Shown here in pieces: positions 1 through 55,303 of a DNA stretch of 55,303 nucleotides. Within the stretch, counting starts at the first letter, position 1; every line of letters begins with the position of its first letter. Where the stretch lies: assembly GCA_946491705.1 (NCBI GenBank), contig CAMLYM010000002.1, forward strand, positions 1 to 55,303. Reading direction: 5' to 3'. The stretch comes from an uncultured Clostridia bacterium (GTDB lineage: Bacteria > Bacillota > Clostridia > Oscillospirales > Acutalibacteraceae). The notes beneath the pieces are model-generated. The model was not told where the DNA came from, ran no database searches, and worked only from the letters and a program-made list of their open reading frames with translations. The translations under genes were made by a program, and so were the position numbers.

Positions 1-629
1 ACGTACTCCACCGCTTCGTTGGACATGTCATCCAGGGCATCTTGGTATTCCTTCATCTTTTGCTGCATTTTCGAGCCGGTCATACTCATCATAATCAAAA
101 AGCCCAGCGCCACCGGAATCAGGCTGAGCAGCCCCAACCGCCAGTCAAATGCAAGCAACAGCACCAAGAGGCCGCAAGGTGTTGCGATTGCGCCCGCTTT
201 ATCGGGCAGCTGGTGGGCCAGGTAGGTTTCCGTAGCCGCGCTGGACTCGTTGACAATTTTGCGCAGCTTGCCGCTGCCGAACTCCTGCACAAATCCTAGC
301 GGCAGCTTGACAATGTGGCGCATGGCCTCGCAGCGGATGTTGGTGGCCACCCGGAACGCCGCCACGTGGGAGCACATTAGCCCTGCAATGTAAACCAGCA
401 CCGCTACCACAGCAAACAGAACCGCCATCCAGCCGTTGACGGCTAAGTTTTGCGCCTTGTCAAAGTCCGGCATCACCTGCAGCACCTCTTGGATCATTCT
501 CCAGATGTACCAAAATGGCACCAGCGCAATGAGCGCGCTCAGCGCGGAAAGCACCCATGAGGCATAGGTAAAATAGCGATGCCCTCCCGCGTACTGCATC
601 AGCCGCGAGAGATTGGATTGTTTTTTCAT
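1..629 (-). CDS. ABC-type exporter, membrane domain (partial, runs off window)
   Basis: Minus-strand gene; only the first ~209 codons are visible because the 3' end lies beyond base 1. It starts with ATG at 629, seven bases after a strong AAGGAGGG site (636-643). The frame stays open to the window edge. The visible part has a short basic start (MKKQSNLSRLM), hydrophobic helices near residues 20-45, 65-85 and 160-180, and intracellular-loop sequence (EAMRHIVKLPLGF, SGKLRKIV). That pattern is usual for MdlB/MsbA-type half-transporters, which carry membrane and ATPase domains on one chain. The ATPase part is not seen, so the class is inferred from the membrane domain. A TetR gene lies directly upstream on the same strand, which suggests substrate-induced drug or metabolite export. 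Confidence 0.8.
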   Translation of the reverse strand, partial: MKKQSNLSRLMQYAGGHRYFTYASWVLSALSALIALVPFWYIWRMIQEVLQVMPDFDKAQNLAVNGWMAVLFAVVAVLVYIAGLMCSHVAAFRVATNIRCEAMRHIVKLPLGFVQEFGSGKLRKIVNESSAATETYLAHQLPDKAGAIATPCGLLVLLLAFDWRLGLLSLIPVALGFLIMMSMTGSKMQQKMKEYQDALDDMSNEAVEY

Positions 630-646
630 GCAAATCCCTCCTTATG

Positions 647-689
647 GTTAGTTTAAGCTAACTATACGGCAAAAAAGCAGGGCTTTACA
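647..689 (-). promoter_or_regulatory. Candidate operator and weak promoter for the ABC exporter
   Basis: A 16-bp near-palindrome, GTTAGTTTAAGCTAAC (647-662, 7 of 8 pairs match), lies just upstream of the exporter's ribosome binding site. On the minus strand it is preceded by TATAGT (661-666) and a poor -35 (TGTAAA, 684-689) with 17-bp spacing. The arrangement would let the neighbouring TetR protein block transcription. The element is seen in sequence; its function is inferred. Confidence 0.35.
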
Positions 690-1308
690 GCCCCATGATT
701 TTTTGCCAGCCTGCCGTGTAAAATTCCCGGAGTTCCTTCACATAACCCAAAGCCTGCTCCTTTGGCATATCGTGAACCACCATCTCAAAAAAACCGGAAA
801 AAAGCCCGCTGACTAGAATGTGCTCCAACTGCGGGTCGATGGCTTTTACCGGATGCCCCAGCCCTTTGAGGACCGACAAGAACCGGTGCGTCGCATCCAC
901 TTCAATTTTTACCAGATCGTGGATGAACCACTCGTACCGCGTCCCCTCCGCACAGCAAAGAAGCAACTTAAACGCATCGAAATGCTCGTAAATGTAGTCC
1001 ACCATCCAGTCCATACAGTCCCCAGAAATTTCGCCCATGTGAGCAGGCTGCTCCTTGGGTGGAAGCGTGGCAAACGCATCCTGCGCTTGATTGAACCGTT
1101 CCATTAGGGCCTGGTATGGCTCGCAAACCAACGCGTCAAACAGCTCCTCCTTGCTTTTGTAATACCCATAAAAGGCGCCGGTCGTAACGCCTGCTTCCTT
1201 AACTATGTTTCGCAGGGACGCGTCACGAAACCCTTTGGCAAGGAATTCTTTTTTCCCAGCTTCTAAAATATGCGCACGGGTAGTCGGGGTAGGCTCGGGA
1301 AGGAACAA
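685..1308 (-). CDS. TetR/AcrR family transcriptional regulator
   Basis: 207-residue repressor of normal TetR length. The N-terminal helix-turn-helix is clear: residues ~8-55 include TRAHILEAGKKEFLAKGF and the recognition helix region VTTGAFYGYYKSKEELF. The C-terminal two thirds form the variable helical ligand-binding domain (FDALVCEPYQALMERF onward). The start is a TTG at 1308 behind AGGGGGTG. It lies 56 bases upstream of the ABC exporter on the same strand, so it probably controls itself and the exporter in response to an exported compound. A consensus promoter and a perfect palindrome lie immediately upstream. The ligand cannot be told from the sequence. Confidence 0.92.
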   Translation of the reverse strand: MFLPEPTPTTRAHILEAGKKEFLAKGFRDASLRNIVKEAGVTTGAFYGYYKSKEELFDALVCEPYQALMERFNQAQDAFATLPPKEQPAHMGEISGDCMDWMVDYIYEHFDAFKLLLCCAEGTRYEWFIHDLVKIEVDATHRFLSVLKGLGHPVKAIDPQLEHILVSGLFSGFFEMVVHDMPKEQALGYVKELREFYTAGWQKIMGL

Positions 1309-1319
1309 ACACTCACCCC

Positions 1320-1589
1320 CTATATAACAGTGTTATGTGTTGCGGTTTTAGTATAATAGATCCTTTCCCTCTTGTCAAGGCGGAAATGCGGTTCCACCGT
1401 CATAGGCGCTTCGCCTTGCTTGTAGCGACATGAACGATTAATACACCTGAAAAAATAAAAGTAAAACCAGATAACCGGGAATCCAATTAGCGCCCACAAA
1501 AGGTGGTAGCGTTTTTCCTTCTTCTGATAAAGCAGGAGGCCGCATATAGAAAAAGCTGAGATAGCACAAAGCCGCGCACGCCGCCTCAT
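1320..1589 (-). CDS. Small putative membrane protein (doubtful)
   Basis: 89 codons from ATG at 1589, which overlaps the stop of the preceding small ORF as ATGA. Residues ~5-20 and 28-48 are hydrophobic (ALIGFPVIWFYFYFF), suggesting one or two membrane helices. The last ~20 codons run through the tetR promoter and operator, so the true end may have been lost or the reading frame may be decayed. No family recognised. The overlap with the upstream ORF is the best argument that it is or was translated. Confidence 0.3.
   Translation of the reverse strand: MRRRARLCAISAFSICGLLLYQKKEKRYHLLWALIGFPVIWFYFYFFRCINRSCRYKQGEAPMTVEPHFRLDKRERIYYTKTATHNTVI
1324..1378 (-). promoter_or_regulatory. Promoter and palindromic operator of the tetR gene
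   Basis: Minus-strand sigma-A promoter with a perfect -35 TTGACA (1373-1378), a 17-bp spacer and -10 TATACT (1350-1355). Downstream of the -10 lies a perfect inverted repeat, ATAACA-N-TGTTAT (1324-1336), in the place where an autorepressor would bind. The bases are seen directly; autoregulation is inferred from TetR family habit. Confidence 0.75.
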
Positions 1590-1819
1590 TCCTCCACAAT
1601 GCGATACAGCGTAAATTTCGAGTCGGTCAGCTGGCTGGTAAGCGATTCTTTGCCGGAGGTAACGGAGAAAAGAAAGCCTGCCACTAGGACCAGCAATCCT
1701 GTACATAACCATTTATTATCCCCTCCTTGATCCCAAAGGGATCGTCTCCGATTTTGCATTGCCATACCAGCTGCCGAATGGCCCACGAAGGATTGACGTC
1801 CACCCCTATATTTTATCAC
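1586..1819 (-). CDS. Small putative exported or membrane protein with unclear start (doubtful)
   Basis: The C-terminal ~43 residues look protein-like: a hydrophobic helix (WLCTGLLVLVAGFLFSV) then a polar tail (SLTSQLTDSKFTLYRIVEE). A strong AAGGAGGGG site sits just upstream of that helix, but the ATG placed to use it is in the neighbouring +1 frame. Either translation starts further upstream (an in-frame ATG gives MQNRRRSLWDQ) or a one-base indel has separated start from body. It stops in an ATGA overlap with the next small ORF. No family recognised. Confidence 0.3.
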   Translation of the reverse strand: MIKYRGGRQSFVGHSAAGMAMQNRRRSLWDQGGDNKWLCTGLLVLVAGFLFSVTSGKESLTSQLTDSKFTLYRIVEE

Positions 1820-1930
1820 CGGGCAGCTTCCACTGTCTACATTTGAAAAAAGAGCCGGCGCTGGCCGCTTGAATCGCGGTTTCGAACAATATGGAAAAGG
1901 GCGTCCCTATTCCCTGCTATGACAAAGTAG

Positions 1931-1965
1931 AAAAACGAGGGTACCACATTGAAACGGTACCCTCG
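1931..1965 (-). terminator. Rho-independent terminator of the large surface protein gene
   Basis: Ten-bp perfect stem (CGAGGGTACC/GGTACCCTCG, 1936-1965) with a 10-nt loop. On the minus strand it is followed by TTTTTCTACTTT. It lies just past the stop of the 1991-6871 gene. Confidence 0.85.
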
Positions 1966-1990
1966 TCCAACTTCTTAAAATAGGGGAAGT

Positions 1991-4900
1991 TTAGATTTCG
2001 CTGTTGCGTTTTCTCCGCACAGCCAAGCCTGTCACAGCTAAGGCAGCTAACAGGAGAAGGGCTACTGTGGCTACCGGCATTGCAGAGACACCGGTGGAAG
2101 GATTCTCATCCGAAGGAGTGGTGTCCTCAGTCCCACCGGGCACATCCGGATCGGTGGCGGAAGGCTCGTCCGGATCGGGCGTAGCGGGTTCATCCGGGTC
2201 CGGAGTAGAAGGCGTTTCTTCCTCTACCTCCTGGATGGTAAGGCCAGCCATGGCGGTCAGGCCATTGTATTCGGCGGCAACCACTTCGGCACCTGCCTGG
2301 AGGAAGGTCAAAGTGCCGTCCTCATTCACACGGACCAACCCGTTGGTCACGGTGAAGGTGACATCCTGATTATCCAGCGTGCGCTGCACCCCGTAGGGAT
2401 TGGTGGCACAGACAACCGGCTGTACCGTATCGCCTACCTTACCGGTGGGGATGGAGAGCTCGATGGAGACCACGTCTGCATCGGAACGGCCGATCTGTAC
2501 GGTCGTCTCAGCGCTCCGGCCCTGATAGGTAACCTGGACGGTTTCTTCACCCGCCTGCAGAAGATGGATTTTGCCGTCTTGTGTCATCTCGGCCAGGCCG
2601 TTTTCAAACTGGAATTGTACGCTCTGGTTGTCCAGCGCAAAGGATACGCCATAGGGATCGGTGGCTGTTACCGTGGGAAGCACGGTCTGGTCGGCTTTCA
2701 GATCCTCCGGCAAGGTAATCTGCAGGCTTGCCACATCCGCAAGAGAGGGATCCAACACGTTCAGCTGCATCATTGCGGTTTCACCGCCGCAGACAGCCGT
2801 AATGGTAGCGGTGCCCTGGCCGGTGACGGTTACTTCGCCCTTTTCATCCACGGTAGCCACCGCGGGATCCGAAGAACTCCACTGGATGTTTACCAGTTCA
2901 TGGCTGTTGAGCTGCGTGATGTAATTAGAAGGATATTCCCGGAAATCACCGTAAAGATTGAGCTGGAGTGTCGCGCCTTCAAAGGTGTTGAGGGTATCGC
3001 CGATCAGGGCGTCGTGCTGCAGATAGACGCGGGTCAGCAGGGGATTGTAGGTATATTCGGCGGAGCCGTCAGTTACCTGATAAATACCGCTGCCCAGCAG
3101 GTTGCCCTCTTCCGCAGTGACATAGCCTTTGCCGGCGGCGTTGCCGGTGATGATGTAGTCCACATCGCCTACATTCCAATTGTGCAGCGTGTGCAGGTGT
3201 CCAAACAGCACGTCCACATTTACGTCGGGGTTTTCCGCTTTGTACGCGGTGAGGATGCTCTCAAAGCGTTCGGCTTCAGAAGCACTCATGTTGTGTTCGG
3301 TGGCAAAGTCGTCCCGGGTTACCACATGGTTGAGCACCACCACGTTAGGAAGGGTGTTGGCCTGCAACAGCTGCTCAAGGTAATGATACTGGGTGGAATC
3401 GGTGTACTGGACGCTCTGGCCATAAGCGGAGTTGAGGAAGACAAACAGGGTGTTGCCGTATTCCAGGTGATAAGTGGGGGAACCAAAGGTCTGATAGAAC
3501 AGCTCCAGGTTGCCGTTGACGCCTTCATGGTTGCCCGCCATGACAAAGTAGGGCTTGCCGGTGGCTTCGATGTAGTTCTTGCCGTCGGTGTATTCCTGCT
3601 GGGAAGCGCCGTCTACAATGTCGCCCATCTGGATGACAAAGTCGCTTTCCTCTTCGCCGGCACGGCTATAGATCCGGTCGGAATAGGTGTTGCCCTGGGT
3701 GTCGGGGATGATGGAAACCTTAAAGTTCTCCGGATCCTCCGGCTGGGCAATCGGATCGATGGTGATGGTGTCGGTATAGGTGGCCATGGCATTGCCGTCT
3801 ACATCCTTGCCGTCGATGGTCAGCACGTAGCTGCCCTTTTGGAGCTTTTCAGCGGGCAGGGCATAGCCGTCACCGGTTTCCTCGTCATAGTACACCGGCG
3901 CTTCCTGGCCGTTTAGCGTCACACGGATGCTTTGGGGATCCACGCCGCTCTTAGCGTCCTCCATACAGAAGCTGATCCGCGGCTGAGGGATGCGGACTGT
4001 TACGCTGCCGATGGGGGTCACGTCGTGCACGGTGGGACCCTCGGTATCCGGGGTCAGGTCCACAGTGTAGGTATTGTCGATATAGGGCACGGATTCATTG
4101 CCCTGATTGTCCTTGGCTTTGACGATCACTCGGTAGGATTGGCCATCTTCCAGCCCGCTTAGGCCAAAGCTGAGCTTTCCGGTTTGAGCGTCATAGGTAT
4201 AATCGGTTTTCGCTATGCCGTTGACGGTTACGGTGATGGAGGAAGCATCCACACCGGAACCGCTGTCGCTAATCCAGGTGGAGAACTCCATGGAATCTTG
4301 ATAGTAGCCGCCGCCTTCGGGCGTGGTCTCGTTGAACACCGGGCCGGAAAGGTCGTTGGCCTCATCGGTGTAGATAAACTTCAAATCGTCGAACAAGAGG
4401 GTGGTGGTATAGTCCTGATCGGGAGTCAGGGCGCGGTTGGTGTTGGAGAACCAGAAATAGTTGAAGACCAGAGTCATAGGCCAATCCTGTGGGATCTCCG
4501 CCTCTACGTATTTCCAACCGATCCAGTCGATGGAGCCCACCAGGTTCAAGCTCTTGTCGGTGCCGGTGCCCGGGCCGGTGCAAGCGGATTTGAACACAGC
4601 GGTGAGCATGACATTGATGTTGTCACTGACACCGTCGTTGTTTTCATCGCCGCTGTAAATCCACATCCCGAACTTTTTCGGCATGGCTTTGGCGGTGTAG
4701 CGTTCTTCCATTTGCGCGCGCAGCTCCTCGTTCCACACGCCGGTGCCCGCATAATCACTGGTGTCGTCCCACAGAGGGATGAAGTTTGCCGTCCCATTGG
4801 TGGTGCGCTTCTGGTTGGCGGCATCCCAGGCCCACATGGAGGTATCGTAGGTGACCCGGAAGCTGTTCTCGCCGTTTTTCACGCGGCTGCCTTCCATCTC

Positions 4901-6871
4901 GGCGGTTTCAAACCCGAGCATGTCGCTCTTGCCACCGTACTGGGTCTGGCGGCCGTAAAGATAACTGCTCATGTAGTATCCTTCGATGGGGGAATCCTCA
5001 AAGTCGTCGATAATCTGTTCCTTGAGGCCGATGATGATATGGACGCTGTAGGTCTGCCCTAGGAAGGTTGCGGTGAGGTCCGCTTCCCCTTCCGAAGCGG
5101 TGACGGTGAGCACGCCGTCTTCCAGCGTACCAATGGCATCCCCGGTCAAAGCCCACTGGGCGGCGGAAGAATCAATGTAAATTTCCTTGTTGGCGCTGTC
5201 ATACGCCTTAAGGCGAAACGCGCGGGTATCGCCCTGCTGCAGGGTGACCGTCCCGGTGGCGTCCAAGCCCACCGAGCCAAAGGTATCCACCACCTGGATG
5301 GTAGCCGTCCCCACTACGCCGTCCACGGTTGCGGTCACCGTATCGGTGGTGCAGGACGCCGGTGCGGTATAATGGCCGTTTTGGTCGATGGTTCCCTTTT
5401 CCGCGCCCCAAACAATTGTCTTCCCTTCCGAGGAAAGGCTGCTGCCGCTGGTGTCCGCTAGGCGCACAGAGAAATCGTAGGAAGAGCCGGGATACAGCTT
5501 GATGTTGTTCTCATCCACCACCACGTTGCCCACAGTGGAGCTCTTCGGTGCGGTGCTGACAAACAAAAGGGAGTTGGAAACCGAGCGGGAATTGCCGTCG
5601 CTGGGATAGCTGACGGTAACCAGCTCGTCACTGCCGGCACGGCGTGCCAGCATCTCAGTGGAGCCGCCGCCGTCCATATTCAGCACGTCTACGCAGCCCA
5701 GCTGGTTCATCATATAGTTGGTGATATCCTTAAAGCTGGTGCCGTCGCTCTCGGAGAAGTTGGTGCCCGGCTTTGCGACGCACAGCACATGCATGGTTCC
5801 GTCCGCCGTCATGCCGATGACGGTGCGGGAATTGTTATCGGTGCCGCTGTTGTTGACCATGTCCTCATTGACAACGCCGTCCTTGGCCAACAGATGGAAA
5901 CCGTTGACCGCCGTGTAAACCTCGTTGCACAGGGTGCCGCGGTCGGTATACACGCCGTCTGCCTCCGCATAAGTGCCGGTGTAAAGGTTGCAGCTGTAGG
6001 TGACGGCCTCGCCCACTGCAAGTCCAGCAACCTCCTGCGCTTTCGTACCGTATCCGGCGTACACAATGCAGTCGGAAGGAATGGCAAAGCCGGACTCGGT
6101 ATAGGTCTGCACCACTTCGCCGGTATACTGGGTACCAGCGTGAATGTAGCCGTCAAAATCGTTTAAGCGGATCAGCGCGTATGCCTGCTGGTCGGATACC
6201 CCGCCGGCACCGTAGCTCATCACATGGTCGCGGGTGAGATAATAGGTGAACACCCGGGTATCGTTGCCGGTGCAGTACTGGTTGCGGTTGATGTACTGGA
6301 CCTCAGCTTTGTAGTCCTCGCCCACCTGGATATCGGCCACGCTGCGCAGAGGATCGATGTTCGCTTTGCCGGATTCATCCACAAAAAACACCGGCGTAGT
6401 GGTAGTGTGGCTGGAATTGGGCTGGCTAACCAGGATGTTCCCGTTTTGCACCTGGATGCCGCTGTTGATTCCCCAGTCCATGTCATAGGAATCGGCATTG
6501 ATGGCGGCTACCACGTGGTTCCCCTTAAGGATCTCACGCTGGGCCTGGCCGCCTACCGTCTCCATTGCGTTGACGGTATCCTGTGCCTTGGCGGAGATGA
6601 TCTGCAGATTTTCCGTCCCCGGCGTCACCGTCAGATGGTTGACGCGCAGGCGGTGACCTTCCTGCCCGAGATAGTTGACAATGTCCTCTTCGGAATAATG
6701 CACGCCGTTGATCAGGTTTTCATCCGCGAGGATATTGGTGACCTGTCCGGACGGTTCCGCCGCGGCAACGCCTATTGCTCCCGCTGACGACATCAGTGCC
6801 GTAGAGAGGAGAGCAACCGCCATAAAGGCGGTTAGAACGCGCCGCAGACGATTCTGCTTTGTCTTTCGCAT
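1991..6871 (-). CDS. Secreted multidomain protein: phosphodiester glycosidase plus calcineurin-like phosphatase, wall-anchored
   Basis: About 1626 residues from ATG at 6871. This start is preferred over a GTG at 6928 because a signal peptide follows directly (MRKTKQNRLRR then ~25 hydrophobic residues) and AAAGGAG precedes it. Order: NAGPA-type phosphodiester glycosidase domain (~60-470, with NMDGGGSTEM near 402 and GMTADGTMHVL); Ig-like Big domains (~480-620); a carbohydrate-binding-like beta domain (~625-880); Ig-like linkers (~880-1040). A metallophosphoesterase follows (~1050-1260; PDTQ, GDIVDG, GNHE, LNHV, GHLH). Big2 repeats and an acidic Pro-rich linker precede a C-terminal NPSTG, membrane helix and basic tail. 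It probably removes sugars from sugar-phosphodiester links and then the exposed phosphate, at the cell surface. Substrate is unknown. It is monocistronic. Confidence 0.88.
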   Translation of the reverse strand: MRKTKQNRLRRVLTAFMAVALLSTALMSSAGAIGVAAAEPSGQVTNILADENLINGVHYSEEDIVNYLGQEGHRLRVNHLTVTPGTENLQIISAKAQDTVNAMETVGGQAQREILKGNHVVAAINADSYDMDWGINSGIQVQNGNILVSQPNSSHTTTTPVFFVDESGKANIDPLRSVADIQVGEDYKAEVQYINRNQYCTGNDTRVFTYYLTRDHVMSYGAGGVSDQQAYALIRLNDFDGYIHAGTQYTGEVVQTYTESGFAIPSDCIVYAGYGTKAQEVAGLAVGEAVTYSCNLYTGTYAEADGVYTDRGTLCNEVYTAVNGFHLLAKDGVVNEDMVNNSGTDNNSRTVIGMTADGTMHVLCVAKPGTNFSESDGTSFKDITNYMMNQLGCVDVLNMDGGGSTEMLARRAGSDELVTVSYPSDGNSRSVSNSLLFVSTAPKSSTVGNVVVDENNIKLYPGSSYDFSVRLADTSGSSLSSEGKTIVWGAEKGTIDQNGHYTAPASCTTDTVTATVDGVVGTATIQVVDTFGSVGLDATGTVTLQQGDTRAFRLKAYDSANKEIYIDSSAAQWALTGDAIGTLEDGVLTVTASEGEADLTATFLGQTYSVHIIIGLKEQIIDDFEDSPIEGYYMSSYLYGRQTQYGGKSDMLGFETAEMEGSRVKNGENSFRVTYDTSMWAWDAANQKRTTNGTANFIPLWDDTSDYAGTGVWNEELRAQMEERYTAKAMPKKFGMWIYSGDENNDGVSDNINVMLTAVFKSACTGPGTGTDKSLNLVGSIDWIGWKYVEAEIPQDWPMTLVFNYFWFSNTNRALTPDQDYTTTLLFDDLKFIYTDEANDLSGPVFNETTPEGGGYYQDSMEFSTWISDSGSGVDASSITVTVNGIAKTDYTYDAQTGKLSFGLSGLEDGQSYRVIVKAKDNQGNESVPYIDNTYTVDLTPDTEGPTVHDVTPIGSVTVRIPQPRISFCMEDAKSGVDPQSIRVTLNGQEAPVYYDEETGDGYALPAEKLQKGSYVLTIDGKDVDGNAMATYTDTITIDPIAQPEDPENFKVSIIPDTQGNTYSDRIYSRAGEEESDFVIQMGDIVDGASQQEYTDGKNYIEATGKPYFVMAGNHEGVNGNLELFYQTFGSPTYHLEYGNTLFVFLNSAYGQSVQYTDSTQYHYLEQLLQANTLPNVVVLNHVVTRDDFATEHNMSASEAERFESILTAYKAENPDVNVDVLFGHLHTLHNWNVGDVDYIITGNAAGKGYVTAEEGNLLGSGIYQVTDGSAEYTYNPLLTRVYLQHDALIGDTLNTFEGATLQLNLYGDFREYPSNYITQLNSHELVNIQWSSSDPAVATVDEKGEVTVTGQGTATITAVCGGETAMMQLNVLDPSLADVASLQITLPEDLKADQTVLPTVTATDPYGVSFALDNQSVQFQFENGLAEMTQDGKIHLLQAGEETVQVTYQGRSAETTVQIGRSDADVVSIELSIPTGKVGDTVQPVVCATNPYGVQRTLDNQDVTFTVTNGLVRVNEDGTLTFLQAGAEVVAAEYNGLTAMAGLTIQEVEEETPSTPDPDEPATPDPDEPSATDPDVPGGTEDTTPSDENPSTGVSAMPVATVALLLLAALAVTGLAVRRKRNSEI

Positions 6872-6897
6872 AGGTATCTGTTCCACTCCTTTCATTT

Positions 6898-6928
6898 GTG
6901 AACCGTTACAATTTGCTGTAAGGTTCAC
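6898..6928 (-). promoter_or_regulatory. Hairpin or operator in the leader of the large surface protein gene
   Basis: Long interrupted inverted repeat upstream of the ribosome binding site: GTGAACC+TTACA pairs with TGTAA+GGTTCAC, with a single extra base on one side. It could be an mRNA stem-loop in the 5' leader or a repressor site. No gene nearby names the regulator. Confidence 0.4.
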
Positions 6929-7131
6929 TGGAACAAGTGTAACAGGGGACAGGCATTTCTTTGATCAAGGTCATGTAAGGGTTTGCTATTGTTCTTGTAA
7001 AATCTCACTACCGCTTTTTATACCTATTTATATAGTGCCCTTCTTTACCATCCTTTCTTCCAAGCCGGAGGGTTACTGCAAAGCCCCCGTTTGACCGTCA
7101 AAAGGGCGACTGTTTCCACTTGCAAAACAAT

Positions 7132-7180
7132 ACAGCACCGCCCCAGAAAAGCATCTGTACGTTTTCTGGGGCGATGCTGT
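7132..7180 (-). terminator. Terminator of the marR-MATE operon
   Basis: Two-part stem: outer ACAGCA/TGCTGT and inner 12-bp CGCCCCAGAAAA/TTTTCTGGGGCG. A T-rich run follows on the minus strand. It lies just after the MATE stop at 7213. Confidence 0.8.
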
Positions 7181-7212
7181 GAGAGAGGAATATCCCTTTT
7201 CCCGGCCGCGTG

Positions 7213-8601
7213 CTATTGGTCCTTTCCTTTTGGCATTCGATCCGGATTTCGGGAGAGCACCTTTTTAAATTGAAAGGAAAAAAGAATCACAGTAAAGGTA
7301 ACCGCCAGGAAATCCGCTACCGGTTCGGCCATATAGACCGCCATGGTTTTATCAGAAGGGAACAGTTGGGGCATAATATAAATGAGCGGAACAAGCAAAA
7401 TAAATTTGCGCATGACGGCCACCATGATGGACGCTTTTGCATTTCCTAGCGACGTAAATGTCATTTGGCAGGCCATCTGGATACCCATCAGAAGCATGCA
7501 GGCCATATAGGTGCGCAAGGCGGTTTTGGTAAAGTCCAGAAGATCCGGGGACGAGGTAAACATAGCGGCGAACACCTGCGGAAAAAGCATAATGCAGGCC
7601 CACAGCAGGGTGGAATAGCAAAGGCTTGCCTTTAACAAAAGCCGGAATGCACCCTTGACCCGGTCTACCTTCCCAGCCCCGTAATTGTAACTGATAATGG
7701 GCTGCGCCCCTTGCCCAAGGCCTTGCAGAGGCAGCATGGCAAACTGCATGACACTGGTCAGAATCGTCATGGCTCCTACGGCAGTGTCGCCGCCGTACCG
7801 CAGCAGGGAGGAGTTGAAGCAGACGGAAATCACGCTTTCACTGGCCTGCATCACAAAGGAGGAAAGGCCGAGAGCTAGGCTCGGAAGCACAATGCTGGCT
7901 TTTAGTACCAGATTTGCTTTTTGAATTTTCAGGTGGGTCTTTTTCCCAAACAAAAAGGCTAGCACCCAGACACAGGACATGGCTTGGGAAAGGATAGTCG
8001 CTAGCGCCGCGCCCTCGACACCCATATCAAATCCAAAAATAAAAACCGGATCGAGGATGATGTTGGCAACCGCGCCAATGAGCACAGAAAGCATGCCGGT
8101 CCTCGCAAAACCCTGGGCCGTAATAAAAGCGTTCATTCCCAGAGTCAGTTGGACAAAAACTGTGCCGACAGCGTATATGTTCATATAGGAAACACCGTAT
8201 TCAATGGTGTTCTCACTGGCGCCGAAGGCCATGAGAAAATCCCGGTTCCAAACCAGAAGGGCCGCCGTCAGCAAAACGGAAATAATGAGCTGCACTACAA
8301 AACAGTTGCCCAAGATTTTTTCGGCGGATTTGTGATCCCCTTTCCCCATAAAAATGGATGCCCGGGGCGCGCCGCCATAGCCGACAAATGCGGCAAACGC
8401 CGTGACAATCATAATCAAGGGCATGCACACGCCCACCCCCGTCAGCGCCGCCTCCCCTACCTCTGGAATATGGCCGATGTAAATACGGTCGACGATGTTG
8501 TAGAGCATGTTGATAACCTGGGCGGCTACAGTGGGCAGGGCCAATCTAAGCAATAGCCTGCCAAGCGGCTCCTTTCCTAAAAACTCCTTATCTTCATTCA
8601 T
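7213..8601 (-). CDS. MATE family multidrug efflux transporter
   Basis: 462 residues, the usual MATE length, with about 12 hydrophobic segments in two similar halves. Family features at the N-terminus include PLGRLLLRLALPTVAAQVINML, then YNIVDRIYIGHIPEVGEAALTGVG; the second half carries the matching GLGQGAQPIISYNYGAGK loop. MATE proteins export cationic drugs or metabolites in exchange for Na+ or H+. The ATG overlaps the stop of the MarR gene (ATGA), so the two are translationally coupled and the pump is almost certainly under MarR control. The substrate is unknown. Confidence 0.95.
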   Translation of the reverse strand: MNEDKEFLGKEPLGRLLLRLALPTVAAQVINMLYNIVDRIYIGHIPEVGEAALTGVGVCMPLIMIVTAFAAFVGYGGAPRASIFMGKGDHKSAEKILGNCFVVQLIISVLLTAALLVWNRDFLMAFGASENTIEYGVSYMNIYAVGTVFVQLTLGMNAFITAQGFARTGMLSVLIGAVANIILDPVFIFGFDMGVEGAALATILSQAMSCVWVLAFLFGKKTHLKIQKANLVLKASIVLPSLALGLSSFVMQASESVISVCFNSSLLRYGGDTAVGAMTILTSVMQFAMLPLQGLGQGAQPIISYNYGAGKVDRVKGAFRLLLKASLCYSTLLWACIMLFPQVFAAMFTSSPDLLDFTKTALRTYMACMLLMGIQMACQMTFTSLGNAKASIMVAVMRKFILLVPLIYIMPQLFPSDKTMAVYMAEPVADFLAVTFTVILFSFQFKKVLSRNPDRMPKGKDQ

Positions 8602-9047
8602 ACCTTTCCCCTCCTTATCAGTGCTCTTTTTGTGTTTTCCATCATCTTTTGGTTGACCCTGTCAAACAAGTCCTTTTCTTCCTGACTCAAGCCAAAAAAC
8701 ACTTCCTGGTTAAACTGGCTGCGGATGGCCTCCACTTCTTTGGTAACAGGCGCCGCGTCCGGCGTCAGAGAAAGGTGGATTTTCCTGCGGTCTTCCATAT
8801 CCTGCCTGCGCCGAAGGAGAGATTTTTGAATCAATCCCTCCACCGCTTGGGATACGCTGCCCTTCGACAGCATCCGCAGCTCTACGATATCTGCGGCGGT
8901 ATCTTTCCCGGGGTTATTAAAAAGGAAGCTGATGACAGTCGCTTCCACTAGGGTAAGCTGGTAGTCCTGGCAGACACGTTTGAGCATGCACTCATGCAGC
9001 TTAACCATGCGGCGGATGTTTGTCAGAAAGTCGGCCGGCCGGCTCAT
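8598..9047 (-). CDS. MarR family transcriptional regulator
   Basis: 149-residue winged-helix regulator of usual MarR size. The DNA-binding core lies around residues 30-105: TLVEATVISFLFNNPGKDTAADI, the recognition helix MLSKGSVSQAVEGLIQKSLL, then the wing RRRQDMEDRRKIHLSLTPDA. The DRR...L-TP pattern is diagnostic. Start ATG 9047 follows AAGGAGG. It is first in an operon with a MATE pump and has two operator-like palindromes at its own promoter, so a repressor released by a pump substrate is likely. Confidence 0.95.
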   Translation of the reverse strand: MSRPADFLTNIRRMVKLHECMLKRVCQDYQLTLVEATVISFLFNNPGKDTAADIVELRMLSKGSVSQAVEGLIQKSLLRRRQDMEDRRKIHLSLTPDAAPVTKEVEAIRSQFNQEVFFGLSQEEKDLFDRVNQKMMENTKRALIRRGKV

Positions 9048-9080
9048 GCTTATGCCTCCTTTTTCACCTTTTTACAAAAA

Positions 9081-9138
9081 GTTTTTTAAAAAACAGTTTA
9101 TTTAAAAACTATTATACCTATGATTCCAGGCATGTCAA
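9081..9138 (-). promoter_or_regulatory. marR-MATE promoter with tandem operators
   Basis: Minus-strand promoter with perfect TTGACA (9133-9138), 16-bp spacer and perfect TATAAT (9111-9116). Downstream lie a 16-bp imperfect palindrome (9095-9110, AGTTT...AAACT) and a perfect 14-bp palindrome GTTTTTTAAAAAAC (9081-9094). Both share the GTTT/AAAC half-site, consistent with two MarR dimers bound in the transcribed leader. Confidence 0.75.
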
Positions 9139-9273
9139 GAAAAGCGACCCCTTGTAAATGAGACGGATCGCTGGGATCGGATGTACGATGGCCGCATAAA
9201 ATTTAAGGCAACTGGTGACACTGATGGAAAGAAAGCAATGCGGCAGTCAATGTGCGGGAGGGTTGCGCTGCGT

Positions 9274-10500
9274 ATGGAGAAGCACATTTTAATTGTAACC
9301 ACCACCCACGATTTTCTCTGGAAGTTCGAGCGCGACAATGTAGACTTGCTCCAACGCATGGGGTATGTGGTTCATTACGCCGCCAACCTAAACGAGCCGG
9401 CCTACCGTTCGGATGAGGCCCGGTTCCAGGAAATGGGGGTTTGGGCACATCACATTGATATTGCCCGGTCGCCCTTTTTGTTTGCACAGAACAAACGGGC
9501 GCTGCGCCAGCTGCTGTGGCTGGTTCATCGGTTCCGCATCCAGGCTATCCACTGCCACACGCCGGTCGGTGGGGTGCTGGGGCGCTTGGCGGGAAGGCTT
9601 TGCGAGGGGCAGCGGCCGGTTGTCATGTACACGGCGCACGGCTTTCACTTTTATAAGGGCGCGCCGGTTTTCAACTGGCTGACCTATTACCAGGTGGAGC
9701 GGCTGCTGGCCCGCGACACCGACGTTTTGATCGTTATCAACGAGGAGGACTACCAGGCCGCCCGGCACTTTCGCCTTCGAAAAGGAGGACGGCTCTACAA
9801 AATCCCAGGCGTGGGGCTGGACACGGAGGTGTTCCGCCCCTTATCGGAAACCATGCGGAACGATCTGCGTGCCAGGCTGGGGTTGCAGACAAAAGATTTT
9901 TTCCTGGTCTCGGTGGGTGAACTCAACGAAAACAAAAATCAAGTGGTAGTGCTAAAAGCGTTGGAAAAACTCCGGCAGGAAGAAGCGGACGGGTTTTCCT
10001 ATCGGTATGGGATTTGCGGAGACGGCTTTCTGCGAAAAAAAATGGAGCGATGGATTGAAGAACGAAAGATGCAGGATACGGTTACCTTGTACGGCTTTTG
10101 TCCAAACGTGGCGGAGGTCCTCGGCTGCGCGGATGCGGCGGTGTTCCCTTCCAAACGAGAAGGGTTGGGCATGGCTGGGTTGGAGGCACTGGCCATGGGG
10201 ATTCCCGTTATTGCGGCGGACAACCGGGGAACGCGCGAGTACATGCAGGACGGAAAAAACGGGTTTGTCTGTCACAGCGGCGATGTGGACGGATTTGTGA
10301 GGGGGATCCGGGCGGTCAAAAGCCTGGATGAAGAGCGGAGAAGGCAGATGAAAGAGCAGTGCCTTCGTTCGGTGGAAGCGTTCGGCCTGGAACATGCACA
10401 CCAGGTGATGCGCCGTATTTATCTGGACGTAGACGGGAGGATCGAGCCAAGTTCCTATGGGACAGCTTATCAAAGTCAGCATTATCATGGGGGTGTTTAA
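9274..10500 (+). CDS. Family 4 glycosyltransferase (first gene of polysaccharide operon)
   Basis: 408 residues if started at ATG 9274, which begins the conserved strand MEKHILIVTTTHDFL behind GGGAGGG. The frame is open further upstream, but that part is not protein-like. It has GT-B fold features: an N-terminal acceptor domain (HCHTPVGG, YTAHGFHFYKG) and a C-terminal nucleotide-sugar domain with VSVGELNENKNQ, and the EX7E retaining motif in EGLGMAGLEALAMG. It resembles EpsD/CapM-type enzymes that extend surface polysaccharides on a lipid carrier. It heads a run of twelve tightly packed plus-strand genes. I see no convincing promoter between 9140 and 9273. It overlaps the next gene by 44 bases. 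Confidence 0.9.
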   Translation: MEKHILIVTTTHDFLWKFERDNVDLLQRMGYVVHYAANLNEPAYRSDEARFQEMGVWAHHIDIARSPFLFAQNKRALRQLLWLVHRFRIQAIHCHTPVGGVLGRLAGRLCEGQRPVVMYTAHGFHFYKGAPVFNWLTYYQVERLLARDTDVLIVINEEDYQAARHFRLRKGGRLYKIPGVGLDTEVFRPLSETMRNDLRARLGLQTKDFFLVSVGELNENKNQVVVLKALEKLRQEEADGFSYRYGICGDGFLRKKMERWIEERKMQDTVTLYGFCPNVAEVLGCADAAVFPSKREGLGMAGLEALAMGIPVIAADNRGTREYMQDGKNGFVCHSGDVDGFVRGIRAVKSLDEERRRQMKEQCLRSVEAFGLEHAHQVMRRIYLDVDGRIEPSSYGTAYQSQHYHGGV

Positions 10501-11281
10501 CCCCAGCGACCGCGACCGGTTTCTCCGGGCAGTGGCCTCTTTAATCGGCCAAACCTTTTCCAGGTGGGAACTGATTTTATATGACGACGGATCCGACCCA
10601 GCCCATCAGCCGCTGATCCGGGAGGTAGCGGGGTTGGACCGGCGGATCCATCTGTTGCGCGGGGAGCGAAACCACGGCCTTGCCTTCGCTCTCAACGAGG
10701 GAATCCGGCTGGCAAAGGGCAAATTCATCGCCCGAATGGACGACGACGACATTGCAAGACCAGACCGGCTGCAAAAACAGGTGCTGTTTTTGCAGGAAAA
10801 CCATCGGTACCAATGGGTGGGGTCCAACGCCCTGCTCATAGACGAGCAGGGCGTATGGGGGATGGAAACAAAACCGGAGTGCCCAGAGGCCCGGGACTTT
10901 TTGTTCAACTCCCCGTACATCCATCCTTCTGTTTTGTTTCGCAAAGAAACGCTGATGGCCTGCGGCGGTTACCGGACGTCCAGGGATGTTTTGCAGTGCG
11001 AAGATTACGAACTGTTCATGCGGCTGCACCAAAGGGGCTTTCGCGGGTTCAACCTACAGGAGCCGCTGCTATGGTATTGGGAAGGACGGGACTCTTTTCG
11101 TAAACGCACCTATTCCAGGCGCGTAAGGGAGATGAAGGTGCGCTACCGAGGGTTCCGGGAGCTTGGGGTGCTCAGCCCGGGTACGTTTCCTTACGTGCTC
11201 AAGCCCTTGGCGGTGGGAGCGATCCCGGCGTCCCTCCACCGGCGCATCCGCAGGCGGATGAAAGAAAAAAAGGAAACCTAA
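10457..11281 (+). CDS. Family 2 glycosyltransferase
   Basis: 274 residues with a GT-A fold. The N-terminus is KVSIIMGVFNPSDRD; the nucleotide-binding Asp pair is in LILYDDGS; the metal-binding DXD-type motif is in ARMDDDDIARPDRL (~residue 95); the acceptor side has CEDYELFMRL. An inverting polymer-chain glycosyltransferase is expected, acting on the cytoplasmic face of the membrane. The C-terminal tail is highly basic and may help membrane contact. It overlaps the GT4 gene and is followed within 30 bases by the COG5610-like gene. The sugar used is unknown. Confidence 0.92.
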   Translation: MGQLIKVSIIMGVFNPSDRDRFLRAVASLIGQTFSRWELILYDDGSDPAHQPLIREVAGLDRRIHLLRGERNHGLAFALNEGIRLAKGKFIARMDDDDIARPDRLQKQVLFLQENHRYQWVGSNALLIDEQGVWGMETKPECPEARDFLFNSPYIHPSVLFRKETLMACGGYRTSRDVLQCEDYELFMRLHQRGFRGFNLQEPLLWYWEGRDSFRKRTYSRRVREMKVRYRGFRELGVLSPGTFPYVLKPLAVGAIPASLHRRIRRRMKEKKET

Positions 11282-11307
11282 GGACAGCAGAAAGAGGGGA
11301 AACGGGG

Positions 11308-12687
11308 ATGACGCAGCCAAACAGCGAAAAGCTTTCGCAGTACCAAGCCTATTTAAAGGAAAACCCACGGCTCTATGAGGCGGTCCTATCAACCAAAGCG
11401 GCAACGGACGACCTTGCGGCACAGGTCGCCCAGCATGTACTGGCCCCGGCGCTGGGAGGATTTGTCCAATGGCTGTTAACAAATGCCGTGCGCAACGGGA
11501 TAAAGCGGCTGTACTTTCTCGCGCGGGACGGGTACTGGATGCATCAAATGGCCTTGCGCCTGTGCAAGGCGCTTCCATTGCCCATCGAGTGCCGGTATTT
11601 GTGCTGCTCGCGGTATTCCCTGCGTCTTCCCACCTATCATTTGGACAAGCAGGCAGCCCTTTCCTACGTGTGCCGCGGCGGGCTGCATGTAACCATGGGG
11701 ACTATTTTACGGCGGGCGGGGCTGACGCAGGAAGAACAGGACGAGGTGGCGCATGCGCTGTCTGTCTCCTTAGGGGAGGAAGTCCCCCATGCAAGGCTGG
11801 GGCAAGTCCGCCGCCGGCTTTCCAGCTGTGCGCTTTTTCTTTCCTACATGCGGGCCCATTCAAAAAGGGCCTTTCCCGCTCTTACTGGTTATCTTCGGCA
11901 GGAAGGGCTGCTCGACGGGGAACCCTATGCTGTTGTGGACAGCGGATGGGTGGGATCCATGCAGAAAACCCTCGGCGATGCGCTGGCCCATTTGGGATGC
12001 AGCCGGCCGCTGGAAGGGTACTACTTCGGGCTGTACGAGCTGCCAAAGGGAACCGACCCAAACTGCTATCACAGCTATTGTTTCGGCCCTACCGGGCCGG
12101 TTGGGGAAAAGGTGTACTTTAACAACTGCTTATTTGAAGCGGTGTTCACCGCTCCCCATGGCATGACCCTTTCCTACCGGGAGGAAAACGGCCGATATGT
12201 CCCTTGTTTTGGATGCATTCAAGAAGAATATAAAAAGTTCTTAGAAAAAACCGGAGAAGTCTACACCGCGTACGCCCTCCAGCTTGCCAAAGCATCCGGC
12301 AGGGCGCTCCTTTCCCCTGCAGTAGTACAGGAGGACCGGGCGACTGTACGGCGTCTGCTGCGCGCCTTTATGGCGGCGCCTTCCAAGGAGGAAGCGGCGG
12401 TGTTCGGCAGCCTTCCGTTTTCCGACGACGTGCTCGATCAAAACGAGCGGCCTCTCGCCGCCCCTATGACGGAAGAGGAGCTGGCGTCCAGCCACCTGCT
12501 CGCAAAGCTGCTCTCCCGGGCGGGAAAGAGGAACGGCGCGCAACCGGATAGCGCCTGGTTTGAGGGAAGCGCAGCCGCCTATTCGGAGCATCCCGCCCGG
12601 CACCTGCGGCAGTACGCCTGGTTTCAGTACCTGCGGCACTGGCGCAAGCAGGCATTGTACCAAATGGAAAGGAGGAAGCGCCTGTGA
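11308..12687 (+). CDS. Stand-alone COG5610-type domain protein, polysaccharide-associated
   Basis: 459 residues. It matches the C-terminal part of COG5610 (predicted HAD-superfamily hydrolases of polysaccharide loci) but lacks the HAD domain. Shared marks are RLYFLARDGYWMHQMA (~70-85), a CSRYSLRLP segment and AVVDSGWVGSMQKTL (~205-220). The same two motifs appear in the C-terminal half of the 14266-16278 protein (RLLFLSRDG and AAIDVGWAGSG), so the two are partial paralogues. No transmembrane helices or signal peptide are visible. Biochemical function is not established; the conserved Arg-Asp-Gly and Asp-x-Gly-Trp motifs look catalytic or ligand-binding. Start ATG 11308 follows AGAGGGGAAACGGGG. 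Confidence 0.7.
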   Translation: MTQPNSEKLSQYQAYLKENPRLYEAVLSTKAATDDLAAQVAQHVLAPALGGFVQWLLTNAVRNGIKRLYFLARDGYWMHQMALRLCKALPLPIECRYLCCSRYSLRLPTYHLDKQAALSYVCRGGLHVTMGTILRRAGLTQEEQDEVAHALSVSLGEEVPHARLGQVRRRLSSCALFLSYMRAHSKRAFPALTGYLRQEGLLDGEPYAVVDSGWVGSMQKTLGDALAHLGCSRPLEGYYFGLYELPKGTDPNCYHSYCFGPTGPVGEKVYFNNCLFEAVFTAPHGMTLSYREENGRYVPCFGCIQEEYKKFLEKTGEVYTAYALQLAKASGRALLSPAVVQEDRATVRRLLRAFMAAPSKEEAAVFGSLPFSDDVLDQNERPLAAPMTEEELASSHLLAKLLSRAGKRNGAQPDSAWFEGSAAAYSEHPARHLRQYAWFQYLRHWRKQALYQMERRKRL

Positions 12688-13457
12688 CCCGCGCCCAGCA
12701 AAGAAAGCAGCACGCTTTTGTCATCCGGCAGCTGACGGCCAGGGAACTCAAACGCAAATACGCCAGGTCTTATTTGGGGATCGTTTGGAGCGTGCTCAAC
12801 CCGCTTTTGTCCATGGCGGTCCTTTCCTTGATTTTCTCCCAGCTGTTCCGCCGCTCCATCGACAATTACCCGATCTATTATCTGACCGGTTACATCCTCT
12901 GGCAAGCCTTTACCGGCGCTACCACCTCGGCAATGACGACGCTGGTGGACAACAAGGCGCTGCTGCTGAAGGTAAAGTTCCCCATGGAGCTGTTCGTTTT
13001 GACTAGGGCGTACACGGCGCTGATTAACCTGGGGTATTCCCTGGCGGCCTATGTGGTGATGCTGGCGGTTTTCCAGGTCACACCCAAATGGACAATGGCC
13101 TTCTCAGTGGTGATTATCGCCTGTTTGTTTTTGTTTGCTTTGGGGCTGTCGTACATCCTGGCGACGGCTTACGTGTTTTTCGGAGACGTCCGGCATCTTT
13201 ACACGGTGGTGCTGACCCTTTGGATGTACTGCTCGGCCATCTTTTATCCGGTGGAGCAGCTGCAAGGCCCCATCCGCGCGGTCATAGACGCAAACCCGCT
13301 GTACGTATACATCCACTGCCTGCGAAAAGCGGTGATGTCAGGGGCTTTGCCCACCGGCTTCGAACTGGCGCAAATGCTGCTGTGGGGGGTTGGAACGGCC
13401 GCGGTGGGATACTGGGTGTTCCGGCGCAGCAAAAACCGGATCATGCAACGGGTCTAA
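12684..13457 (+). CDS. ABC-2 type polysaccharide export permease (Wzm/TagG-like)
   Basis: 257 residues with about six membrane helices. The N-terminal cytoplasmic start RQLTARELKRKYARSYLGIVWSVLNPLL is the hallmark of O-antigen, teichoic acid and capsule export permeases; the helix-rich middle ends in YPVEQLQG and IDANPLYVYIHCLRKA. It starts with GTG overlapping the previous stop (GTGA) and is followed directly by its ATPase. Together they would flip a lipid-linked, cytoplasmically completed polymer across the membrane. No Wzx/Wzy pair is in the window, so this is the ABC-dependent assembly route. Confidence 0.93.
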   Translation: MTRAQQRKQHAFVIRQLTARELKRKYARSYLGIVWSVLNPLLSMAVLSLIFSQLFRRSIDNYPIYYLTGYILWQAFTGATTSAMTTLVDNKALLLKVKFPMELFVLTRAYTALINLGYSLAAYVVMLAVFQVTPKWTMAFSVVIIACLFLFALGLSYILATAYVFFGDVRHLYTVVLTLWMYCSAIFYPVEQLQGPIRAVIDANPLYVYIHCLRKAVMSGALPTGFELAQMLLWGVGTAAVGYWVFRRSKNRIMQRV

Positions 13458-13468
13458 AGGAGGCATAC

Positions 13469-14260
13469 ATGGGTATTTGGGAAGGGCACAGGCGGGCAAG
13501 CCGGCGGATGCCAAGAGACCCGGCGGTGGACATTGAGGTCAGAAACGTCACGATGGAATTCCGCCGAGCTAAGGATGAGGCGACCAGCTTAAAAGAGCTG
13601 GCGGTGCGCACCCTCCGCCGGCAGCATTCATACGAAACCTTCCGGGCGCTGGACCGGGTCAGCTTCTCCATCCGAAAAGGAGAGGTTGTGGGGATTGTGG
13701 GAACCAACGGCTCGGGAAAAAGCACGCTTTTGAAGATCATCTCCGGCGCGCTGGTCCCTACATGCGGCCAAGTGCTGGTAGACAAAAGCAAGGTACAGCT
13801 GCTTACCCTGGGCACTGGGTTCGACCTGGAGCTGACCGGGCGGGAGAACGTCTACCTCAACGGGGCGATCATCGGGTACACCAAACGCTACATTGACGAA
13901 AAGTACGACCAGATCGTAGCGTTCGCGGAGCTGGAAGGGTTTATGGAGGAGAAGGTGCGAAACTATTCCTCAGGAATGGTATCGCGGCTGGGGTTTGCCA
14001 TTGCCACCGTCCGGGATACGCCAGAAATTTTGATTTTGGACGAGGTGCTGAGCGTGGGGGACTTGTTCTTCCGCAAAAAGAGCGAGGCGCGCATCCGGGA
14101 GATGATCCACGGGGGATCGACGGTGCTGATCGTCTCCCATTCCACCTCCGTCATCCGGGGGAACTGTTCCAAGGCCATCTGGATCGAAAAGGGAAAGCTG
14201 CGGGCGATGGGAGACCCGAAAAGCGTGTGCGACGCGTACGAAGGGATGAAAGGAGGGTAA
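13469..14260 (+). CDS. Polysaccharide ABC exporter ATPase (Wzt/KpsT/TagH-like)
   Basis: 263 residues from ATG 13469 behind AAAGGAGG; the frame is open far upstream inside the permease gene, but that part is not real. It carries Walker A (VGTNGSGKST), the signature motif as YSSGM, Walker B (ILILDEVLSVGD) and the H-loop (LIVSHS). The long N-terminal lead-in (VRNVTMEFRRAKDEATSLKE) is typical of polysaccharide-export ATPases. It lacks the C-terminal sugar-binding domain of Wzt and the extension of TagH, so it resembles the short capsule type and should not sense a modified chain end. It pairs with the permease at 12684. Confidence 0.94.
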   Translation: MGIWEGHRRASRRMPRDPAVDIEVRNVTMEFRRAKDEATSLKELAVRTLRRQHSYETFRALDRVSFSIRKGEVVGIVGTNGSGKSTLLKIISGALVPTCGQVLVDKSKVQLLTLGTGFDLELTGRENVYLNGAIIGYTKRYIDEKYDQIVAFAELEGFMEEKVRNYSSGMVSRLGFAIATVRDTPEILILDEVLSVGDLFFRKKSEARIREMIHGGSTVLIVSHSTSVIRGNCSKAIWIEKGKLRAMGDPKSVCDAYEGMKGG

Positions 14261-14265
14261 CCGTT

Positions 14266-16278
14266 TTGCGGGCATGTGTGTATAACCTGCTGGTCAACCG
14301 GGTGCCGGGCATCCGGGACCGTTACCAAAAGCGGCGAAACCAAAAGGGTACCAGCCGCTTGACGGCCCTTTTGTTCCTTTTATGGCTTAACGTGCAGTAC
14401 TATCTGCTGTTTCGAAGGGAGCTGGCTTTTCCGGAGCGCTATCCGGTCTACGAAGAGCGGCGGCTGCCGGAGGGGGAAAGCGAGTCCTCCCGCTCTCAAC
14501 GGGAAGATCCAGCTTCCTTTGCCGAGAAGCTGTCCCGCTGCGACGTGGTTTCCTTCGACGTATTCGACACCCTTTTATTACGGGTGGTGTCCGACCCCAC
14601 CGACGTGTTCTTCTTTGTAGGGATGTCCCTCTCCTATCCAAACTTTCGGGCCATCCGGGTGGAAATGGAGAAAAAGGTGCGGGAGCAAAAGCGCAGGGAT
14701 ACGGGGAGCGGCGAAGTCACTCTTGCAGAAATTTGGGATGGGGTGGCGCCCGAAACCGGGATTGACAAGACGCTCGGCATGCAGACCGAGCTTTGGTGGG
14801 AAAAGGCATGCTGCATTGCCAACCCCTATATGAAGCAAGTCGTGGAGTGTCTTAGGGCAAAGGGCAAAAAAATCATTGCTGTTTCCGACATGTACCTCAG
14901 CAAAGGCCATATCCGTTCCCTGCTGTCATCCTGTGGATACCCGTCCGTTCTTGATTGCTTTATCTCCTGTGAATACGGCGTCTCCAAAGGAGAGGGAACC
15001 TTGTTCGACCGGGTGCAAGAACAGGTCGGGCGGTCGTACTCCTACGTCCATGTGGGCGACCACGAACATGCCGACTACCACCAGCCCCGGCGCCATCACA
15101 TGCAGGCCTTCCTTTCCCTCAACGTTAATCATATCGGAAACCGATACCGCCCAAGCGATATGTCCGCCATAACCGGGGCTGTATACCGGGGCCTTGCCAA
15201 CGCCCATCTCCACAACGGCCTGACCGCCTATTCCAAAGAATACGAATACGGGTATCTTTATGGGGGCCTGTTCGTTACGGGCTACTGCCGGTTTATCCAC
15301 CGGTATGCAAAGGAGCACGGTATGCAAAGGCTGCTGTTCCTTTCCAGGGACGGTGCGGTGTTGCTTAAAGCATACCGGATGATGTACCCCCAGGAGGCCG
15401 ACACTGCTGTATATGCGTATTGGTCGAGGCTGGCGGCGGTGAAGCTGGCGGCCCGGTATTACAAATGGGAGTATTTCCAACGGTTTTTGTATCACAAAGT
15501 GGATCAGCAGATCCCGTTAAGCCAAATTGTAAAAAGCATGGAGCTGTCCTGCATGCTCCCGGATTTATGCCGGCGGACTCACACAACCCCGGAAACGTTT
15601 TTGACGAATAAAAACGTCCATTCCGTTCAAAGCTATTTCCTAGAAGCCTTTGAAGACGTGCTCGCGCAGTACGAACCGCAGCGGGAAGCGGGAAAAGCCT
15701 ACTACCAAAAGCTTTTACACGGCTGCGACCGGGCAGCGGCGATCGACGTCGGCTGGGCGGGCAGCGGCGCGGTCATGCTCGACTGTATGGTCAACCGCGT
15801 CTGGGGGCTGTCCTGCCCCATTACCGGTATCTTGGCGGGAGGCCCGTCCGCCCTCAGTCCCCAGGCGGACGGTGCAGAGCCCTTCTTTCTCAACGGGAAG
15901 CTTGTCAGCTACCTGTATTCCCAACGGGAAAACCGGGACCTTTGGAAGTTTCACGACCCGGCGCAGAGCCACAACCTTTACTGGGAGCTGCTGTTGGGTG
16001 CGCCCCATGGAAGCTTGAAGGGCTTTTATTGGGATGGGGACGGGAAGGCAACATGCCGGTTCCAAGCTTCGCCGAAAGAACCGCAGCGCATTGAGGAAAT
16101 CCATCGGGGGGTGCTGGCGTTTGTAGAACAATTTCTCGAAGCAGAGCGCCGGCTTGCCATGGAAATCCCCATCAGCGGACGGGACGCTTACGCTCCGATG
16201 CTGCTCGCCTGCAGCCGAGGCAACCGGAAGTTTCGAAAAGGGTTGGAGGAGCTTTTGGATGATGTTCACATCGGATAA
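14266..16278 (+). CDS. HAD-superfamily hydrolase fused to COG5610-type C-terminal domain
   Basis: 670 residues from a TTG at 14266, chosen because AAAGGAGGG lies eight bases before it; an upstream in-frame GTG at 14227 lacks a site and overlaps the ATPase gene. The HAD domain (~75-290) has motif I VVSFDVFDTLLL, motif II AVSDMYLS and the acidic motif HVGDHEHADY. The C-terminal half (~320-670) has RLLFLSRDG and AAIDVGWAGSG, the same motifs as the stand-alone 11308-12687 protein. COG5610 proteins are common in capsule and LPS loci, but their substrate is not settled; removal of phosphate from a sugar-phosphate or lipid carrier intermediate is possible. N-terminal residues ~15-50 are basic and hydrophobic. 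Confidence 0.8.
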   Translation: MRACVYNLLVNRVPGIRDRYQKRRNQKGTSRLTALLFLLWLNVQYYLLFRRELAFPERYPVYEERRLPEGESESSRSQREDPASFAEKLSRCDVVSFDVFDTLLLRVVSDPTDVFFFVGMSLSYPNFRAIRVEMEKKVREQKRRDTGSGEVTLAEIWDGVAPETGIDKTLGMQTELWWEKACCIANPYMKQVVECLRAKGKKIIAVSDMYLSKGHIRSLLSSCGYPSVLDCFISCEYGVSKGEGTLFDRVQEQVGRSYSYVHVGDHEHADYHQPRRHHMQAFLSLNVNHIGNRYRPSDMSAITGAVYRGLANAHLHNGLTAYSKEYEYGYLYGGLFVTGYCRFIHRYAKEHGMQRLLFLSRDGAVLLKAYRMMYPQEADTAVYAYWSRLAAVKLAARYYKWEYFQRFLYHKVDQQIPLSQIVKSMELSCMLPDLCRRTHTTPETFLTNKNVHSVQSYFLEAFEDVLAQYEPQREAGKAYYQKLLHGCDRAAAIDVGWAGSGAVMLDCMVNRVWGLSCPITGILAGGPSALSPQADGAEPFFLNGKLVSYLYSQRENRDLWKFHDPAQSHNLYWELLLGAPHGSLKGFYWDGDGKATCRFQASPKEPQRIEEIHRGVLAFVEQFLEAERRLAMEIPISGRDAYAPMLLACSRGNRKFRKGLEELLDDVHIG

Positions 16279-17242
16279 GGAAAAGGGCCGGCGGGCGGTG
16301 CTGTATCACGCGGTCAGCTCCTACCAGCTGCTGGAAGTCATGCTGCACCGGCTGATAAACCACGAAAAGGAAAAAGCGGTTTTGATTCTGCCGGACTTTA
16401 TTACGCAAAAATATCCCAAGTACCAGAGGCTGGAAAGGCTCGGCCTGTTTGACGAGGTTTACCTCTTCCCCTACCTACGCATTCCTCATCGGGAGGAGGC
16501 AAGGATTTTAGAGGATGTCAGCCGGTGCTGCCAGCAGCGCATTCCCTATGAGATCACCGATTTTTCCGAAATTTACGTGGCCGGGGCGCACTTCTACTTC
16601 TCCCTTTACCTGATTGAAAACCACATCCCGTTCTCCTTTTTCGAAGACGCAGCGGGCATGCTCAGCCGGTGGAAGGAACACGATGAGGCTTTGAGCAAAA
16701 CCTTTCCCATCCATGCGGCCATCGCTAGGAAATACGGGCTGTTCGACGGACGAAACCCCTATATCCGCCGGATTTACTGCCTGAAGCGGGCGCAGACGGT
16801 GAATGTTTCCGGAGAACGCTATGAGGATTTTTCTGTGGAAGAGGCTCTTCAAAATCTCTCCCGCCAAAAGCGCAAACAGGTGATCCGCTTTTTTATCAAG
16901 CGGCGCATCTGCACAAGGGCCGACGCCATCCTGCTCACCCAGCAGTACGCAAACCTGGGGATTATGACTCAAGAAGAGCAGCACCGTCTGTACGAAGGAA
17001 TGCGAACGGCCATCCCGCCGAGTACTCGTCTGCTGATCAAGCGCCACCCGGACGACACGCTCCATTACCAGGACATCTTTCCCCATGCAAAAGAAATCAA
17101 GGAAGTATTCCCAGCCGAGCTGCTTCCCTACGTTTTTACACGAAAGCCGAAGGTGATCTACACCTTTGACTCCACCGGTTGCGAAAATCTCCATACACAG
17201 TTTCAAATTAGAAAGGTAAGAAGGGAACTATATGCCGAATAA
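16259..17242 (+). CDS. Sialyltransferase-like (GT52/polysialyltransferase-type) protein A
   Basis: 327 residues from ATG 16259 (adjacent ATG at 16262), overlapping the previous gene by 20 bases. Marks shared with bacterial sialyltransferase-like families: N-terminal AVLYHAVSSYQLLEV, an acidic-Gly motif FFEDAAG (~120), the His-Pro motif LLIKRHPDD (~255) and a Ser/Thr pair near the C-terminus (YTFDSTG). Such enzymes use CMP-activated nonulosonic or ulosonic acids. The operon encodes a CMP-sugar synthetase, which fits. A divergent paralogue follows immediately. The family call rests on motifs only; other GT-B capsule enzymes share some of them. Confidence 0.6.
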   Translation: MMFTSDKEKGRRAVLYHAVSSYQLLEVMLHRLINHEKEKAVLILPDFITQKYPKYQRLERLGLFDEVYLFPYLRIPHREEARILEDVSRCCQQRIPYEITDFSEIYVAGAHFYFSLYLIENHIPFSFFEDAAGMLSRWKEHDEALSKTFPIHAAIARKYGLFDGRNPYIRRIYCLKRAQTVNVSGERYEDFSVEEALQNLSRQKRKQVIRFFIKRRICTRADAILLTQQYANLGIMTQEEQHRLYEGMRTAIPPSTRLLIKRHPDDTLHYQDIFPHAKEIKEVFPAELLPYVFTRKPKVIYTFDSTGCENLHTQFQIRKVRRELYAE

Positions 17243-18338
17243 TCGAATTTTACTCCTTGTCAATTCTGTTTATCAATTACTGACGGCAGTGCATATGAAG
17301 TGTACTCTATTGCAAGAGGCAGCGATAGACCTGCTAGTATCCGACATTACCCCCGCGCTTAAAGGGTACATTCCTCGTCTGAGGGGGACGGGGCTGTTCG
17401 AACGCGTCCTCTTCGCAAACGTAAACGATCTTAATCGGTCGTATCCTCTAACGAAGCTGGACGCGTTAAACGAAGCGTTCGCAGATAGCAGACGCATCTT
17501 CCAATGGGTACTCAGCGACGACTTGGACGTATACGACGCGGTTTATTTTGCGAATTTTGACCTGTTTACCCGGATGCTGGCCAACTGGTACTATGCGCAG
17601 CTGTGCGAATTCGTATGGTTCGAGGACGGGTTTTCTTCTTACGTGATCGATTATCTAAAGGAGGACCGGGCCGCCGTTAACCGTCACAGGGAAGGGCGGC
17701 GGATCCAGGATAAGGTCAGGCGGGTGCTGCTGTACGAGCCGCGGCTGGCGATGCGGGGGGACGGGCTTCTCAACTGTCCGTTGCCCAAAATCTCGAGAAA
17801 AGACACCGCCTTTCGTTCCCTACTCAATGGGATTTTTGACTACCATAAGCCCGAAGACCCTGCAGATTTTATTTTTTTAGAACAGTCCTTCCGGGCGGAG
17901 GGGATCCAAAGCAACGACCTTGCTTTGATGAAGGAATGCCAAGAAACGGTGGGGCCGGGGCGGTTTGTTGTCAAACCCCATCCCAGAAATCCGGAAAACC
18001 TCCCCCTTCAAATGGGCCTAACCCGCCGGTATGACGGGGACGCGCCGTGGGAGCTGTTTTTGCTAAACGAGGGGGCGGCAGACAAAACCGTCCTGACCGT
18101 CTGCTCCAATGGGGCGCTGACGGCAAGCCTCGTCTTTGGAATGGACATGAACACGGTGATGCTGTATCGGCTGTTTGACGGGAAGGTGCTGTGGAAAGAG
18201 GACGAGATCCTCAAACGGTATTTGCAGACGTTCCAGCGGCAGTTCGCAGGGAAAAACTATTACGTCCCGCAGACTGTGTATGAGCTGCAGCATATTTTAC
18301 GGTATTTGGGAGGGCAGCATGGAGAACAATCCCATTAA
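17232..18338 (+). CDS. Sialyltransferase-like (GT52-type) protein B
   Basis: 368 residues, overlapping the upstream paralogue by 11 bases. Same plan: N-terminal ILLLVNSVYQLLTAVHM, the Asp-Gly motif VWFEDGFSSY (~135), the His-Pro motif FVVKPHPRNP (~240) and CSNGALTASL (~295). The EDG, HP and Ser motifs are the known signatures of bacterial sialyltransferases with a GT-B fold. Two such enzymes beside a CMP-Kdo-type synthetase suggest that each adds a CMP-activated acidic sugar, perhaps with different linkage or acceptor. No membrane helix is seen; action on the cytoplasmic face is expected because export is ABC-type. Confidence 0.65.
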   Translation: MPNNRILLLVNSVYQLLTAVHMKCTLLQEAAIDLLVSDITPALKGYIPRLRGTGLFERVLFANVNDLNRSYPLTKLDALNEAFADSRRIFQWVLSDDLDVYDAVYFANFDLFTRMLANWYYAQLCEFVWFEDGFSSYVIDYLKEDRAAVNRHREGRRIQDKVRRVLLYEPRLAMRGDGLLNCPLPKISRKDTAFRSLLNGIFDYHKPEDPADFIFLEQSFRAEGIQSNDLALMKECQETVGPGRFVVKPHPRNPENLPLQMGLTRRYDGDAPWELFLLNEGAADKTVLTVCSNGALTASLVFGMDMNTVMLYRLFDGKVLWKEDEILKRYLQTFQRQFAGKNYYVPQTVYELQHILRYLGGQHGEQSH

Positions 18339-20055
18339 GGTTTCGATTATCATACCGGTGTACCAGGTGGAAAACTACCTGGAGCGAGCGGTGGACTCGG
18401 TTCTCGCCCAGACCCTGGAAGAAAAGGAGATTATCCTAGTGGACGACGGGAGCACAGACGCTTCCCCGCAGATCTGCGACCGGTATCAAGAACAGTATCC
18501 GGGCCTAGTACGGGTGCTACACAAGGAAAACGAAGGGCTTGGACTGACCCGCAACGCCGGAGTTCGCATGGCTAAGGGGGAATACGTGGCCTTTTTGGAT
18601 TCCGACGACAGCGTGGAGCCGGACATGTATCAGGAACTGTACGACAAAGCGGTGGAGGGCGGTTACGACTATGTGATGTGCGACGTAAAGATCATCTACG
18701 TGGACGAAGGCCGAAGCTCCGTAGTGTCCTCTTACCCCAGGGAAACCATCGATCTCGCCGATTACATTGCCAACGGCAACAACATCACCTACAGCGTCAA
18801 CAAGCTCTTTCGCAGAAGCATCTGGGAAGAAAACCAGTACGAAAAGATGCTGTTTGAGGACATTTCCCTCATTCCCTCTTTGGTCACCCGGTACCATCAT
18901 GTGGGCTACATCCCCAAGCCTTTTTACAATTACTACCGCCGGTCCGACACCATTTCCACCACCTTTGCGGGAGAGATGGTGGACATCATTCAGGCGTTTA
19001 GCAACTTTCTCGACCGAAGCGACCCGGCCTACCGGGAAGAAGTCGTCTACTGCACGGCAAAGCAGCTTTACTGGAACATGCTGCAGTCCAGAGTGCTGTT
19101 CCAGGCGGACTTTATTGGGCTGCTTCAGAAATACAAAAAGGATTTCCTGTTAAACCCGTATCTTGCCAAGGACAAGCAGAGGAAAAAGCTGCTGGAATTC
19201 TTGGATTATGAGGTTATCCCGGAAACCTTCTTCTGTGTGCATTTGGGAAGGCCAATCCCCCTGGGCTACCTGGAGGAGATCCGCACCGATTTCCCAAAGG
19301 CGCGGCTGATTCAAGTGGACGAAATCAACTGCTCCGAAAAGGAGCTGCCCGGCTGTGTACTAAAAGCGCTGGAAGCGGGGAACCTTGGGTTTGTGGAGGA
19401 GTATTTGGCGCTTCGGCTGCTGTATAAGGAAGGCGGCATTGTGTTGAGCCCAGACATGCGGGCCAATCTCAACCTCAAGCGGCTGCGGCTCAACCGGGTC
19501 TTCTTCGGCTTTGACAGTGAAGAAGATCTGTTGGGCGGCTGCTTTGGGGCGCTGAAGGGGCACTACGTCATCCAGGCGCTGCTGGATTCCTACCGGGATG
19601 AGTCCATCTTCAACAAAGCCATGCTCCCTTTAAAAGACCGCATCCGGGATTTTCTGATGATACACTTTCAGCTGAAGGCAAACGGCCGCAACCAGCTGCT
19701 CAAGCACGAGGTCCAAGTGTATCTGCCAAGCGTGCTGGCGTACGACATGAAGGACGGGGACAACTGCTGCAAAAAAGCGCAGTACCCGGTTGCACAGGGG
19801 TACGAGGTGGTAAGCGATGCGGTGCTCAAGATGTGGTCCGACCGGCTGCTGGAAAACTGGAACCTATATAAGCAGGAGCGGGGCACAAAGGCGGCTGGGG
19901 GTGCAAGGCCGTCCCCGGCTGCGAAAGACCCGCCGACCCTTTCCCTGCAGGAGATGGACCGGCGTATTCAGGAAGTGGTGGACACGTACGAAAATTCAAC
20001 CTGCTGGCGGCTGACAAAGCCGATTCGGGCCGTCGCCAGGCTGCTCGGAAAATAA
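18319..20055 (+). CDS. GT2 glycosyltransferase with C-terminal GT32-like domain
   Basis: 578 residues from ATG 18319, overlapping the previous gene by 20 bases. Residues 1-~320 are a standard GT-A family 2 domain (KVSIIIPVYQVENYLERAVDSV, LVDDGSTD, AFLDSDDSVEPDMY, LFEDISLIPSL). Residues ~340-520 resemble the sugar-binding region of family 32 enzymes: a HLGRPIPLGYLEEI start and ALRLLYKEGGIVLSPDM in the place where GT32 proteins have a YGG(I/V)Y-D-D motif. The usual DXD is degenerate here (SPD), so the second domain may be inactive or use another metal site. A C-terminal Lys/Arg-rich helix could bind membrane. It may add two sugars in sequence. Confidence 0.85.
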   Translation: MENNPIKVSIIIPVYQVENYLERAVDSVLAQTLEEKEIILVDDGSTDASPQICDRYQEQYPGLVRVLHKENEGLGLTRNAGVRMAKGEYVAFLDSDDSVEPDMYQELYDKAVEGGYDYVMCDVKIIYVDEGRSSVVSSYPRETIDLADYIANGNNITYSVNKLFRRSIWEENQYEKMLFEDISLIPSLVTRYHHVGYIPKPFYNYYRRSDTISTTFAGEMVDIIQAFSNFLDRSDPAYREEVVYCTAKQLYWNMLQSRVLFQADFIGLLQKYKKDFLLNPYLAKDKQRKKLLEFLDYEVIPETFFCVHLGRPIPLGYLEEIRTDFPKARLIQVDEINCSEKELPGCVLKALEAGNLGFVEEYLALRLLYKEGGIVLSPDMRANLNLKRLRLNRVFFGFDSEEDLLGGCFGALKGHYVIQALLDSYRDESIFNKAMLPLKDRIRDFLMIHFQLKANGRNQLLKHEVQVYLPSVLAYDMKDGDNCCKKAQYPVAQGYEVVSDAVLKMWSDRLLENWNLYKQERGTKAAGGARPSPAAKDPPTLSLQEMDRRIQEVVDTYENSTCWRLTKPIRAVARLLGK

Positions 20056-20068
20056 GGAGGGAGTTTGG

Positions 20069-20812
20069 ATGCATACGGTTGCAATCATTCCGGCGCGGTA
20101 CCATTCCAGCCGTCTGGCCGGCAAGCCGTTGGAGGACATCTGTGGAAAACCGATGATTTGGTGGGTGTACCGCCAGGTAAAAAAAGCGAAGGGGATCGAC
20201 GAGGTCTATGTGGCCACCGACCACGAACGCATCCGGCAGGCGTGCGGCCATTACGGCATCCCCTGCAAGATGACTTCGCCGGATCATCCCACCAGCACCC
20301 AGAGGATTTACGAGGTGGCCAGGCAGGTGAAGGCGGACGTATACGTCTGCGTCAACGGGGACGAGCCGTTGATACAGCCGGACTTGATCGAGCGGGTGCT
20401 CCCCCCGTCGACGGAGGGCTTCTTTGCCACCAACCTGATGGCCAAAATTCACCGGCCATCTCATGTGGTGGATGAGTCCAACATCAAGGTGGTGACCGAT
20501 ACGCAGGGCAATGCGCTGTTTATGTCCAGAAGCCCCATCCCCCACCCTAAGGCGGCCCTACAGTTTGACTACTATAAGCATCTGGGGGTGCTGGCCTATT
20601 CGCTGCAAGCCCTCGCGTTCTTTGCACAGACGGAAAAAGGGGAGCTGGAAAAAATCGAGGACGTCAACGAGCTCCGCTTCATCGAGCATGGGAAACCGCT
20701 GCGCATGATCCCGGTGGAGGCGGACACGCTGTCGGTGGATACGAAAAAGGATTTGGAATACGTTCGAAGCATCATTCGGGACCGGCTGGAGAGAGGAGAG
20801 GAAGAGGCATGA
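20069..20812 (+). CDS. kdsB: 3-deoxy-manno-octulosonate cytidylyltransferase (CMP-Kdo synthetase type)
   Basis: 247 residues, standard KdsB length. N-terminal IIPARYHSSRLAGKPL binds CTP; ATDHERI, VNGDEPLIQP and LGVLAYSLQAL, together with ELEKIEDVNELRFIEHG, all match the family. The reaction couples CTP with a 3-deoxy-2-ulosonic acid to give the CMP-sugar and pyrophosphate. ATG 20069 follows AAGGAGGGAG; the stop overlaps the next start as ATGA. Kdo is classically Gram-negative, so in this Gram-positive setting the substrate may be Kdo in a capsule or a related ulosonic acid. No KdsA, KdsD or NeuB is visible; the next two genes probably supply the acid. Confidence 0.92.
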   Translation: MHTVAIIPARYHSSRLAGKPLEDICGKPMIWWVYRQVKKAKGIDEVYVATDHERIRQACGHYGIPCKMTSPDHPTSTQRIYEVARQVKADVYVCVNGDEPLIQPDLIERVLPPSTEGFFATNLMAKIHRPSHVVDESNIKVVTDTQGNALFMSRSPIPHPKAALQFDYYKHLGVLAYSLQALAFFAQTEKGELEKIEDVNELRFIEHGKPLRMIPVEADTLSVDTKKDLEYVRSIIRDRLERGEEEA

Positions 20813-22416
20813 GCATTCAAGTTCTGGACTGCACGCTGCGCGACGGCGGGTATATCAACGACTGGCAGTTTGGAAAAAAGAACATCGCGTCCATTTTGGA
20901 CAAGCTGGAACAGGCAAACATCGACATCATCGAGTGCGGGTTTTTAACCGGCATGGTGCAGGATGAGGAATGCTCGCTGTTTCACGACGTTGAGGGGATT
21001 GAAGCGGTGCTTCCCCGGCGGGAACGGACGTCCATGTATGTGGCGATGATCGCCATTGGGGAAAAAGAGCTGCACCCCTCCTCCCTGCCGCCTTACGACG
21101 GAAAGAGCATCGAAGGAATCCGGCTGACCTTTCACAAGGAGGAGGTGGGGCAGGCCGTCGAATGGGCGAAGATCATCATGGAAAAGGGATACCAGGTGTT
21201 CATGCAGCCGGTGGGGACGGTGTTCTACACCGATCTGGAGCTGCTGGAGCTGGTGGAAAAAATGAACCGCCTCAGACCCTACGCCTTCTATATTGTCGAT
21301 ACGCTGGGGAGTATGTACCGCAACGACGTGTCCCACCGGTTTTACCTGATCGACAAAAATATGGATCCGGGCATCCGTCTGGGGTTTCACGGGCACAACA
21401 ACCTGCAGCTCGCCTTTTCCAACGCCCAGATTCTGGGAAAAATTCAGACCAAACGCACCCTGGTCCTGGACGCCACCGTGTACGGGATGGGGCGGGGCGC
21501 AGGCAACCTGCCGACAGAGCTAATCACCCAGTATATCAACAAAAACATCGCGTCCCGGTACGATGTGACCATGGTGATGGACATTTACGACGAATACATC
21601 TGCGCGATCAGGAAACGGTACGAATGGGGGTATACGGTACCGTACCACATCGCGGCGAGCCACGTCTGCCATCCCAACTACGCCGCTTATCTGATCGACA
21701 AGCAGACGCTGACCATGAAGGACATTGAAAAAATCATCCAATCCATCCCGGGAAAGCACAAGGTATTGTACGACCGGGGGCTGATTGAACGGCTTTACAC
21801 CCAGTTCCAAAGCAAAAAGATCGATGACAGCGCTTGTGTCGGGGAAATCACCGCGCTCATAAAAGGGCGACCTCTTCTCCTGCTGGCCCCGGGCAAAACC
21901 CTAACAACCCATGCCGACGCCATCCGGTCGTTTATCGAACAGGCGCATCCTTTTGTCATATCGGTCAACTTTGTCGATTCCCGCTACCAGGCGGACGCCT
22001 GCTTCGTAAGCAACCACAAGCGAATGGACGTGATTGAGCGGGATCTTCAGCCGCCGGCCCGGATGCGCGTCATCCTCACCTCCAACATCCCTTACCGTGC
22101 CGGGGAGGACGACTTGTTTGTCGATTACGATCAGTACACCAACGACGATGAGATGATTTCCGACAACGCGGGGCTGATGCTGCTAAAACTGCTGATCCGG
22201 TGCGGGGCGAAAGAGGTGTTTTTGGCGGGGTTCGACGGGTTCCTCCCCAGCGCGAAGGGGAATTATTACCGCCAGGAGCTGGACATTCCTCTCAAAGAAG
22301 AGGAGGCGCTGGAAAAGCAGCGCCGGATTCGAAAGCAGCTCAAAGAACTGTCCCGTTTCCTCAATCTTACGTTTTTGACCCCTTCGGTTTACGAGCAGGA
22401 GGAAGCGGATGTATAA
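20809..22416 (+). CDS. HOA-like DRE-TIM aldolase with extra C-terminal domain
   Basis: 535 residues. Residues 1-~270 form a DRE-TIM metallolyase barrel like 4-hydroxy-2-oxovalerate aldolase: VLDCTLRDGGYIND holds the catalytic Arg-Asp, GFHGHNNLQLA the metal-binding His pair, and GMGRGAGNLPTE the closing motif. The barrel is followed by a helical region. Residues ~345-535 form a second domain (RPLLLLAPGKTLTTHADAI, VISVNFVDSRYQADACFVS, DNAGLMLLKLLI, KEVFLAGFDGF) that recalls DUF115/GT42-type proteins. The catalysed reaction is unknown for this branch. Between CMP-ulosonate synthetase and phosphatase genes, pyruvate-aldehyde condensation to a 2-keto-3-deoxy acid is the natural guess. It has ATGA overlap upstream and an 8-base overlap downstream. 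Confidence 0.82.
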   Translation: MSIQVLDCTLRDGGYINDWQFGKKNIASILDKLEQANIDIIECGFLTGMVQDEECSLFHDVEGIEAVLPRRERTSMYVAMIAIGEKELHPSSLPPYDGKSIEGIRLTFHKEEVGQAVEWAKIIMEKGYQVFMQPVGTVFYTDLELLELVEKMNRLRPYAFYIVDTLGSMYRNDVSHRFYLIDKNMDPGIRLGFHGHNNLQLAFSNAQILGKIQTKRTLVLDATVYGMGRGAGNLPTELITQYINKNIASRYDVTMVMDIYDEYICAIRKRYEWGYTVPYHIAASHVCHPNYAAYLIDKQTLTMKDIEKIIQSIPGKHKVLYDRGLIERLYTQFQSKKIDDSACVGEITALIKGRPLLLLAPGKTLTTHADAIRSFIEQAHPFVISVNFVDSRYQADACFVSNHKRMDVIERDLQPPARMRVILTSNIPYRAGEDDLFVDYDQYTNDDEMISDNAGLMLLKLLIRCGAKEVFLAGFDGFLPSAKGNYYRQELDIPLKEEEALEKQRRIRKQLKELSRFLNLTFLTPSVYEQEEADV

Positions 22417-23071
22417 GTGCGTTTTATTCGACATGGACGGTACCTTGGTCAATTCCTATGAGGGGATTTACCGGGCGTACCGGCAGGCATTTGCGTGTTT
22501 GGGCCTGCCCTTTCTGGGGGACGCCTTTGTTCAGACCGCTATCGGCGCACCTCTCCCCTTTGTGTTCGAGCATCTGTGCGGCATGAGCCGGGAGCGGGCT
22601 GTACAGGCCATCCGCTGCTACCGGGAATATTACGCAAAACAGGGGTGGCGCCAGGTGCAGGTTTACGACGGGATGCGGGAAACTCTGGGCGAACTAAAGG
22701 AGGCGGGCTGCTTTCTGGCGACCGCTACGCTAAAAAAGGAGACGTTTGCCAAGCAGATTCTGCAGGAAACGGGGCTGCTCTCCTTGTTCGACGCCGTGTG
22801 CGGGATGGACGAGGACGACCGGCTCACCAAGGCCGACCTCATACGCCGGGGCATGGAAGCGGCAGGCGCTCTGCCGGAGGAAACGGTCTTGGTGGGCGAC
22901 AGCGAATTCGACCTGGCGGGGGCCGGACAAGCTGGAATCGATTTTTTGGCGGTCACCTACGGGTTCGGGTTTCGCACGCCCCAAGCCCGCGCACAGCTAA
23001 ACGGCCGCATGCAGGCGGAAAGTCCCCGTAACATTGCCGCGCGGCTCAGGCAAGCGAGCGCGAGGGTATGA
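22409..23071 (+). CDS. HAD-IA phosphatase (phosphoglycolate-phosphatase-like)
   Basis: 220 residues with all four HAD motifs: I in VLFDMDGTLVNSYEG, II in FLATATLKK (Thr), III in the Lys of LTKADLI, and IV in ETVLVGDSEFDLAGA. The cap domain sits between motifs I and II (subclass IA). It is the last gene of the operon and overlaps the aldolase by 8 bases, so a role in the same pathway is likely: removing phosphate from the ulosonic acid phosphate before CMP activation, as KdsC or NeuB-partner phosphatases do elsewhere. The substrate is inferred from context, not from the sequence. Confidence 0.88.
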   Translation: MYKCVLFDMDGTLVNSYEGIYRAYRQAFACLGLPFLGDAFVQTAIGAPLPFVFEHLCGMSRERAVQAIRCYREYYAKQGWRQVQVYDGMRETLGELKEAGCFLATATLKKETFAKQILQETGLLSLFDAVCGMDEDDRLTKADLIRRGMEAAGALPEETVLVGDSEFDLAGAGQAGIDFLAVTYGFGFRTPQARAQLNGRMQAESPRNIAARLRQASARV

Positions 23072-23075
23072 AAAG

Positions 23076-23107
23076 CGCCCGGGAAAATTTCTCCGGGCGT
23101 TTCTTTC
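23076..23107 (+). terminator. Terminator of the polysaccharide operon
   Basis: Seven-bp GC stem CGCCCGG/CCGGGCG (23076-23099) followed by TTTCTTTCT, five bases after the HAD phosphatase stop. It closes the ~14-kb operon. Confidence 0.85.
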
Positions 23108-23130
23108 TGCGCTTTTGATTTTTCAAAGAA

Positions 23131-23470
23131 TCAAGTAAGCGGCTGGTTCCAATGGTTGCGATCCTTGAAGGCTTTCAGCTGGTCTTGGTAGGCGACAAAG
23201 CTTGTTAGGTCCATCGTGCCTGTGCTATCGTCATACGTACCGTCTGGATTAAAAAGCATCACAATTAGTTTAGAGTGTTTCCCAAATCCAGTATATATTG
23301 CTCTACCATAATCATCGGAAACGATATAAACTATGGGATTTCCCCTGCTTCTTGCATCGTCACCAAGATAAGAACGATATCGACGATACACCACTTCTTC
23401 ATCCATCGGCCCTTTTGATTTTGCTCGTACAATCTCCACCTTTACGCATTTCTCTTCAGCAGTGGATTTT
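23131..23470 (-). pseudogene. Minus-strand ORF fragment cut at the Rhs junction
   Basis: Open frame ending at 23131, with plausible protein sequence from the Rhs junction (RFHLKSTAEEK) through IVYIVSDDYGRAIYTGFGKH to the stop. The only usable start inside it is a GTG at 23439 (102 codons) with no good ribosome binding site, and protein-like sequence extends upstream of it to the point where the Rhs repeats begin on the other strand. That suggests a C-terminal fragment of a gene whose front was lost. No family recognised. It is AT-richer than the polysaccharide operon. Confidence 0.4.
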
Positions 23471-23472
23471 AG

Positions 23473-25862
23473 ATGAAATCTCTGAACAGATCCGCTCGTC
23501 TGTGGAGTACAACAGCGACGGGAGCCTGGTTACCAAGGTAACCGACGCACGCGGCAACGGAACCACCTATTCTTATGGGGGCAACCCGGGGCTTGTCACC
23601 AAAGTAACCGACGCCAAGGGGAATGAAACCAGCTATACCTACGACTCCAACACCGATGCGGTGACCTCGGTATCCTCCGGGAGCACCGCCAACAGCTATA
23701 CCTACGAGGACGACCAGCTCACCAAGATTACCCACAACGGGTTCGACTATTCCTTTACCTATGACGGCTTTGGCAACACCACTCAGACCAAGGTGGGGAG
23801 CCAAACGCTGATGGCCAACACCTACGGCCCCTACAACGGCCTGCTCCAGCTTGGCACCTACGGCAACGGCAAGACCGTGGGCTATACCTACGACGAGTTC
23901 GACCAGCTCATCGAGAAAAGCTATGACGGGACTGCCGCCTTCCGGTACAAGTACGACGCGAGAGGGGCTCTGTTCGAGCAGGAAGACCTGCTCAACAACA
24001 TCACCACCCGGTATGAGTATGACCTGATCAACCGCCTGACCGGTGTGCGCACCAGCCACGGGCAGGAGCTGCTGGTCCGTTACGACGACAAGAACCGGGT
24101 GGACTTTAACCTCAGCAAGGTGCTGGGCGTTGCCACCAAGACCCAGTTCCTCTACGGGGACACCTCCCAGCAGCAGAAGCCCGGGCTCATCTATGGGGTG
24201 AAGGTCAACGGCAATCAGGTCCTCAGCTACGGCTATGACGGCCTGTCCCGTCTTTCCACCCGTACCCTGAACACCTCCACCCCCTTTGTCACCCGGTACG
24301 AATACCTAGAGGGAAGCGCCCCCAATTCCACCACTGCTCTTATTAAATCCGTGCAGAATGGGGACAAGACCCTCTATTATTCCTATGACGAGCTAGGCAA
24401 CATCACCGAAATCCGGGACAACCTCTTCCCGGACCTTTACCCATTGGTGCGGTATGAGTATGACGAGTTGGGGCAGCTGGTAAAGGCATATGAGTACGAC
24501 AGGGGTATGTGGGCCTACGGCTACACCTACGATGACGGCGGGAACATCCTGAAAAAGAGCGTCTATGACCTGACGGTGGATGACGAAGGGACCATTGTTG
24601 ACCATGAGATCGTCTATGGGTACAACGATGCCAACTGGAAGGACAAGCTGACCAGTTACAACGGCCAGACCATCACCTACGACGAGATCGGCAACCCTCT
24701 CACCTACCGGGACGGCATGGCCTTCACCTGGCAGCATGGGCGGGAGCTGGCCACCTTCTCGAAAGCCGGGACAAATGCAGCCTACCACTACAACGACTCG
24801 GGGATCCGGGTGAAGAAGGTGGTAAACGGGGTTGAGACGGAATACTACTTGAATGGCTCGACGATCCTGACCCAGATCACCGGGGACGACCGGTTGGATT
24901 TCCTATATGACGACACAGGAAGCTTGCTGGGGTTCCTTTCCGATGGGGAAAGCTACTACTATGTGAAAAACCTGCAAGGGGATATCACCGGCATCCTGGA
25001 CAGCAACGGCAGCCAAGTGGTAAACTATGTCTATGATGCATGGGGCAAGGTGGAACTTGTTTCCGGGACGATGTCCTCTACTCTGGGCCATCTCAACCCA
25101 TTCCGTTATCGTGGTTACTACTATGATGAGGAATCCAGCCTTTACTACCTCAACTCCAGGTACTACGATCCCGAAACTTGCCGATTCATCAATGCGGATG
25201 GGTATGTAGACACAGCTCAAGGCATTCATTCCCAGAATATGTTTGCTTATTGTGCAAACAATCCTATTAATAGGTCTGATTTAAATGGGCAGTTTTGGGG
25301 TCTCGTAATTGGTATCACGTTTGTTGTTGGACTTGTAGCATCTTTGTCTGGTTGTTCCTCACAACCCGCACCAACTTCAAATACTGGGGCAGCACAGCCA
25401 TATGTAAATATGCCTGGAAGTAGCGATAAAAACTCTCCAAATTGTTATGCATATGCAATTGGATCACCCGTCAATGAACAACCTGGTGGGAGAAGCGGGA
25501 AGTCACCCACTAAATGGAATGATGTAAATGATGTTGGAAAATCTGTTGAGGCAGACCTGAAATCTATGGGAAAAACAGTTCGAAAAATTGATGGACCTAA
25601 TGCAAAGGTTTATGACAATGAGTTTAAGATTGCATTAAGAGTGGGGACACAGCCATATGCATACAATCCATATTCAGGCGAACTATATTACGACTATCAT
25701 TTCATGCGTCAGACAGATACAGGCCAATGGGCTGAAAAACATGGTATCGGTGGTGCTTCAGTTTTGTGGGATGCTGGAATGACACCAGATACAATCCCAT
25801 GGACACTGAATGGTGTTCCATATTATGACAGTCCTATTATTTATTATGCAGTTGGGAATTGA
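23473..25862 (+). CDS. Rhs-family protein, 5'-truncated, with C-terminal toxin-like domain
   Basis: The frame is open from a TTG at 23298, but Rhs-like sequence starts only near 23480 (RSSVEYNSDGSLVTKVTD); the part before it is antisense to another ORF and there is no signal peptide. About 600 residues of YD repeats (YTYDSNT, YSFTYDGFGN, YRYKYDARG, YSYDELGNITEI) end in the conserved core RYYDPETCRFINADGY and boundary NNPINRSDLNG near 25290. The last ~190 residues are a different, AT-rich domain: a hydrophobic helix with lipobox-like SLSGC, then a Cys motif PNCYAYAIG and a His motif YYDYHFMRQ, suggesting a papain/NlpC-like hydrolase. A lipoprotein gene follows 8 bases on. Probably a displaced or recombined Rhs tip, so expression is uncertain. 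Confidence 0.75.
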
Positions 25863-25870
25863 GGTTGATT

Positions 25871-26410
25871 ATGAAATATTTTAAATGTTTTTTCTTATTT
25901 ATGATGCTACTATGTACGTTATCTGCATGCAGTAAAGGAGAGAGTAATTTGAAAGGAAAAATGTACTCACCTGATCGAAATATAACGGATCTTGTATCAA
26001 AGACATATAGCAATTCACAATTATTGACTATAACTCAACTTGACGTGACTATGGATGAACTAAATAAACAATATCCGATTGAATGCTTAAGAAAAGTCGG
26101 AAACGCCTGTAGAGTGTCATATCTTGGAAACGATAGTGTTGCTGTGATTTTTTTTGATAGTAACGAAAATAAAATTTTAGGGAGGGTCTATAATTTAAAT
26201 CTGACAAAAGCTGATTTTAATGAGTTAGCAATCGGACAATCCTTAGAAAGTGTACAAAAGATTGATCCACATGGAGAATACCTATTTTTATATACTGGCA
26301 GCAATGATGCTCCCAAAATTTCCACGCACTATACGAAAGATGGATATTGTATTACCGTAGAGTATAGCGAAGAAAACACTATTTTGAGCATTTCAACTAA
26401 CTTAATCTAA
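25871..26410 (+). CDS. Small lipoprotein, candidate Rhs immunity protein
   Basis: 179 residues from ATG 25871 behind TTGAGGTTG; an in-frame TTG four codons earlier is less likely. Type II signal peptide: MKYFKCFFLFMMLLCTLSAC, with Cys20 in a lipobox. The mature part (~160 residues) is beta-rich and polar (QLDVTMDELNKQYPIE, SVAVIFFDSNENKILGRVYNL, EYLFLYTGSNDAP) and matches no family I can name. It is as AT-rich as the Rhs C-terminal domain and directly follows it, the classic place for an immunity gene. Lipid anchoring outside the membrane would fit a toxin that acts on, or enters through, the cell surface. The role is inferred from position. Confidence 0.6.
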   Translation: MKYFKCFFLFMMLLCTLSACSKGESNLKGKMYSPDRNITDLVSKTYSNSQLLTITQLDVTMDELNKQYPIECLRKVGNACRVSYLGNDSVAVIFFDSNENKILGRVYNLNLTKADFNELAIGQSLESVQKIDPHGEYLFLYTGSNDAPKISTHYTKDGYCITVEYSEENTILSISTNLI

Positions 26411-26436
26411 AAATATTAAAAGCGTTATTAACAAGC

Positions 26437-26460
26437 AAGGCCCGCCAAATGGCGGGCCTT
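26437..26460. terminator. Bidirectional terminator between the Rhs locus and the conjugative element
   Basis: Perfect 10-bp stem AAGGCCCGCC/GGCGGGCCTT with a 4-nt loop, lying between convergent genes ending at 26410 (+) and 26477 (-). T-tracts on both sides are short. Confidence 0.7.
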
Positions 26461-26476
26461 TGTCATGTAATATCTA

Positions 26477-27346
26477 TTACCACTTGGCGATAATCTTAGC
26501 ATATACCAGCTTCTTCTCATAACTGTACTTGCTGATCACAACCATCACCGGATCCCCAACATGGAAGTCCTCGTCGCATTGCCCCGCACTGTAGGTGCAT
26601 AGGCAGTCCATGTTGTCGTCCAACCGGCAGAATACCCCTCCTTTGTATTTCCCGGTGATGAACGACGCCCGCCGGCTCCCAATGGGATGACGGATCTCCA
26701 CCCCTTCGAATGGGTGCGGCTCCACCTCCTTCAAGGAAAAGGCCAGCTGATCCCTCTCCTTGTCGTACCCTTTGATGACAACCGGGCATTCATCCCCAGG
26801 CCGGTACCGTTCGTGCAAATCCATTACCGTGTAGGATACGTCCTTCATGGACAGGGTCATATCGTACCCATAGCATTCCGCTAGGATGTGGGAATACCCC
26901 ACCGCCAGAATCCGGGCCGTCGCCTTGTCCCCCGCCTGTACCTGGTCGCGCTGGAAGGTGTACCTGCGGTAACGCATGGCCTGGCGGCGGGAGGCCACAC
27001 AGCATTCTTCTTCCTTGTCAATGTCGGTGACCACATAATCCATCACGGCGCCGCCCATGGACCGCAGCACATGAGTAGGCTGGCTGCTCTTTTCATCAAA
27101 CCAAATCTCCCGTTCCGGGATCAATACCTTCACCCGGTAATCAATCACCACCAAGCTGAAGACCTCCCGGTCGAATTGCCGGCCGTTCTCCGGGTCGGTC
27201 AAAGACACTACGTTGGAATCCATCCCGGTGATTTTCCCGGTTAAAATGGAACCGCTCCGGCAGGACGCATAGATGGCATTCCATTCCTTCTTCTGCGCTT
27301 CGGACAGTCCCCGGTCCCATGTCACATCCAATTGCCTAAAATCCAT
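26477..27346 (-). CDS. S1-domain RNA-binding-like protein of the conjugative element
   Basis: About 289 residues from ATG 27346 (MDFRQLD, behind AGAAGGAAAG); an earlier in-frame start at 27376 lies inside the previous gene. Repeated S1/OB-like segments are visible: RSGSILTGKITGMDSNVVSL (~20-45), QVQAGDKATARILAVGYSHIL, and YRPGDECPVVIKGYDKERDQLAFSLKEV, then RRASFITGKYKGGVFCRLDDN and FHVGDPVMVVISKY near the C-terminus. S1 domains bind RNA or single-stranded DNA. Similar proteins accompany RepA_N and DUF5697 genes in clostridial ICEs, but their role there is not established. It is the last minus-strand ICE gene before the Rhs locus. Confidence 0.7.
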   Translation of the reverse strand: MDFRQLDVTWDRGLSEAQKKEWNAIYASCRSGSILTGKITGMDSNVVSLTDPENGRQFDREVFSLVVIDYRVKVLIPEREIWFDEKSSQPTHVLRSMGGAVMDYVVTDIDKEEECCVASRRQAMRYRRYTFQRDQVQAGDKATARILAVGYSHILAECYGYDMTLSMKDVSYTVMDLHERYRPGDECPVVIKGYDKERDQLAFSLKEVEPHPFEGVEIRHPIGSRRASFITGKYKGGVFCRLDDNMDCLCTYSAGQCDEDFHVGDPVMVVISKYSYEKKLVYAKIIAKW

Positions 27347-27881
27347 AGCTTTCCTCCTTTTCTTGCGGCTTTCCAATATAGAATCGAATTTTGCCGTCGG
27401 TTTGTATCACAAAACAATGGTCACAAAACACCTGGAGCGCTTCCTGCTGCCCGAAGTCTTCCAGTAGGAATACCAGCATGCGGTACTTGTGGTGGATCCC
27501 CTCCAGCATGGCGTTGACAATGGGTTCCCTCCCTGGCGCTACCGGGCAAATATCATACCGGATCAGTTTCCCAGCCTTTTTCTTAAAGAAGGTGATGAGG
27601 AATGGGGGCGTCCCCCGTTGCTGCATCTCAATCCCGTCCCCAGCCAGACGGAGCATCACGTCCACCGCCAACAACATCTCTTGGGAAACCGTGGTGTCCT
27701 CCGCCTGGAGCAGATCCTCCCCTTTTTGCACAATGCATCCCATTGCGATTAACTGCCGGATGGCTTTCCCTATGTAAGCCGGAACCTCCGACTCCATCCG
27801 CAGCAGCTGTTTCGCCTGGTCTACCCGTAACGTTCCATACATCCGCAAAAGCTTGAGCAGTTCTTTTTGAGGCTTGGTCAA
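27336..27881 (-). CDS. DUF5697-like protein of the conjugative element
   Basis: 181 residues from a TTG at 27881 that overlaps the RepA stop (TTGA). The N-terminal ~75 residues look like a winged helix (KELLKLLRMYGTLRVDQAKQLL, IGKAIRQLIAMGCIVQKGEDLL). The rest is a mixed domain (PFLITFFKKKAGKLIRYDICPVAPGREP, MLVFLLEDFGQQEALQVF, CFVIQTDGKIRFYIG). It matches my recollection of the DUF5697 family, which sits beside RepA_N genes in clostridial mobile elements. A regulatory role is possible but unproven. It overlaps the S1 gene by 11 bases. Confidence 0.65.
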   Translation of the reverse strand: MTKPQKELLKLLRMYGTLRVDQAKQLLRMESEVPAYIGKAIRQLIAMGCIVQKGEDLLQAEDTTVSQEMLLAVDVMLRLAGDGIEMQQRGTPPFLITFFKKKAGKLIRYDICPVAPGREPIVNAMLEGIHHKYRMLVFLLEDFGQQEALQVFCDHCFVIQTDGKIRFYIGKPQEKEESYGF

Positions 27882-28885
27882 ATATTTGATAGCGCATCCT
27901 CCTTTCTTTTGGACGGAAGAAAGAAATCGGAATCCTCCAGGTATTCCGGAGGCAGGGACAAAATCAGCGAACTGTCTTTGGCACAGATGCCGTTGAAAAT
28001 CACCGACATGAGGTAGGCCGTGGGGTTTGCCACCTTTGCTTTGTTTTCCTTCATGCAGTCCAGCGCCCCCATCAGGATTTCTGCGTCCAGAAGATGCAGG
28101 GCGCTTCGCACCTTGGCTTGGGGCAGCCTTGCATTCCCCACCTTCAAGAAATCTGAGTAATACATCCGTTCAATGGCGGCGCGGAACATAGTTTGAATGT
28201 TTTTCTGGAAGAGGCTAAGATCGCATTGCTCATAAATCCCTTCCAGCTCTTCCGCGTCCTCCTCCACCCCTCTTTGTTGGATGGATGGAAGATCCGTCTG
28301 GTTCCTTTCCTGCTTTCTAATCTCTTTCTTTTTAGGCTGCCGATCCGGCAGGTCTAGACCTTCCATTCCAACAGGTCCAGAAGTGCCGTTTTTACACATC
28401 AAGGCATGCGGTTTCGGCAGGTCTTGATGTGCCGGATCGGCAGATCTGTCCGCCTGGTCCTGGTTTTCCTGCATGACGTCCGGCTCTTCCAGCCGTCCTA
28501 CCTGATTGAAATCCTCCACAAATTCCGACGCCTCCTGGTCGGACAGCTCCAGTTTCAACACATACAACAGATTCGGGTATCCGCGGCCTTGCCGCTGCTC
28601 ATAGAGCAACCCTTGTTCCATCAGCTCTTTAAACGCCGCAATCGCTTTTTTGTAGCTGATATTCAGGGTGTTTGAGACCTCTTCCCGGGTATAGATCAGA
28701 TACACTTCGCCGTCCTCGTTGACCCATCCATTCTTCTGGGACAACGACAACCGGTTGAGCAGCAATGCATACACAAATTTGGCTTCCAGCGACATGGCCG
28801 TGTATTTCGGGTTGGCAAGCAAGGCAAAAGGGAACCGCAAGAAATCTTCCTTGACCACATCGCGGATCCGATAGCTCCGTTCCAT
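27878..28885 (-). CDS. RepA_N-type replication initiator protein
   Basis: 335 residues. The N-terminal ~110 residues are the RepA_N domain: DFLRFPFALLANPKYTAMSLEAKFVYALLLNRLSLS is its signature, followed by a winged-helix section (YTREEVSNTLNISYKKAIAAFKELMEQGLL). The middle is charged and low-complexity; the C-terminal ~110 residues (FQKNIQTMFRAAIERMYYSDFL, RSALHLLDAEILMGALDCM) are a DnaD-like helical part. In ICEs such proteins can drive replication of the excised circle. ATG 28885 follows AAGGAGTGAAAGAAGG. It starts the left-most minus operon segment. Confidence 0.88.
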   Translation of the reverse strand: MERSYRIRDVVKEDFLRFPFALLANPKYTAMSLEAKFVYALLLNRLSLSQKNGWVNEDGEVYLIYTREEVSNTLNISYKKAIAAFKELMEQGLLYEQRQGRGYPNLLYVLKLELSDQEASEFVEDFNQVGRLEEPDVMQENQDQADRSADPAHQDLPKPHALMCKNGTSGPVGMEGLDLPDRQPKKKEIRKQERNQTDLPSIQQRGVEEDAEELEGIYEQCDLSLFQKNIQTMFRAAIERMYYSDFLKVGNARLPQAKVRSALHLLDAEILMGALDCMKENKAKVANPTAYLMSVIFNGICAKDSSLILSLPPEYLEDSDFFLPSKRKEDALSNI

Positions 28886-28917
28886 CCTTCTTTCACTCCT
28901 TCCTTAACAGGTTATAC

Positions 28918-28945
28918 TTGTAAATATAATAATCTGAGGTATAAT
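28918..28945 (+). promoter_or_regulatory. Promoter of the plus-strand ATPase gene in the ICE
   Basis: TTGTAA (28918-28923), 16-bp spacer, perfect TATAAT (28940-28945), about 22 bases before the ATG at 28967. It shows that this gene is transcribed independently of the surrounding minus-strand operon. Confidence 0.7.
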
Positions 28946-28966
28946 AATTCCATGGAGGTGTCTGCC

Positions 28967-30358
28967 ATGAAGAAATTTGTCGACCGGGAAAAAGAACTGG
29001 CCACGTTGGAATCCGAGTATGCCAAGGACAGGGCGTCTTTCGTCGTCCTATACGGCCGCCGCCGCGTTGGGAAAACCGCCCTGTGTTCCGAGTTTATCAG
29101 GGGAAAACATGCTCTGTATTTTCTTGCGACAGAAGAGTCGGAGGCGCAAAACCGCAACCAGTTTAAAGAACTGGCCGCGGAATATTTGGCGAACCCCCTA
29201 CTCAAAAGCGCATCCGTCGATAACTGGGGGATCCTGTTTGACACCATTTCCCAAACGCCGCTCCTTCAAAAGAAAGTGATTGTTCTGGATGAATTCCAGT
29301 ATTTAGGCAAGGCCAATCCTGCCTTTCCGTCCATCTTTCAAAAGATCTGGGAAAAACTGAAGGATACCAACATCATGGTCATCCTGTGCGGTTCCCTCAT
29401 CACCATGATGGAGGATCAAACCCTCAATTACGGCAGCCCTCTCTATGGCCGCCGAACCGCGCAAATTAAACTCAAACAGATCCCGTTTCAATACTACCAG
29501 GATTTTTACCCGGGTAAATCCCGTAAGGAATTGATCGAATATTACAGCATTACCGGAGGCGTTCCGAAATACATCGAGCTGTTTTATGACGATACCGACA
29601 TTTATCAGGCCATTCAAAACAATGTCCTGAACCGTTCCAGTTTCCTGTATGACGAACCCACCTTCCTGCTTCAGAAGGAAGTGACGGAAATCGGGAGCTA
29701 TTTCTCCGTGATCCGCACCATTGCGCAGGGGAACCATAAACTATCGAAGATCGCCGGCGCATTGGAGGTCAAACAGACCAGCTTGTCTAAATATCTGCGG
29801 ACTTTGATCAATCTGGACATCCTGGAGAGAGAGGTCCCGGTTACGGAAAAGGATCCGGAAAAGAGCAAAAAAGGGTTATACAAGATCAAAGACAATTTCC
29901 TTCTGTTCTGGTTCCGGTTTGTCTACCCCAACATCGGTTTTTTGGAATCGGACCAGGAACAGATCGTCATGGATAAAATCCGAAAGAACCTAGTGGACAA
30001 CCATATCGCCTTTGTCTATGAGGACATCTGCCGGCAGCGGATGTGGCAGTTGGCGGGGGAAGGCACCTGGGATTTTACCTTTGCCCGTGTAGGACGGTGG
30101 TGGGACAACAAAGGGGAAGAAATCGATGTAGTGGCCACCGACGACGATGGAAAAAACATCATTTTTGGGGAATGCAAATTCTGGAAAAACCCGGTTGGGA
30201 TCAATATCTTAAACGCCTTGGAGAAGAAGGCCGCTTTGGTAGACTGGAATCGCACCGGGCGTAAGGAGTGGTATGTCCTGTTCAGCATCAGCGGATTTAC
30301 CGATGAACTCAAACAACTGGTTGACAAGAGAAAGAACCTTCTCCTGATCGAAGGATGA
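28967..30358 (+). CDS. AAA-type ATPase with DUF234 / PD-(D/E)XK-like C-terminus
   Basis: 463 residues from ATG 28967 behind TGGAGGTG. N-terminal ATPase_2 domain: VDREKELATLESEY, Walker A VLYGRRRVGKTALC, Walker B VIVLDEFQYLGK, sensor LCGSLITMM and the SPLYGRRTAQIKLKQI stretch. A winged helix follows (KLSKIAGALEVKQTSLSKYL). The C-terminus is DUF234-like with a nuclease-like pattern (GEEIDVVATDD...IIFGECKFW), where Asp and E-x-K could be catalytic. The family is widespread, often near mobile DNA, but has no fixed function. It has its own promoter, faces the opposite way to the ICE genes, and ends two bases from the VirD4 stop, so it looks like a cargo insertion. Confidence 0.85.
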   Translation: MKKFVDREKELATLESEYAKDRASFVVLYGRRRVGKTALCSEFIRGKHALYFLATEESEAQNRNQFKELAAEYLANPLLKSASVDNWGILFDTISQTPLLQKKVIVLDEFQYLGKANPAFPSIFQKIWEKLKDTNIMVILCGSLITMMEDQTLNYGSPLYGRRTAQIKLKQIPFQYYQDFYPGKSRKELIEYYSITGGVPKYIELFYDDTDIYQAIQNNVLNRSSFLYDEPTFLLQKEVTEIGSYFSVIRTIAQGNHKLSKIAGALEVKQTSLSKYLRTLINLDILEREVPVTEKDPEKSKKGLYKIKDNFLLFWFRFVYPNIGFLESDQEQIVMDKIRKNLVDNHIAFVYEDICRQRMWQLAGEGTWDFTFARVGRWWDNKGEEIDVVATDDDGKNIIFGECKFWKNPVGINILNALEKKAALVDWNRTGRKEWYVLFSISGFTDELKQLVDKRKNLLLIEG

Positions 30359-30360
30359 GA

Positions 30361-32346
30361 TTAAATCTCATCGGGAGAAACTTCGGTGAGGGTCTTACAG
30401 TCGATGCCTTTGGAAAGGTCAATCGGGGGATGCAGGTCCAGTTCCTCCGGTGTGGGGATGTATTCGCCGCTTTCCTCCGGCTTTGGGATATGGGCTTCAA
30501 AATCCTGCGAGGGACTTTGTGCAACGGTTGCACAAAGTCCTTCTTTTTTGCGCCAACCGGGGACGTAATCCACCGCCTTGACCGACCGTAACCTCTCAAA
30601 ATCCGGATGCTCTTCCGGGACAATCTTAAAAAGCTTCAGCGGCAGTTCCCCGCGCATCAAAAAGAGCGCCTGATCCCGGGGCAGCCGCCTTACTTCATCG
30701 GCCATCATGAGGGGACGCCCGGTGGAGGTCTTGGCGTGTACATAAGGCCGGGTGGTGTTGAGTACCGGGGAAAAAAGCGGCGTCATCGGGACGTTTGCGT
30801 TATTCACTCGCACCGTCACATCCCCGCACTGGGCCGACCAGAAATCCGCCGTCATTTTGTCGTTGCAGCCAAGGAGCAATTGATAGTCGCAGTCGCCTAC
30901 GATCTCCTCCCACTCGGTTTTGGGGTACCGGTCGGCCAGCTGCGCCACGCTCTGCACCACACACTGGATGTTGATGTTGCGGGACCGGGCGGTACTCAGG
31001 ATCTTTTTAAAATCGATGACGTCGATGTTACAGAATTCATCCAGCAGGACATTGACGGTCACCGGCAGTTTGCGGGTGGGCTGTTTCCGCGCAGAATTGG
31101 ACAGGCGGACAAACAGAAGCGAAAAGAACAAGGAGGACAAAAAACGCAGGGAAGAATCCTGATCGGAGATGATGCAGAAATAGGCGCAGGGTTGATTCCC
31201 CGGCAGTTCCAAATCGATTTCGTTGTATTTGGTGATGCTGTCCACCAGCTTGTTTTGGAAAACATTGAGACGGCTGCCTAAACCCACGAAAATATTTCCC
31301 CAGATGTTGTGAGGGGCTTGGCGGAAGATGCCGTAGGGAGGCAAAGCCGGATGCCCTCGGGGCAAGGACCGGAACCGTGCATCCAGTTCGTTGACACTGG
31401 TGGTTGCGAGGATCTGATAAATCGTCCCCAGGCTTCTCTGTTCTGGTGGAAGAAGCTCCCCGGTTCCCGGAACCGTCATGGTTTGGACATAGAGGATCAG
31501 CGCCATCAGGAGGTTTTTCTCCGCCGTCGCCCAAAAATCCTGACTTTCCTTTTCGGTGGAGGTGTTGCGGATGATGGTTTCCGCTATCTGCTGTACCAGG
31601 TTCACGTCGGCAGCCGAATCCATCAGGCAGTTCCAGGCGTCGGAAGCTTCTAAATCCAACAAATTGTATGCCCGCACCTGATACCCGAGGGCGCGGAAAT
31701 GGTCGGAGAATGTTTCGTAGTATTCCGCCTTTGGGTCGGCAAAGATGATGCTTTCCCGCCGCCTGGCCGCCTGCAACGCAAATGGCATACAAAATCCCCG
31801 GCTTTTGCCGGAACCAGGAGCACCGTATACGATAATGTTGTTGTTTAACCCTCTCTGATCTTTCAGCCCCACGTAAGTACCCTTGTCTGTTTTTCCAAAC
31901 AGCGGCGCCGTTACTTCCTTGAGTGGGCCGGCCTCCAACACTTCTTTGATATGGGATGGTTCCATCCAGCCGGAGGTCCCGTGGGTCCCTTCCGGCAGGA
32001 TTTCAATTTTTCTCTGCTTGTCCAACTTGGTTTTGTACCCGGATATGAGGCTGTACCCTTTTTTGGTAAAGAGGCAATAGAGAATAACGAGGAAGGCCGT
32101 AATCCCTAACCCGGTAGGAGAAAAGAGAGCGCCTAAGTTTACAAATGGATCCCAGGTAAACAACGGCTCGTTTGAAGAATTCCAAGTGTTGTCGATCCCT
32201 GCTGAAATGGAATGGATAACGGCGCCGTAGAAATAGGCGGCGAGGAACCCGATCCCAATGGCTTTCGGAATATCCTTTTTGTGTTTCTGATAAAGCTCAC
32301 TGCATTTGCTTTCCAGCTTTTCGAGCTTGGAAGAAAGCCGGAACAT
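30361..32346 (-). CDS. VirD4/TraG-type conjugal coupling ATPase
   Basis: 661 residues from the ATG at 32346; an ATG two codons earlier lies only two bases from the GGAGG and is less likely. Two N-terminal membrane helices (~25-50 and 70-95) are followed by the motor domain: Walker A IVYGAPGSGKSRGF, IIFADPKAEYY, Walker B VNVLLDEFCNID, and the TraG/VirD4 sequence ARSRNINIQCVVQSVAQL. It couples the relaxosome to the type IV secretion channel and pumps DNA into the mating pore. Normal length, all motifs intact. Its substrate partner, a relaxase, is not in the window. Confidence 0.95.
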   Translation of the reverse strand: MFRLSSKLEKLESKCSELYQKHKKDIPKAIGIGFLAAYFYGAVIHSISAGIDNTWNSSNEPLFTWDPFVNLGALFSPTGLGITAFLVILYCLFTKKGYSLISGYKTKLDKQRKIEILPEGTHGTSGWMEPSHIKEVLEAGPLKEVTAPLFGKTDKGTYVGLKDQRGLNNNIIVYGAPGSGKSRGFCMPFALQAARRRESIIFADPKAEYYETFSDHFRALGYQVRAYNLLDLEASDAWNCLMDSAADVNLVQQIAETIIRNTSTEKESQDFWATAEKNLLMALILYVQTMTVPGTGELLPPEQRSLGTIYQILATTSVNELDARFRSLPRGHPALPPYGIFRQAPHNIWGNIFVGLGSRLNVFQNKLVDSITKYNEIDLELPGNQPCAYFCIISDQDSSLRFLSSLFFSLLFVRLSNSARKQPTRKLPVTVNVLLDEFCNIDVIDFKKILSTARSRNINIQCVVQSVAQLADRYPKTEWEEIVGDCDYQLLLGCNDKMTADFWSAQCGDVTVRVNNANVPMTPLFSPVLNTTRPYVHAKTSTGRPLMMADEVRRLPRDQALFLMRGELPLKLFKIVPEEHPDFERLRSVKAVDYVPGWRKKEGLCATVAQSPSQDFEAHIPKPEESGEYIPTPEELDLHPPIDLSKGIDCKTLTEVSPDEI

Positions 32347-33406
32347 GCACATACCCTCCTTTCTGGGTAAGAAAAGGCGATTGATTTGGAGAAGGAAGGC
32401 TGGAAGGGATCTGAAGAAGCCCCTCCACCACCTCCAGCTCCAATGGGTGAAGGATCACATTCCTTCCTTGTAGGTATTTTCCCACCGCTGTAAGCTGGTT
32501 GGCGAGCAGGATAATATGAGCGGTAACCCCTTCGTTAACCACAGATTCAAATTGGTTGAAATCGCAGCCGATCCCAACGAGATACGGCTCTTTTGTGGTG
32601 CGATGGACAGCATCGCAGGGGCGATCAGCGGCGGGCATATATGCGGATCCAAGCAGCTTTTTTGCCAGCCGGGTGCGGTAATCCGGCTCCAGCAGGATAC
32701 GCAGTTGCCGAAGCCCCCATTGAGTGAGAGGGACGTATCCCACACCGCAGGAAAACATCCGGCTTGCCTGCGCAAATGTTTGGGTAGTTGACTTCGTTTT
32801 CCTATCCCTGGAGTTTTGAGATACCGTTATGACTCCATCCAGGCTGGGTTTTCCCGTATATACGACAAAAGGTTTGCGCCCCATCAAAAGGCGGTCGGCC
32901 GTAAAAATGCGCTCCTCTGCCATAGGATACAGGCCGTCGTTGCCGTCGGATAGGTAATAAGGGATCAAGGCGATGTCTGCGCCATAACAGATCCCTGCAA
33001 ACCGGGAACCGCCCAGAAGGTTGGATGCCGCCTTCCGGCGCAGGGCAAAGGACGGGAGAAAAGAGGGGATTTTGCTGCCTGCCTCTAGTGCATCCAGAAA
33101 AACGTTGGCGCCCATCCGGTAAAAGAACAGGACAAGCTCCGCCATCTGTAACCGTCGCGTCAATACTGCTCCCTGTCCCCGGTACTGCCTGTCCGGCTCA
33201 TAGTGCAGGCCGATGGAATCCAGAAACGCGTAGCCTTGGAGGGTTACACGATAACTCTGCCCACACCGGCTTTGCCGCAGGTATCCAATGCTTCGCAGAA
33301 GAGCAACGGCCTCTTCTGCGAGGTATTTGCCGCACGCAACCGGCAAGTCTTTGCACCAGGCACACAACCGAAGCGCTTCGATTTCCTCTACTGAAAAAAG
33401 CATCAT
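32297..33406 (-). CDS. Unknown ICE protein with winged-helix-like N-terminus
   Basis: 369 residues from ATG 33406 (MMLFSVEEIEALRL) behind GGGAGG; the upstream part of the open frame is not protein-like. Residues ~1-75 look like a winged helix (YLAEEAVALLRSIGYLRQSRCGQSYRVTLQGYAFLDSI). A central region resembles a nuclease-like or sensor fold (RMGANVFLDAL, ICYGADIALIPYYLSDG, FVVYTGKPSLDGVITV). The C-terminal part is unique. I do not recognise the family with confidence; it may be distantly like replication-relaxation or Mob accessory proteins. It overlaps VirD4 by 50 bases and follows the DUF6100-like gene, so it belongs to the conjugation operon. Confidence 0.6.
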   Translation of the reverse strand: MMLFSVEEIEALRLCAWCKDLPVACGKYLAEEAVALLRSIGYLRQSRCGQSYRVTLQGYAFLDSIGLHYEPDRQYRGQGAVLTRRLQMAELVLFFYRMGANVFLDALEAGSKIPSFLPSFALRRKAASNLLGGSRFAGICYGADIALIPYYLSDGNDGLYPMAEERIFTADRLLMGRKPFVVYTGKPSLDGVITVSQNSRDRKTKSTTQTFAQASRMFSCGVGYVPLTQWGLRQLRILLEPDYRTRLAKKLLGSAYMPAADRPCDAVHRTTKEPYLVGIGCDFNQFESVVNEGVTAHIILLANQLTAVGKYLQGRNVILHPLELEVVEGLLQIPSSLPSPNQSPFLTQKGGYVHVPAFFQARKAGKQMQ

Positions 33407-33560
33407 CCGCACCTCCCAACGTAAGCCTGCTTGTTTTGGACAAAATATATAGAGGAAAAACCTGATACGCAAAGCAAAACCGGTATGCTTTCCTGTGCTT
33501 GTTGCATCGGTCTCCCGGCCATCCAAAAGGGAGCCCTTTGGGGCCGGAAACAAACAGGGG

Positions 33561-34202
33561 TCAAACCTCGTTTGCCTGCATACAAAACAGGAAATCCCCC
33601 GCCTCTTCTACGGGCAACACATATATGTGGCAGCAGGCTTCCGGGCTTAAACGGGTAAACAGGCCAAGGGATAATTCAAATTGGTTGTCGTCCGGGAAAA
33701 CCCGGCCTTTGAGTGCATTGATGACCGACTGGAAGGCTTTGTTGTCGTGGTCGAAAGCACGGCAGGTCTCCACATCGCAGTGTTCCACAATGGCAAGAAA
33801 TGCTTGGTCGTAGAAAGGGACCGTGCCTCCGCCCGATTGAAAGCGGCGCAAAAGCCGGGTAATGCTGTCGGACAGATAAGCCGTCCCACCAAAAAAGTGG
33901 TCACGTGGAAGAAGGGTATTAAGCCGGATGTGCAGCCATCCGGTGTCCAAGACCGTTACATACCCATACACCTCCTTTTTGATGAATTCGCCGTCCGTGT
34001 ACGAGGTGGAAACAGGGATGCGTGCCTGTTCCACCAGGCGCCTCATTTCAATGCAGGCCAGCTCCATTTGGTGAATACCGGCATCCAAAAAGGTATTGAA
34101 TCTCTGCTGGGAAACTTGTTCTCGAAGCAGAGCCTCCACACATTTTTGGGCGGACAATATGCAGTTGTTCATCTTCAGGAGCGTCCCTTTATCCTTGTCC
34201 AT
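33561..34202 (-). CDS. DUF6100-like ICE protein
   Basis: 213 residues, overlapping the VirB4 end by 14 bases. The N-terminal ~75 residues are a helical, coiled-coil-like region (ILSAQKCVEALLREQVSQQRF, IHQMELACIEMRRLVEQ); the rest is mixed alpha/beta (IKKEVYGYVTVLDTGWLHIRLNTLLPR, YLSDSITRLLRRF, VPFYDQAFLAIVEHCDVET). It resembles the DUF6100 family, which I recall being encoded beside VirB4-type genes in clostridial ICEs. The phrase FYDQAFLAIVEHCD and the later Asp/Asn-rich segment look conserved enough for a defined fold. Function unknown. Confidence 0.6.
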   Translation of the reverse strand: MDKDKGTLLKMNNCILSAQKCVEALLREQVSQQRFNTFLDAGIHQMELACIEMRRLVEQARIPVSTSYTDGEFIKKEVYGYVTVLDTGWLHIRLNTLLPRDHFFGGTAYLSDSITRLLRRFQSGGGTVPFYDQAFLAIVEHCDVETCRAFDHDNKAFQSVINALKGRVFPDDNQFELSLGLFTRLSPEACCHIYVLPVEEAGDFLFCMQANEV

Positions 34203-36708
34203 CCGCCGTCCCCGCCTTTCGTTTTTCCAAGTCCGCCCGGTTGGTGGTAATCAGGTCATATTCCTTTTGAGATGCCCGGATCTCCACATGGACGCGGGTT
34301 TTCCCTGCACACAAAAGCCCTTGCCCTCGGCTGCACCGTACGATCTGCATGGTTTCTTCGTCCGAAAGCCCCAGCTTCTCTTGCAGCTTTACTGCTTCCG
34401 CCTCTTCCATTTGCAGCAACAATTTCAGACGGCTGTTGTTCAAAAGAGCGTCGCCGAATTTGCCGTTGCGCAGCGCAAAGTAGTCGATGGTATTCTGCGT
34501 GGCAGAAATGAAGACGCCGCCGTATCCACGTACTGTTTTAATCAGCTCGATCGCAAAATCCGCCGCCTGCTCGTTGCCCTCTTCTCCCGCGATCTTCCAC
34601 AATTCATCCCCGATTATGGCGACTTTCCGGATACGTGAGCTGGTCAATTCGTCCCGGATAAAGGAAGTCGCTAGATAGGTACAGGCACTCACGTCCTCTT
34701 TTTGCGCCGAGCTGGTGTCCAGTACCACAAAAGAGGAATGAACATCTACGTTGGTCTGTCTTCCAAAGCCGAATTCCGTTAGCTTTTTCACCACAAGCGC
34801 GATGTTTTTCAAAGACGGGTACTTCAAGAGGACGGGATACAGGTGGGTAAAATCCGGCATATCCCGAAACGATCCATCCTCCTTGAGAAGGGAAGAATTG
34901 TCTTTTGTAATGCCGAACTCTTTGTAACATTCCAGAATGGCGGTATCCAGTTGATAGGATTCCTCCGGCGTCATGTTGGGATAGTGTAAGGCAAGATAGG
35001 TATGGATCACCTGTACTTTTTCCAAAAGGACCGAATCGTTCCGGGAAGCCCCGTCCCTCATATCGCTGTCGATATCCAAGGTCAGCTTTCGGATTTCCAT
35101 GAGATTGATGCTGTCGTCCGATCCCGGTGAGATCTTTAGATATTGCCCGCCAATGGCTTCGCAGGCCGCACGGTATTCAAACCCTTTTTCCGGTACAATC
35201 ATAAACACCTTAACGCCGCACATCCGCAGCCGCATAGCAAGCAACAAAAGGGTAAATGTTTTGCCTGCGCCGCTGGCTCCGAAGATTGCCAGGTTGCCAT
35301 TGCTGTACCGGTCCGTGTTGTAGAGGTCCAGGATCGTAGTAGAATTGTTATACAGGTTGACGCCCAGCAAGACACCGGTATCGTCGCAAAGCTCAAACGA
35401 GGAAAATGGGAAAGCCGAAGCTGCCCCAAAGGTAAGGATGTTCCTTCGGGATAGCTTTGCAATCTCCGGGTCCAGCTGTGCCAGCGGCAGCATGGAACGG
35501 TAACAAGCTTCGTGCCGGTAGTCGGCCCTACGTATGATCAGGTCCATGGACTTACACTGGTTTTCCACATTGGACATACGCTTTTCCAGCGTTTCCTCAT
35601 CGTCTGCAATGACTTCAATTAAGGTATGCATATAATAGAAATCCTCATTTTCCCGGTTCATCTGATTTTTGATATACATACCGCTGTCAATGGCGTCGTC
35701 CAATTCTTCGAAGTCGGTGCGGGTTTCTCCCACATCCCGCATCCGGGATCGGTTAATCATGGTGGTCTTAGACACCTTCGGGAGCATTTCCTCCTTGTTT
35801 TTCCGTTCCAGGAAAAAGCTGATGGAAACCCCGTCGCCCATCTCTATCAAAGGGGAAAGCCACGCGAGCCCTACCTGGGTAGGATAGCCATACCCGGCCA
35901 CAAAGAAATAGGCGTGATAGACACCGTCGATCAGCACGTACTTTTTCGAGGTCAGGTCGCATTCGTTGGGCGATAGCAGGTCTTGTAAGGACATCCGGCC
36001 GGCTTCCTCTTCCTCCGTCCACTCCCCTGTATAGCCAGGCTCCCCGTAGACCGGGGAAAACATCCCGGCCAAAGCATCCAAATCCCTATGGCGCGCCTGC
36101 TTTTTATTGAGAATGGTGTAGAGGGTTTTCAACAGGAAATTATCGTAATCCTCGTGCCGAAGCACTTCCAGATTGCAGTAGTCCAGATATTGATAAGCTG
36201 TTTCCGCTTGGTCGGCCAGTTCCCCGGCAATGGCCTCAAAATCCTGCGCGCTTCCCTGGTAGGGGAAGGACATATAAAACTTATGTGTTACGGTCTCATG
36301 TTCGGCCATATAGTTGACCAGCTGGGCGTCCTCATAGATCATTTCCCGGCAATTCTCGTTGATTTCCATTTCATAATGCCGTTCCATCTGCTTACAATAA
36401 GCGTCGATGTCGGCACGCTGGGTACGTACAAGAATTTGGAGAAAGGAAGGGGAAATCTTGAGATAGGACGCTAGATAGTGAATGATGTTGAGCTGTTCCA
36501 TGGCGCTTTTTAAATGGAAATTACAGGGCAGCACTTCCAACAGCTTTACATTCCGATTGTCTTCTGTGCGGATGACTCCTTTTTCAATATCCGTCACAGG
36601 CGCCAGCTTCTGCGTTCCATTTGGATACCGGGCATAGGAGCCGGATTCCATTTTTTTAGAACCCAACAACAGTGTTTTTAGATCCGGCAAGCGTTTTTTC
36701 TGGGGCAT
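34189..36708 (-). CDS. VirB4-like conjugal transfer ATPase (CD1110-like)
   Basis: 839 residues, typical length. The N-terminal half carries VirB4-type channel-binding sequence (YTGEWTEEEEAGRMSLQDLL, YHAYFFVAGYGYPTQVGLAWL, EVIADDEETLEKRMSNVENQ). The C-terminal half has Walker A FGASGAGKTFTLLLLAMRL, the Walker B region KVAIIGDELWKIAG, and ISATQNTIDYFALRNGKFGDALLNNSR. It powers assembly of the type IV secretion apparatus and DNA transport with VirD4. It overlaps the VirB3-like gene by 31 bases. Sequence style matches the clostridial CD1110 group. All key motifs are intact. Confidence 0.95.
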   Translation of the reverse strand: MPQKKRLPDLKTLLLGSKKMESGSYARYPNGTQKLAPVTDIEKGVIRTEDNRNVKLLEVLPCNFHLKSAMEQLNIIHYLASYLKISPSFLQILVRTQRADIDAYCKQMERHYEMEINENCREMIYEDAQLVNYMAEHETVTHKFYMSFPYQGSAQDFEAIAGELADQAETAYQYLDYCNLEVLRHEDYDNFLLKTLYTILNKKQARHRDLDALAGMFSPVYGEPGYTGEWTEEEEAGRMSLQDLLSPNECDLTSKKYVLIDGVYHAYFFVAGYGYPTQVGLAWLSPLIEMGDGVSISFFLERKNKEEMLPKVSKTTMINRSRMRDVGETRTDFEELDDAIDSGMYIKNQMNRENEDFYYMHTLIEVIADDEETLEKRMSNVENQCKSMDLIIRRADYRHEACYRSMLPLAQLDPEIAKLSRRNILTFGAASAFPFSSFELCDDTGVLLGVNLYNNSTTILDLYNTDRYSNGNLAIFGASGAGKTFTLLLLAMRLRMCGVKVFMIVPEKGFEYRAACEAIGGQYLKISPGSDDSINLMEIRKLTLDIDSDMRDGASRNDSVLLEKVQVIHTYLALHYPNMTPEESYQLDTAILECYKEFGITKDNSSLLKEDGSFRDMPDFTHLYPVLLKYPSLKNIALVVKKLTEFGFGRQTNVDVHSSFVVLDTSSAQKEDVSACTYLATSFIRDELTSSRIRKVAIIGDELWKIAGEEGNEQAADFAIELIKTVRGYGGVFISATQNTIDYFALRNGKFGDALLNNSRLKLLLQMEEAEAVKLQEKLGLSDEETMQIVRCSRGQGLLCAGKTRVHVEIRASQKEYDLITTNRADLEKRKAGTADGQG

Positions 36709-37004
36709 ATAGCCGTTTCACCTCCGTAGATAAGAATTTTTCGGTTCCGTCTCCAGTTCCAATACACTCGCACAAAGGTAAGCAAGCTGTAATCCCGGAT
36801 TCCCATCAGAGCAAAACCACACAAAGGGACGATCACGATCAAACATCCCACAAGGTTCCACACCAGGCCGAAGGGCAGGATGGACAGCAAAAGCATCAGG
36901 GTGGGAATGCCGAGAGCAACTGCTTCCACCGTATTGCGAATGGGGAACATCCCTAAGATTTTTCCGGCATCGGTAAAGTTGGTTGGAATATGTACAGGTT
37001 CCAT
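36678..37004 (-). CDS. VirB3/PrgI-like small membrane conjugation protein
   Basis: 108 residues. Two adjacent hydrophobic helices (VALGIPTLMLLLSILPFGLVW and LVGCLIVIVPLCGFALMG, ~30-70) follow a short start with IPTNFTDAGKILGMF. A basic segment, VRVYWNWRRNRKIL, ends the protein. This is the size and topology of VirB3/PrgI proteins, which sit in the inner channel next to VirB4, and it is encoded directly before VirB4 as usual. ATG 37004 follows AAAGGAG. Confidence 0.8.
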   Translation of the reverse strand: MEPVHIPTNFTDAGKILGMFPIRNTVEAVALGIPTLMLLLSILPFGLVWNLVGCLIVIVPLCGFALMGIRDYSLLTFVRVYWNWRRNRKILIYGGETAICPRKNACRI

Positions 37005-37017
37005 GCTTTTCTCCTTT

Positions 37018-38244
37018 CTATGAAAGATAACCGGTAGGATCTACGTCCTCGCCGTCTAAGCGGACTTCAAAATGGCAATGGGGGCCGGTGGCCCGTCCGG
37101 TCTCTCCAACTTTTGCGATCAACTGCCCGCGCTGTACCTGCTGGCCTTCGCTGACAAGCAGTTCGCTGCAATGGGCATACAAGGTTTGCAGGCCGTTTCC
37201 ATGGTCAATTATGACGTGGTATCCATAACCGGTCGTATTGTATTTAACGGTGATAACCGTGCCGGCCTCGGCTGCATAGATACCGGTTCCCGTGGGCCTG
37301 GCAAGATCAATTCCGGTATGGAAATTACCCGGTTCCCCGGTAATGGGATCGGTCCTGGAACCATAGCCGGAGGTCAGAACACTCCTCCAGTCTACATCCG
37401 GGAATGGGCTTGCCAGCTGCCCGGTTCCCGTATCCGGAAAAACCACAGAGCTGGAGCTTCCCTGTCCAGTCAGCGTCTTATACATCAATTCCGCCCAATT
37501 GCGGTCGGTCTCTGAAAAGCTCTCCAGAATTTGCTCCGGCGTCAGATAGGTAATGGTCAATAACATCTCCGAAGGAGAAGACCCTTCCGCCTCTGAACTG
37601 GACTCCCCTGCTTGCGAACTTGCTTCCTCCACCGTCTGAGCAGGATCGGAAGAAGCGGCTTCTTCCTCTTCTTCCTTTTCAGTAACGGTATACGGGATGG
37701 TGTCGGCCACATAGGATCGGATACTTTCCTCGTTCATGTTCCGAAGATCGTTCCCACAATGTACAGAGTAAAGGGCGATAAACCAATTCTGTTCCATAGG
37801 GCCGCCTTCTATGACCACTTCATAGTCCACGTTTTCCGACGTATCTTCTTCGGAATCTTCTGAGGAAGATACATCCGGGCTGCTCTGGGCTTCTTCCTCT
37901 CCATCGTTTATCACCGAATCTTGTATTTCCTCTACCCTTTGGGTGCAATACTGCTCATATTGGGCGTAATATCCGGCTATGGTCTCCGCCTGGGCCGTTA
38001 GGTCTCCAACCTCTTGATCAGAGGTGCTGTCATAACCGAACATCATGGACGGCAGGCAGCAAAAGATAATGACCGGCAGCATGATAATCACCAGCACAAT
38101 CACCAGGATATACGGCCAGAAACGTTTGGCTGCTTCTAGTAGAGCGGCCTGCCATCCTCCCCTTAGGGCGGCAAGGATGATCCTTCGGATGGCGTCCGCA
38201 AGCTGGGCAACATCACCCAGTCTTTGTGCACCGCTTTTACTCAT
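37018..38244 (-). CDS. Membrane-anchored M23 peptidase of the conjugation apparatus
   Basis: 408 residues from ATG 38244 behind GAGGAGGG. A basic cytoplasmic N-terminus and one membrane helix (ILVIVLVIIMLPVIIF, ~42-60) precede a long acidic Ser/Glu-rich outer region, then a C-terminal LytM/M23 domain (~295-408). Zn-binding residues are visible: NFHTGIDLA (His..Asp), HGNGLQTLYAHC and GPHCHFEVRL. M23 enzymes cut peptidoglycan cross-bridges; here it would open the wall for the mating channel. An NlpC/P60 or lysozyme-like partner domain, common in such ICE hydrolases, is absent. It overlaps the VirB6-like gene by 8 bases. Confidence 0.9.
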   Translation of the reverse strand: MSKSGAQRLGDVAQLADAIRRIILAALRGGWQAALLEAAKRFWPYILVIVLVIIMLPVIIFCCLPSMMFGYDSTSDQEVGDLTAQAETIAGYYAQYEQYCTQRVEEIQDSVINDGEEEAQSSPDVSSSEDSEEDTSENVDYEVVIEGGPMEQNWFIALYSVHCGNDLRNMNEESIRSYVADTIPYTVTEKEEEEEAASSDPAQTVEEASSQAGESSSEAEGSSPSEMLLTITYLTPEQILESFSETDRNWAELMYKTLTGQGSSSSVVFPDTGTGQLASPFPDVDWRSVLTSGYGSRTDPITGEPGNFHTGIDLARPTGTGIYAAEAGTVITVKYNTTGYGYHVIIDHGNGLQTLYAHCSELLVSEGQQVQRGQLIAKVGETGRATGPHCHFEVRLDGEDVDPTGYLS

Positions 38245-39925
38245 TGGAACCCTCCTCTTGCTTTTGAGGCTGTTCCGGCACACCTTTCGGTTCCGGTTTT
38301 TGTCCTTGAGGGATCGGCCGTGCCGAATGGAACCCGTTCGGGGTAAAGGATCGATTTATCGGCCTGGAGGCTCCTGATGTTCCTGCCCCTGGGTATGTAG
38401 AGGGACGGGAGGATGCGGGAGCGCTCGGACGGGAATTCTCCTGTGTGCGCCTAAATGCCGGTTGCCCAGAGGATGTGGGGTTTCGACTTCCTGGGAAGGC
38501 GCGGACATTCGGCTGCGCTGGGCTTGTTCCAGCGGCCCTGGTGGAATCGTTTCCAGGGCTATGGCTTCCCGATTCTGCTGCCGGTGCTGCGGCAGGCGCA
38601 GGCGACGGTGACATATTCCCTGTGTTTTGTGGACCCGGGCCGGGGCTGTGGAAGGCATTGTTTCCACTGCGGGAAGGCGGAACCGTCCCAAACCGGTTGG
38701 CATTTACGGTTGTCCCGCCGGCAAAATGGACGTTGGATTTTGATTGTGCATTGGAATGGCCGAAGGACTGGCTCCCATTCTGGCTGGACTGACGGGTGTT
38801 TGTATTTGTCGTCGTATTGGCGGCTCCAAACCGTGTATTCTGATTGTTTTGTGCGGACGTCTGATTTTGTGCAGAAGATTGATTGGAATGGGTTTGCGAA
38901 TTCCCTCCGGTATAGCTGCTGCTCTGATTGCCGAAAGAGGTGCTGGAATCTCCAGCATAATGCTGTGTGTTGGCTCCACCGGTATAGTTGTTGGCGGAAT
39001 GATAACCTGCAACCGCCGGACGGCCGCCACTGCTTGGCCGAGATGGAGATTTTGATCCAGACGCCTTGTGGATTACGGAGGAAAGGACGGTACGGGCTGC
39101 TGTCATAACCAGCATGCCCCCGGTCCCCCTGCCCAACGGATCTCCAGTGATGGCTGGATTGAGGCCGATTTTGCTGATGGTATTGTCCACCTTCCTGGCA
39201 ACTCGCACCAATCCTACCAAAAGCACGCACCAAGGCAGCACCAGGTCACCAGAGGGCATGGTGGCTAGGCCGGATAAGATCAGCTGTAGAAAGAGGACGT
39301 TGAGAACCAGCATCAGGATCATGGAAGCAAAGCAGCGGATATATCCGGCGCAGATTTCCTTGGTGCTTTTGCTGCCGCCCATAGCAAGGCCCAACGGGGC
39401 CAGAAGCGTCAACACCGCTACAATGGCGTAGCGTTCCCCGATTTCCAGGAAGAGCTTAATGAGCTGCAATCCCAGGATAAAGCCGATGATTATGACCAGC
39501 ACCCACGCCGCGCCTACGGCAAAGAAACTTTCGTCCGGCATAGTGACCGCGACATGTGTCGGGATACCGATTAAGTCAATGACTGATTTTCCGATGCCGA
39601 GCCCAATCGTGCAAATTTCTTTGGAAAAGATCAATAGGAACCCGAAGATGCCAGTCCGGCAGAGAAGGATGACCGGGGATTCCCCTTCAAACCCCAAACC
39701 GGAAAACATGGATTTCATACATTGAAACACGCAGTTCCCGATAAGCAGCCCCCAGCCCACCGCTACAAATACAGAATAGAGGTCGAGGACAATGGGGACG
39801 GATTGCTCAAAAAAAGTTAAGTCTGTATTAAGTACGCCCAGCAGGGCGTTGGCCACATAGGTAAGGAGGTCGATAAACAGGCTGTAGATCCACTGTACCA
39901 GCCCTTTTATAATGCCTTCCAGCAT
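38237..39925 (-). CDS. VirB6/TrbL-like polytopic conjugation protein with Asn/Gln/Ser-rich tail
   Basis: 562 residues. The first ~270 residues have about six or seven membrane helices (LYSVFVAVGWGLLIGNCVF, VLVIIIGFILGLQLIKLFLEI, IVAVLTLLAPLGLAMGG, FASMILMLVLNVLFLQLIL), the topology of VirB6/TrbL channel proteins. The Ser-Lys-Ser-Thr-Lys loop after GLAMGG is usual for ICE members. The last ~270 residues are a low-complexity tail rich in Asn, Gln, Ser and later Pro, probably disordered and perhaps outside the membrane or in contact with partners. ATG 39925 follows AAGGAGG. It precedes the M23 gene. Confidence 0.85.
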   Translation of the reverse strand: MLEGIIKGLVQWIYSLFIDLLTYVANALLGVLNTDLTFFEQSVPIVLDLYSVFVAVGWGLLIGNCVFQCMKSMFSGLGFEGESPVILLCRTGIFGFLLIFSKEICTIGLGIGKSVIDLIGIPTHVAVTMPDESFFAVGAAWVLVIIIGFILGLQLIKLFLEIGERYAIVAVLTLLAPLGLAMGGSKSTKEICAGYIRCFASMILMLVLNVLFLQLILSGLATMPSGDLVLPWCVLLVGLVRVARKVDNTISKIGLNPAITGDPLGRGTGGMLVMTAARTVLSSVIHKASGSKSPSRPSSGGRPAVAGYHSANNYTGGANTQHYAGDSSTSFGNQSSSYTGGNSQTHSNQSSAQNQTSAQNNQNTRFGAANTTTNTNTRQSSQNGSQSFGHSNAQSKSNVHFAGGTTVNANRFGTVPPSRSGNNAFHSPGPGPQNTGNMSPSPAPAAAPAAESGSHSPGNDSTRAAGTSPAQPNVRAFPGSRNPTSSGQPAFRRTQENSRPSAPASSRPSTYPGAGTSGASRPINRSFTPNGFHSARPIPQGQKPEPKGVPEQPQKQEEGSNE

Positions 39926-39940
39926 TTTGCCTCAACCTCC

Positions 39941-40285
39941 TTACGGCAAGGTGTTGTATCCGTCGAGTAAAGGACGCACGTAAGCGATGAATGCGCCGAT
40001 GCCGTTGATAACCGCCCACGCAATCCACACGCGTTTTAGCCAATCCCATGCCTGATCCACTTTGTGCTGGTTGTTGGACATCTTCGCCCCAATAACCGCT
40101 ACAGCCGACATCAATCCGGCCAGCGCCGTACTGATCCCGGCAATGCTGTTGTATACGGTCCGGATGATATCGTCGGCCACCGTAAACATGTCCCCACCTG
40201 CTGCATACACCGTCGATGTGCAATACAATGTTAAAATTGAAATGAAAACAACAAGGCGGGCGCATTTTTGAATTACCTTCTTCAA
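39941..40285 (-). CDS. VirB2/TrbC-like pilin or channel subunit
   Basis: 114 residues from a TTG at 40285, chosen because AGGAGGG lies eight bases before it. A Sec signal peptide (KCARLVVFISILTLYCTSTVYA, ~7-29) ends at Ala-Gly-Gly. The mature part (~85 residues) has two hydrophobic helices (ISTALAGLMSAVAVIGAKM and VWIAWAVINGIGAFIAYV) joined by a basic loop (NQHKVDQAWDWLKR). That size and two-helix hairpin match VirB2-type pilins. It is directly upstream of the VirB6-like gene. Confidence 0.75.
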   Translation of the reverse strand: MKKVIQKCARLVVFISILTLYCTSTVYAAGGDMFTVADDIIRTVYNSIAGISTALAGLMSAVAVIGAKMSNNQHKVDQAWDWLKRVWIAWAVINGIGAFIAYVRPLLDGYNTLP

Positions 40286-40296
40286 ACGCTTCCCTC

Positions 40297-40674
40297 CTAA
40301 TTGGTCAATGGGACCTTCTGTATCTGCGCCCCGCCGTTTGACAGGACAAATTGACGGATGCGTGCCATTTCCATGGCCCGGTTTATCGATCGGTTGTCCG
40401 ACTTGATAAAACCATGCAGCAAAATGATGGATCCTTCCTCCGTCAAAGAAAAAACAATCCGGACCATCTGTTTCACCCGGCTGCGCAGTTCATACAATCC
40501 CTTGTATCTCCCATTTCGGATCGCCTTGACATGCGGCGGCTGCAATGGATGGTCATGAAGCTGTAAAAGCAAGGAGTGAATCTTCTCCTGCTGTTTCGGC
40601 GCAAGGGTTTCAATAAATTGGTCTACTGGGCGATGCCCATTGCAATCCACATAATGATAAATTTCACGGGACAT
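40297..40674 (-). CDS. RelE/HigB-like toxin-family protein (Gp49-type)
   Basis: 125 residues from ATG 40674, overlapping the upstream gene by 11 bases; the open frame extends further but only shadows that gene. Family features: HYVDCNGHRPVDQFIETL, then PPHVKAIRNGRYKGLYELRS, followed by MVRIVFSLTEEGSIILLHGFIKSD, ending in a basic helix. This is the RelE/HigB (phage Gp49, DUF891) fold, whose members cut mRNA on the ribosome. HigB toxins are usually followed by an HTH antitoxin; none is next to it here. The preceding 148-residue gene may fill that place, or the protein may have been reused. Confidence 0.8.
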   Translation of the reverse strand: MSREIYHYVDCNGHRPVDQFIETLAPKQQEKIHSLLLQLHDHPLQPPHVKAIRNGRYKGLYELRSRVKQMVRIVFSLTEEGSIILLHGFIKSDNRSINRAMEMARIRQFVLSNGGAQIQKVPLTN

Positions 40675-41110
40675 TCTCCGTTTTCGCCTCCCTTTCCCGT
40701 AATGCATTGTCGAACAGCTCCAAAAAGGCTTCCATATAGCATTGGAGCGCAGGGGGATTGGCCGCCAGGAGCTGAAGATGGTCGGGTGTTTTCCACATGA
40801 GGAATCCATACATAACTACAAGATAAAGGTACATGCCTATGTAATCTTCCATGTCCATCAGCTTATGCAGCGTCTGATGGACACTTAAAATCCCTCCCTG
40901 CCAGTGTGCAATGCGGATGGATAGCTTATCAAAAAAGGATGGAAAAATCGATGCGGCAAAATTCCCGATTTGTATGCGATTGGGCTCATTTAGATTATCG
41001 ATGAAATACGATTTCCGCAGTTGATCCAGTGCCCAGGAAATTTGATCTGGATTTGCCGTCACATTTATCACTTCAGACAAATCCACAAAAGATAAATAGT
41101 ACTTTCTCAT
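40664..41110 (-). CDS. Unknown 148-residue ICE protein
   Basis: Starts at ATG 41110 behind AGGAGGTG and ends inside the RelE-like gene. The composition is mostly helical, without a signal peptide. A repeat-poor sequence: YLSFVDLSEVINVTANPDQI, then YFIDNLNEPNRIQIGNFAASIFPSFFDKLS, then MDMEDYIGMYLYLVVMYGFLMW, which is hydrophobic enough to be buried in a dimer. No family recognised. It is the first gene of a pair with the RelE-like protein and could be its antitoxin or an unrelated conjugation factor. Confidence 0.55.
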   Translation of the reverse strand: MRKYYLSFVDLSEVINVTANPDQISWALDQLRKSYFIDNLNEPNRIQIGNFAASIFPSFFDKLSIRIAHWQGGILSVHQTLHKLMDMEDYIGMYLYLVVMYGFLMWKTPDHLQLLAANPPALQCYMEAFLELFDNALREREAKTENVP

Positions 41111-41132
41111 TCAGCCACCTCCTGATAGGAAA

Positions 41133-41166
41133 AAGAGCAAGGCCAAATTTGTTTGGCCTTGCTCTT
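41133..41166 (-). terminator. Terminator of the ICE surface adhesin gene
   Basis: Fifteen-bp perfect stem AAGAGCAAGGCCAAA/TTTGGCCTTGCTCTT with a 4-nt loop; TTTTT follows on the minus strand. It lies 15 bases after the adhesin stop (41182) and just before the next gene's ribosome binding site. Confidence 0.9.
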
Positions 41167-41181
41167 CATCATTTTCAATGG

Positions 41182-44100
41182 TTATCCTATTCTTTGTTTC
41201 TGTTTGCGGATCACCAGCAACAAGACAAAGGCTGTTGCGGATACCACCAACAGGGCAATGGGCCAGGCCGGGAACTCCTCACCCGTGTCTGGCACTTCCG
41301 GTATGGGTTCGTTCTCCACCTCCAGTTCGATGGTCTGCCCATTCTCCGTTATTTGGACCGGCAAGGGTGCAGAAAGGTTCTGATATCCGTCTTTTGCAGC
41401 CAATTCCCGCAGCTCATAGGTCCCATAACGGATTCCTTCCAGAAGCAAAGCTCCATCCTCGCCAGTAACACCGCGGGCAACCTCGTTTCCAGCTTCGTCG
41501 TAAAGGCCGAATTCTACACCGGACAAAGGATTGCCGGTCAAACCATCTTTTTTGACAATGCGGATGTTTCCGGTAATCCAGTAATTTTCCTTGGTGTATT
41601 CCAAGACAGTATCTTCGGGTTTCAATTCAATTTCGGTGGCTGCTTCATCGAGAACATACCCTTGCGGTGCTTTGATTTCACGCAGATAGACCGTTTGGCC
41701 CCAAATGTTGTTTGTAAACCGGATGACGCCGGTTTCGTCGGTGATCCCGGACTGTAGAAGGGTTCCCTGTGCGTCAAACAGGCCAAACTCCGCGCCTGCC
41801 AACGGTAAGCCGGATTCGTCTATCTTGTGTACCACAATCTCCACCGGCCGGCGCTCATTCTCCCATTCAAAGGTAACGCTTTCGTCCCCTGCTTTGATCT
41901 CAAACTCTTCGATCTTGTCGTTGACCAGATATCCTTCCGGGGCCGAAATCTCCCGGATAAACACGGTTTGTCCCCATAGCTGCGGGCTGAATTGGATATA
42001 TCCATTCTCATCGGTGGCCTTCTGCTCGATCAAATTCCCTTCTGCGTCGTATAAACCGAACACGGCTCCGGCCAAGGGCAGCTTGGTATACCCATCTGTT
42101 TTGTAAATCTGAATTTCACAAGGTATGCGGTCGTTTTCATACTGGAATTGCAGTTCGGTTTCTCCAGGCTGGATTTCTACCGTTTCCACATGATCGGACA
42201 GCTGGTATCCTACCGGGACTTCCAGCTCTTTGATCTGGAAGGTTTGTCCCCACACTTGCGGAGAGAATCGGGCATAACCATCCTCACCAGTGACGGCCTT
42301 TTCCACTAGGTTTCCCTCTAAGTCAAACAAGCCGAATGTGACGCCGGGCAAAGGCTCTCCTGTATGGCTGTCGGTTTTATACACGCGGATTTCACAGGGG
42401 ATGCGGTCGTTGACAATGGGGATTTCTTGTGTCAGGCCATCGGTTTCTACGGTAATCTGCGGGCCGGCCTCCAAAGGATAATATCCCGTCTTCCCTTCCA
42501 GTTCCCGGACGGTATACTCGCCGTACCGAATGTTCTCAAATGTAAGGGTTCCGTTTGCATCGGTCCGGCCGCGGGTGACCTCATTGCCTTCTGAATCGTA
42601 AAGCCCGAACAAGATCCCCTCCATGGGCTGGTCGTTAAACCCGTCCCGTTTGACGATTTTGATGCTGTTTTCGATCAGTTTGTTAAAGAAGGTGACGGTA
42701 CTGTCTTGCCCATAGGTCAGTTCCACTTCCTGGCTGCCGGGCTTAATGTATCCGACGGTTACGTCACTATCCAATTCCATGACGGAATAGTTTCCCACCA
42801 ACAACCCTTCCACATAGATTTCTCCGTTTGCATCGGTATAAAACGTTTCGTCATAGGCAAAATCTTCCCCCGCATAAGGGATACCGACGATCCGGAAGGG
42901 GACACCTTCAATATTTTGCATGTCGGTGCTCTGTTTGACGATTTTGAGATTGGCTTTTTGGGACACATTTTCAAAATTGTTTTCAGAAGTCTCTGAATAG
43001 ACAACCGTTACTTCCTGGGGATCCGGGGTCACAAAGAAGGCCGGGACATCGTCCTCATATAAGGTATAGCTCCCGATGGGGACGTCATGGAATACAGCGA
43101 CACCGTCTTTGTCGGTGGTTGCCGTCCAATCAATTTCATCTCCGGCATAGGAAGTACCTTTCAGACGGAACACCATTCCTTCTACAAAATGGTTGTTTAG
43201 ATCGTCGGTCTTTACCACCTTAACGTCGCCGGCCTTTTTGTCGTTATAAAAATGAAGTTCCGGCTGATCTCCGTATGTGAAAGTAACCTCTTGGCTGTCC
43301 GGCAGAAGATATCCAATGTTGACGCTGGATTCTACCTCCGACACGGTATAGGTACCGCAGGGCGGAGCGTCCGGATCGGTTTCTTTGACATCCACAACGC
43401 CTTGTGCGTTGGTCGTGTAGGTCTTCTCCCAAGGCTCGCCGGTGGAGGTAGTTCCTTTCACAAGGAATTGGATGCCCTCCAGATTCTTTCCATTGTACGA
43501 TTCCTTGACAATTCGCAGAGGAATCTTATGGAGGGCGTTATAAAACTGCGTCTGTGTGGTTTCGTCCCCTTTGATGACCACCACTTGTGAGGCGGCAATC
43601 TGGTAATTGCCGTTGACCGTTTCTGCAACTTCTTCTACGGTGTAGGTTCCAATGGGCAAATCTTCCACATAGATTTCTCCGGAAGAATCGGTATAGAAGG
43701 TTTCATCGTAGAGAATCCCCGCGTCGGTGGTTCCAAAGATGTGAAAGCCGATGCCTTCTATAAAGTTGCCGTCTTCCGACGCTTTTGTGATCGAAAGGTT
43801 TCCCTTTTTAAGTTCGTTATAGATTTCAACCGTACTGGTTTCCCCGCCGTTGACACGGATATTTTCATCGGTGGGGGCGACGATCCAATCCGGGATGCCG
43901 GTCTCTGGATATCCTAATTCTGTGACGGTATACGTTCCGGTGTAGAGATCGGTCAGTTCAATGCGGCCCGAGGCATCTGTCTCATGGATTTGGTCGTATG
44001 ATTTGCCGTTGTCGCATTGACCAACCACGCGGAATTGGACGTCCTGGGTCATAACATCCTGTTCGGAGGATTTTTCGATGACCAATCCGCCCTTCTGGTA

Positions 44101-45357
44101 CTGGTTGAAGAATTCCACAACAGTGGTCTGGTTCGGTAGGACTTCTACCGTCTGGCTCTCCGGTTGGTGGTAATAGTCCGGGACATTGATTTCAGAAATG
44201 GTGTAGGTGCCGGCGGTAAGACCAGGAACGGAGATCCGGCCGTCTTCCCCGACGGTTACTTCCTGATTCACTCCGTTTCCTTCAATCCGAAACTGCCATC
44301 CTGCAACCGAAATATCCGGATCGGCTTTTTTGACAATATCCAAAGTACCGGTATTCTCAGTCTGGAAATTGACATAGAACTGAACCGGGTCTTTAACGCC
44401 GGTACACATGGTTTGATATCCGACATGTCCCCAGACCAGGAAGGGGTTGCCGTATACCGGAAGGTCTTTTCGGTAAAGGATGCTGACCGGCTCGGTGATG
44501 GGATTGGAAGTGGTAAAGGTATAGCTGTTTCCATTGCGCGTGACAGAGATACCGTGGGTGTCCTCGGACAAGGCTTGTAAATCCACATCCGACAAATTTT
44601 CATCGGTCAATGTCACGGAATACAGCCCGGACTGGGCATCATACTGCATCGTATGGGTTGGGGCTTCATAGGAGCTGACGTTTGCAAAGCTGGGGATCTT
44701 GGAATGCTGCTCCATTTGTGTGAGGATCCAGTTGTAGGCAGCTTCCGCCGGCCGGTCTTTCAGCTGATCGTAAAACTGAGTGGCTGGGATGGGGCCGTTG
44801 TCCTGCAATGTTGTGGGGGACGTGCGGAGGTTTTGCTGGTATTCCCAGATGATGGCTTGGGTGGCAAAATAATAGTCGTCCTCGTTAATGCCGGAAATAG
44901 GCAAAGGCTTTCCATGCTGGAAGCCATACACGGTTGCCAGCATAATGCCTTCCTGGGCAACCCGGGGAAGATTCATGAAAAACCGGCTGTTTTCCCCGTT
45001 GACGCTGGTGTATCCATTGTTGGACGAACCAAAGGATACGCCCACTTCAATGCAGTAGACCCACTGTTCGTCTACGTTGAGTTCCGTATACAGGTACATG
45101 TGGGGATGATCACGGTCGCCGGCCGACGTGGAATAACTGGTGTTGCCTTCCTCGTCATAGAGCATAACCGGATAGTTGGCCGGGCAATGGAACGGCAGCC
45201 CATCCGATCCCATGATTAGCCGGCCGAACCGGGAACTACACACGACGCCCTCGGTGGATTCCCATGCGGAGGCCACTGTCCCGCTGAAAACAAGGGTAAA
45301 CAAAAGGATGATACTGATAACGGCGGATAAAATCCGGTGAGATAATGTTCTTTTCAT
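41182..45357 (-). CDS. Thioester-domain surface adhesin with eleven SpaA-type repeats
   Basis: 1391 residues. Signal peptide ~1-31 (LSAVISIILLFTLVFSGTVASA). Thioester domain ~40-280: Cys102 in QWVYCIEVG and Gln167 in ATQAIIWEYQ match the Cys and T-Q-x-x-(I/V)-W signature that forms an internal thioester able to bond host surface groups. Eleven SpaA/Cna-B-type repeats follow from ~340. Each opens with a Lys strand (LDIVKK, LRIVKES, IRVYKTD) and closes on Asn (FFNQ, FYND, WENE), with Glu in the middle, as needed for self-formed isopeptide bonds. The C-terminus is VPDTGEE, a membrane helix and a basic tail, so sortase anchoring is expected. It lies in the ICE between the lipoprotein and the mating-channel genes, and may help donor-recipient or host contact. 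Confidence 0.9.
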   Translation of the reverse strand: MKRTLSHRILSAVISIILLFTLVFSGTVASAWESTEGVVCSSRFGRLIMGSDGLPFHCPANYPVMLYDEEGNTSYSTSAGDRDHPHMYLYTELNVDEQWVYCIEVGVSFGSSNNGYTSVNGENSRFFMNLPRVAQEGIMLATVYGFQHGKPLPISGINEDDYYFATQAIIWEYQQNLRTSPTTLQDNGPIPATQFYDQLKDRPAEAAYNWILTQMEQHSKIPSFANVSSYEAPTHTMQYDAQSGLYSVTLTDENLSDVDLQALSEDTHGISVTRNGNSYTFTTSNPITEPVSILYRKDLPVYGNPFLVWGHVGYQTMCTGVKDPVQFYVNFQTENTGTLDIVKKADPDISVAGWQFRIEGNGVNQEVTVGEDGRISVPGLTAGTYTISEINVPDYYHQPESQTVEVLPNQTTVVEFFNQYQKGGLVIEKSSEQDVMTQDVQFRVVGQCDNGKSYDQIHETDASGRIELTDLYTGTYTVTELGYPETGIPDWIVAPTDENIRVNGGETSTVEIYNELKKGNLSITKASEDGNFIEGIGFHIFGTTDAGILYDETFYTDSSGEIYVEDLPIGTYTVEEVAETVNGNYQIAASQVVVIKGDETTQTQFYNALHKIPLRIVKESYNGKNLEGIQFLVKGTTSTGEPWEKTYTTNAQGVVDVKETDPDAPPCGTYTVSEVESSVNIGYLLPDSQEVTFTYGDQPELHFYNDKKAGDVKVVKTDDLNNHFVEGMVFRLKGTSYAGDEIDWTATTDKDGVAVFHDVPIGSYTLYEDDVPAFFVTPDPQEVTVVYSETSENNFENVSQKANLKIVKQSTDMQNIEGVPFRIVGIPYAGEDFAYDETFYTDANGEIYVEGLLVGNYSVMELDSDVTVGYIKPGSQEVELTYGQDSTVTFFNKLIENSIKIVKRDGFNDQPMEGILFGLYDSEGNEVTRGRTDANGTLTFENIRYGEYTVRELEGKTGYYPLEAGPQITVETDGLTQEIPIVNDRIPCEIRVYKTDSHTGEPLPGVTFGLFDLEGNLVEKAVTGEDGYARFSPQVWGQTFQIKELEVPVGYQLSDHVETVEIQPGETELQFQYENDRIPCEIQIYKTDGYTKLPLAGAVFGLYDAEGNLIEQKATDENGYIQFSPQLWGQTVFIREISAPEGYLVNDKIEEFEIKAGDESVTFEWENERRPVEIVVHKIDESGLPLAGAEFGLFDAQGTLLQSGITDETGVIRFTNNIWGQTVYLREIKAPQGYVLDEAATEIELKPEDTVLEYTKENYWITGNIRIVKKDGLTGNPLSGVEFGLYDEAGNEVARGVTGEDGALLLEGIRYGTYELRELAAKDGYQNLSAPLPVQITENGQTIELEVENEPIPEVPDTGEEFPAWPIALLVVSATAFVLLLVIRKQKQRIG

Positions 45358-45381
45358 AAAAAACCTTCTTTCTCAATAACA

Positions 45382-45416
45382 AAAGCTCCCTGCCGGAATA
45401 TCCGGCAAGGAGCTTT
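45382..45416 (-). terminator. Terminator of the Ser-rich lipoprotein gene
   Basis: Fifteen-bp stem with one wobble pair (AAAGCTCCCTGCCGG against CCGGCAAGGAGCTTT), 5-nt loop, then TTTT on the minus strand. It separates the lipoprotein from the adhesin gene. Confidence 0.85.
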
Positions 45417-45425
45417 TTCTGGTTT

Positions 45426-46238
45426 TTAGTGCAGCATATACACGAGATATTGACCGCCAGAACCCTCTATATAGATTGCAAAGTCCTGCAATCCCCATTT
45501 GTTTTTATCGTATTCCACCATCTCATACAGTTGCCGTCTCACAAGGGCAGGATTTTTGCTGCTGGCGGACAACGTATATGGATTCCACCAAGAACAATTA
45601 TCCGGCGTCCGAAACGTGCCGTCCGGATGGGTAGGACGATGGACCATGCCGAGGGTTTCCCCATACCGGATCAGGTCGGATTGAATAGCGGCGATATCAA
45701 ATGGATAAACATAGGGCTTCAAGTCGTCTGGAATGGGGTCTGGTTCTGGAGTCGCCGAGGAGGAAGGGGATGCTTCGGAGGATTCGGATGGGGCAGGCGG
45801 CGATGAAGAGGGGTCTGGAGCCGATGGAGACGAACCCCATCCCCCATGAGAATCGCTGCTTTCTGAGCTTGACGGGGGATTTGAAGAAGGAGGATGCATT
45901 TCACCGCCGCTCCCCTGGTCGGAGGATTGCCGGGAGGAAAGATGCGAAAGATCCTCCCGGTATCCTGGTTTGGAACCTTCTGAAATTTGGGAAGATTCCC
46001 TGCTGGTATCACTTCCTTTTGATGAGAATGTCGGGTCTGGGTTTCCCGCTGTCGATCTATCGTCAGATGATGCTGATTCACTGTCCTGCCCACTTCTTTC
46101 GACGAGCATAAAAGCAGAGCTTGTTCCACTGGGCAACGAGGATGTAGAACTCTCAGGGGTGTTTTGATTCCCGCATCCCGCTATTCCCAGCAACAACATG
46201 ACCGCCATGGCCGTATATTTCCATGCTGGTCTCATCAT
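45426..46238 (-). CDS. Ser/Pro-rich lipoprotein of the conjugative element
   Basis: About 270 residues from ATG 46238 (another ATG follows at once). A lipoprotein signal peptide MMRPAWKYTAMAVMLLLGIAGC ends in a clear lipobox. A ~150-residue disordered region, dominated by Ser, Pro, Gly and Asp, could span the wall. A compact C-terminal domain of ~95 residues follows (YPFDIAAIQSDLIRYGETLGM, CSWWNPYTLSASS, LVRRQLYEMVEYDKNKWGLQDFAIYIEG), ending at an aromatic YMLH. I do not recognise this domain by name, but similar tails occur on ICE lipoproteins. It probably sits outside the membrane near the adhesin encoded next to it. Confidence 0.65.
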   Translation of the reverse strand: MMRPAWKYTAMAVMLLLGIAGCGNQNTPESSTSSLPSGTSSAFMLVERSGQDSESASSDDRSTAGNPDPTFSSKGSDTSRESSQISEGSKPGYREDLSHLSSRQSSDQGSGGEMHPPSSNPPSSSESSDSHGGWGSSPSAPDPSSSPPAPSESSEASPSSSATPEPDPIPDDLKPYVYPFDIAAIQSDLIRYGETLGMVHRPTHPDGTFRTPDNCSWWNPYTLSASSKNPALVRRQLYEMVEYDKNKWGLQDFAIYIEGSGGQYLVYMLH

Positions 46239-46305
46239 ATACACCAACTTTCGTTAACCCTTCTATATATTAAGCCTGTTGGCAGGCTTGCTTTGGGTAT
46301 GAAAT

Positions 46306-47265
46306 TTATTTTTGATATTGCTCCAGGAAGCTCTGAAACAGTCTTTGCGCCTCCTCATAGGACAAAGTGTCGGGCAGCTGAATGGTCATTTTCCGGATAT
46401 TTTGCTTGTCCATTGCCGCTTCATAAAAAACGCGCTGAATCGTCTTTTGAGAAGCGGTCCCTTCCTCTACCAGCTTTTTGACAGCATCGGCCTGCTTCAT
46501 TTTGATCTTTCCATACTGTGGCATAATCTGATAGAACAGAAACGCTTGAAGTTCCTCCGGGATATATGACAACTTGACACCGACACGGAAAGACAGGGTT
46601 CTTTGATCCACCGCTTCCAGCAATGGTTTGATGAGATAGGTCAAACGAATGAGATAAGCAACCATACGCCGGCTTTCCTTATTCTCTTTTCCTGCCTCCG
46701 CCAGCGAATCTTTCCGCATAGAGGGATCGTCTGCATCCGATAAGTCGTTTCGCTTTCCTTGGGAGCTGGTCAATTCCAGTTTCATCCGATAGGCATAGGC
46801 CCGTTCGCTATAGGATAGGTTCCTTCTTTGGCGAAGATTTGTGTCCAACATAATAAGGGCTGCTTGCTGGTCGTCAATGTCCTCACGGATGATGGACGGG
46901 ATTTCTTTTCGACCGCAAATGACTGAGGCGCGATAACGGTTGCGGCCGGCAAGGATTTGATATTTTTTACCTTTCGTTGGACGCACGGTAATGGGTTCCA
47001 GCACACCATGCTCCCGCACACTCTCTACCATCCGGTCCATATCTTCTTCGGAATACGGGAGAAATGGCTGCGGCCTTCCTGTGATCTTTTCAAAGTTATC
47101 GTCCTGATATTCCTCCAAACAGTCGGTTGGTAACAACACACAGGGATAGGATGATTCCTCTTTTCGCTTGACTGCTTTTTCTTCTATTCCATCGGAAAAG
47201 AAATCGCTGTCTTCCTCTAGAAGCGAAAGGTTTTGTACCTGGTCTACAATTGCCCTTCTACGCAT
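46306..47265 (-). CDS. ParB/Spo0J-like partition protein
   Basis: 319 residues. The ParB N-terminal CTPase/clamp domain (~45-140) includes FLPYSEEDMDRMVESVREHGVLEPITVRP, YQILAGRNRYRASVICG and IPSIIREDIDDQQAALIMLDTNL; the G-R-N-R-Y-R box is the hallmark. A helix-turn-helix region (~140-230) and a C-terminal helical part follow. ParB dimers load at parS and are moved by ParA. The start overlaps the ParA end by 8 bases. In ICEs, ParAB can stabilise the replicated circular form. Confidence 0.9.
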   Translation of the reverse strand: MRRRAIVDQVQNLSLLEEDSDFFSDGIEEKAVKRKEESSYPCVLLPTDCLEEYQDDNFEKITGRPQPFLPYSEEDMDRMVESVREHGVLEPITVRPTKGKKYQILAGRNRYRASVICGRKEIPSIIREDIDDQQAALIMLDTNLRQRRNLSYSERAYAYRMKLELTSSQGKRNDLSDADDPSMRKDSLAEAGKENKESRRMVAYLIRLTYLIKPLLEAVDQRTLSFRVGVKLSYIPEELQAFLFYQIMPQYGKIKMKQADAVKKLVEEGTASQKTIQRVFYEAAMDKQNIRKMTIQLPDTLSYEEAQRLFQSFLEQYQK

Positions 47266-48055
47266 GGGACATCACCTCTTCTGCTACTTCGGCATAGGCC
47301 GCCGCTGCGTCGCTGTTCGGTGCGTACTCGTGGATGGACATACCGAAGCTAGGCGCCTCGCTTACCGATGTGCGTTCCGGGATGATAGGGGCAAAGATAT
47401 GGATATTCCCAAAGTCCCGGTAAACCAATTCACGGAAGCTTTGATTGTTCTTCGTCCGGGCACGATATTTTGTAAAGAGGATCCCCTCGATAGACAGGTG
47501 AGGATTCATGCGTTTTTTCAGGCCGTTGATGATGGGGAGCACTTCCCCCAGCCCTTCACAGCCGAATATGTTGGCTTCTACAGGAATCAAAACGGAATCC
47601 GCACAGGCCAAGGCGTTATGGCAAAACAAATCAAATCCGCTGTGAGAATCCAGAAAGATATATTCATACTCCTCCTTTATAAAGGAGAGCGCGTACTCCA
47701 AAAGATGCTCACAATTGGTGGCGCTGGGTAAAAGCTTTACCAGCCTTGCCAGCTTTGTGGTGGATGGAATCAGATCCACTTCGCTGGTATGGATAACGCA
47801 GGAATGAACCAATTCCGACAGCTCTTCATCGTCAATGTCATCATGATCGATGAGATAAAAGAAGATGTCGTAGATGGTCTTGCACGCTTTGAGTTCACTT
47901 TGACGCACCCCAAAATGGGTAGTCAAGCTATGCTGCGGATCAAGGTCCACCACGCAGACCTTTTTCCTTTTTGATATGTATGCGCTTATGTTTACTGTGG
48001 AGGTCGTTTTTCCGTCCCCACCTTTACAGGTGGCGGTGCATATTACCTTACACAT
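47258..48055 (-). CDS. ParA/Soj-like ATPase
   Basis: 265 residues from ATG 48055 behind AAAGGTG; the open frame extends 23 codons upstream without a good site. It has a deviant Walker A CKGGDGKTTSTVN with the signature Lys, then VCVVDLDPQHSLTTHFGV (switch I), and EYIFLDSHSGFDLFCHNAL (Walker B-like). The later VLIPVEANIFGCEGL and GILFTKYRARTKNN segments also match. It is the first gene of the minus-strand ICE operon. A palindrome about 120 bases upstream may be its operator or a parS-like site. Confidence 0.93.
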   Translation of the reverse strand: MCKVICTATCKGGDGKTTSTVNISAYISKRKKVCVVDLDPQHSLTTHFGVRQSELKACKTIYDIFFYLIDHDDIDDEELSELVHSCVIHTSEVDLIPSTTKLARLVKLLPSATNCEHLLEYALSFIKEEYEYIFLDSHSGFDLFCHNALACADSVLIPVEANIFGCEGLGEVLPIINGLKKRMNPHLSIEGILFTKYRARTKNNQSFRELVYRDFGNIHIFAPIIPERTSVSEAPSFGMSIHEYAPNSDAAAAYAEVAEEVMSHA

Positions 48056-48172
48056 ACTTTCACCTTTTCTGTCCTTTCTGCCGTACTGGAAAATTACAAA
48101 ATTAGATAGAAATTTTCTATTCAACTTCCTTTCCTCACTCCTATTTTGCCCTTCATTTTGACCGCTACTGAT

Positions 48173-48207
48173 ACCGCTATAGCGGTGTAGAGTAAGGAAA
48201 AATTATA
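48173..48207 (-). promoter_or_regulatory. Palindrome and -10 element upstream of parA
   Basis: Perfect 14-bp palindrome ACCGCTATAGCGGT (48173-48186); a second copy of its left half (ACCGCTA) begins at 48161. Just upstream on the minus strand lies TATAAT (48202-48207); a good -35 is not seen. It may be the ParA/ParB autoregulatory or partition site, by position only. Confidence 0.45.
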
Positions 48208-48286
48208 ATAAATATACAGATAATACGTCGATATAAAGACAGAATATACGGTTTTTACTACAAAAAACGTGAAAATATGCGTTAGA

Positions 48287-48338
<52 letters not shown>

Positions 48339-48345
48339 ATAGATT

Positions 48346-48386
48346 GAGTCTGGACGCAATTTGCGTTCCAGGCTCTTTCTTTTTTG
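48346..48386 (+). terminator. Terminator of the truncated tRNA
   Basis: Stem GAGTCTGG/CCAGGCTC (with one G-T pair) extended by ACGCAA/TTGCGT, then TTTCTTTTTT. It follows the tRNA CCA end by seven bases and supports this side being the original chromosomal flank. Confidence 0.7.
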
Positions 48387-48432
48387 AAAACAATATGCTC
48401 TCACGCAGCATCTAAAATTCCCCTTTGATCAG

Positions 48433-48480
48433 AATAATCCGAACTTGTTTTCAATAGAAAACGGGTTCGGATTATTTGTT
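48433..48480 (+). terminator. Strong hairpin, terminator-like, in the flank right of the tRNA fragment
   Basis: Twelve-bp perfect stem AATAATCCGAAC/GTTCGGATTATT with an inner 6-bp GTTTTC/GAAAAC stem, followed by TGTTTTTG on the plus strand. The rest of 48340-48650 shows no convincing gene; a 60-codon frame there has no ribosome site. Confidence 0.5.
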
Positions 48481-48654
48481 TTTGCCCGTTGCGAAGCAGC
48501 CCTCTTCCACAACCGGGTGAGCGCAAGCCAACTTCTAAACCAGGAAGGCACCGCAAAGAAACAACCGATAAGGAAATGCGAATACCATTATCAAAACGAC
48601 GCTCTGATTTTCCGGATTTTAGATTAATTTTGGTATCTTATCAGAGGGCAACTA

Positions 48655-48663
48655 TGATATAAT
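48655..48663 (+). promoter_or_regulatory. Extended -10 promoter of the P-loop ATPase gene
   Basis: TGATATAAT, an extended -10 with perfect TATAAT, 84 bases before the ATG at 48747. No good -35 at 16-18 bp, as is common with extended -10 promoters. Confidence 0.5.
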
Positions 48664-48746
48664 AAAAACGATCCTTTTGGATGATTGTAGACGCATTGGG
48701 TACCGCATGAGTATTTCAATTGGGATCAGCGAAAGGAAGATGTTGC

Positions 48747-50216
48747 ATGTCTGTAAATATAACCTTCACAGAAGATCAGATTACAGGATTATTTGGTGAA
48801 CTAGCAGCAGAAGATGAAGAAAAAGTGCGATTTAAAAATAGCTTTTTTAAAAGCACAACATACGAAAAAATTCACAACGATCGTCCGCTAAGAATTCTGG
48901 TGGCGCATAAAGGCGTTGGAAAATCAGCTTTGTTTAGAATGTCTTATGAAGAGAACTTGGAGCATAATGTGCTATCGCTATGGATTCGTCCCAATGATAT
49001 TGCCGATTTGTGCCAAGTGGATGAAGATAAAAATCCATTGAGCTTAATAGAAAAGTGGAAATCTGGGCTTAATTCCCGCATTGTGGAATTAGTGATGCAA
49101 CAATTTCACATTGAGACGGATTATCCACTTGCAAATGCCGCTATTGAAAAGGGAATGAAGCTGATAGACAAAATTACAGCCATAGTAAAAGGAATCGACG
49201 GTAAAGTTGATATAGATAAATCCAAAAAATTAATTGCAAAAAAATATATTTCCAATCACAAAATCGTGATCTATATTGACGATTTGGATAGGGCCTGGGA
49301 AGGTACGAACAGCAATATTAAAAGAATTGCAGCACTTTTAAATGCAGTACGCGATCTTACGAACGAGTCTCCCTGTTTGCAGTTTCGAATTAGTCTGCGT
49401 AGCGATGTTTATTTTTTGGTACGCACTGCCGATGAATCGACAGATAAAATTGAGGGAAATGTAATATGGCTTACTTGGACCGAACATGAATTGTTGGTTT
49501 TTTTAGCAAAGCGTGTACAAAGCTACTTAGGAAGGCCTATTTCAGAAACTACTTTACTGAAAAAGCCACAATTCGAAATAGTTAAATATTTATATCCAAT
49601 TATGGACAGCCATTTTATGGGAGAAGGAAAATGGAACAATCGCCCAATTCATTATATCCTTTTATCTCTAACAAGAAGAAGACCGAGAGATTTGATTAAT
49701 TTATGTACGCAGGCAGCACGCGAAGCCAGCAATAATCGCAATAAGACAATTAAAACCACTGATTGGGAATGCGTTTTTTCCCGGTATTCGCAAAACCGTT
49801 TGCAAGATACGATCAATGAACATCGATACGAATTGCCAGAGATAAGGCGCCTTTTGTTGGGTATGAAACCAAGCCACGAGCAAAAGAAATTGTCTGGCTC
49901 TCACAAATATCCTGAGGAACAAATCATAAATAAGATATCTGGAATCATGCAGAGTGGCAAATTTGTGTTTTCTGATGGGCGCATCGCCTCAGCAAAAGAA
50001 CTGCTTACCTTTATGTATAAAATTAATTTTTTAGTAGCTAGGAAGGATTTGCGCGACGGATACATTGACCGCAAATATTTTGAGGATAACAATTACCTTT
50101 CAACGGAATGTGTCGAGTTTGGATATGAATGGGAAGTACACCCAGCATTTCGTTGGGCACTATATCCAGAAGCAAGGAACATCTTCTCTACCATTGATTT
50201 GCCGACTTTAATATGA
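48747..50216 (+). CDS. P-loop ATPase, Sll1717-like family
   Basis: 489 residues from ATG 48747 behind GAAAGGAAG. Walker A is in LVAHKGVGKSALFRM (~52-66) and Walker B in KIVIYIDDLDRAW (~172-183), with FRISLRSDVYFLVRT and ILLSLTRRRPRDLINLCTQAA later, the usual sensor and helical parts of this ATPase group. A ~150-residue C-terminal region ends in HPAFRWALYP. No nuclease or membrane domain is seen. Related ATPases are scattered in variable regions, and some are suspected phage-defence proteins, but this one is unproven. It is AT-rich, stands alone, and sits just beside the tRNA attachment site, all pointing to horizontal gain. Confidence 0.75.
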   Translation: MSVNITFTEDQITGLFGELAAEDEEKVRFKNSFFKSTTYEKIHNDRPLRILVAHKGVGKSALFRMSYEENLEHNVLSLWIRPNDIADLCQVDEDKNPLSLIEKWKSGLNSRIVELVMQQFHIETDYPLANAAIEKGMKLIDKITAIVKGIDGKVDIDKSKKLIAKKYISNHKIVIYIDDLDRAWEGTNSNIKRIAALLNAVRDLTNESPCLQFRISLRSDVYFLVRTADESTDKIEGNVIWLTWTEHELLVFLAKRVQSYLGRPISETTLLKKPQFEIVKYLYPIMDSHFMGEGKWNNRPIHYILLSLTRRRPRDLINLCTQAAREASNNRNKTIKTTDWECVFSRYSQNRLQDTINEHRYELPEIRRLLLGMKPSHEQKKLSGSHKYPEEQIINKISGIMQSGKFVFSDGRIASAKELLTFMYKINFLVARKDLRDGYIDRKYFEDNNYLSTECVEFGYEWEVHPAFRWALYPEARNIFSTIDLPTLI

Positions 50217-50353
50217 AACTCATGTTTTAGTAGAGTTTGATTCATTTTGCAGCGCAGCATCCGGTGTTAATTACCATTTATTTACTGTCTGCCATAGAAA
50301 GACGCCACTGTTCCCCTACGTCCATTTTCTGCGCTTTGGACGGTTTGCGCCGG

Positions 50354-50382
50354 TTGCAAATTTGGACGAAGGGTGTTATACT
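50354..50382 (+). promoter_or_regulatory. Promoter of the T-box/iorAB operon
   Basis: TTGCAA (50354-50359), 17-bp spacer, TATACT (50377-50382), leading straight into the T-box leader. The stretch 50217-50350 before it shows no gene. Confidence 0.7.
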
Positions 50383-50394
50383 TTGTAGGAACAA

Positions 50395-50680
50395 ACCTGC
50401 GATGGAGAGGTAAAACTGCAAAGCGGTCGCACAGAGAGCCGGCGGTGCTGGGATGCCGGCGGACACGAGGCAGACAAATGGGCTCCGGAGGGCGCGGCGA
50501 ACAGGGCCGTTTTACGGCCAGTAACCGACGACGCAGCATCGGCGTTATAGATGAGGGATGTGCTGGCATCCCGCTTTTAAGCACAGGCTTTCCCTTTGAG
50601 GAAGGCAAAACAAGGTGGCATTTTTACAGGTTTCGCGCCTGTCCTTGGGCTTTTGGCTTACAAGGGCAGGCGCTTTTTCT
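50395..50680 (+). promoter_or_regulatory. T-box riboswitch leader, probably tryptophan-specific
   Basis: Stem I begins around GCACAGAGAGCCGGCGG (50429-). A specifier-like loop holds AAATGGGC with TGG at 50479-50481, a tryptophan codon. The distal AGTAACCGACG and the CGTTATA segment follow. The antiterminator has CAAGG-TGGCATTTTT-ACAGG pairing with CCTGT-CCTTG; its bulge shows TGGC (50616-50619), which would pair with a tRNA ending G-CCA, as tRNA-Trp has in Bacillota. The competing terminator GCGCCTGTCCTTG/CAAGGGCAGGCGC plus TTTTT lies at 50635-50678. Uncharged tRNA should switch iorAB on. Confidence 0.88.
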
Positions 50681-50702
50681 TACGAAAAGGGAGGTCTTTT
50701 GA

Positions 50703-52493
50703 ATGGCGAAGCAGCTGTTAATGGGCAACGAGGCCATTGGCCTGGGCGCCCTGCGCGCCGGTGTGGGGTTCGTGTGCGGGTATCCGGGAACCCCGTCCAC
50801 CGAGATTCTGGAAACGGTGGCCAAACACAATCCGGGCGACGTGTACGTGGAATGGTCGGTCAACGAAAAAGCGGCGATGGAGGCGGCGGCCGGAGCGGCC
50901 TATGCAGGCGCCAGAGCGATGGTGACCATGAAGCAGGTGGGGCTCAACGTGGCCTCCGATCCGCTGATGAGCCTCGCTTACATCGGCGTCAAGGGCGGTA
51001 TGGTCATCGTGGTGGCCGACGACCCGGGCCCCATCTCTTCTCAGACCGAGCAGGACACCCGGCATTTCGCCCGGTTTTCCAAGCTCCCGGTCTTCGATCC
51101 CGCATCCCCGGAGGAAGCGTTTGAGATGATTTCCGATGCCTTTGATTACTCGGAAAAATACCAGACCCCGGTGCTGCTGCGGCCCACCACCCGGGTCTGT
51201 CACGGGTGCGCGTCCATCGAGATGGACGGCGGCCGTAAAAAAATCACGCCGGAAGGGTTTATCAAGGATTCCAAGTGGGTCATCTTCCCGCGGCTTACCT
51301 ATCAAAACCACAAAAAGATCGAGGCGCGCTGGCCGGTGCTGGGGGAGGACTTTTCCGCTTACCGGTTCAATGAAGTGACCGGCGGCGGCAAAAAAGGCAT
51401 CGCCGCGGGCGGAGTAAGCGCGGCTTATGCGAAGGAAGCCCTGGCGCAGATGGGCGAATGTCCAAAGTTTCTCAAAGTGGCAACCCCTCATCCCTTCCCC
51501 GAACGGCTGGCCCTCTCCTTCCTGGAGGGGCTCGATGAAGTGCTGGTACTTGAAGAGCTGGACCCGGTGATCGAACGGGAGCTTGTCTATTTGTGCGGCA
51601 AGCATCATCTGCCGGTAAGGATTTGCGGCAAGCTCACCGGGCACACCCCCAACGCCGGGGAAAATTCCACCGAAACCGCAAACGCAGCCATTCGTTCCTT
51701 CCTGGGGCTGCCACAGGAGGAATCAAAGCAGGCGCCTCTTCCCTCTTTGCCGGTTCGTCCGCCGGTTCTCTGCGCGGGATGTCCCCACCGGGCGTCCTTC
51801 TACGCGGTGAAGGTGGCGATGAAAGGGAAAAAGGCGGTCTTTTCCGGGGACATCGGCTGCTATACCTTGGGAAACGCCAGCCCTCTCGACATGGTGGACA
51901 CCTGCCTTTGCATGGGCGCGGGGGTGACGGTGGCACAGGGGCTTCACCGCATCGAGCCGGATGCGGTGAACTTCGCCTTTATCGGGGATTCCACCTTCTT
52001 TCACACGGGGATTCCCGGCGTGATCAACGCCGTATATAACGAAACCGACATCGTCCTGGTTGTGCTGGATAACGCCACCACCGCCATGACCGGGCATCAG
52101 CCCCATCCGGGCACCGGCAAGACCATGATGGGAGAAATCTCCCGGAAGGTAGACATCGCGGGGGTGCTGGGAGCGGTCGGCGTCGGGCATGTGGCCAAGG
52201 CCGATCCGTTGGATCTGAAAGCGGCGGTAGAGGCGGTCAGGGAAGCGGCGGCGGTCAAGGGCGTATCGGCGGTCATTTTCGAGTCTCCCTGCATCGCGGT
52301 GACAAAGCCGGGACCCACCTACCGGGTGGACGCTCAAAGATGCACCGGCTGCAAGCGGTGTATCCGGGAGCTGGGATGCCCGGCGATGGTTTTGGAAAAC
52401 AACAAGGTGAAAATTGAGCCGTCCATGTGCTACGGGTGCAGCGTGTGTGCCCAGGTCTGTCCCTTCGGGGCGATTGGAGGGGAAGCAAAATGA
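50703..52493 (+). CDS. iorA: Indolepyruvate ferredoxin oxidoreductase alpha subunit
   Basis: 596 residues, standard length. Starts MAKQLLMGNEAIGLGALRAG with the pyrimidine-binding domain (FVCGYPGTPSTEI, EKAAMEAAAGAAYAG). A central TPP-binding domain holds GDIGCYTLG, MGAGVTVAQG and IGDSTFFHTG. The C-terminus is a two-cluster ferredoxin domain: CTGCKRCIRELGC and CYGCSVCAQVCP. With IorB it oxidatively decarboxylates aryl-pyruvates (indolepyruvate, phenylpyruvate) to aryl-acetyl-CoA, reducing ferredoxin. ATG 50703 follows GGGAGG, just past the T-box terminator. iorB overlaps by ATGA. Confidence 0.96.
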   Translation: MAKQLLMGNEAIGLGALRAGVGFVCGYPGTPSTEILETVAKHNPGDVYVEWSVNEKAAMEAAAGAAYAGARAMVTMKQVGLNVASDPLMSLAYIGVKGGMVIVVADDPGPISSQTEQDTRHFARFSKLPVFDPASPEEAFEMISDAFDYSEKYQTPVLLRPTTRVCHGCASIEMDGGRKKITPEGFIKDSKWVIFPRLTYQNHKKIEARWPVLGEDFSAYRFNEVTGGGKKGIAAGGVSAAYAKEALAQMGECPKFLKVATPHPFPERLALSFLEGLDEVLVLEELDPVIERELVYLCGKHHLPVRICGKLTGHTPNAGENSTETANAAIRSFLGLPQEESKQAPLPSLPVRPPVLCAGCPHRASFYAVKVAMKGKKAVFSGDIGCYTLGNASPLDMVDTCLCMGAGVTVAQGLHRIEPDAVNFAFIGDSTFFHTGIPGVINAVYNETDIVLVVLDNATTAMTGHQPHPGTGKTMMGEISRKVDIAGVLGAVGVGHVAKADPLDLKAAVEAVREAAAVKGVSAVIFESPCIAVTKPGPTYRVDAQRCTGCKRCIRELGCPAMVLENNKVKIEPSMCYGCSVCAQVCPFGAIGGEAK

Positions 52494-53086
52494 AAAACTG
52501 CATGTTGGCGGGCGTTGGCGGGCAGGGAACCGTCCTCGCCTCCAAGATCATCGCCCAGGCCGCTATGAAGGAGGGCCTTTCGGCCCACACGGCGGAAACC
52601 ATCGGCATGGCCCAGCGGGGCGGCTGCGTGGTCAGCCATGTTCGCATCGGAGAGGACGCTTTTGCGCCTCTGATTCCCAAGGGGACGGCGGATGTGGTCA
52701 TCGGGTTTGAGCCGGCGGAGGCGGTGCGCTGCTTGCCCTATCTGAAAGAAGAAGGCGCAATGGTGGTGAGCACCAAGGCGGTGCAGCCGGTAACGGCATC
52801 CCTCTCCGGGTCCCCCTACGATGCGGAGGGGATGCTTGCCTTTTTAAGGGAACGGGTAAAACGGCTCATACTGGTGGACGGCGAAGAGGTCTGCCGCCAA
52901 TGCGGGTCGGCGAAGGTGTTGAACGTGGCTTTGCTTGGCGCAGCGGCGGGCGCCGGCGTTCTTCCCGTGACGCTTACGCAAATCGAGGATACCATCCGGG
53001 AAAAGTTGCCCGAGCGGTTCCTCTCCATGAATCTGAAGGCGCTTGCGGCGGGGGCCGAAGCGGTGACTGGGGGAAGGAAACAATGA
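52490..53086 (+). CDS. iorB: Indolepyruvate ferredoxin oxidoreductase beta subunit
   Basis: 198 residues from ATG 52490, overlapping the iorA stop as ATGA. MKNCMLAGVGGQGTVLASKI is the gamma/beta-subunit signature of 2-oxoacid ferredoxin oxidoreductases; TAETIGMAQRGGCVVSHVRIG and DVVIGFEPAEAVRCL also match. It completes the two-subunit enzyme with IorA. The stop overlaps the next start as ATGA, so the three genes are translationally coupled. Confidence 0.95.
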   Translation: MKNCMLAGVGGQGTVLASKIIAQAAMKEGLSAHTAETIGMAQRGGCVVSHVRIGEDAFAPLIPKGTADVVIGFEPAEAVRCLPYLKEEGAMVVSTKAVQPVTASLSGSPYDAEGMLAFLRERVKRLILVDGEEVCRQCGSAKVLNVALLGAAAGAGVLPVTLTQIEDTIREKLPERFLSMNLKALAAGAEAVTGGRKQ

Positions 53087-54318
53087 ACATGAAGCAAGAA
53101 CAATTTGATCTTATCAAAAAACAGCTCGGCCGTCTTGCTGCTGTTGACGGCGGATTTTATCAGAAAAAGTTTCGGGACTTTGACGTAACGTCCATCCAAA
53201 GCCAGGAGGATTTCGAGAAGCTCCCCTTTACCAACAAGGACGAGCTGCGCGAGGCGTATCCGCTGGGTTTGCAGGCGGTGCCGGATGAGGAGATCGTACG
53301 CATTCACTCCTCCTCCGGCACCACGGGCACCCCCATCATCATCCCCTATACCAAGCAGGACGTGGAGGACTGGGCGGTTATGTTCGAGCGGTGCTACCGC
53401 ACGGCGGGGCTTACCAACCGCGACCGGGTGCAGATTACCCCCGGCTACGGCCTTTGGACGGCGGGCATTGGGTTCCAGGCAGGCGTAGAGCGGCTGGGTG
53501 CCATGGCCATCCCCATGGGACCGGGCAACACCGACAAGCAGATTCAGATGATGATTGACTTAAAATCCACCGTGCTGGGAGCCACCTCCTCCTATGCGCT
53601 GCTGCTGGCGGAGGAGATCACCCGGCGGGGCGTCAAGGACCAGATCCATCTGAAAAAGGGAATCATCGGTTCGGAGCGGTGGGGCGAGAAAATGCGCAAG
53701 CGCATCGCAAACGAACTAGGCGTACAGCTTTACGACATTTACGGGCTGACGGAGATTTACGGGCCGGGCATCGCTATGAGCTGCGACGAGGAATGCGGCA
53801 TGCATTACTGGGATGACTACGTCTACTGTGAAATCATTAACCCCCACACCCTGGAGCAGGTGAAGGATGGGGAAATCGGCGAGCTGGTCATCACCACTCT
53901 GCGCAAGGAAGGGGCTCCCCTCATTCGCTACCGCACCCACGACCTGACTAGGTTCTTGCCGGGCGAATGCGCCTGCGGGCGAGCCTATCCCCGCATCGAC
54001 ACTCTCATCGGCCGCACCGACGACATGGTGAAGGTCAAGGGGGTCAATATCTTCCCCGGCCAGATCGACGAGCTTTTGCGAGACATCGAGGGTGCCAGCA
54101 GCGAATACCAGGTGATGATCGACCATTTAAACGGCAAGGATATTATGACTTTGTTCTTTGAAACCGACGCGGCGGGTGACCGGGAGCCGCTGGAAACCAA
54201 TGTACGCCAGCATTTTAAGACGAAGATCGGCATTACCATTGTACCGAGAGCCGTATCCATCGGGGAACTGCCCCGCAGCGAGAAAAAGTCCACCCGTATT
54301 TTTGACAACCGGTATTAA
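53083..54318 (+). CDS. paaK: Phenylacetate-CoA ligase (aryl-acetate-CoA ligase)
   Basis: 411 residues from ATG 53083 (or ATG 53089). Adenylate-forming enzyme: IHSSSGTTGTPIIIPYT is the AMP-binding P-loop; YDIYGLTEIYGPGI is the A5 motif; YRTHDLTRFLPGECACGRAYPRIDTLIGRTDDMVKVKGVNIFP carries the A7-A8 region. It forms aryl-acetyl-CoA from an aryl-acetate, ATP and CoA, or conserves energy if run with the IOR product. Beside iorAB it closes a short route linking aromatic amino acids, aryl-pyruvates and aryl-acetates. The exact aryl group (indole or phenyl) is not readable; the Trp-type T-box favours indoleacetate. Confidence 0.93.
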   Translation: MNMKQEQFDLIKKQLGRLAAVDGGFYQKKFRDFDVTSIQSQEDFEKLPFTNKDELREAYPLGLQAVPDEEIVRIHSSSGTTGTPIIIPYTKQDVEDWAVMFERCYRTAGLTNRDRVQITPGYGLWTAGIGFQAGVERLGAMAIPMGPGNTDKQIQMMIDLKSTVLGATSSYALLLAEEITRRGVKDQIHLKKGIIGSERWGEKMRKRIANELGVQLYDIYGLTEIYGPGIAMSCDEECGMHYWDDYVYCEIINPHTLEQVKDGEIGELVITTLRKEGAPLIRYRTHDLTRFLPGECACGRAYPRIDTLIGRTDDMVKVKGVNIFPGQIDELLRDIEGASSEYQVMIDHLNGKDIMTLFFETDAAGDREPLETNVRQHFKTKIGITIVPRAVSIGELPRSEKKSTRIFDNRY

Positions 54319-54321
54319 GCG

Positions 54322-55044
54322 ATGGCGGAGTTTACGAGAGTTCCTTTCACGCGGGCGGATTACGGTGAGCTGGTGACACGGCTGGAGGCCATGGCGGAGG
54401 AGGGGTACCGGGCATTTAACGCCCGCATCGTCCCCGACACGGCGGCGCCCATGCTGGGGGTGCGGGCCCCGGCGCTGAAGGCCCTGGCAAAGCAGATTGC
54501 TAATGGGGACTGGAACGGGTATCTTTTGGCGGCGCAAAGCCCGCGGTATTACGAAGAAATCCTGCTCTACGGATTGGTGCTGGGGTTTTTAAAGGAACCG
54601 ACCGAGATCGTGATGGAGCGGGTACGCGCCTTTGTCCCCAGGATCGACAACTGGGCGGTTTGCGATAGCACCTGCATGGGACTCAAAACCGTGGCAAAGC
54701 ACCGAGAGGAATGGGGGCCGTTTTTAGGCGAGCTTTTGTCCTCGGAGAACCCCTGGGCCGTCCGGATGGGGCTGGTGCTGCTTTTAAGCCAGTGCCTCAC
54801 CTCAGACACGGTAAGGCGGATTTTGGAGGCAAGCGGAAGGATAAAAAGCGAACATTATTATGTGCGCATGGCAAACGCCTGGCTGATTAGCGTATGCTAC
54901 ATAAAGTTTCCGCACGAAACCGGGCCTTTTTTGCAGGACTGCCCTCTGGACGACTGGACTTTCAACAAGGCGCTTCAAAAGATCACCGAATCCTACCGGG
55001 TGTCTCAGGAGACCAAGGCGGCCATCAAACGCCTGAAGCGGTAG
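54322..55044 (+). CDS. AlkD-like DNA alkylation repair protein
   Basis: 240 residues, typical of the AlkD HEAT-repeat DNA glycosylases. Conserved parts are MLGVRAPALKALAKQI, YYEEILLYGLVLGF, IDNWAVCDSTCMGL (with the Trp/Asp region that faces the lesion), NPWAVRMGLVLLL and HYYVRMANAWLISVCYIKFP. It would remove N3- or N7-alkylated bases without base flipping. It starts three bases after the paaK stop, so it may be cotranscribed with the T-box operon, though no functional link is evident. Confidence 0.9.
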   Translation: MAEFTRVPFTRADYGELVTRLEAMAEEGYRAFNARIVPDTAAPMLGVRAPALKALAKQIANGDWNGYLLAAQSPRYYEEILLYGLVLGFLKEPTEIVMERVRAFVPRIDNWAVCDSTCMGLKTVAKHREEWGPFLGELLSSENPWAVRMGLVLLLSQCLTSDTVRRILEASGRIKSEHYYVRMANAWLISVCYIKFPHETGPFLQDCPLDDWTFNKALQKITESYRVSQETKAAIKRLKR

Positions 55045-55206
55045 GCGGATGCGTATGGTTGCTTCTATGAGCTCTCGCCGCATCGTTCCAAACATCCCGG
55101 GCAAGTCAATGCCCGCGGCATGAGATATTGCAGGCACGACATACGGCTTGCCTGTGCCTTTATCCACTGCCTGTAAATGGACGGCAGCGTTTTCCTAATG
55201 GTAAGA

Positions 55207-55225
55207 TGCCGATGGCCTATCGGCA
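55207..55225 (+). repeat. Small inverted repeat
   Basis: TGCCGAT/ATCGGCA stem with a 5-nt loop, just upstream of the main terminator. It may be part of the same transcript end. The rest of 55045-55206 shows no supported gene. Confidence 0.35.
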
Positions 55226-55235
55226 CACAAAAAAG

Positions 55236-55276
55236 GCCCGGAAACCCACAGGGGTTCCGGGCGTTTTTTTTTTTTT
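55236..55276 (+). terminator. Terminator after the alkD-like gene
   Basis: Stem GCCCGGAA-A-CCC against GGGTTCCGGGC (55236-55262), followed by a run of about thirteen T. It probably ends the iorA-iorB-paaK-alkD transcript. Confidence 0.85.
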
Positions 55277-55303
55277 CCTTTGTCTTGTTCCCGCCGCCCA
55301 CGA

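What the first reader, a model, noticed from the sequence alone, without database searches (positions are those of the whole stretch)
20069..23071. Candidate non-canonical pathway to a CMP-activated ulosonic acid in a Gram-positive
Seen: kdsB, an HOA-like DRE-TIM aldolase and a HAD-IA phosphatase, all overlapping or nearly so, at the end of a polysaccharide operon. Known: KdsB activates Kdo-like 2-keto-3-deoxy acids; such acids are normally made by KdsA or NeuB, then dephosphorylated by a HAD or KdsC enzyme. Neither KdsA nor NeuB is visible, and the HOA-like branch of DRE-TIM enzymes has no settled reaction. Inference: the aldolase replaces KdsA/NeuB by joining pyruvate to an aldehyde or sugar phosphate.
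Basis: partly seen in the sequence, partly recalled or inferred. Interest (0 to 1): 0.78.

Follow-up and report, generated by a model that had tools for sequence, protein, structure and literature searches.

The report
Pyruvate aldolase feeding CMP-activated acid sugars
A gut Clostridia genome carries a surface-sugar operon in which an uncharacterised pyruvate-type aldolase appears to stand in for the usual enzymes that build the acid sugars activated by KdsB; nearly all of its closer relatives that were examined lie beside or near a CMP-sugar synthetase or a sugar-branching thiamine enzyme.

Summary
Three overlapping genes (kdsB 20069-20812, a 535-aa DRE-TIM aldolase 20809-22416, a HAD phosphatase 22409-23071) end a polysaccharide operon with an ABC exporter. 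The genome (90.8% complete) shows no KdsA, true NeuB, KpsF/KdsD or LpxC; the only KdsA/NeuB-like hit is one DAHP-synthase-like protein. In 300 genomes of the family I found 37 full-length KdsB-like genes: 21 adjoin this aldolase, 6 lie beside or within 2 kb of KdsA, none both; no genome with the aldolase-KdsB pair has KdsA. Of 81 relatives in the 80 best-scoring GTDB loci, 65 have a CMP-sugar synthetase within 6 kb (61 within 400 bp), 14 others a TPP enzyme within 6 kb, 2 (near contig ends) neither. In one syntenic locus the aldolase replaces kdsA/kdsD; in another genome KdsB adjoins a different pyruvate aldolase. Best reading: pyruvate is added to an aldehyde (probably a sugar phosphate), the phosphate is removed, and KdsB makes a CMP-3-deoxy-2-ulosonate. 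The chemistry is inferred, the acceptor unknown, Kdo not favoured. New variant of a known kind of pathway.

The parts
20069..20812 (+). KdsB-family cytidylyltransferase (CMP-ulosonate synthetase), 247 aa
   Evidence: conserved core residues, some pocket-side columns changed
20809..22416 (+). two-domain aldolase, 535 aa: DRE-TIM HOA-like aldolase fused to a sialyltransferase-fold domain
20809..21771 (+). N-terminal aldolase domain (residues 1-321); R11, D12, E42, H194, H196 invariant in 56 sequences
   Evidence: (alignment A4)
21772..22413 (+). C-terminal domain (residues 322-535), fold of MptE-like HPPK, Maf and GT42/GT29 sialyltransferases
22409..23071 (+). HAD_2 phosphatase, 220 aa
18322..20055 (+). 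glycosyltransferase: GT2 domain plus unassigned C-terminal part; neighbour of kdsB in this cluster type
17232..18338 (+). POLYST-like protein (weak, below Pfam cut-off)
   Evidence: PF07388, 21.5 bits against 23.3; conserved in the cluster
16250..17242 (+). POLYST-like protein (PF07388, above cut-off)
   Evidence: 29.1 bits against 23.3; conserved in the cluster
14227..16278 (+). 683-aa protein with weak HAD-like part, conserved in the cluster
   Evidence: no Pfam match
13088..14260 (+). ORF holding Wzt/TagH-like ABC ATPase (true start probably near 13460)
12684..13457 (+). Wzm-like ABC-2 permease
11308..12687 (+). 459-aa protein without Pfam or NCBIfam match, conserved in the cluster
9181..11281 (+). 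two further ORFs (9181-10500 and 10457-11281) that read as glycosyltransferases; not scanned against a library
   Evidence: assignment by inspection

Best explanation
The operon makes and uses a CMP-activated 3-deoxy-2-ulosonic acid by a route without KdsA or NeuB. The aldolase (metal-dependent, class II) adds the pyruvate enolate to an aldehyde, probably an aldose phosphate from central metabolism, giving a 4-hydroxy-2-oxo acid, that is a 3-deoxy-2-ulosonate phosphate. The HAD enzyme removes the phosphate and the KdsB-family enzyme forms the CMP sugar from CTP. A glycosyltransferase of the operon (the POLYST-like proteins are the best candidates) places it in a polymer exported by Wzm/Wzt. 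Shown here by sequence: the genes, conserved site residues, absence of KdsA/true NeuB/KdsD in the assembly, and the association across genomes. Inferred: the reaction, its direction, pyruvate as donor, the order of steps, and the transferase. Not determined: the acceptor and hence the sugar; without KdsD, Kdo itself is not favoured.
For: Gene company: of 37 full-length KdsB-like genes in 300 family genomes, 21 adjoin the aldolase, 6 adjoin or lie within 2 kb of KdsA, none both, and none of the 20 aldolase-KdsB genomes has KdsA above cut-off. Of 81 aldolases in 80 GTDB loci, 61 have a CMP synthetase within 400 bp and 4 more within 6 kb; by Pfam alone, 60 of 76 upstream neighbours are CTP_transf_3 and 33 of 69 downstream neighbours match a HAD hydrolase family. 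Synteny swap: L047-L049 carry kdsB-kdsA-kdsD with an MptE-like gene and (L048, L049) a KdsC-like gene; L050 keeps flippase, MptE-like gene, KdsB and a KdsC-family phosphatase (TIGR01670 above cut-off) but has the aldolase and a GT8 gene in place of kdsA and kdsD. Convergence: in L045 a KdsB adjoins a different pyruvate aldolase family, HpcH/HpaI. Chemistry: closest solved relatives are 3DXI and the 4-hydroxy-2-oxovalerate aldolases 1nvm/4lrs/8ih7; metal and DRE residues are invariant. Partner swap: the other 14 relatives with an assigned partner have a TPP enzyme within 6 kb, in L148 with RfbF/G/H genes above cut-off; the known enzyme ErwE of such a pathway needs 4-hydroxy-2-oxo acids (PMC12247030, passages), which is what such an aldolase would make.
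Against: No biochemistry. The His that serves as base in DmpG/BphI (recalled) is Tyr15 here, so the mechanism must differ in detail. All NCBIfam aldolase models are far below cut-off. The genome is 90.8% complete. Only 31 of the 61 aldolases with a CMP synthetase within 400 bp also have a HAD_c4 or KdsC-like gene within 6 kb, so the phosphatase step is not universal. Three of 20 genomes with the pair also have a true NeuB elsewhere. Shorter homologues L054, L055 (33% identical) and L076-L082 (24-28%) show no CMP synthetase or TPP enzyme among the genes laid out. The 80 loci are the best-scoring of 578, so biased towards the window's type.
Confidence: 0.72

Rival explanations
1. The pathway makes ordinary Kdo: the aldolase uses arabinose 5-phosphate and pyruvate, and KdsB is a normal CMP-Kdo synthetase.
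For: KdsB passes two KdsB subfamily cut-offs and keeps the conserved core; in L050 a KdsC-family phosphatase is nearby.
Against: No KpsF/KdsD match in the genome. Window-type KdsBs have fixed changes at pocket-side columns, e.g. Leu at 175 where the four solved KdsBs compared have Tyr and Glu at 201 where they have Gln, in 23 of 23 rows, some near-duplicates; but the three KdsBs beside KdsA also differ there, so this is weak.
Confidence: 0.1
2. KdsB activates an ulosonate made elsewhere (salvage, a KDPG-type aldolase, NeuB), and the aldolase serves another step, such as a pyruvate-derived side group.
For: Other aldolase families were not searched in this genome; three of 20 genomes with the pair do have a NeuB.
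Against: A CMP synthetase within 400 bp in 61 of 81 cases; on a quick tree of 80 aldolases the partner label (KdsB, second CMP type, TPP) needs 16 changes while the aldolase stays; KdsA and aldolase are mutually exclusive beside KdsB.
Confidence: 0.1
3. The enzyme is a Claisen-type DRE-TIM synthase (acetyl-CoA donor) and not an aldolase.
For: Same superfamily; weak matches to isopropylmalate, homocitrate and citramalate synthases.
Against: Much stronger match to 4-hydroxy-2-oxo acid aldolases (98.5 and 86.8 bits against 36 or less). A malate-type product would have no 2-keto group for KdsB or a TPP enzyme (inference).
Confidence: 0.05

Closest known systems
Canonical CMP-Kdo pathway (KdsD, KdsA, KdsC, KdsB)
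   Same: KdsB-family activation, HAD phosphatase, polysaccharide locus; relatives L047-L049 carry the canonical genes, and a Bacillus island with kdsA, B, C, D is published (PMC4744853, passages)
   Different: KdsA (PEP) and KdsD not found; a pyruvate-type DRE-TIM aldolase sits in their place
4-hydroxy-2-oxovalerate aldolase (DmpG/BphI/HsaF type; 1nvm, 4lrs, 4jn6, 8ih7)
   Same: fold and D/R/E/H/H residues
   Different: no aldehyde dehydrogenase among the operon genes scanned; base His (recalled) replaced by Tyr15; extra C-terminal domain; sugar-polymer context
3DXI, putative aldolase BVU_2661 of Bacteroides vulgatus, N-terminal domain
   Same: closest solved structure, shared CTLRDGGY motif
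   Different: 24% identical; no function in its title; of 11 papers holding the terms, the 8 listed were all off topic
Erwiniose/caryophyllose C-branching enzymes (ErwE, YerE-like)
   Same: relatives of the aldolase lie near TPP enzymes, in L148 with RfbF/G/H; ErwE uses 4-hydroxy-2-oxo acids (PMC12247030, passages)
   Different: no TPP enzyme among the window operon genes scanned; its product is expected to go to KdsB
GT42 sialyltransferase CstII, Maf, MptE-like HPPK, SteA
   Same: fold of the C-terminal domain (Z 11.0, 12.0, 12.7, 11.1)
   Different: no invariant His in that domain; activity not shown

Membership tests
DRE-TIM metallolyase, HOA-like aldolase | TIM-barrel fold of the HMGL-like/HOA type | tested here: met
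   model pLDDT 91.8; 3DXI and 4lrt/1nvm top Foldseek matches
DRE-TIM metallolyase, HOA-like aldolase | Asp, Arg, Glu motif and two metal-binding His | tested here: met
   D12, R11, E42, H194, H196 invariant in 56 sequences; roles recalled from DmpG
4-hydroxy-2-oxovalerate aldolase proper (TIGR03217) | equivalog cut-off 286 bits | tested here: not met
   86.8 bits
4-hydroxy-2-oxovalerate aldolase proper (TIGR03217) | catalytic His after the RDG motif | tested here: not met
   Tyr15 at that place in the alignments; role of the His recalled
4-hydroxy-2-oxovalerate aldolase proper (TIGR03217) | aldol reaction of pyruvate with an aldehyde | not testable with these tools
   needs an enzyme assay
KdsB (CMP-Kdo synthetase) | subfamily models and kdsB equivalog cut-off | tested here: inconclusive
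   two subfamily cut-offs passed, TIGR00466 missed by 2.5 bits
KdsB (CMP-Kdo synthetase) | specificity for Kdo | not testable with these tools
   pocket-side columns differ but are not decisive
Canonical Kdo pathway | KdsA present | tested here: not met
   TIGR01362 only 113.6 bits against 314, on the DAHP-synthase-like protein; genome 90.8% complete
Canonical Kdo pathway | KdsD/KpsF present | tested here: not met
   no match to TIGR00393; genome 90.8% complete
Sialic-acid type pathway | NeuB present | tested here: not met
   one match of 36.1 bits, over the Pfam cut-off of 22.1, but on the DAHP-synthase-like protein that scores 261 bits with PF00793; true NeuBs in relatives score 240-303 bits
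GT42/Maf/MptE fold (C-terminal domain) | fold | tested here: met
   Z 11-12.7, hhalign 90% to an MptE-like family
GT42/Maf/MptE fold (C-terminal domain) | catalytic His of GT42 | tested here: inconclusive
   no invariant His among 56 sequences; role of the His recalled, residues not superposed

The most novel reading that the evidence does not exclude
The 'DGGY' aldolases are a general carbohydrate-building module: pyruvate plus a variable aldehyde gives 3-deoxy-2-ulosonates of many chain lengths. These are committed either to CMP activation (new classes of ulosonic acids beyond Kdo and the nonulosonic acids, in monoderm gut bacteria and others) or to TPP-dependent transfer onto CDP-4-keto-dideoxyhexoses, making erwiniose/caryophyllose-type branched sugars. 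The fused sialyltransferase-fold domain may bind or hand over the product.
Probability: 0.5. Interest if true: 0.82.

Novelty: new variant of a known kind. Interest (0 to 1): 0.68.

Why it matters
CMP-ulosonic acids are usually traced to two PEP-dependent synthases, KdsA and NeuB. All of it is testable with a few purified proteins.

Tried and rejected
Ordinary Kdo pathway with distant KdsA/KdsD: searched and not found. NeuB route: no true NeuB in the own genome. Claisen-type synthase: weaker matches. KdsB pocket residues as a direct reading of the sugar: not decisive, because the three KdsBs beside KdsA also depart from the solved ones. Sequence search of the C-terminal domain against the PDB gave nothing with one sequence and only E 0.04 or worse with the profile; the fold comparison was clear. 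Phage records: no match to the window's aldolase. Plasmid records, searched with the L148 aldolase: three records, 44%, 27% and 25% identical over 54-63% of it. A sample of 398 genomes of the phylum found the two-domain form in only 2 besides the window's genome at E 1e-30: it is not general in the phylum.

Literature: ten searches of the held open library; I saw their listings, and passages of PMC4744853, PMC3149649, PMC12247030, PMC9912281 and PMC12188165. None of what I saw joins this aldolase with CMP-ulosonate synthesis. The ErwE paper and the Mycobacterium marinum caryophyllose paper were not held, so a published account may exist.

Results against the reading: the HAD partner is present in only part of the loci. 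L134 and L152 lack both partners, though each starts within about 640 bases of a contig end. The TPP class was counted within 6 kb; by Pfam only 6 of 76 upstream and 2 of 69 downstream immediate neighbours are TPP enzymes. The 33 of 69 downstream HAD matches may include larger HAD-like proteins. Short homologues L054, L055 and L076-L082 lack a CMP synthetase or TPP enzyme among the genes laid out. Eight of the 37 KdsBs sit in an unrelated context and one in a flippase cluster without an aldolase. The neighbour classes rest on HMMs that I built from few sequences (KdsA from 3).
Full report
What is there. The three genes lie as described: kdsB 20069-20812, aldolase 20809-22416, HAD 22409-23071, overlapping by 4 and 8 bases. 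Upstream, on the same strand, are a GT2-containing protein, two POLYST-like proteins (PF07388, one above and one just below cut-off), a 683-aa protein with a weak HAD-like part, an ABC exporter (ABC_tran and ABC2_membrane; TagH- and Wzt/Wzm-like by NCBIfam, below equivalog cut-offs), a 459-aa protein without matches and two further ORFs that read as glycosyltransferases but were not scanned. A single weak terminator-like site at 23095-23114 follows the HAD; the scan expects 0.5 by chance, so it is no evidence. The KdsB passes two KdsB subfamily cut-offs but misses the kdsB equivalog by 2.5 bits.

The genome. The window lies in a 2.17 Mb assembly of 157 contigs, 90.8% complete. The only protein of the DAHP/KdsA type is a 352-aa DAHP-synthase-like protein on contig 11 (261 bits with PF00793; 113.6 bits against a KdsA cut-off of 314). 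The same protein gives the only NeuB match, 36 bits, formally over the Pfam cut-off of 22.1 but far from the 240-303 bits of true NeuBs in relatives. KpsF/KdsD: none. LpxC: none, as expected for a monoderm. Records of the own genome are left out of the GTDB scan; the nearest named loci are uncultured Clostridia, several from chicken.

Survey of the same family. In 300 genomes the aldolase query matched 83 at E 0.001. By my count of that table, 40 of the 300 carry the long two-domain form (44 genes), including one truncated copy (G299) and one broken into frames (G283). KdsA above its cut-off was found in 7 of 300 (the other 189 matching genomes score far lower, as DAHP synthases would). Full-length KdsB-like genes (E below 1e-30) number 37 in 36 genomes; 19 genomes pass the TIGR00466 cut-off, the window's does not. 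Comparing coordinates, 21 of the 37 adjoin the aldolase, 6 lie beside or within 2 kb of KdsA, 8 belong to another context, 1 adjoins an HpcH/HpaI aldolase (G270, L045) and 1 sits in a flippase cluster (G057, L046). None has both neighbours, and none of the 20 aldolase-KdsB genomes is among the 7 with KdsA; three of these 20 have a true NeuB elsewhere. In 19 further long-form loci laid out from these genomes (L057-L075), 11 carry a second CMP-synthetase family (CTP_transf_3), in L068 and L069 one gene away, and 8 carry a TPP enzyme. The gene order from the exporter to the HAD recurs in several other genomes.

Replacement in place. Three relatives carry kdsB, kdsA and kdsD next to one another (PF00793, and SIS plus CBS, scanned in L047; the others cluster with them), two of them with a KdsC-like gene (L048 scanned), and all three with an MptE-like gene nearby (L047-L049). 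L050 has flippase, MptE-like gene, KdsB, then the aldolase, a GT8 gene and a KdsC/KDN-9-phosphatase-family enzyme (TIGR01670 122 bits, cut-off 107). L053 and L056 have the same kind of locus with a short aldolase lacking the C-terminal domain and the second CMP-synthetase type. A KdsC-type phosphatase near the aldolase suggests that the product is a phosphorylated ulosonate and the acceptor an aldose phosphate (inference).

Named relatives. They are mostly Clostridia, with some Bacilli, Bacteroidales, Gastranaerophilales, a Fusobacterium and one archaeal MAG. With profile HMMs built here, 81 aldolases in these 80 loci fall out as follows: 61 have a CMP synthetase within 400 bp (one of them, L150, also a TPP enzyme), 4 more have one within 6 kb, 14 have a TPP enzyme within 6 kb and no CMP synthetase, and 2 have neither (L134, L152, both near contig ends). 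No KdsA was found near them with an HMM of three sequences. An independent Pfam tally of immediate neighbours gave CTP_transf_3 in 60 of 76 upstream genes and a TPP enzyme in 6; downstream, a HAD family in 33 of 69, PfkB kinase in 5, TPP in 2, POLYST in 2. The neighbour lists leave out 4 loci upstream and 11 downstream without a suitable ORF. As a rough control in the same loci, 60 of 791 other ORFs of 200 aa or more (spurious ones included) lie within 400 bp of a CMP synthetase. On a quick tree of 80 aldolases (the window's and 79 others; 18 of 77 inner branches poorly supported) the label TPP needs 4 changes and the three-state partner label 16, so partners seem to have been exchanged repeatedly while the aldolase stayed.

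The TPP branch. In L148 the aldolase sits by glucose-1-phosphate cytidylyltransferase, CDP-glucose 4,6-dehydratase and RfbH (all above cut-off) and an acetolactate-synthase-like TPP enzyme; by my HMMs several other TPP loci carry some or all of these genes. A Desulfobaculum plasmid has RfbH, two transketolase-type genes and a relative. A review states that ErwE joins a hydroxy-functionalised 2-keto acid (4-hydroxy-2-oxobutanoate, -pentanoate or -hexanoate, not pyruvate) to CDP-4-keto-3,6-dideoxyglucose to form erwiniose, and that MMAR_2332 has a similar donor preference for caryophyllose (PMC12247030, passages). From the recalled structures of these sugars, the added chain of erwiniose corresponds to pyruvate plus acetaldehyde, and that of caryophyllose to pyruvate plus a four-carbon deoxy aldose. 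That is what an HOA-like aldolase would make. This is inference, but it explains why one aldolase family serves both CMP synthetases and TPP enzymes: both need a 4-hydroxy-2-oxo acid.

Structure. The model of the whole protein is good (pLDDT 91.8). The N-terminal part matches 3DXI, an unassigned Bacteroides aldolase, and 4-hydroxy-2-oxovalerate aldolases. R11, D12, E42, H194 and H196 are invariant in 56 sequences. The His that acts as base in DmpG/BphI (recalled) is Tyr15 here. The C-terminal domain modelled alone (pLDDT 89.9) matches MptE-like HPPK (Z 12.7, 3.1 A, 168 residues), Maf (Z 12.0, 4.2 A, 191), the cell-division regulator SteA (Z 11.1, 4.1 A, 155) and CstII with CMP (Z 11.0, 3.3 A, 160), then mammalian sialyltransferases (Z 8.4-10.0); the next row is 5.3. 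By profile it is related to the MptE-like proteins of these loci (90%, E 1.4e-6), which in turn match GT42 and Maf. It has invariant Asn, Ser, Asp and Gly residues but no invariant His, and it also occurs in TPP loci, so I do not claim that it is an active transferase.

Reading. Most likely: pyruvate + aldose phosphate to 3-deoxy-2-ulosonate phosphate (aldolase), dephosphorylation (HAD), CMP activation (KdsB), transfer (POLYST-like proteins probable) and export (Wzm/Wzt). Confidence 0.72 for the function as a pyruvate aldolase feeding KdsB; the acceptor is open. A kinase related to KDG kinases (below their cut-offs) follows the aldolase in 5 of 69 loci, which fits 2-keto-3-deoxy acid metabolism but is not explained.

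Known or new. A canonical kdsA, B, C, D island in a Bacillus is published (PMC4744853, passages). I found no paper on the aldolase route in ten searches of the held library; papers outside it were not seen. I rate it a new variant of a known kind.

Noticed in passing
L108, L139, L148, L154, L156, L157, L159, L162, L163, L171-L175: 14 relatives of the aldolase within 6 kb of acetolactate-synthase-like TPP enzymes, several with RfbF/RfbG/RfbH-type genes: candidate erwiniose/caryophyllose-type C-branched sugar clusters, with the aldolase as possible maker of the 4-hydroxy-2-oxo acid donor.
   Followed up: partly
L045: 5651-7573: A KdsB-like gene directly followed by an HpcH/HpaI-family aldolase (PF03328 above cut-off, NCBIfam equivalogs below): a second, unrelated aldolase family next to KdsB.
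   Followed up: partly
L037-L044 (KdsB near 5600-6700): Eight family genomes carry a KdsB-like gene (221-229 bits with TIGR00466, better than the window's) beside a 403-aa-type protein without Pfam match, a BNR_2-type protein and, in most, a GNAT acetyltransferase; no KdsA and no aldolase of this family was seen beside it.
   Followed up: no
L047-L049: Canonical kdsB-kdsA-kdsD sets, two with a KdsC-like gene, in genomes of the same family, near an MptE/GT42-like gene that may be the transferase.
   Followed up: partly
L132, L141, L148, L156, L167, downstream of the aldolase: A PfkB kinase related to 2-dehydro-3-deoxygluconokinases follows the aldolase in 5 of 69 loci; its role is unexplained.
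   Followed up: no
L076: 2533-3510 (own genome, contig 137): A second, short aldolase of the same superfamily (24% identical) next to a serine recombinase gene.
   Followed up: no
window 23298-25862: A long ORF with YD/RHS-like repeats follows the operon (seen in the ORF list; no library scan).
   Followed up: no
window 28952-32352: ORFs that read as an ATPase and a TraG/VirD4-like coupling protein suggest an integrated mobile element downstream (ORF list only).
   Followed up: no
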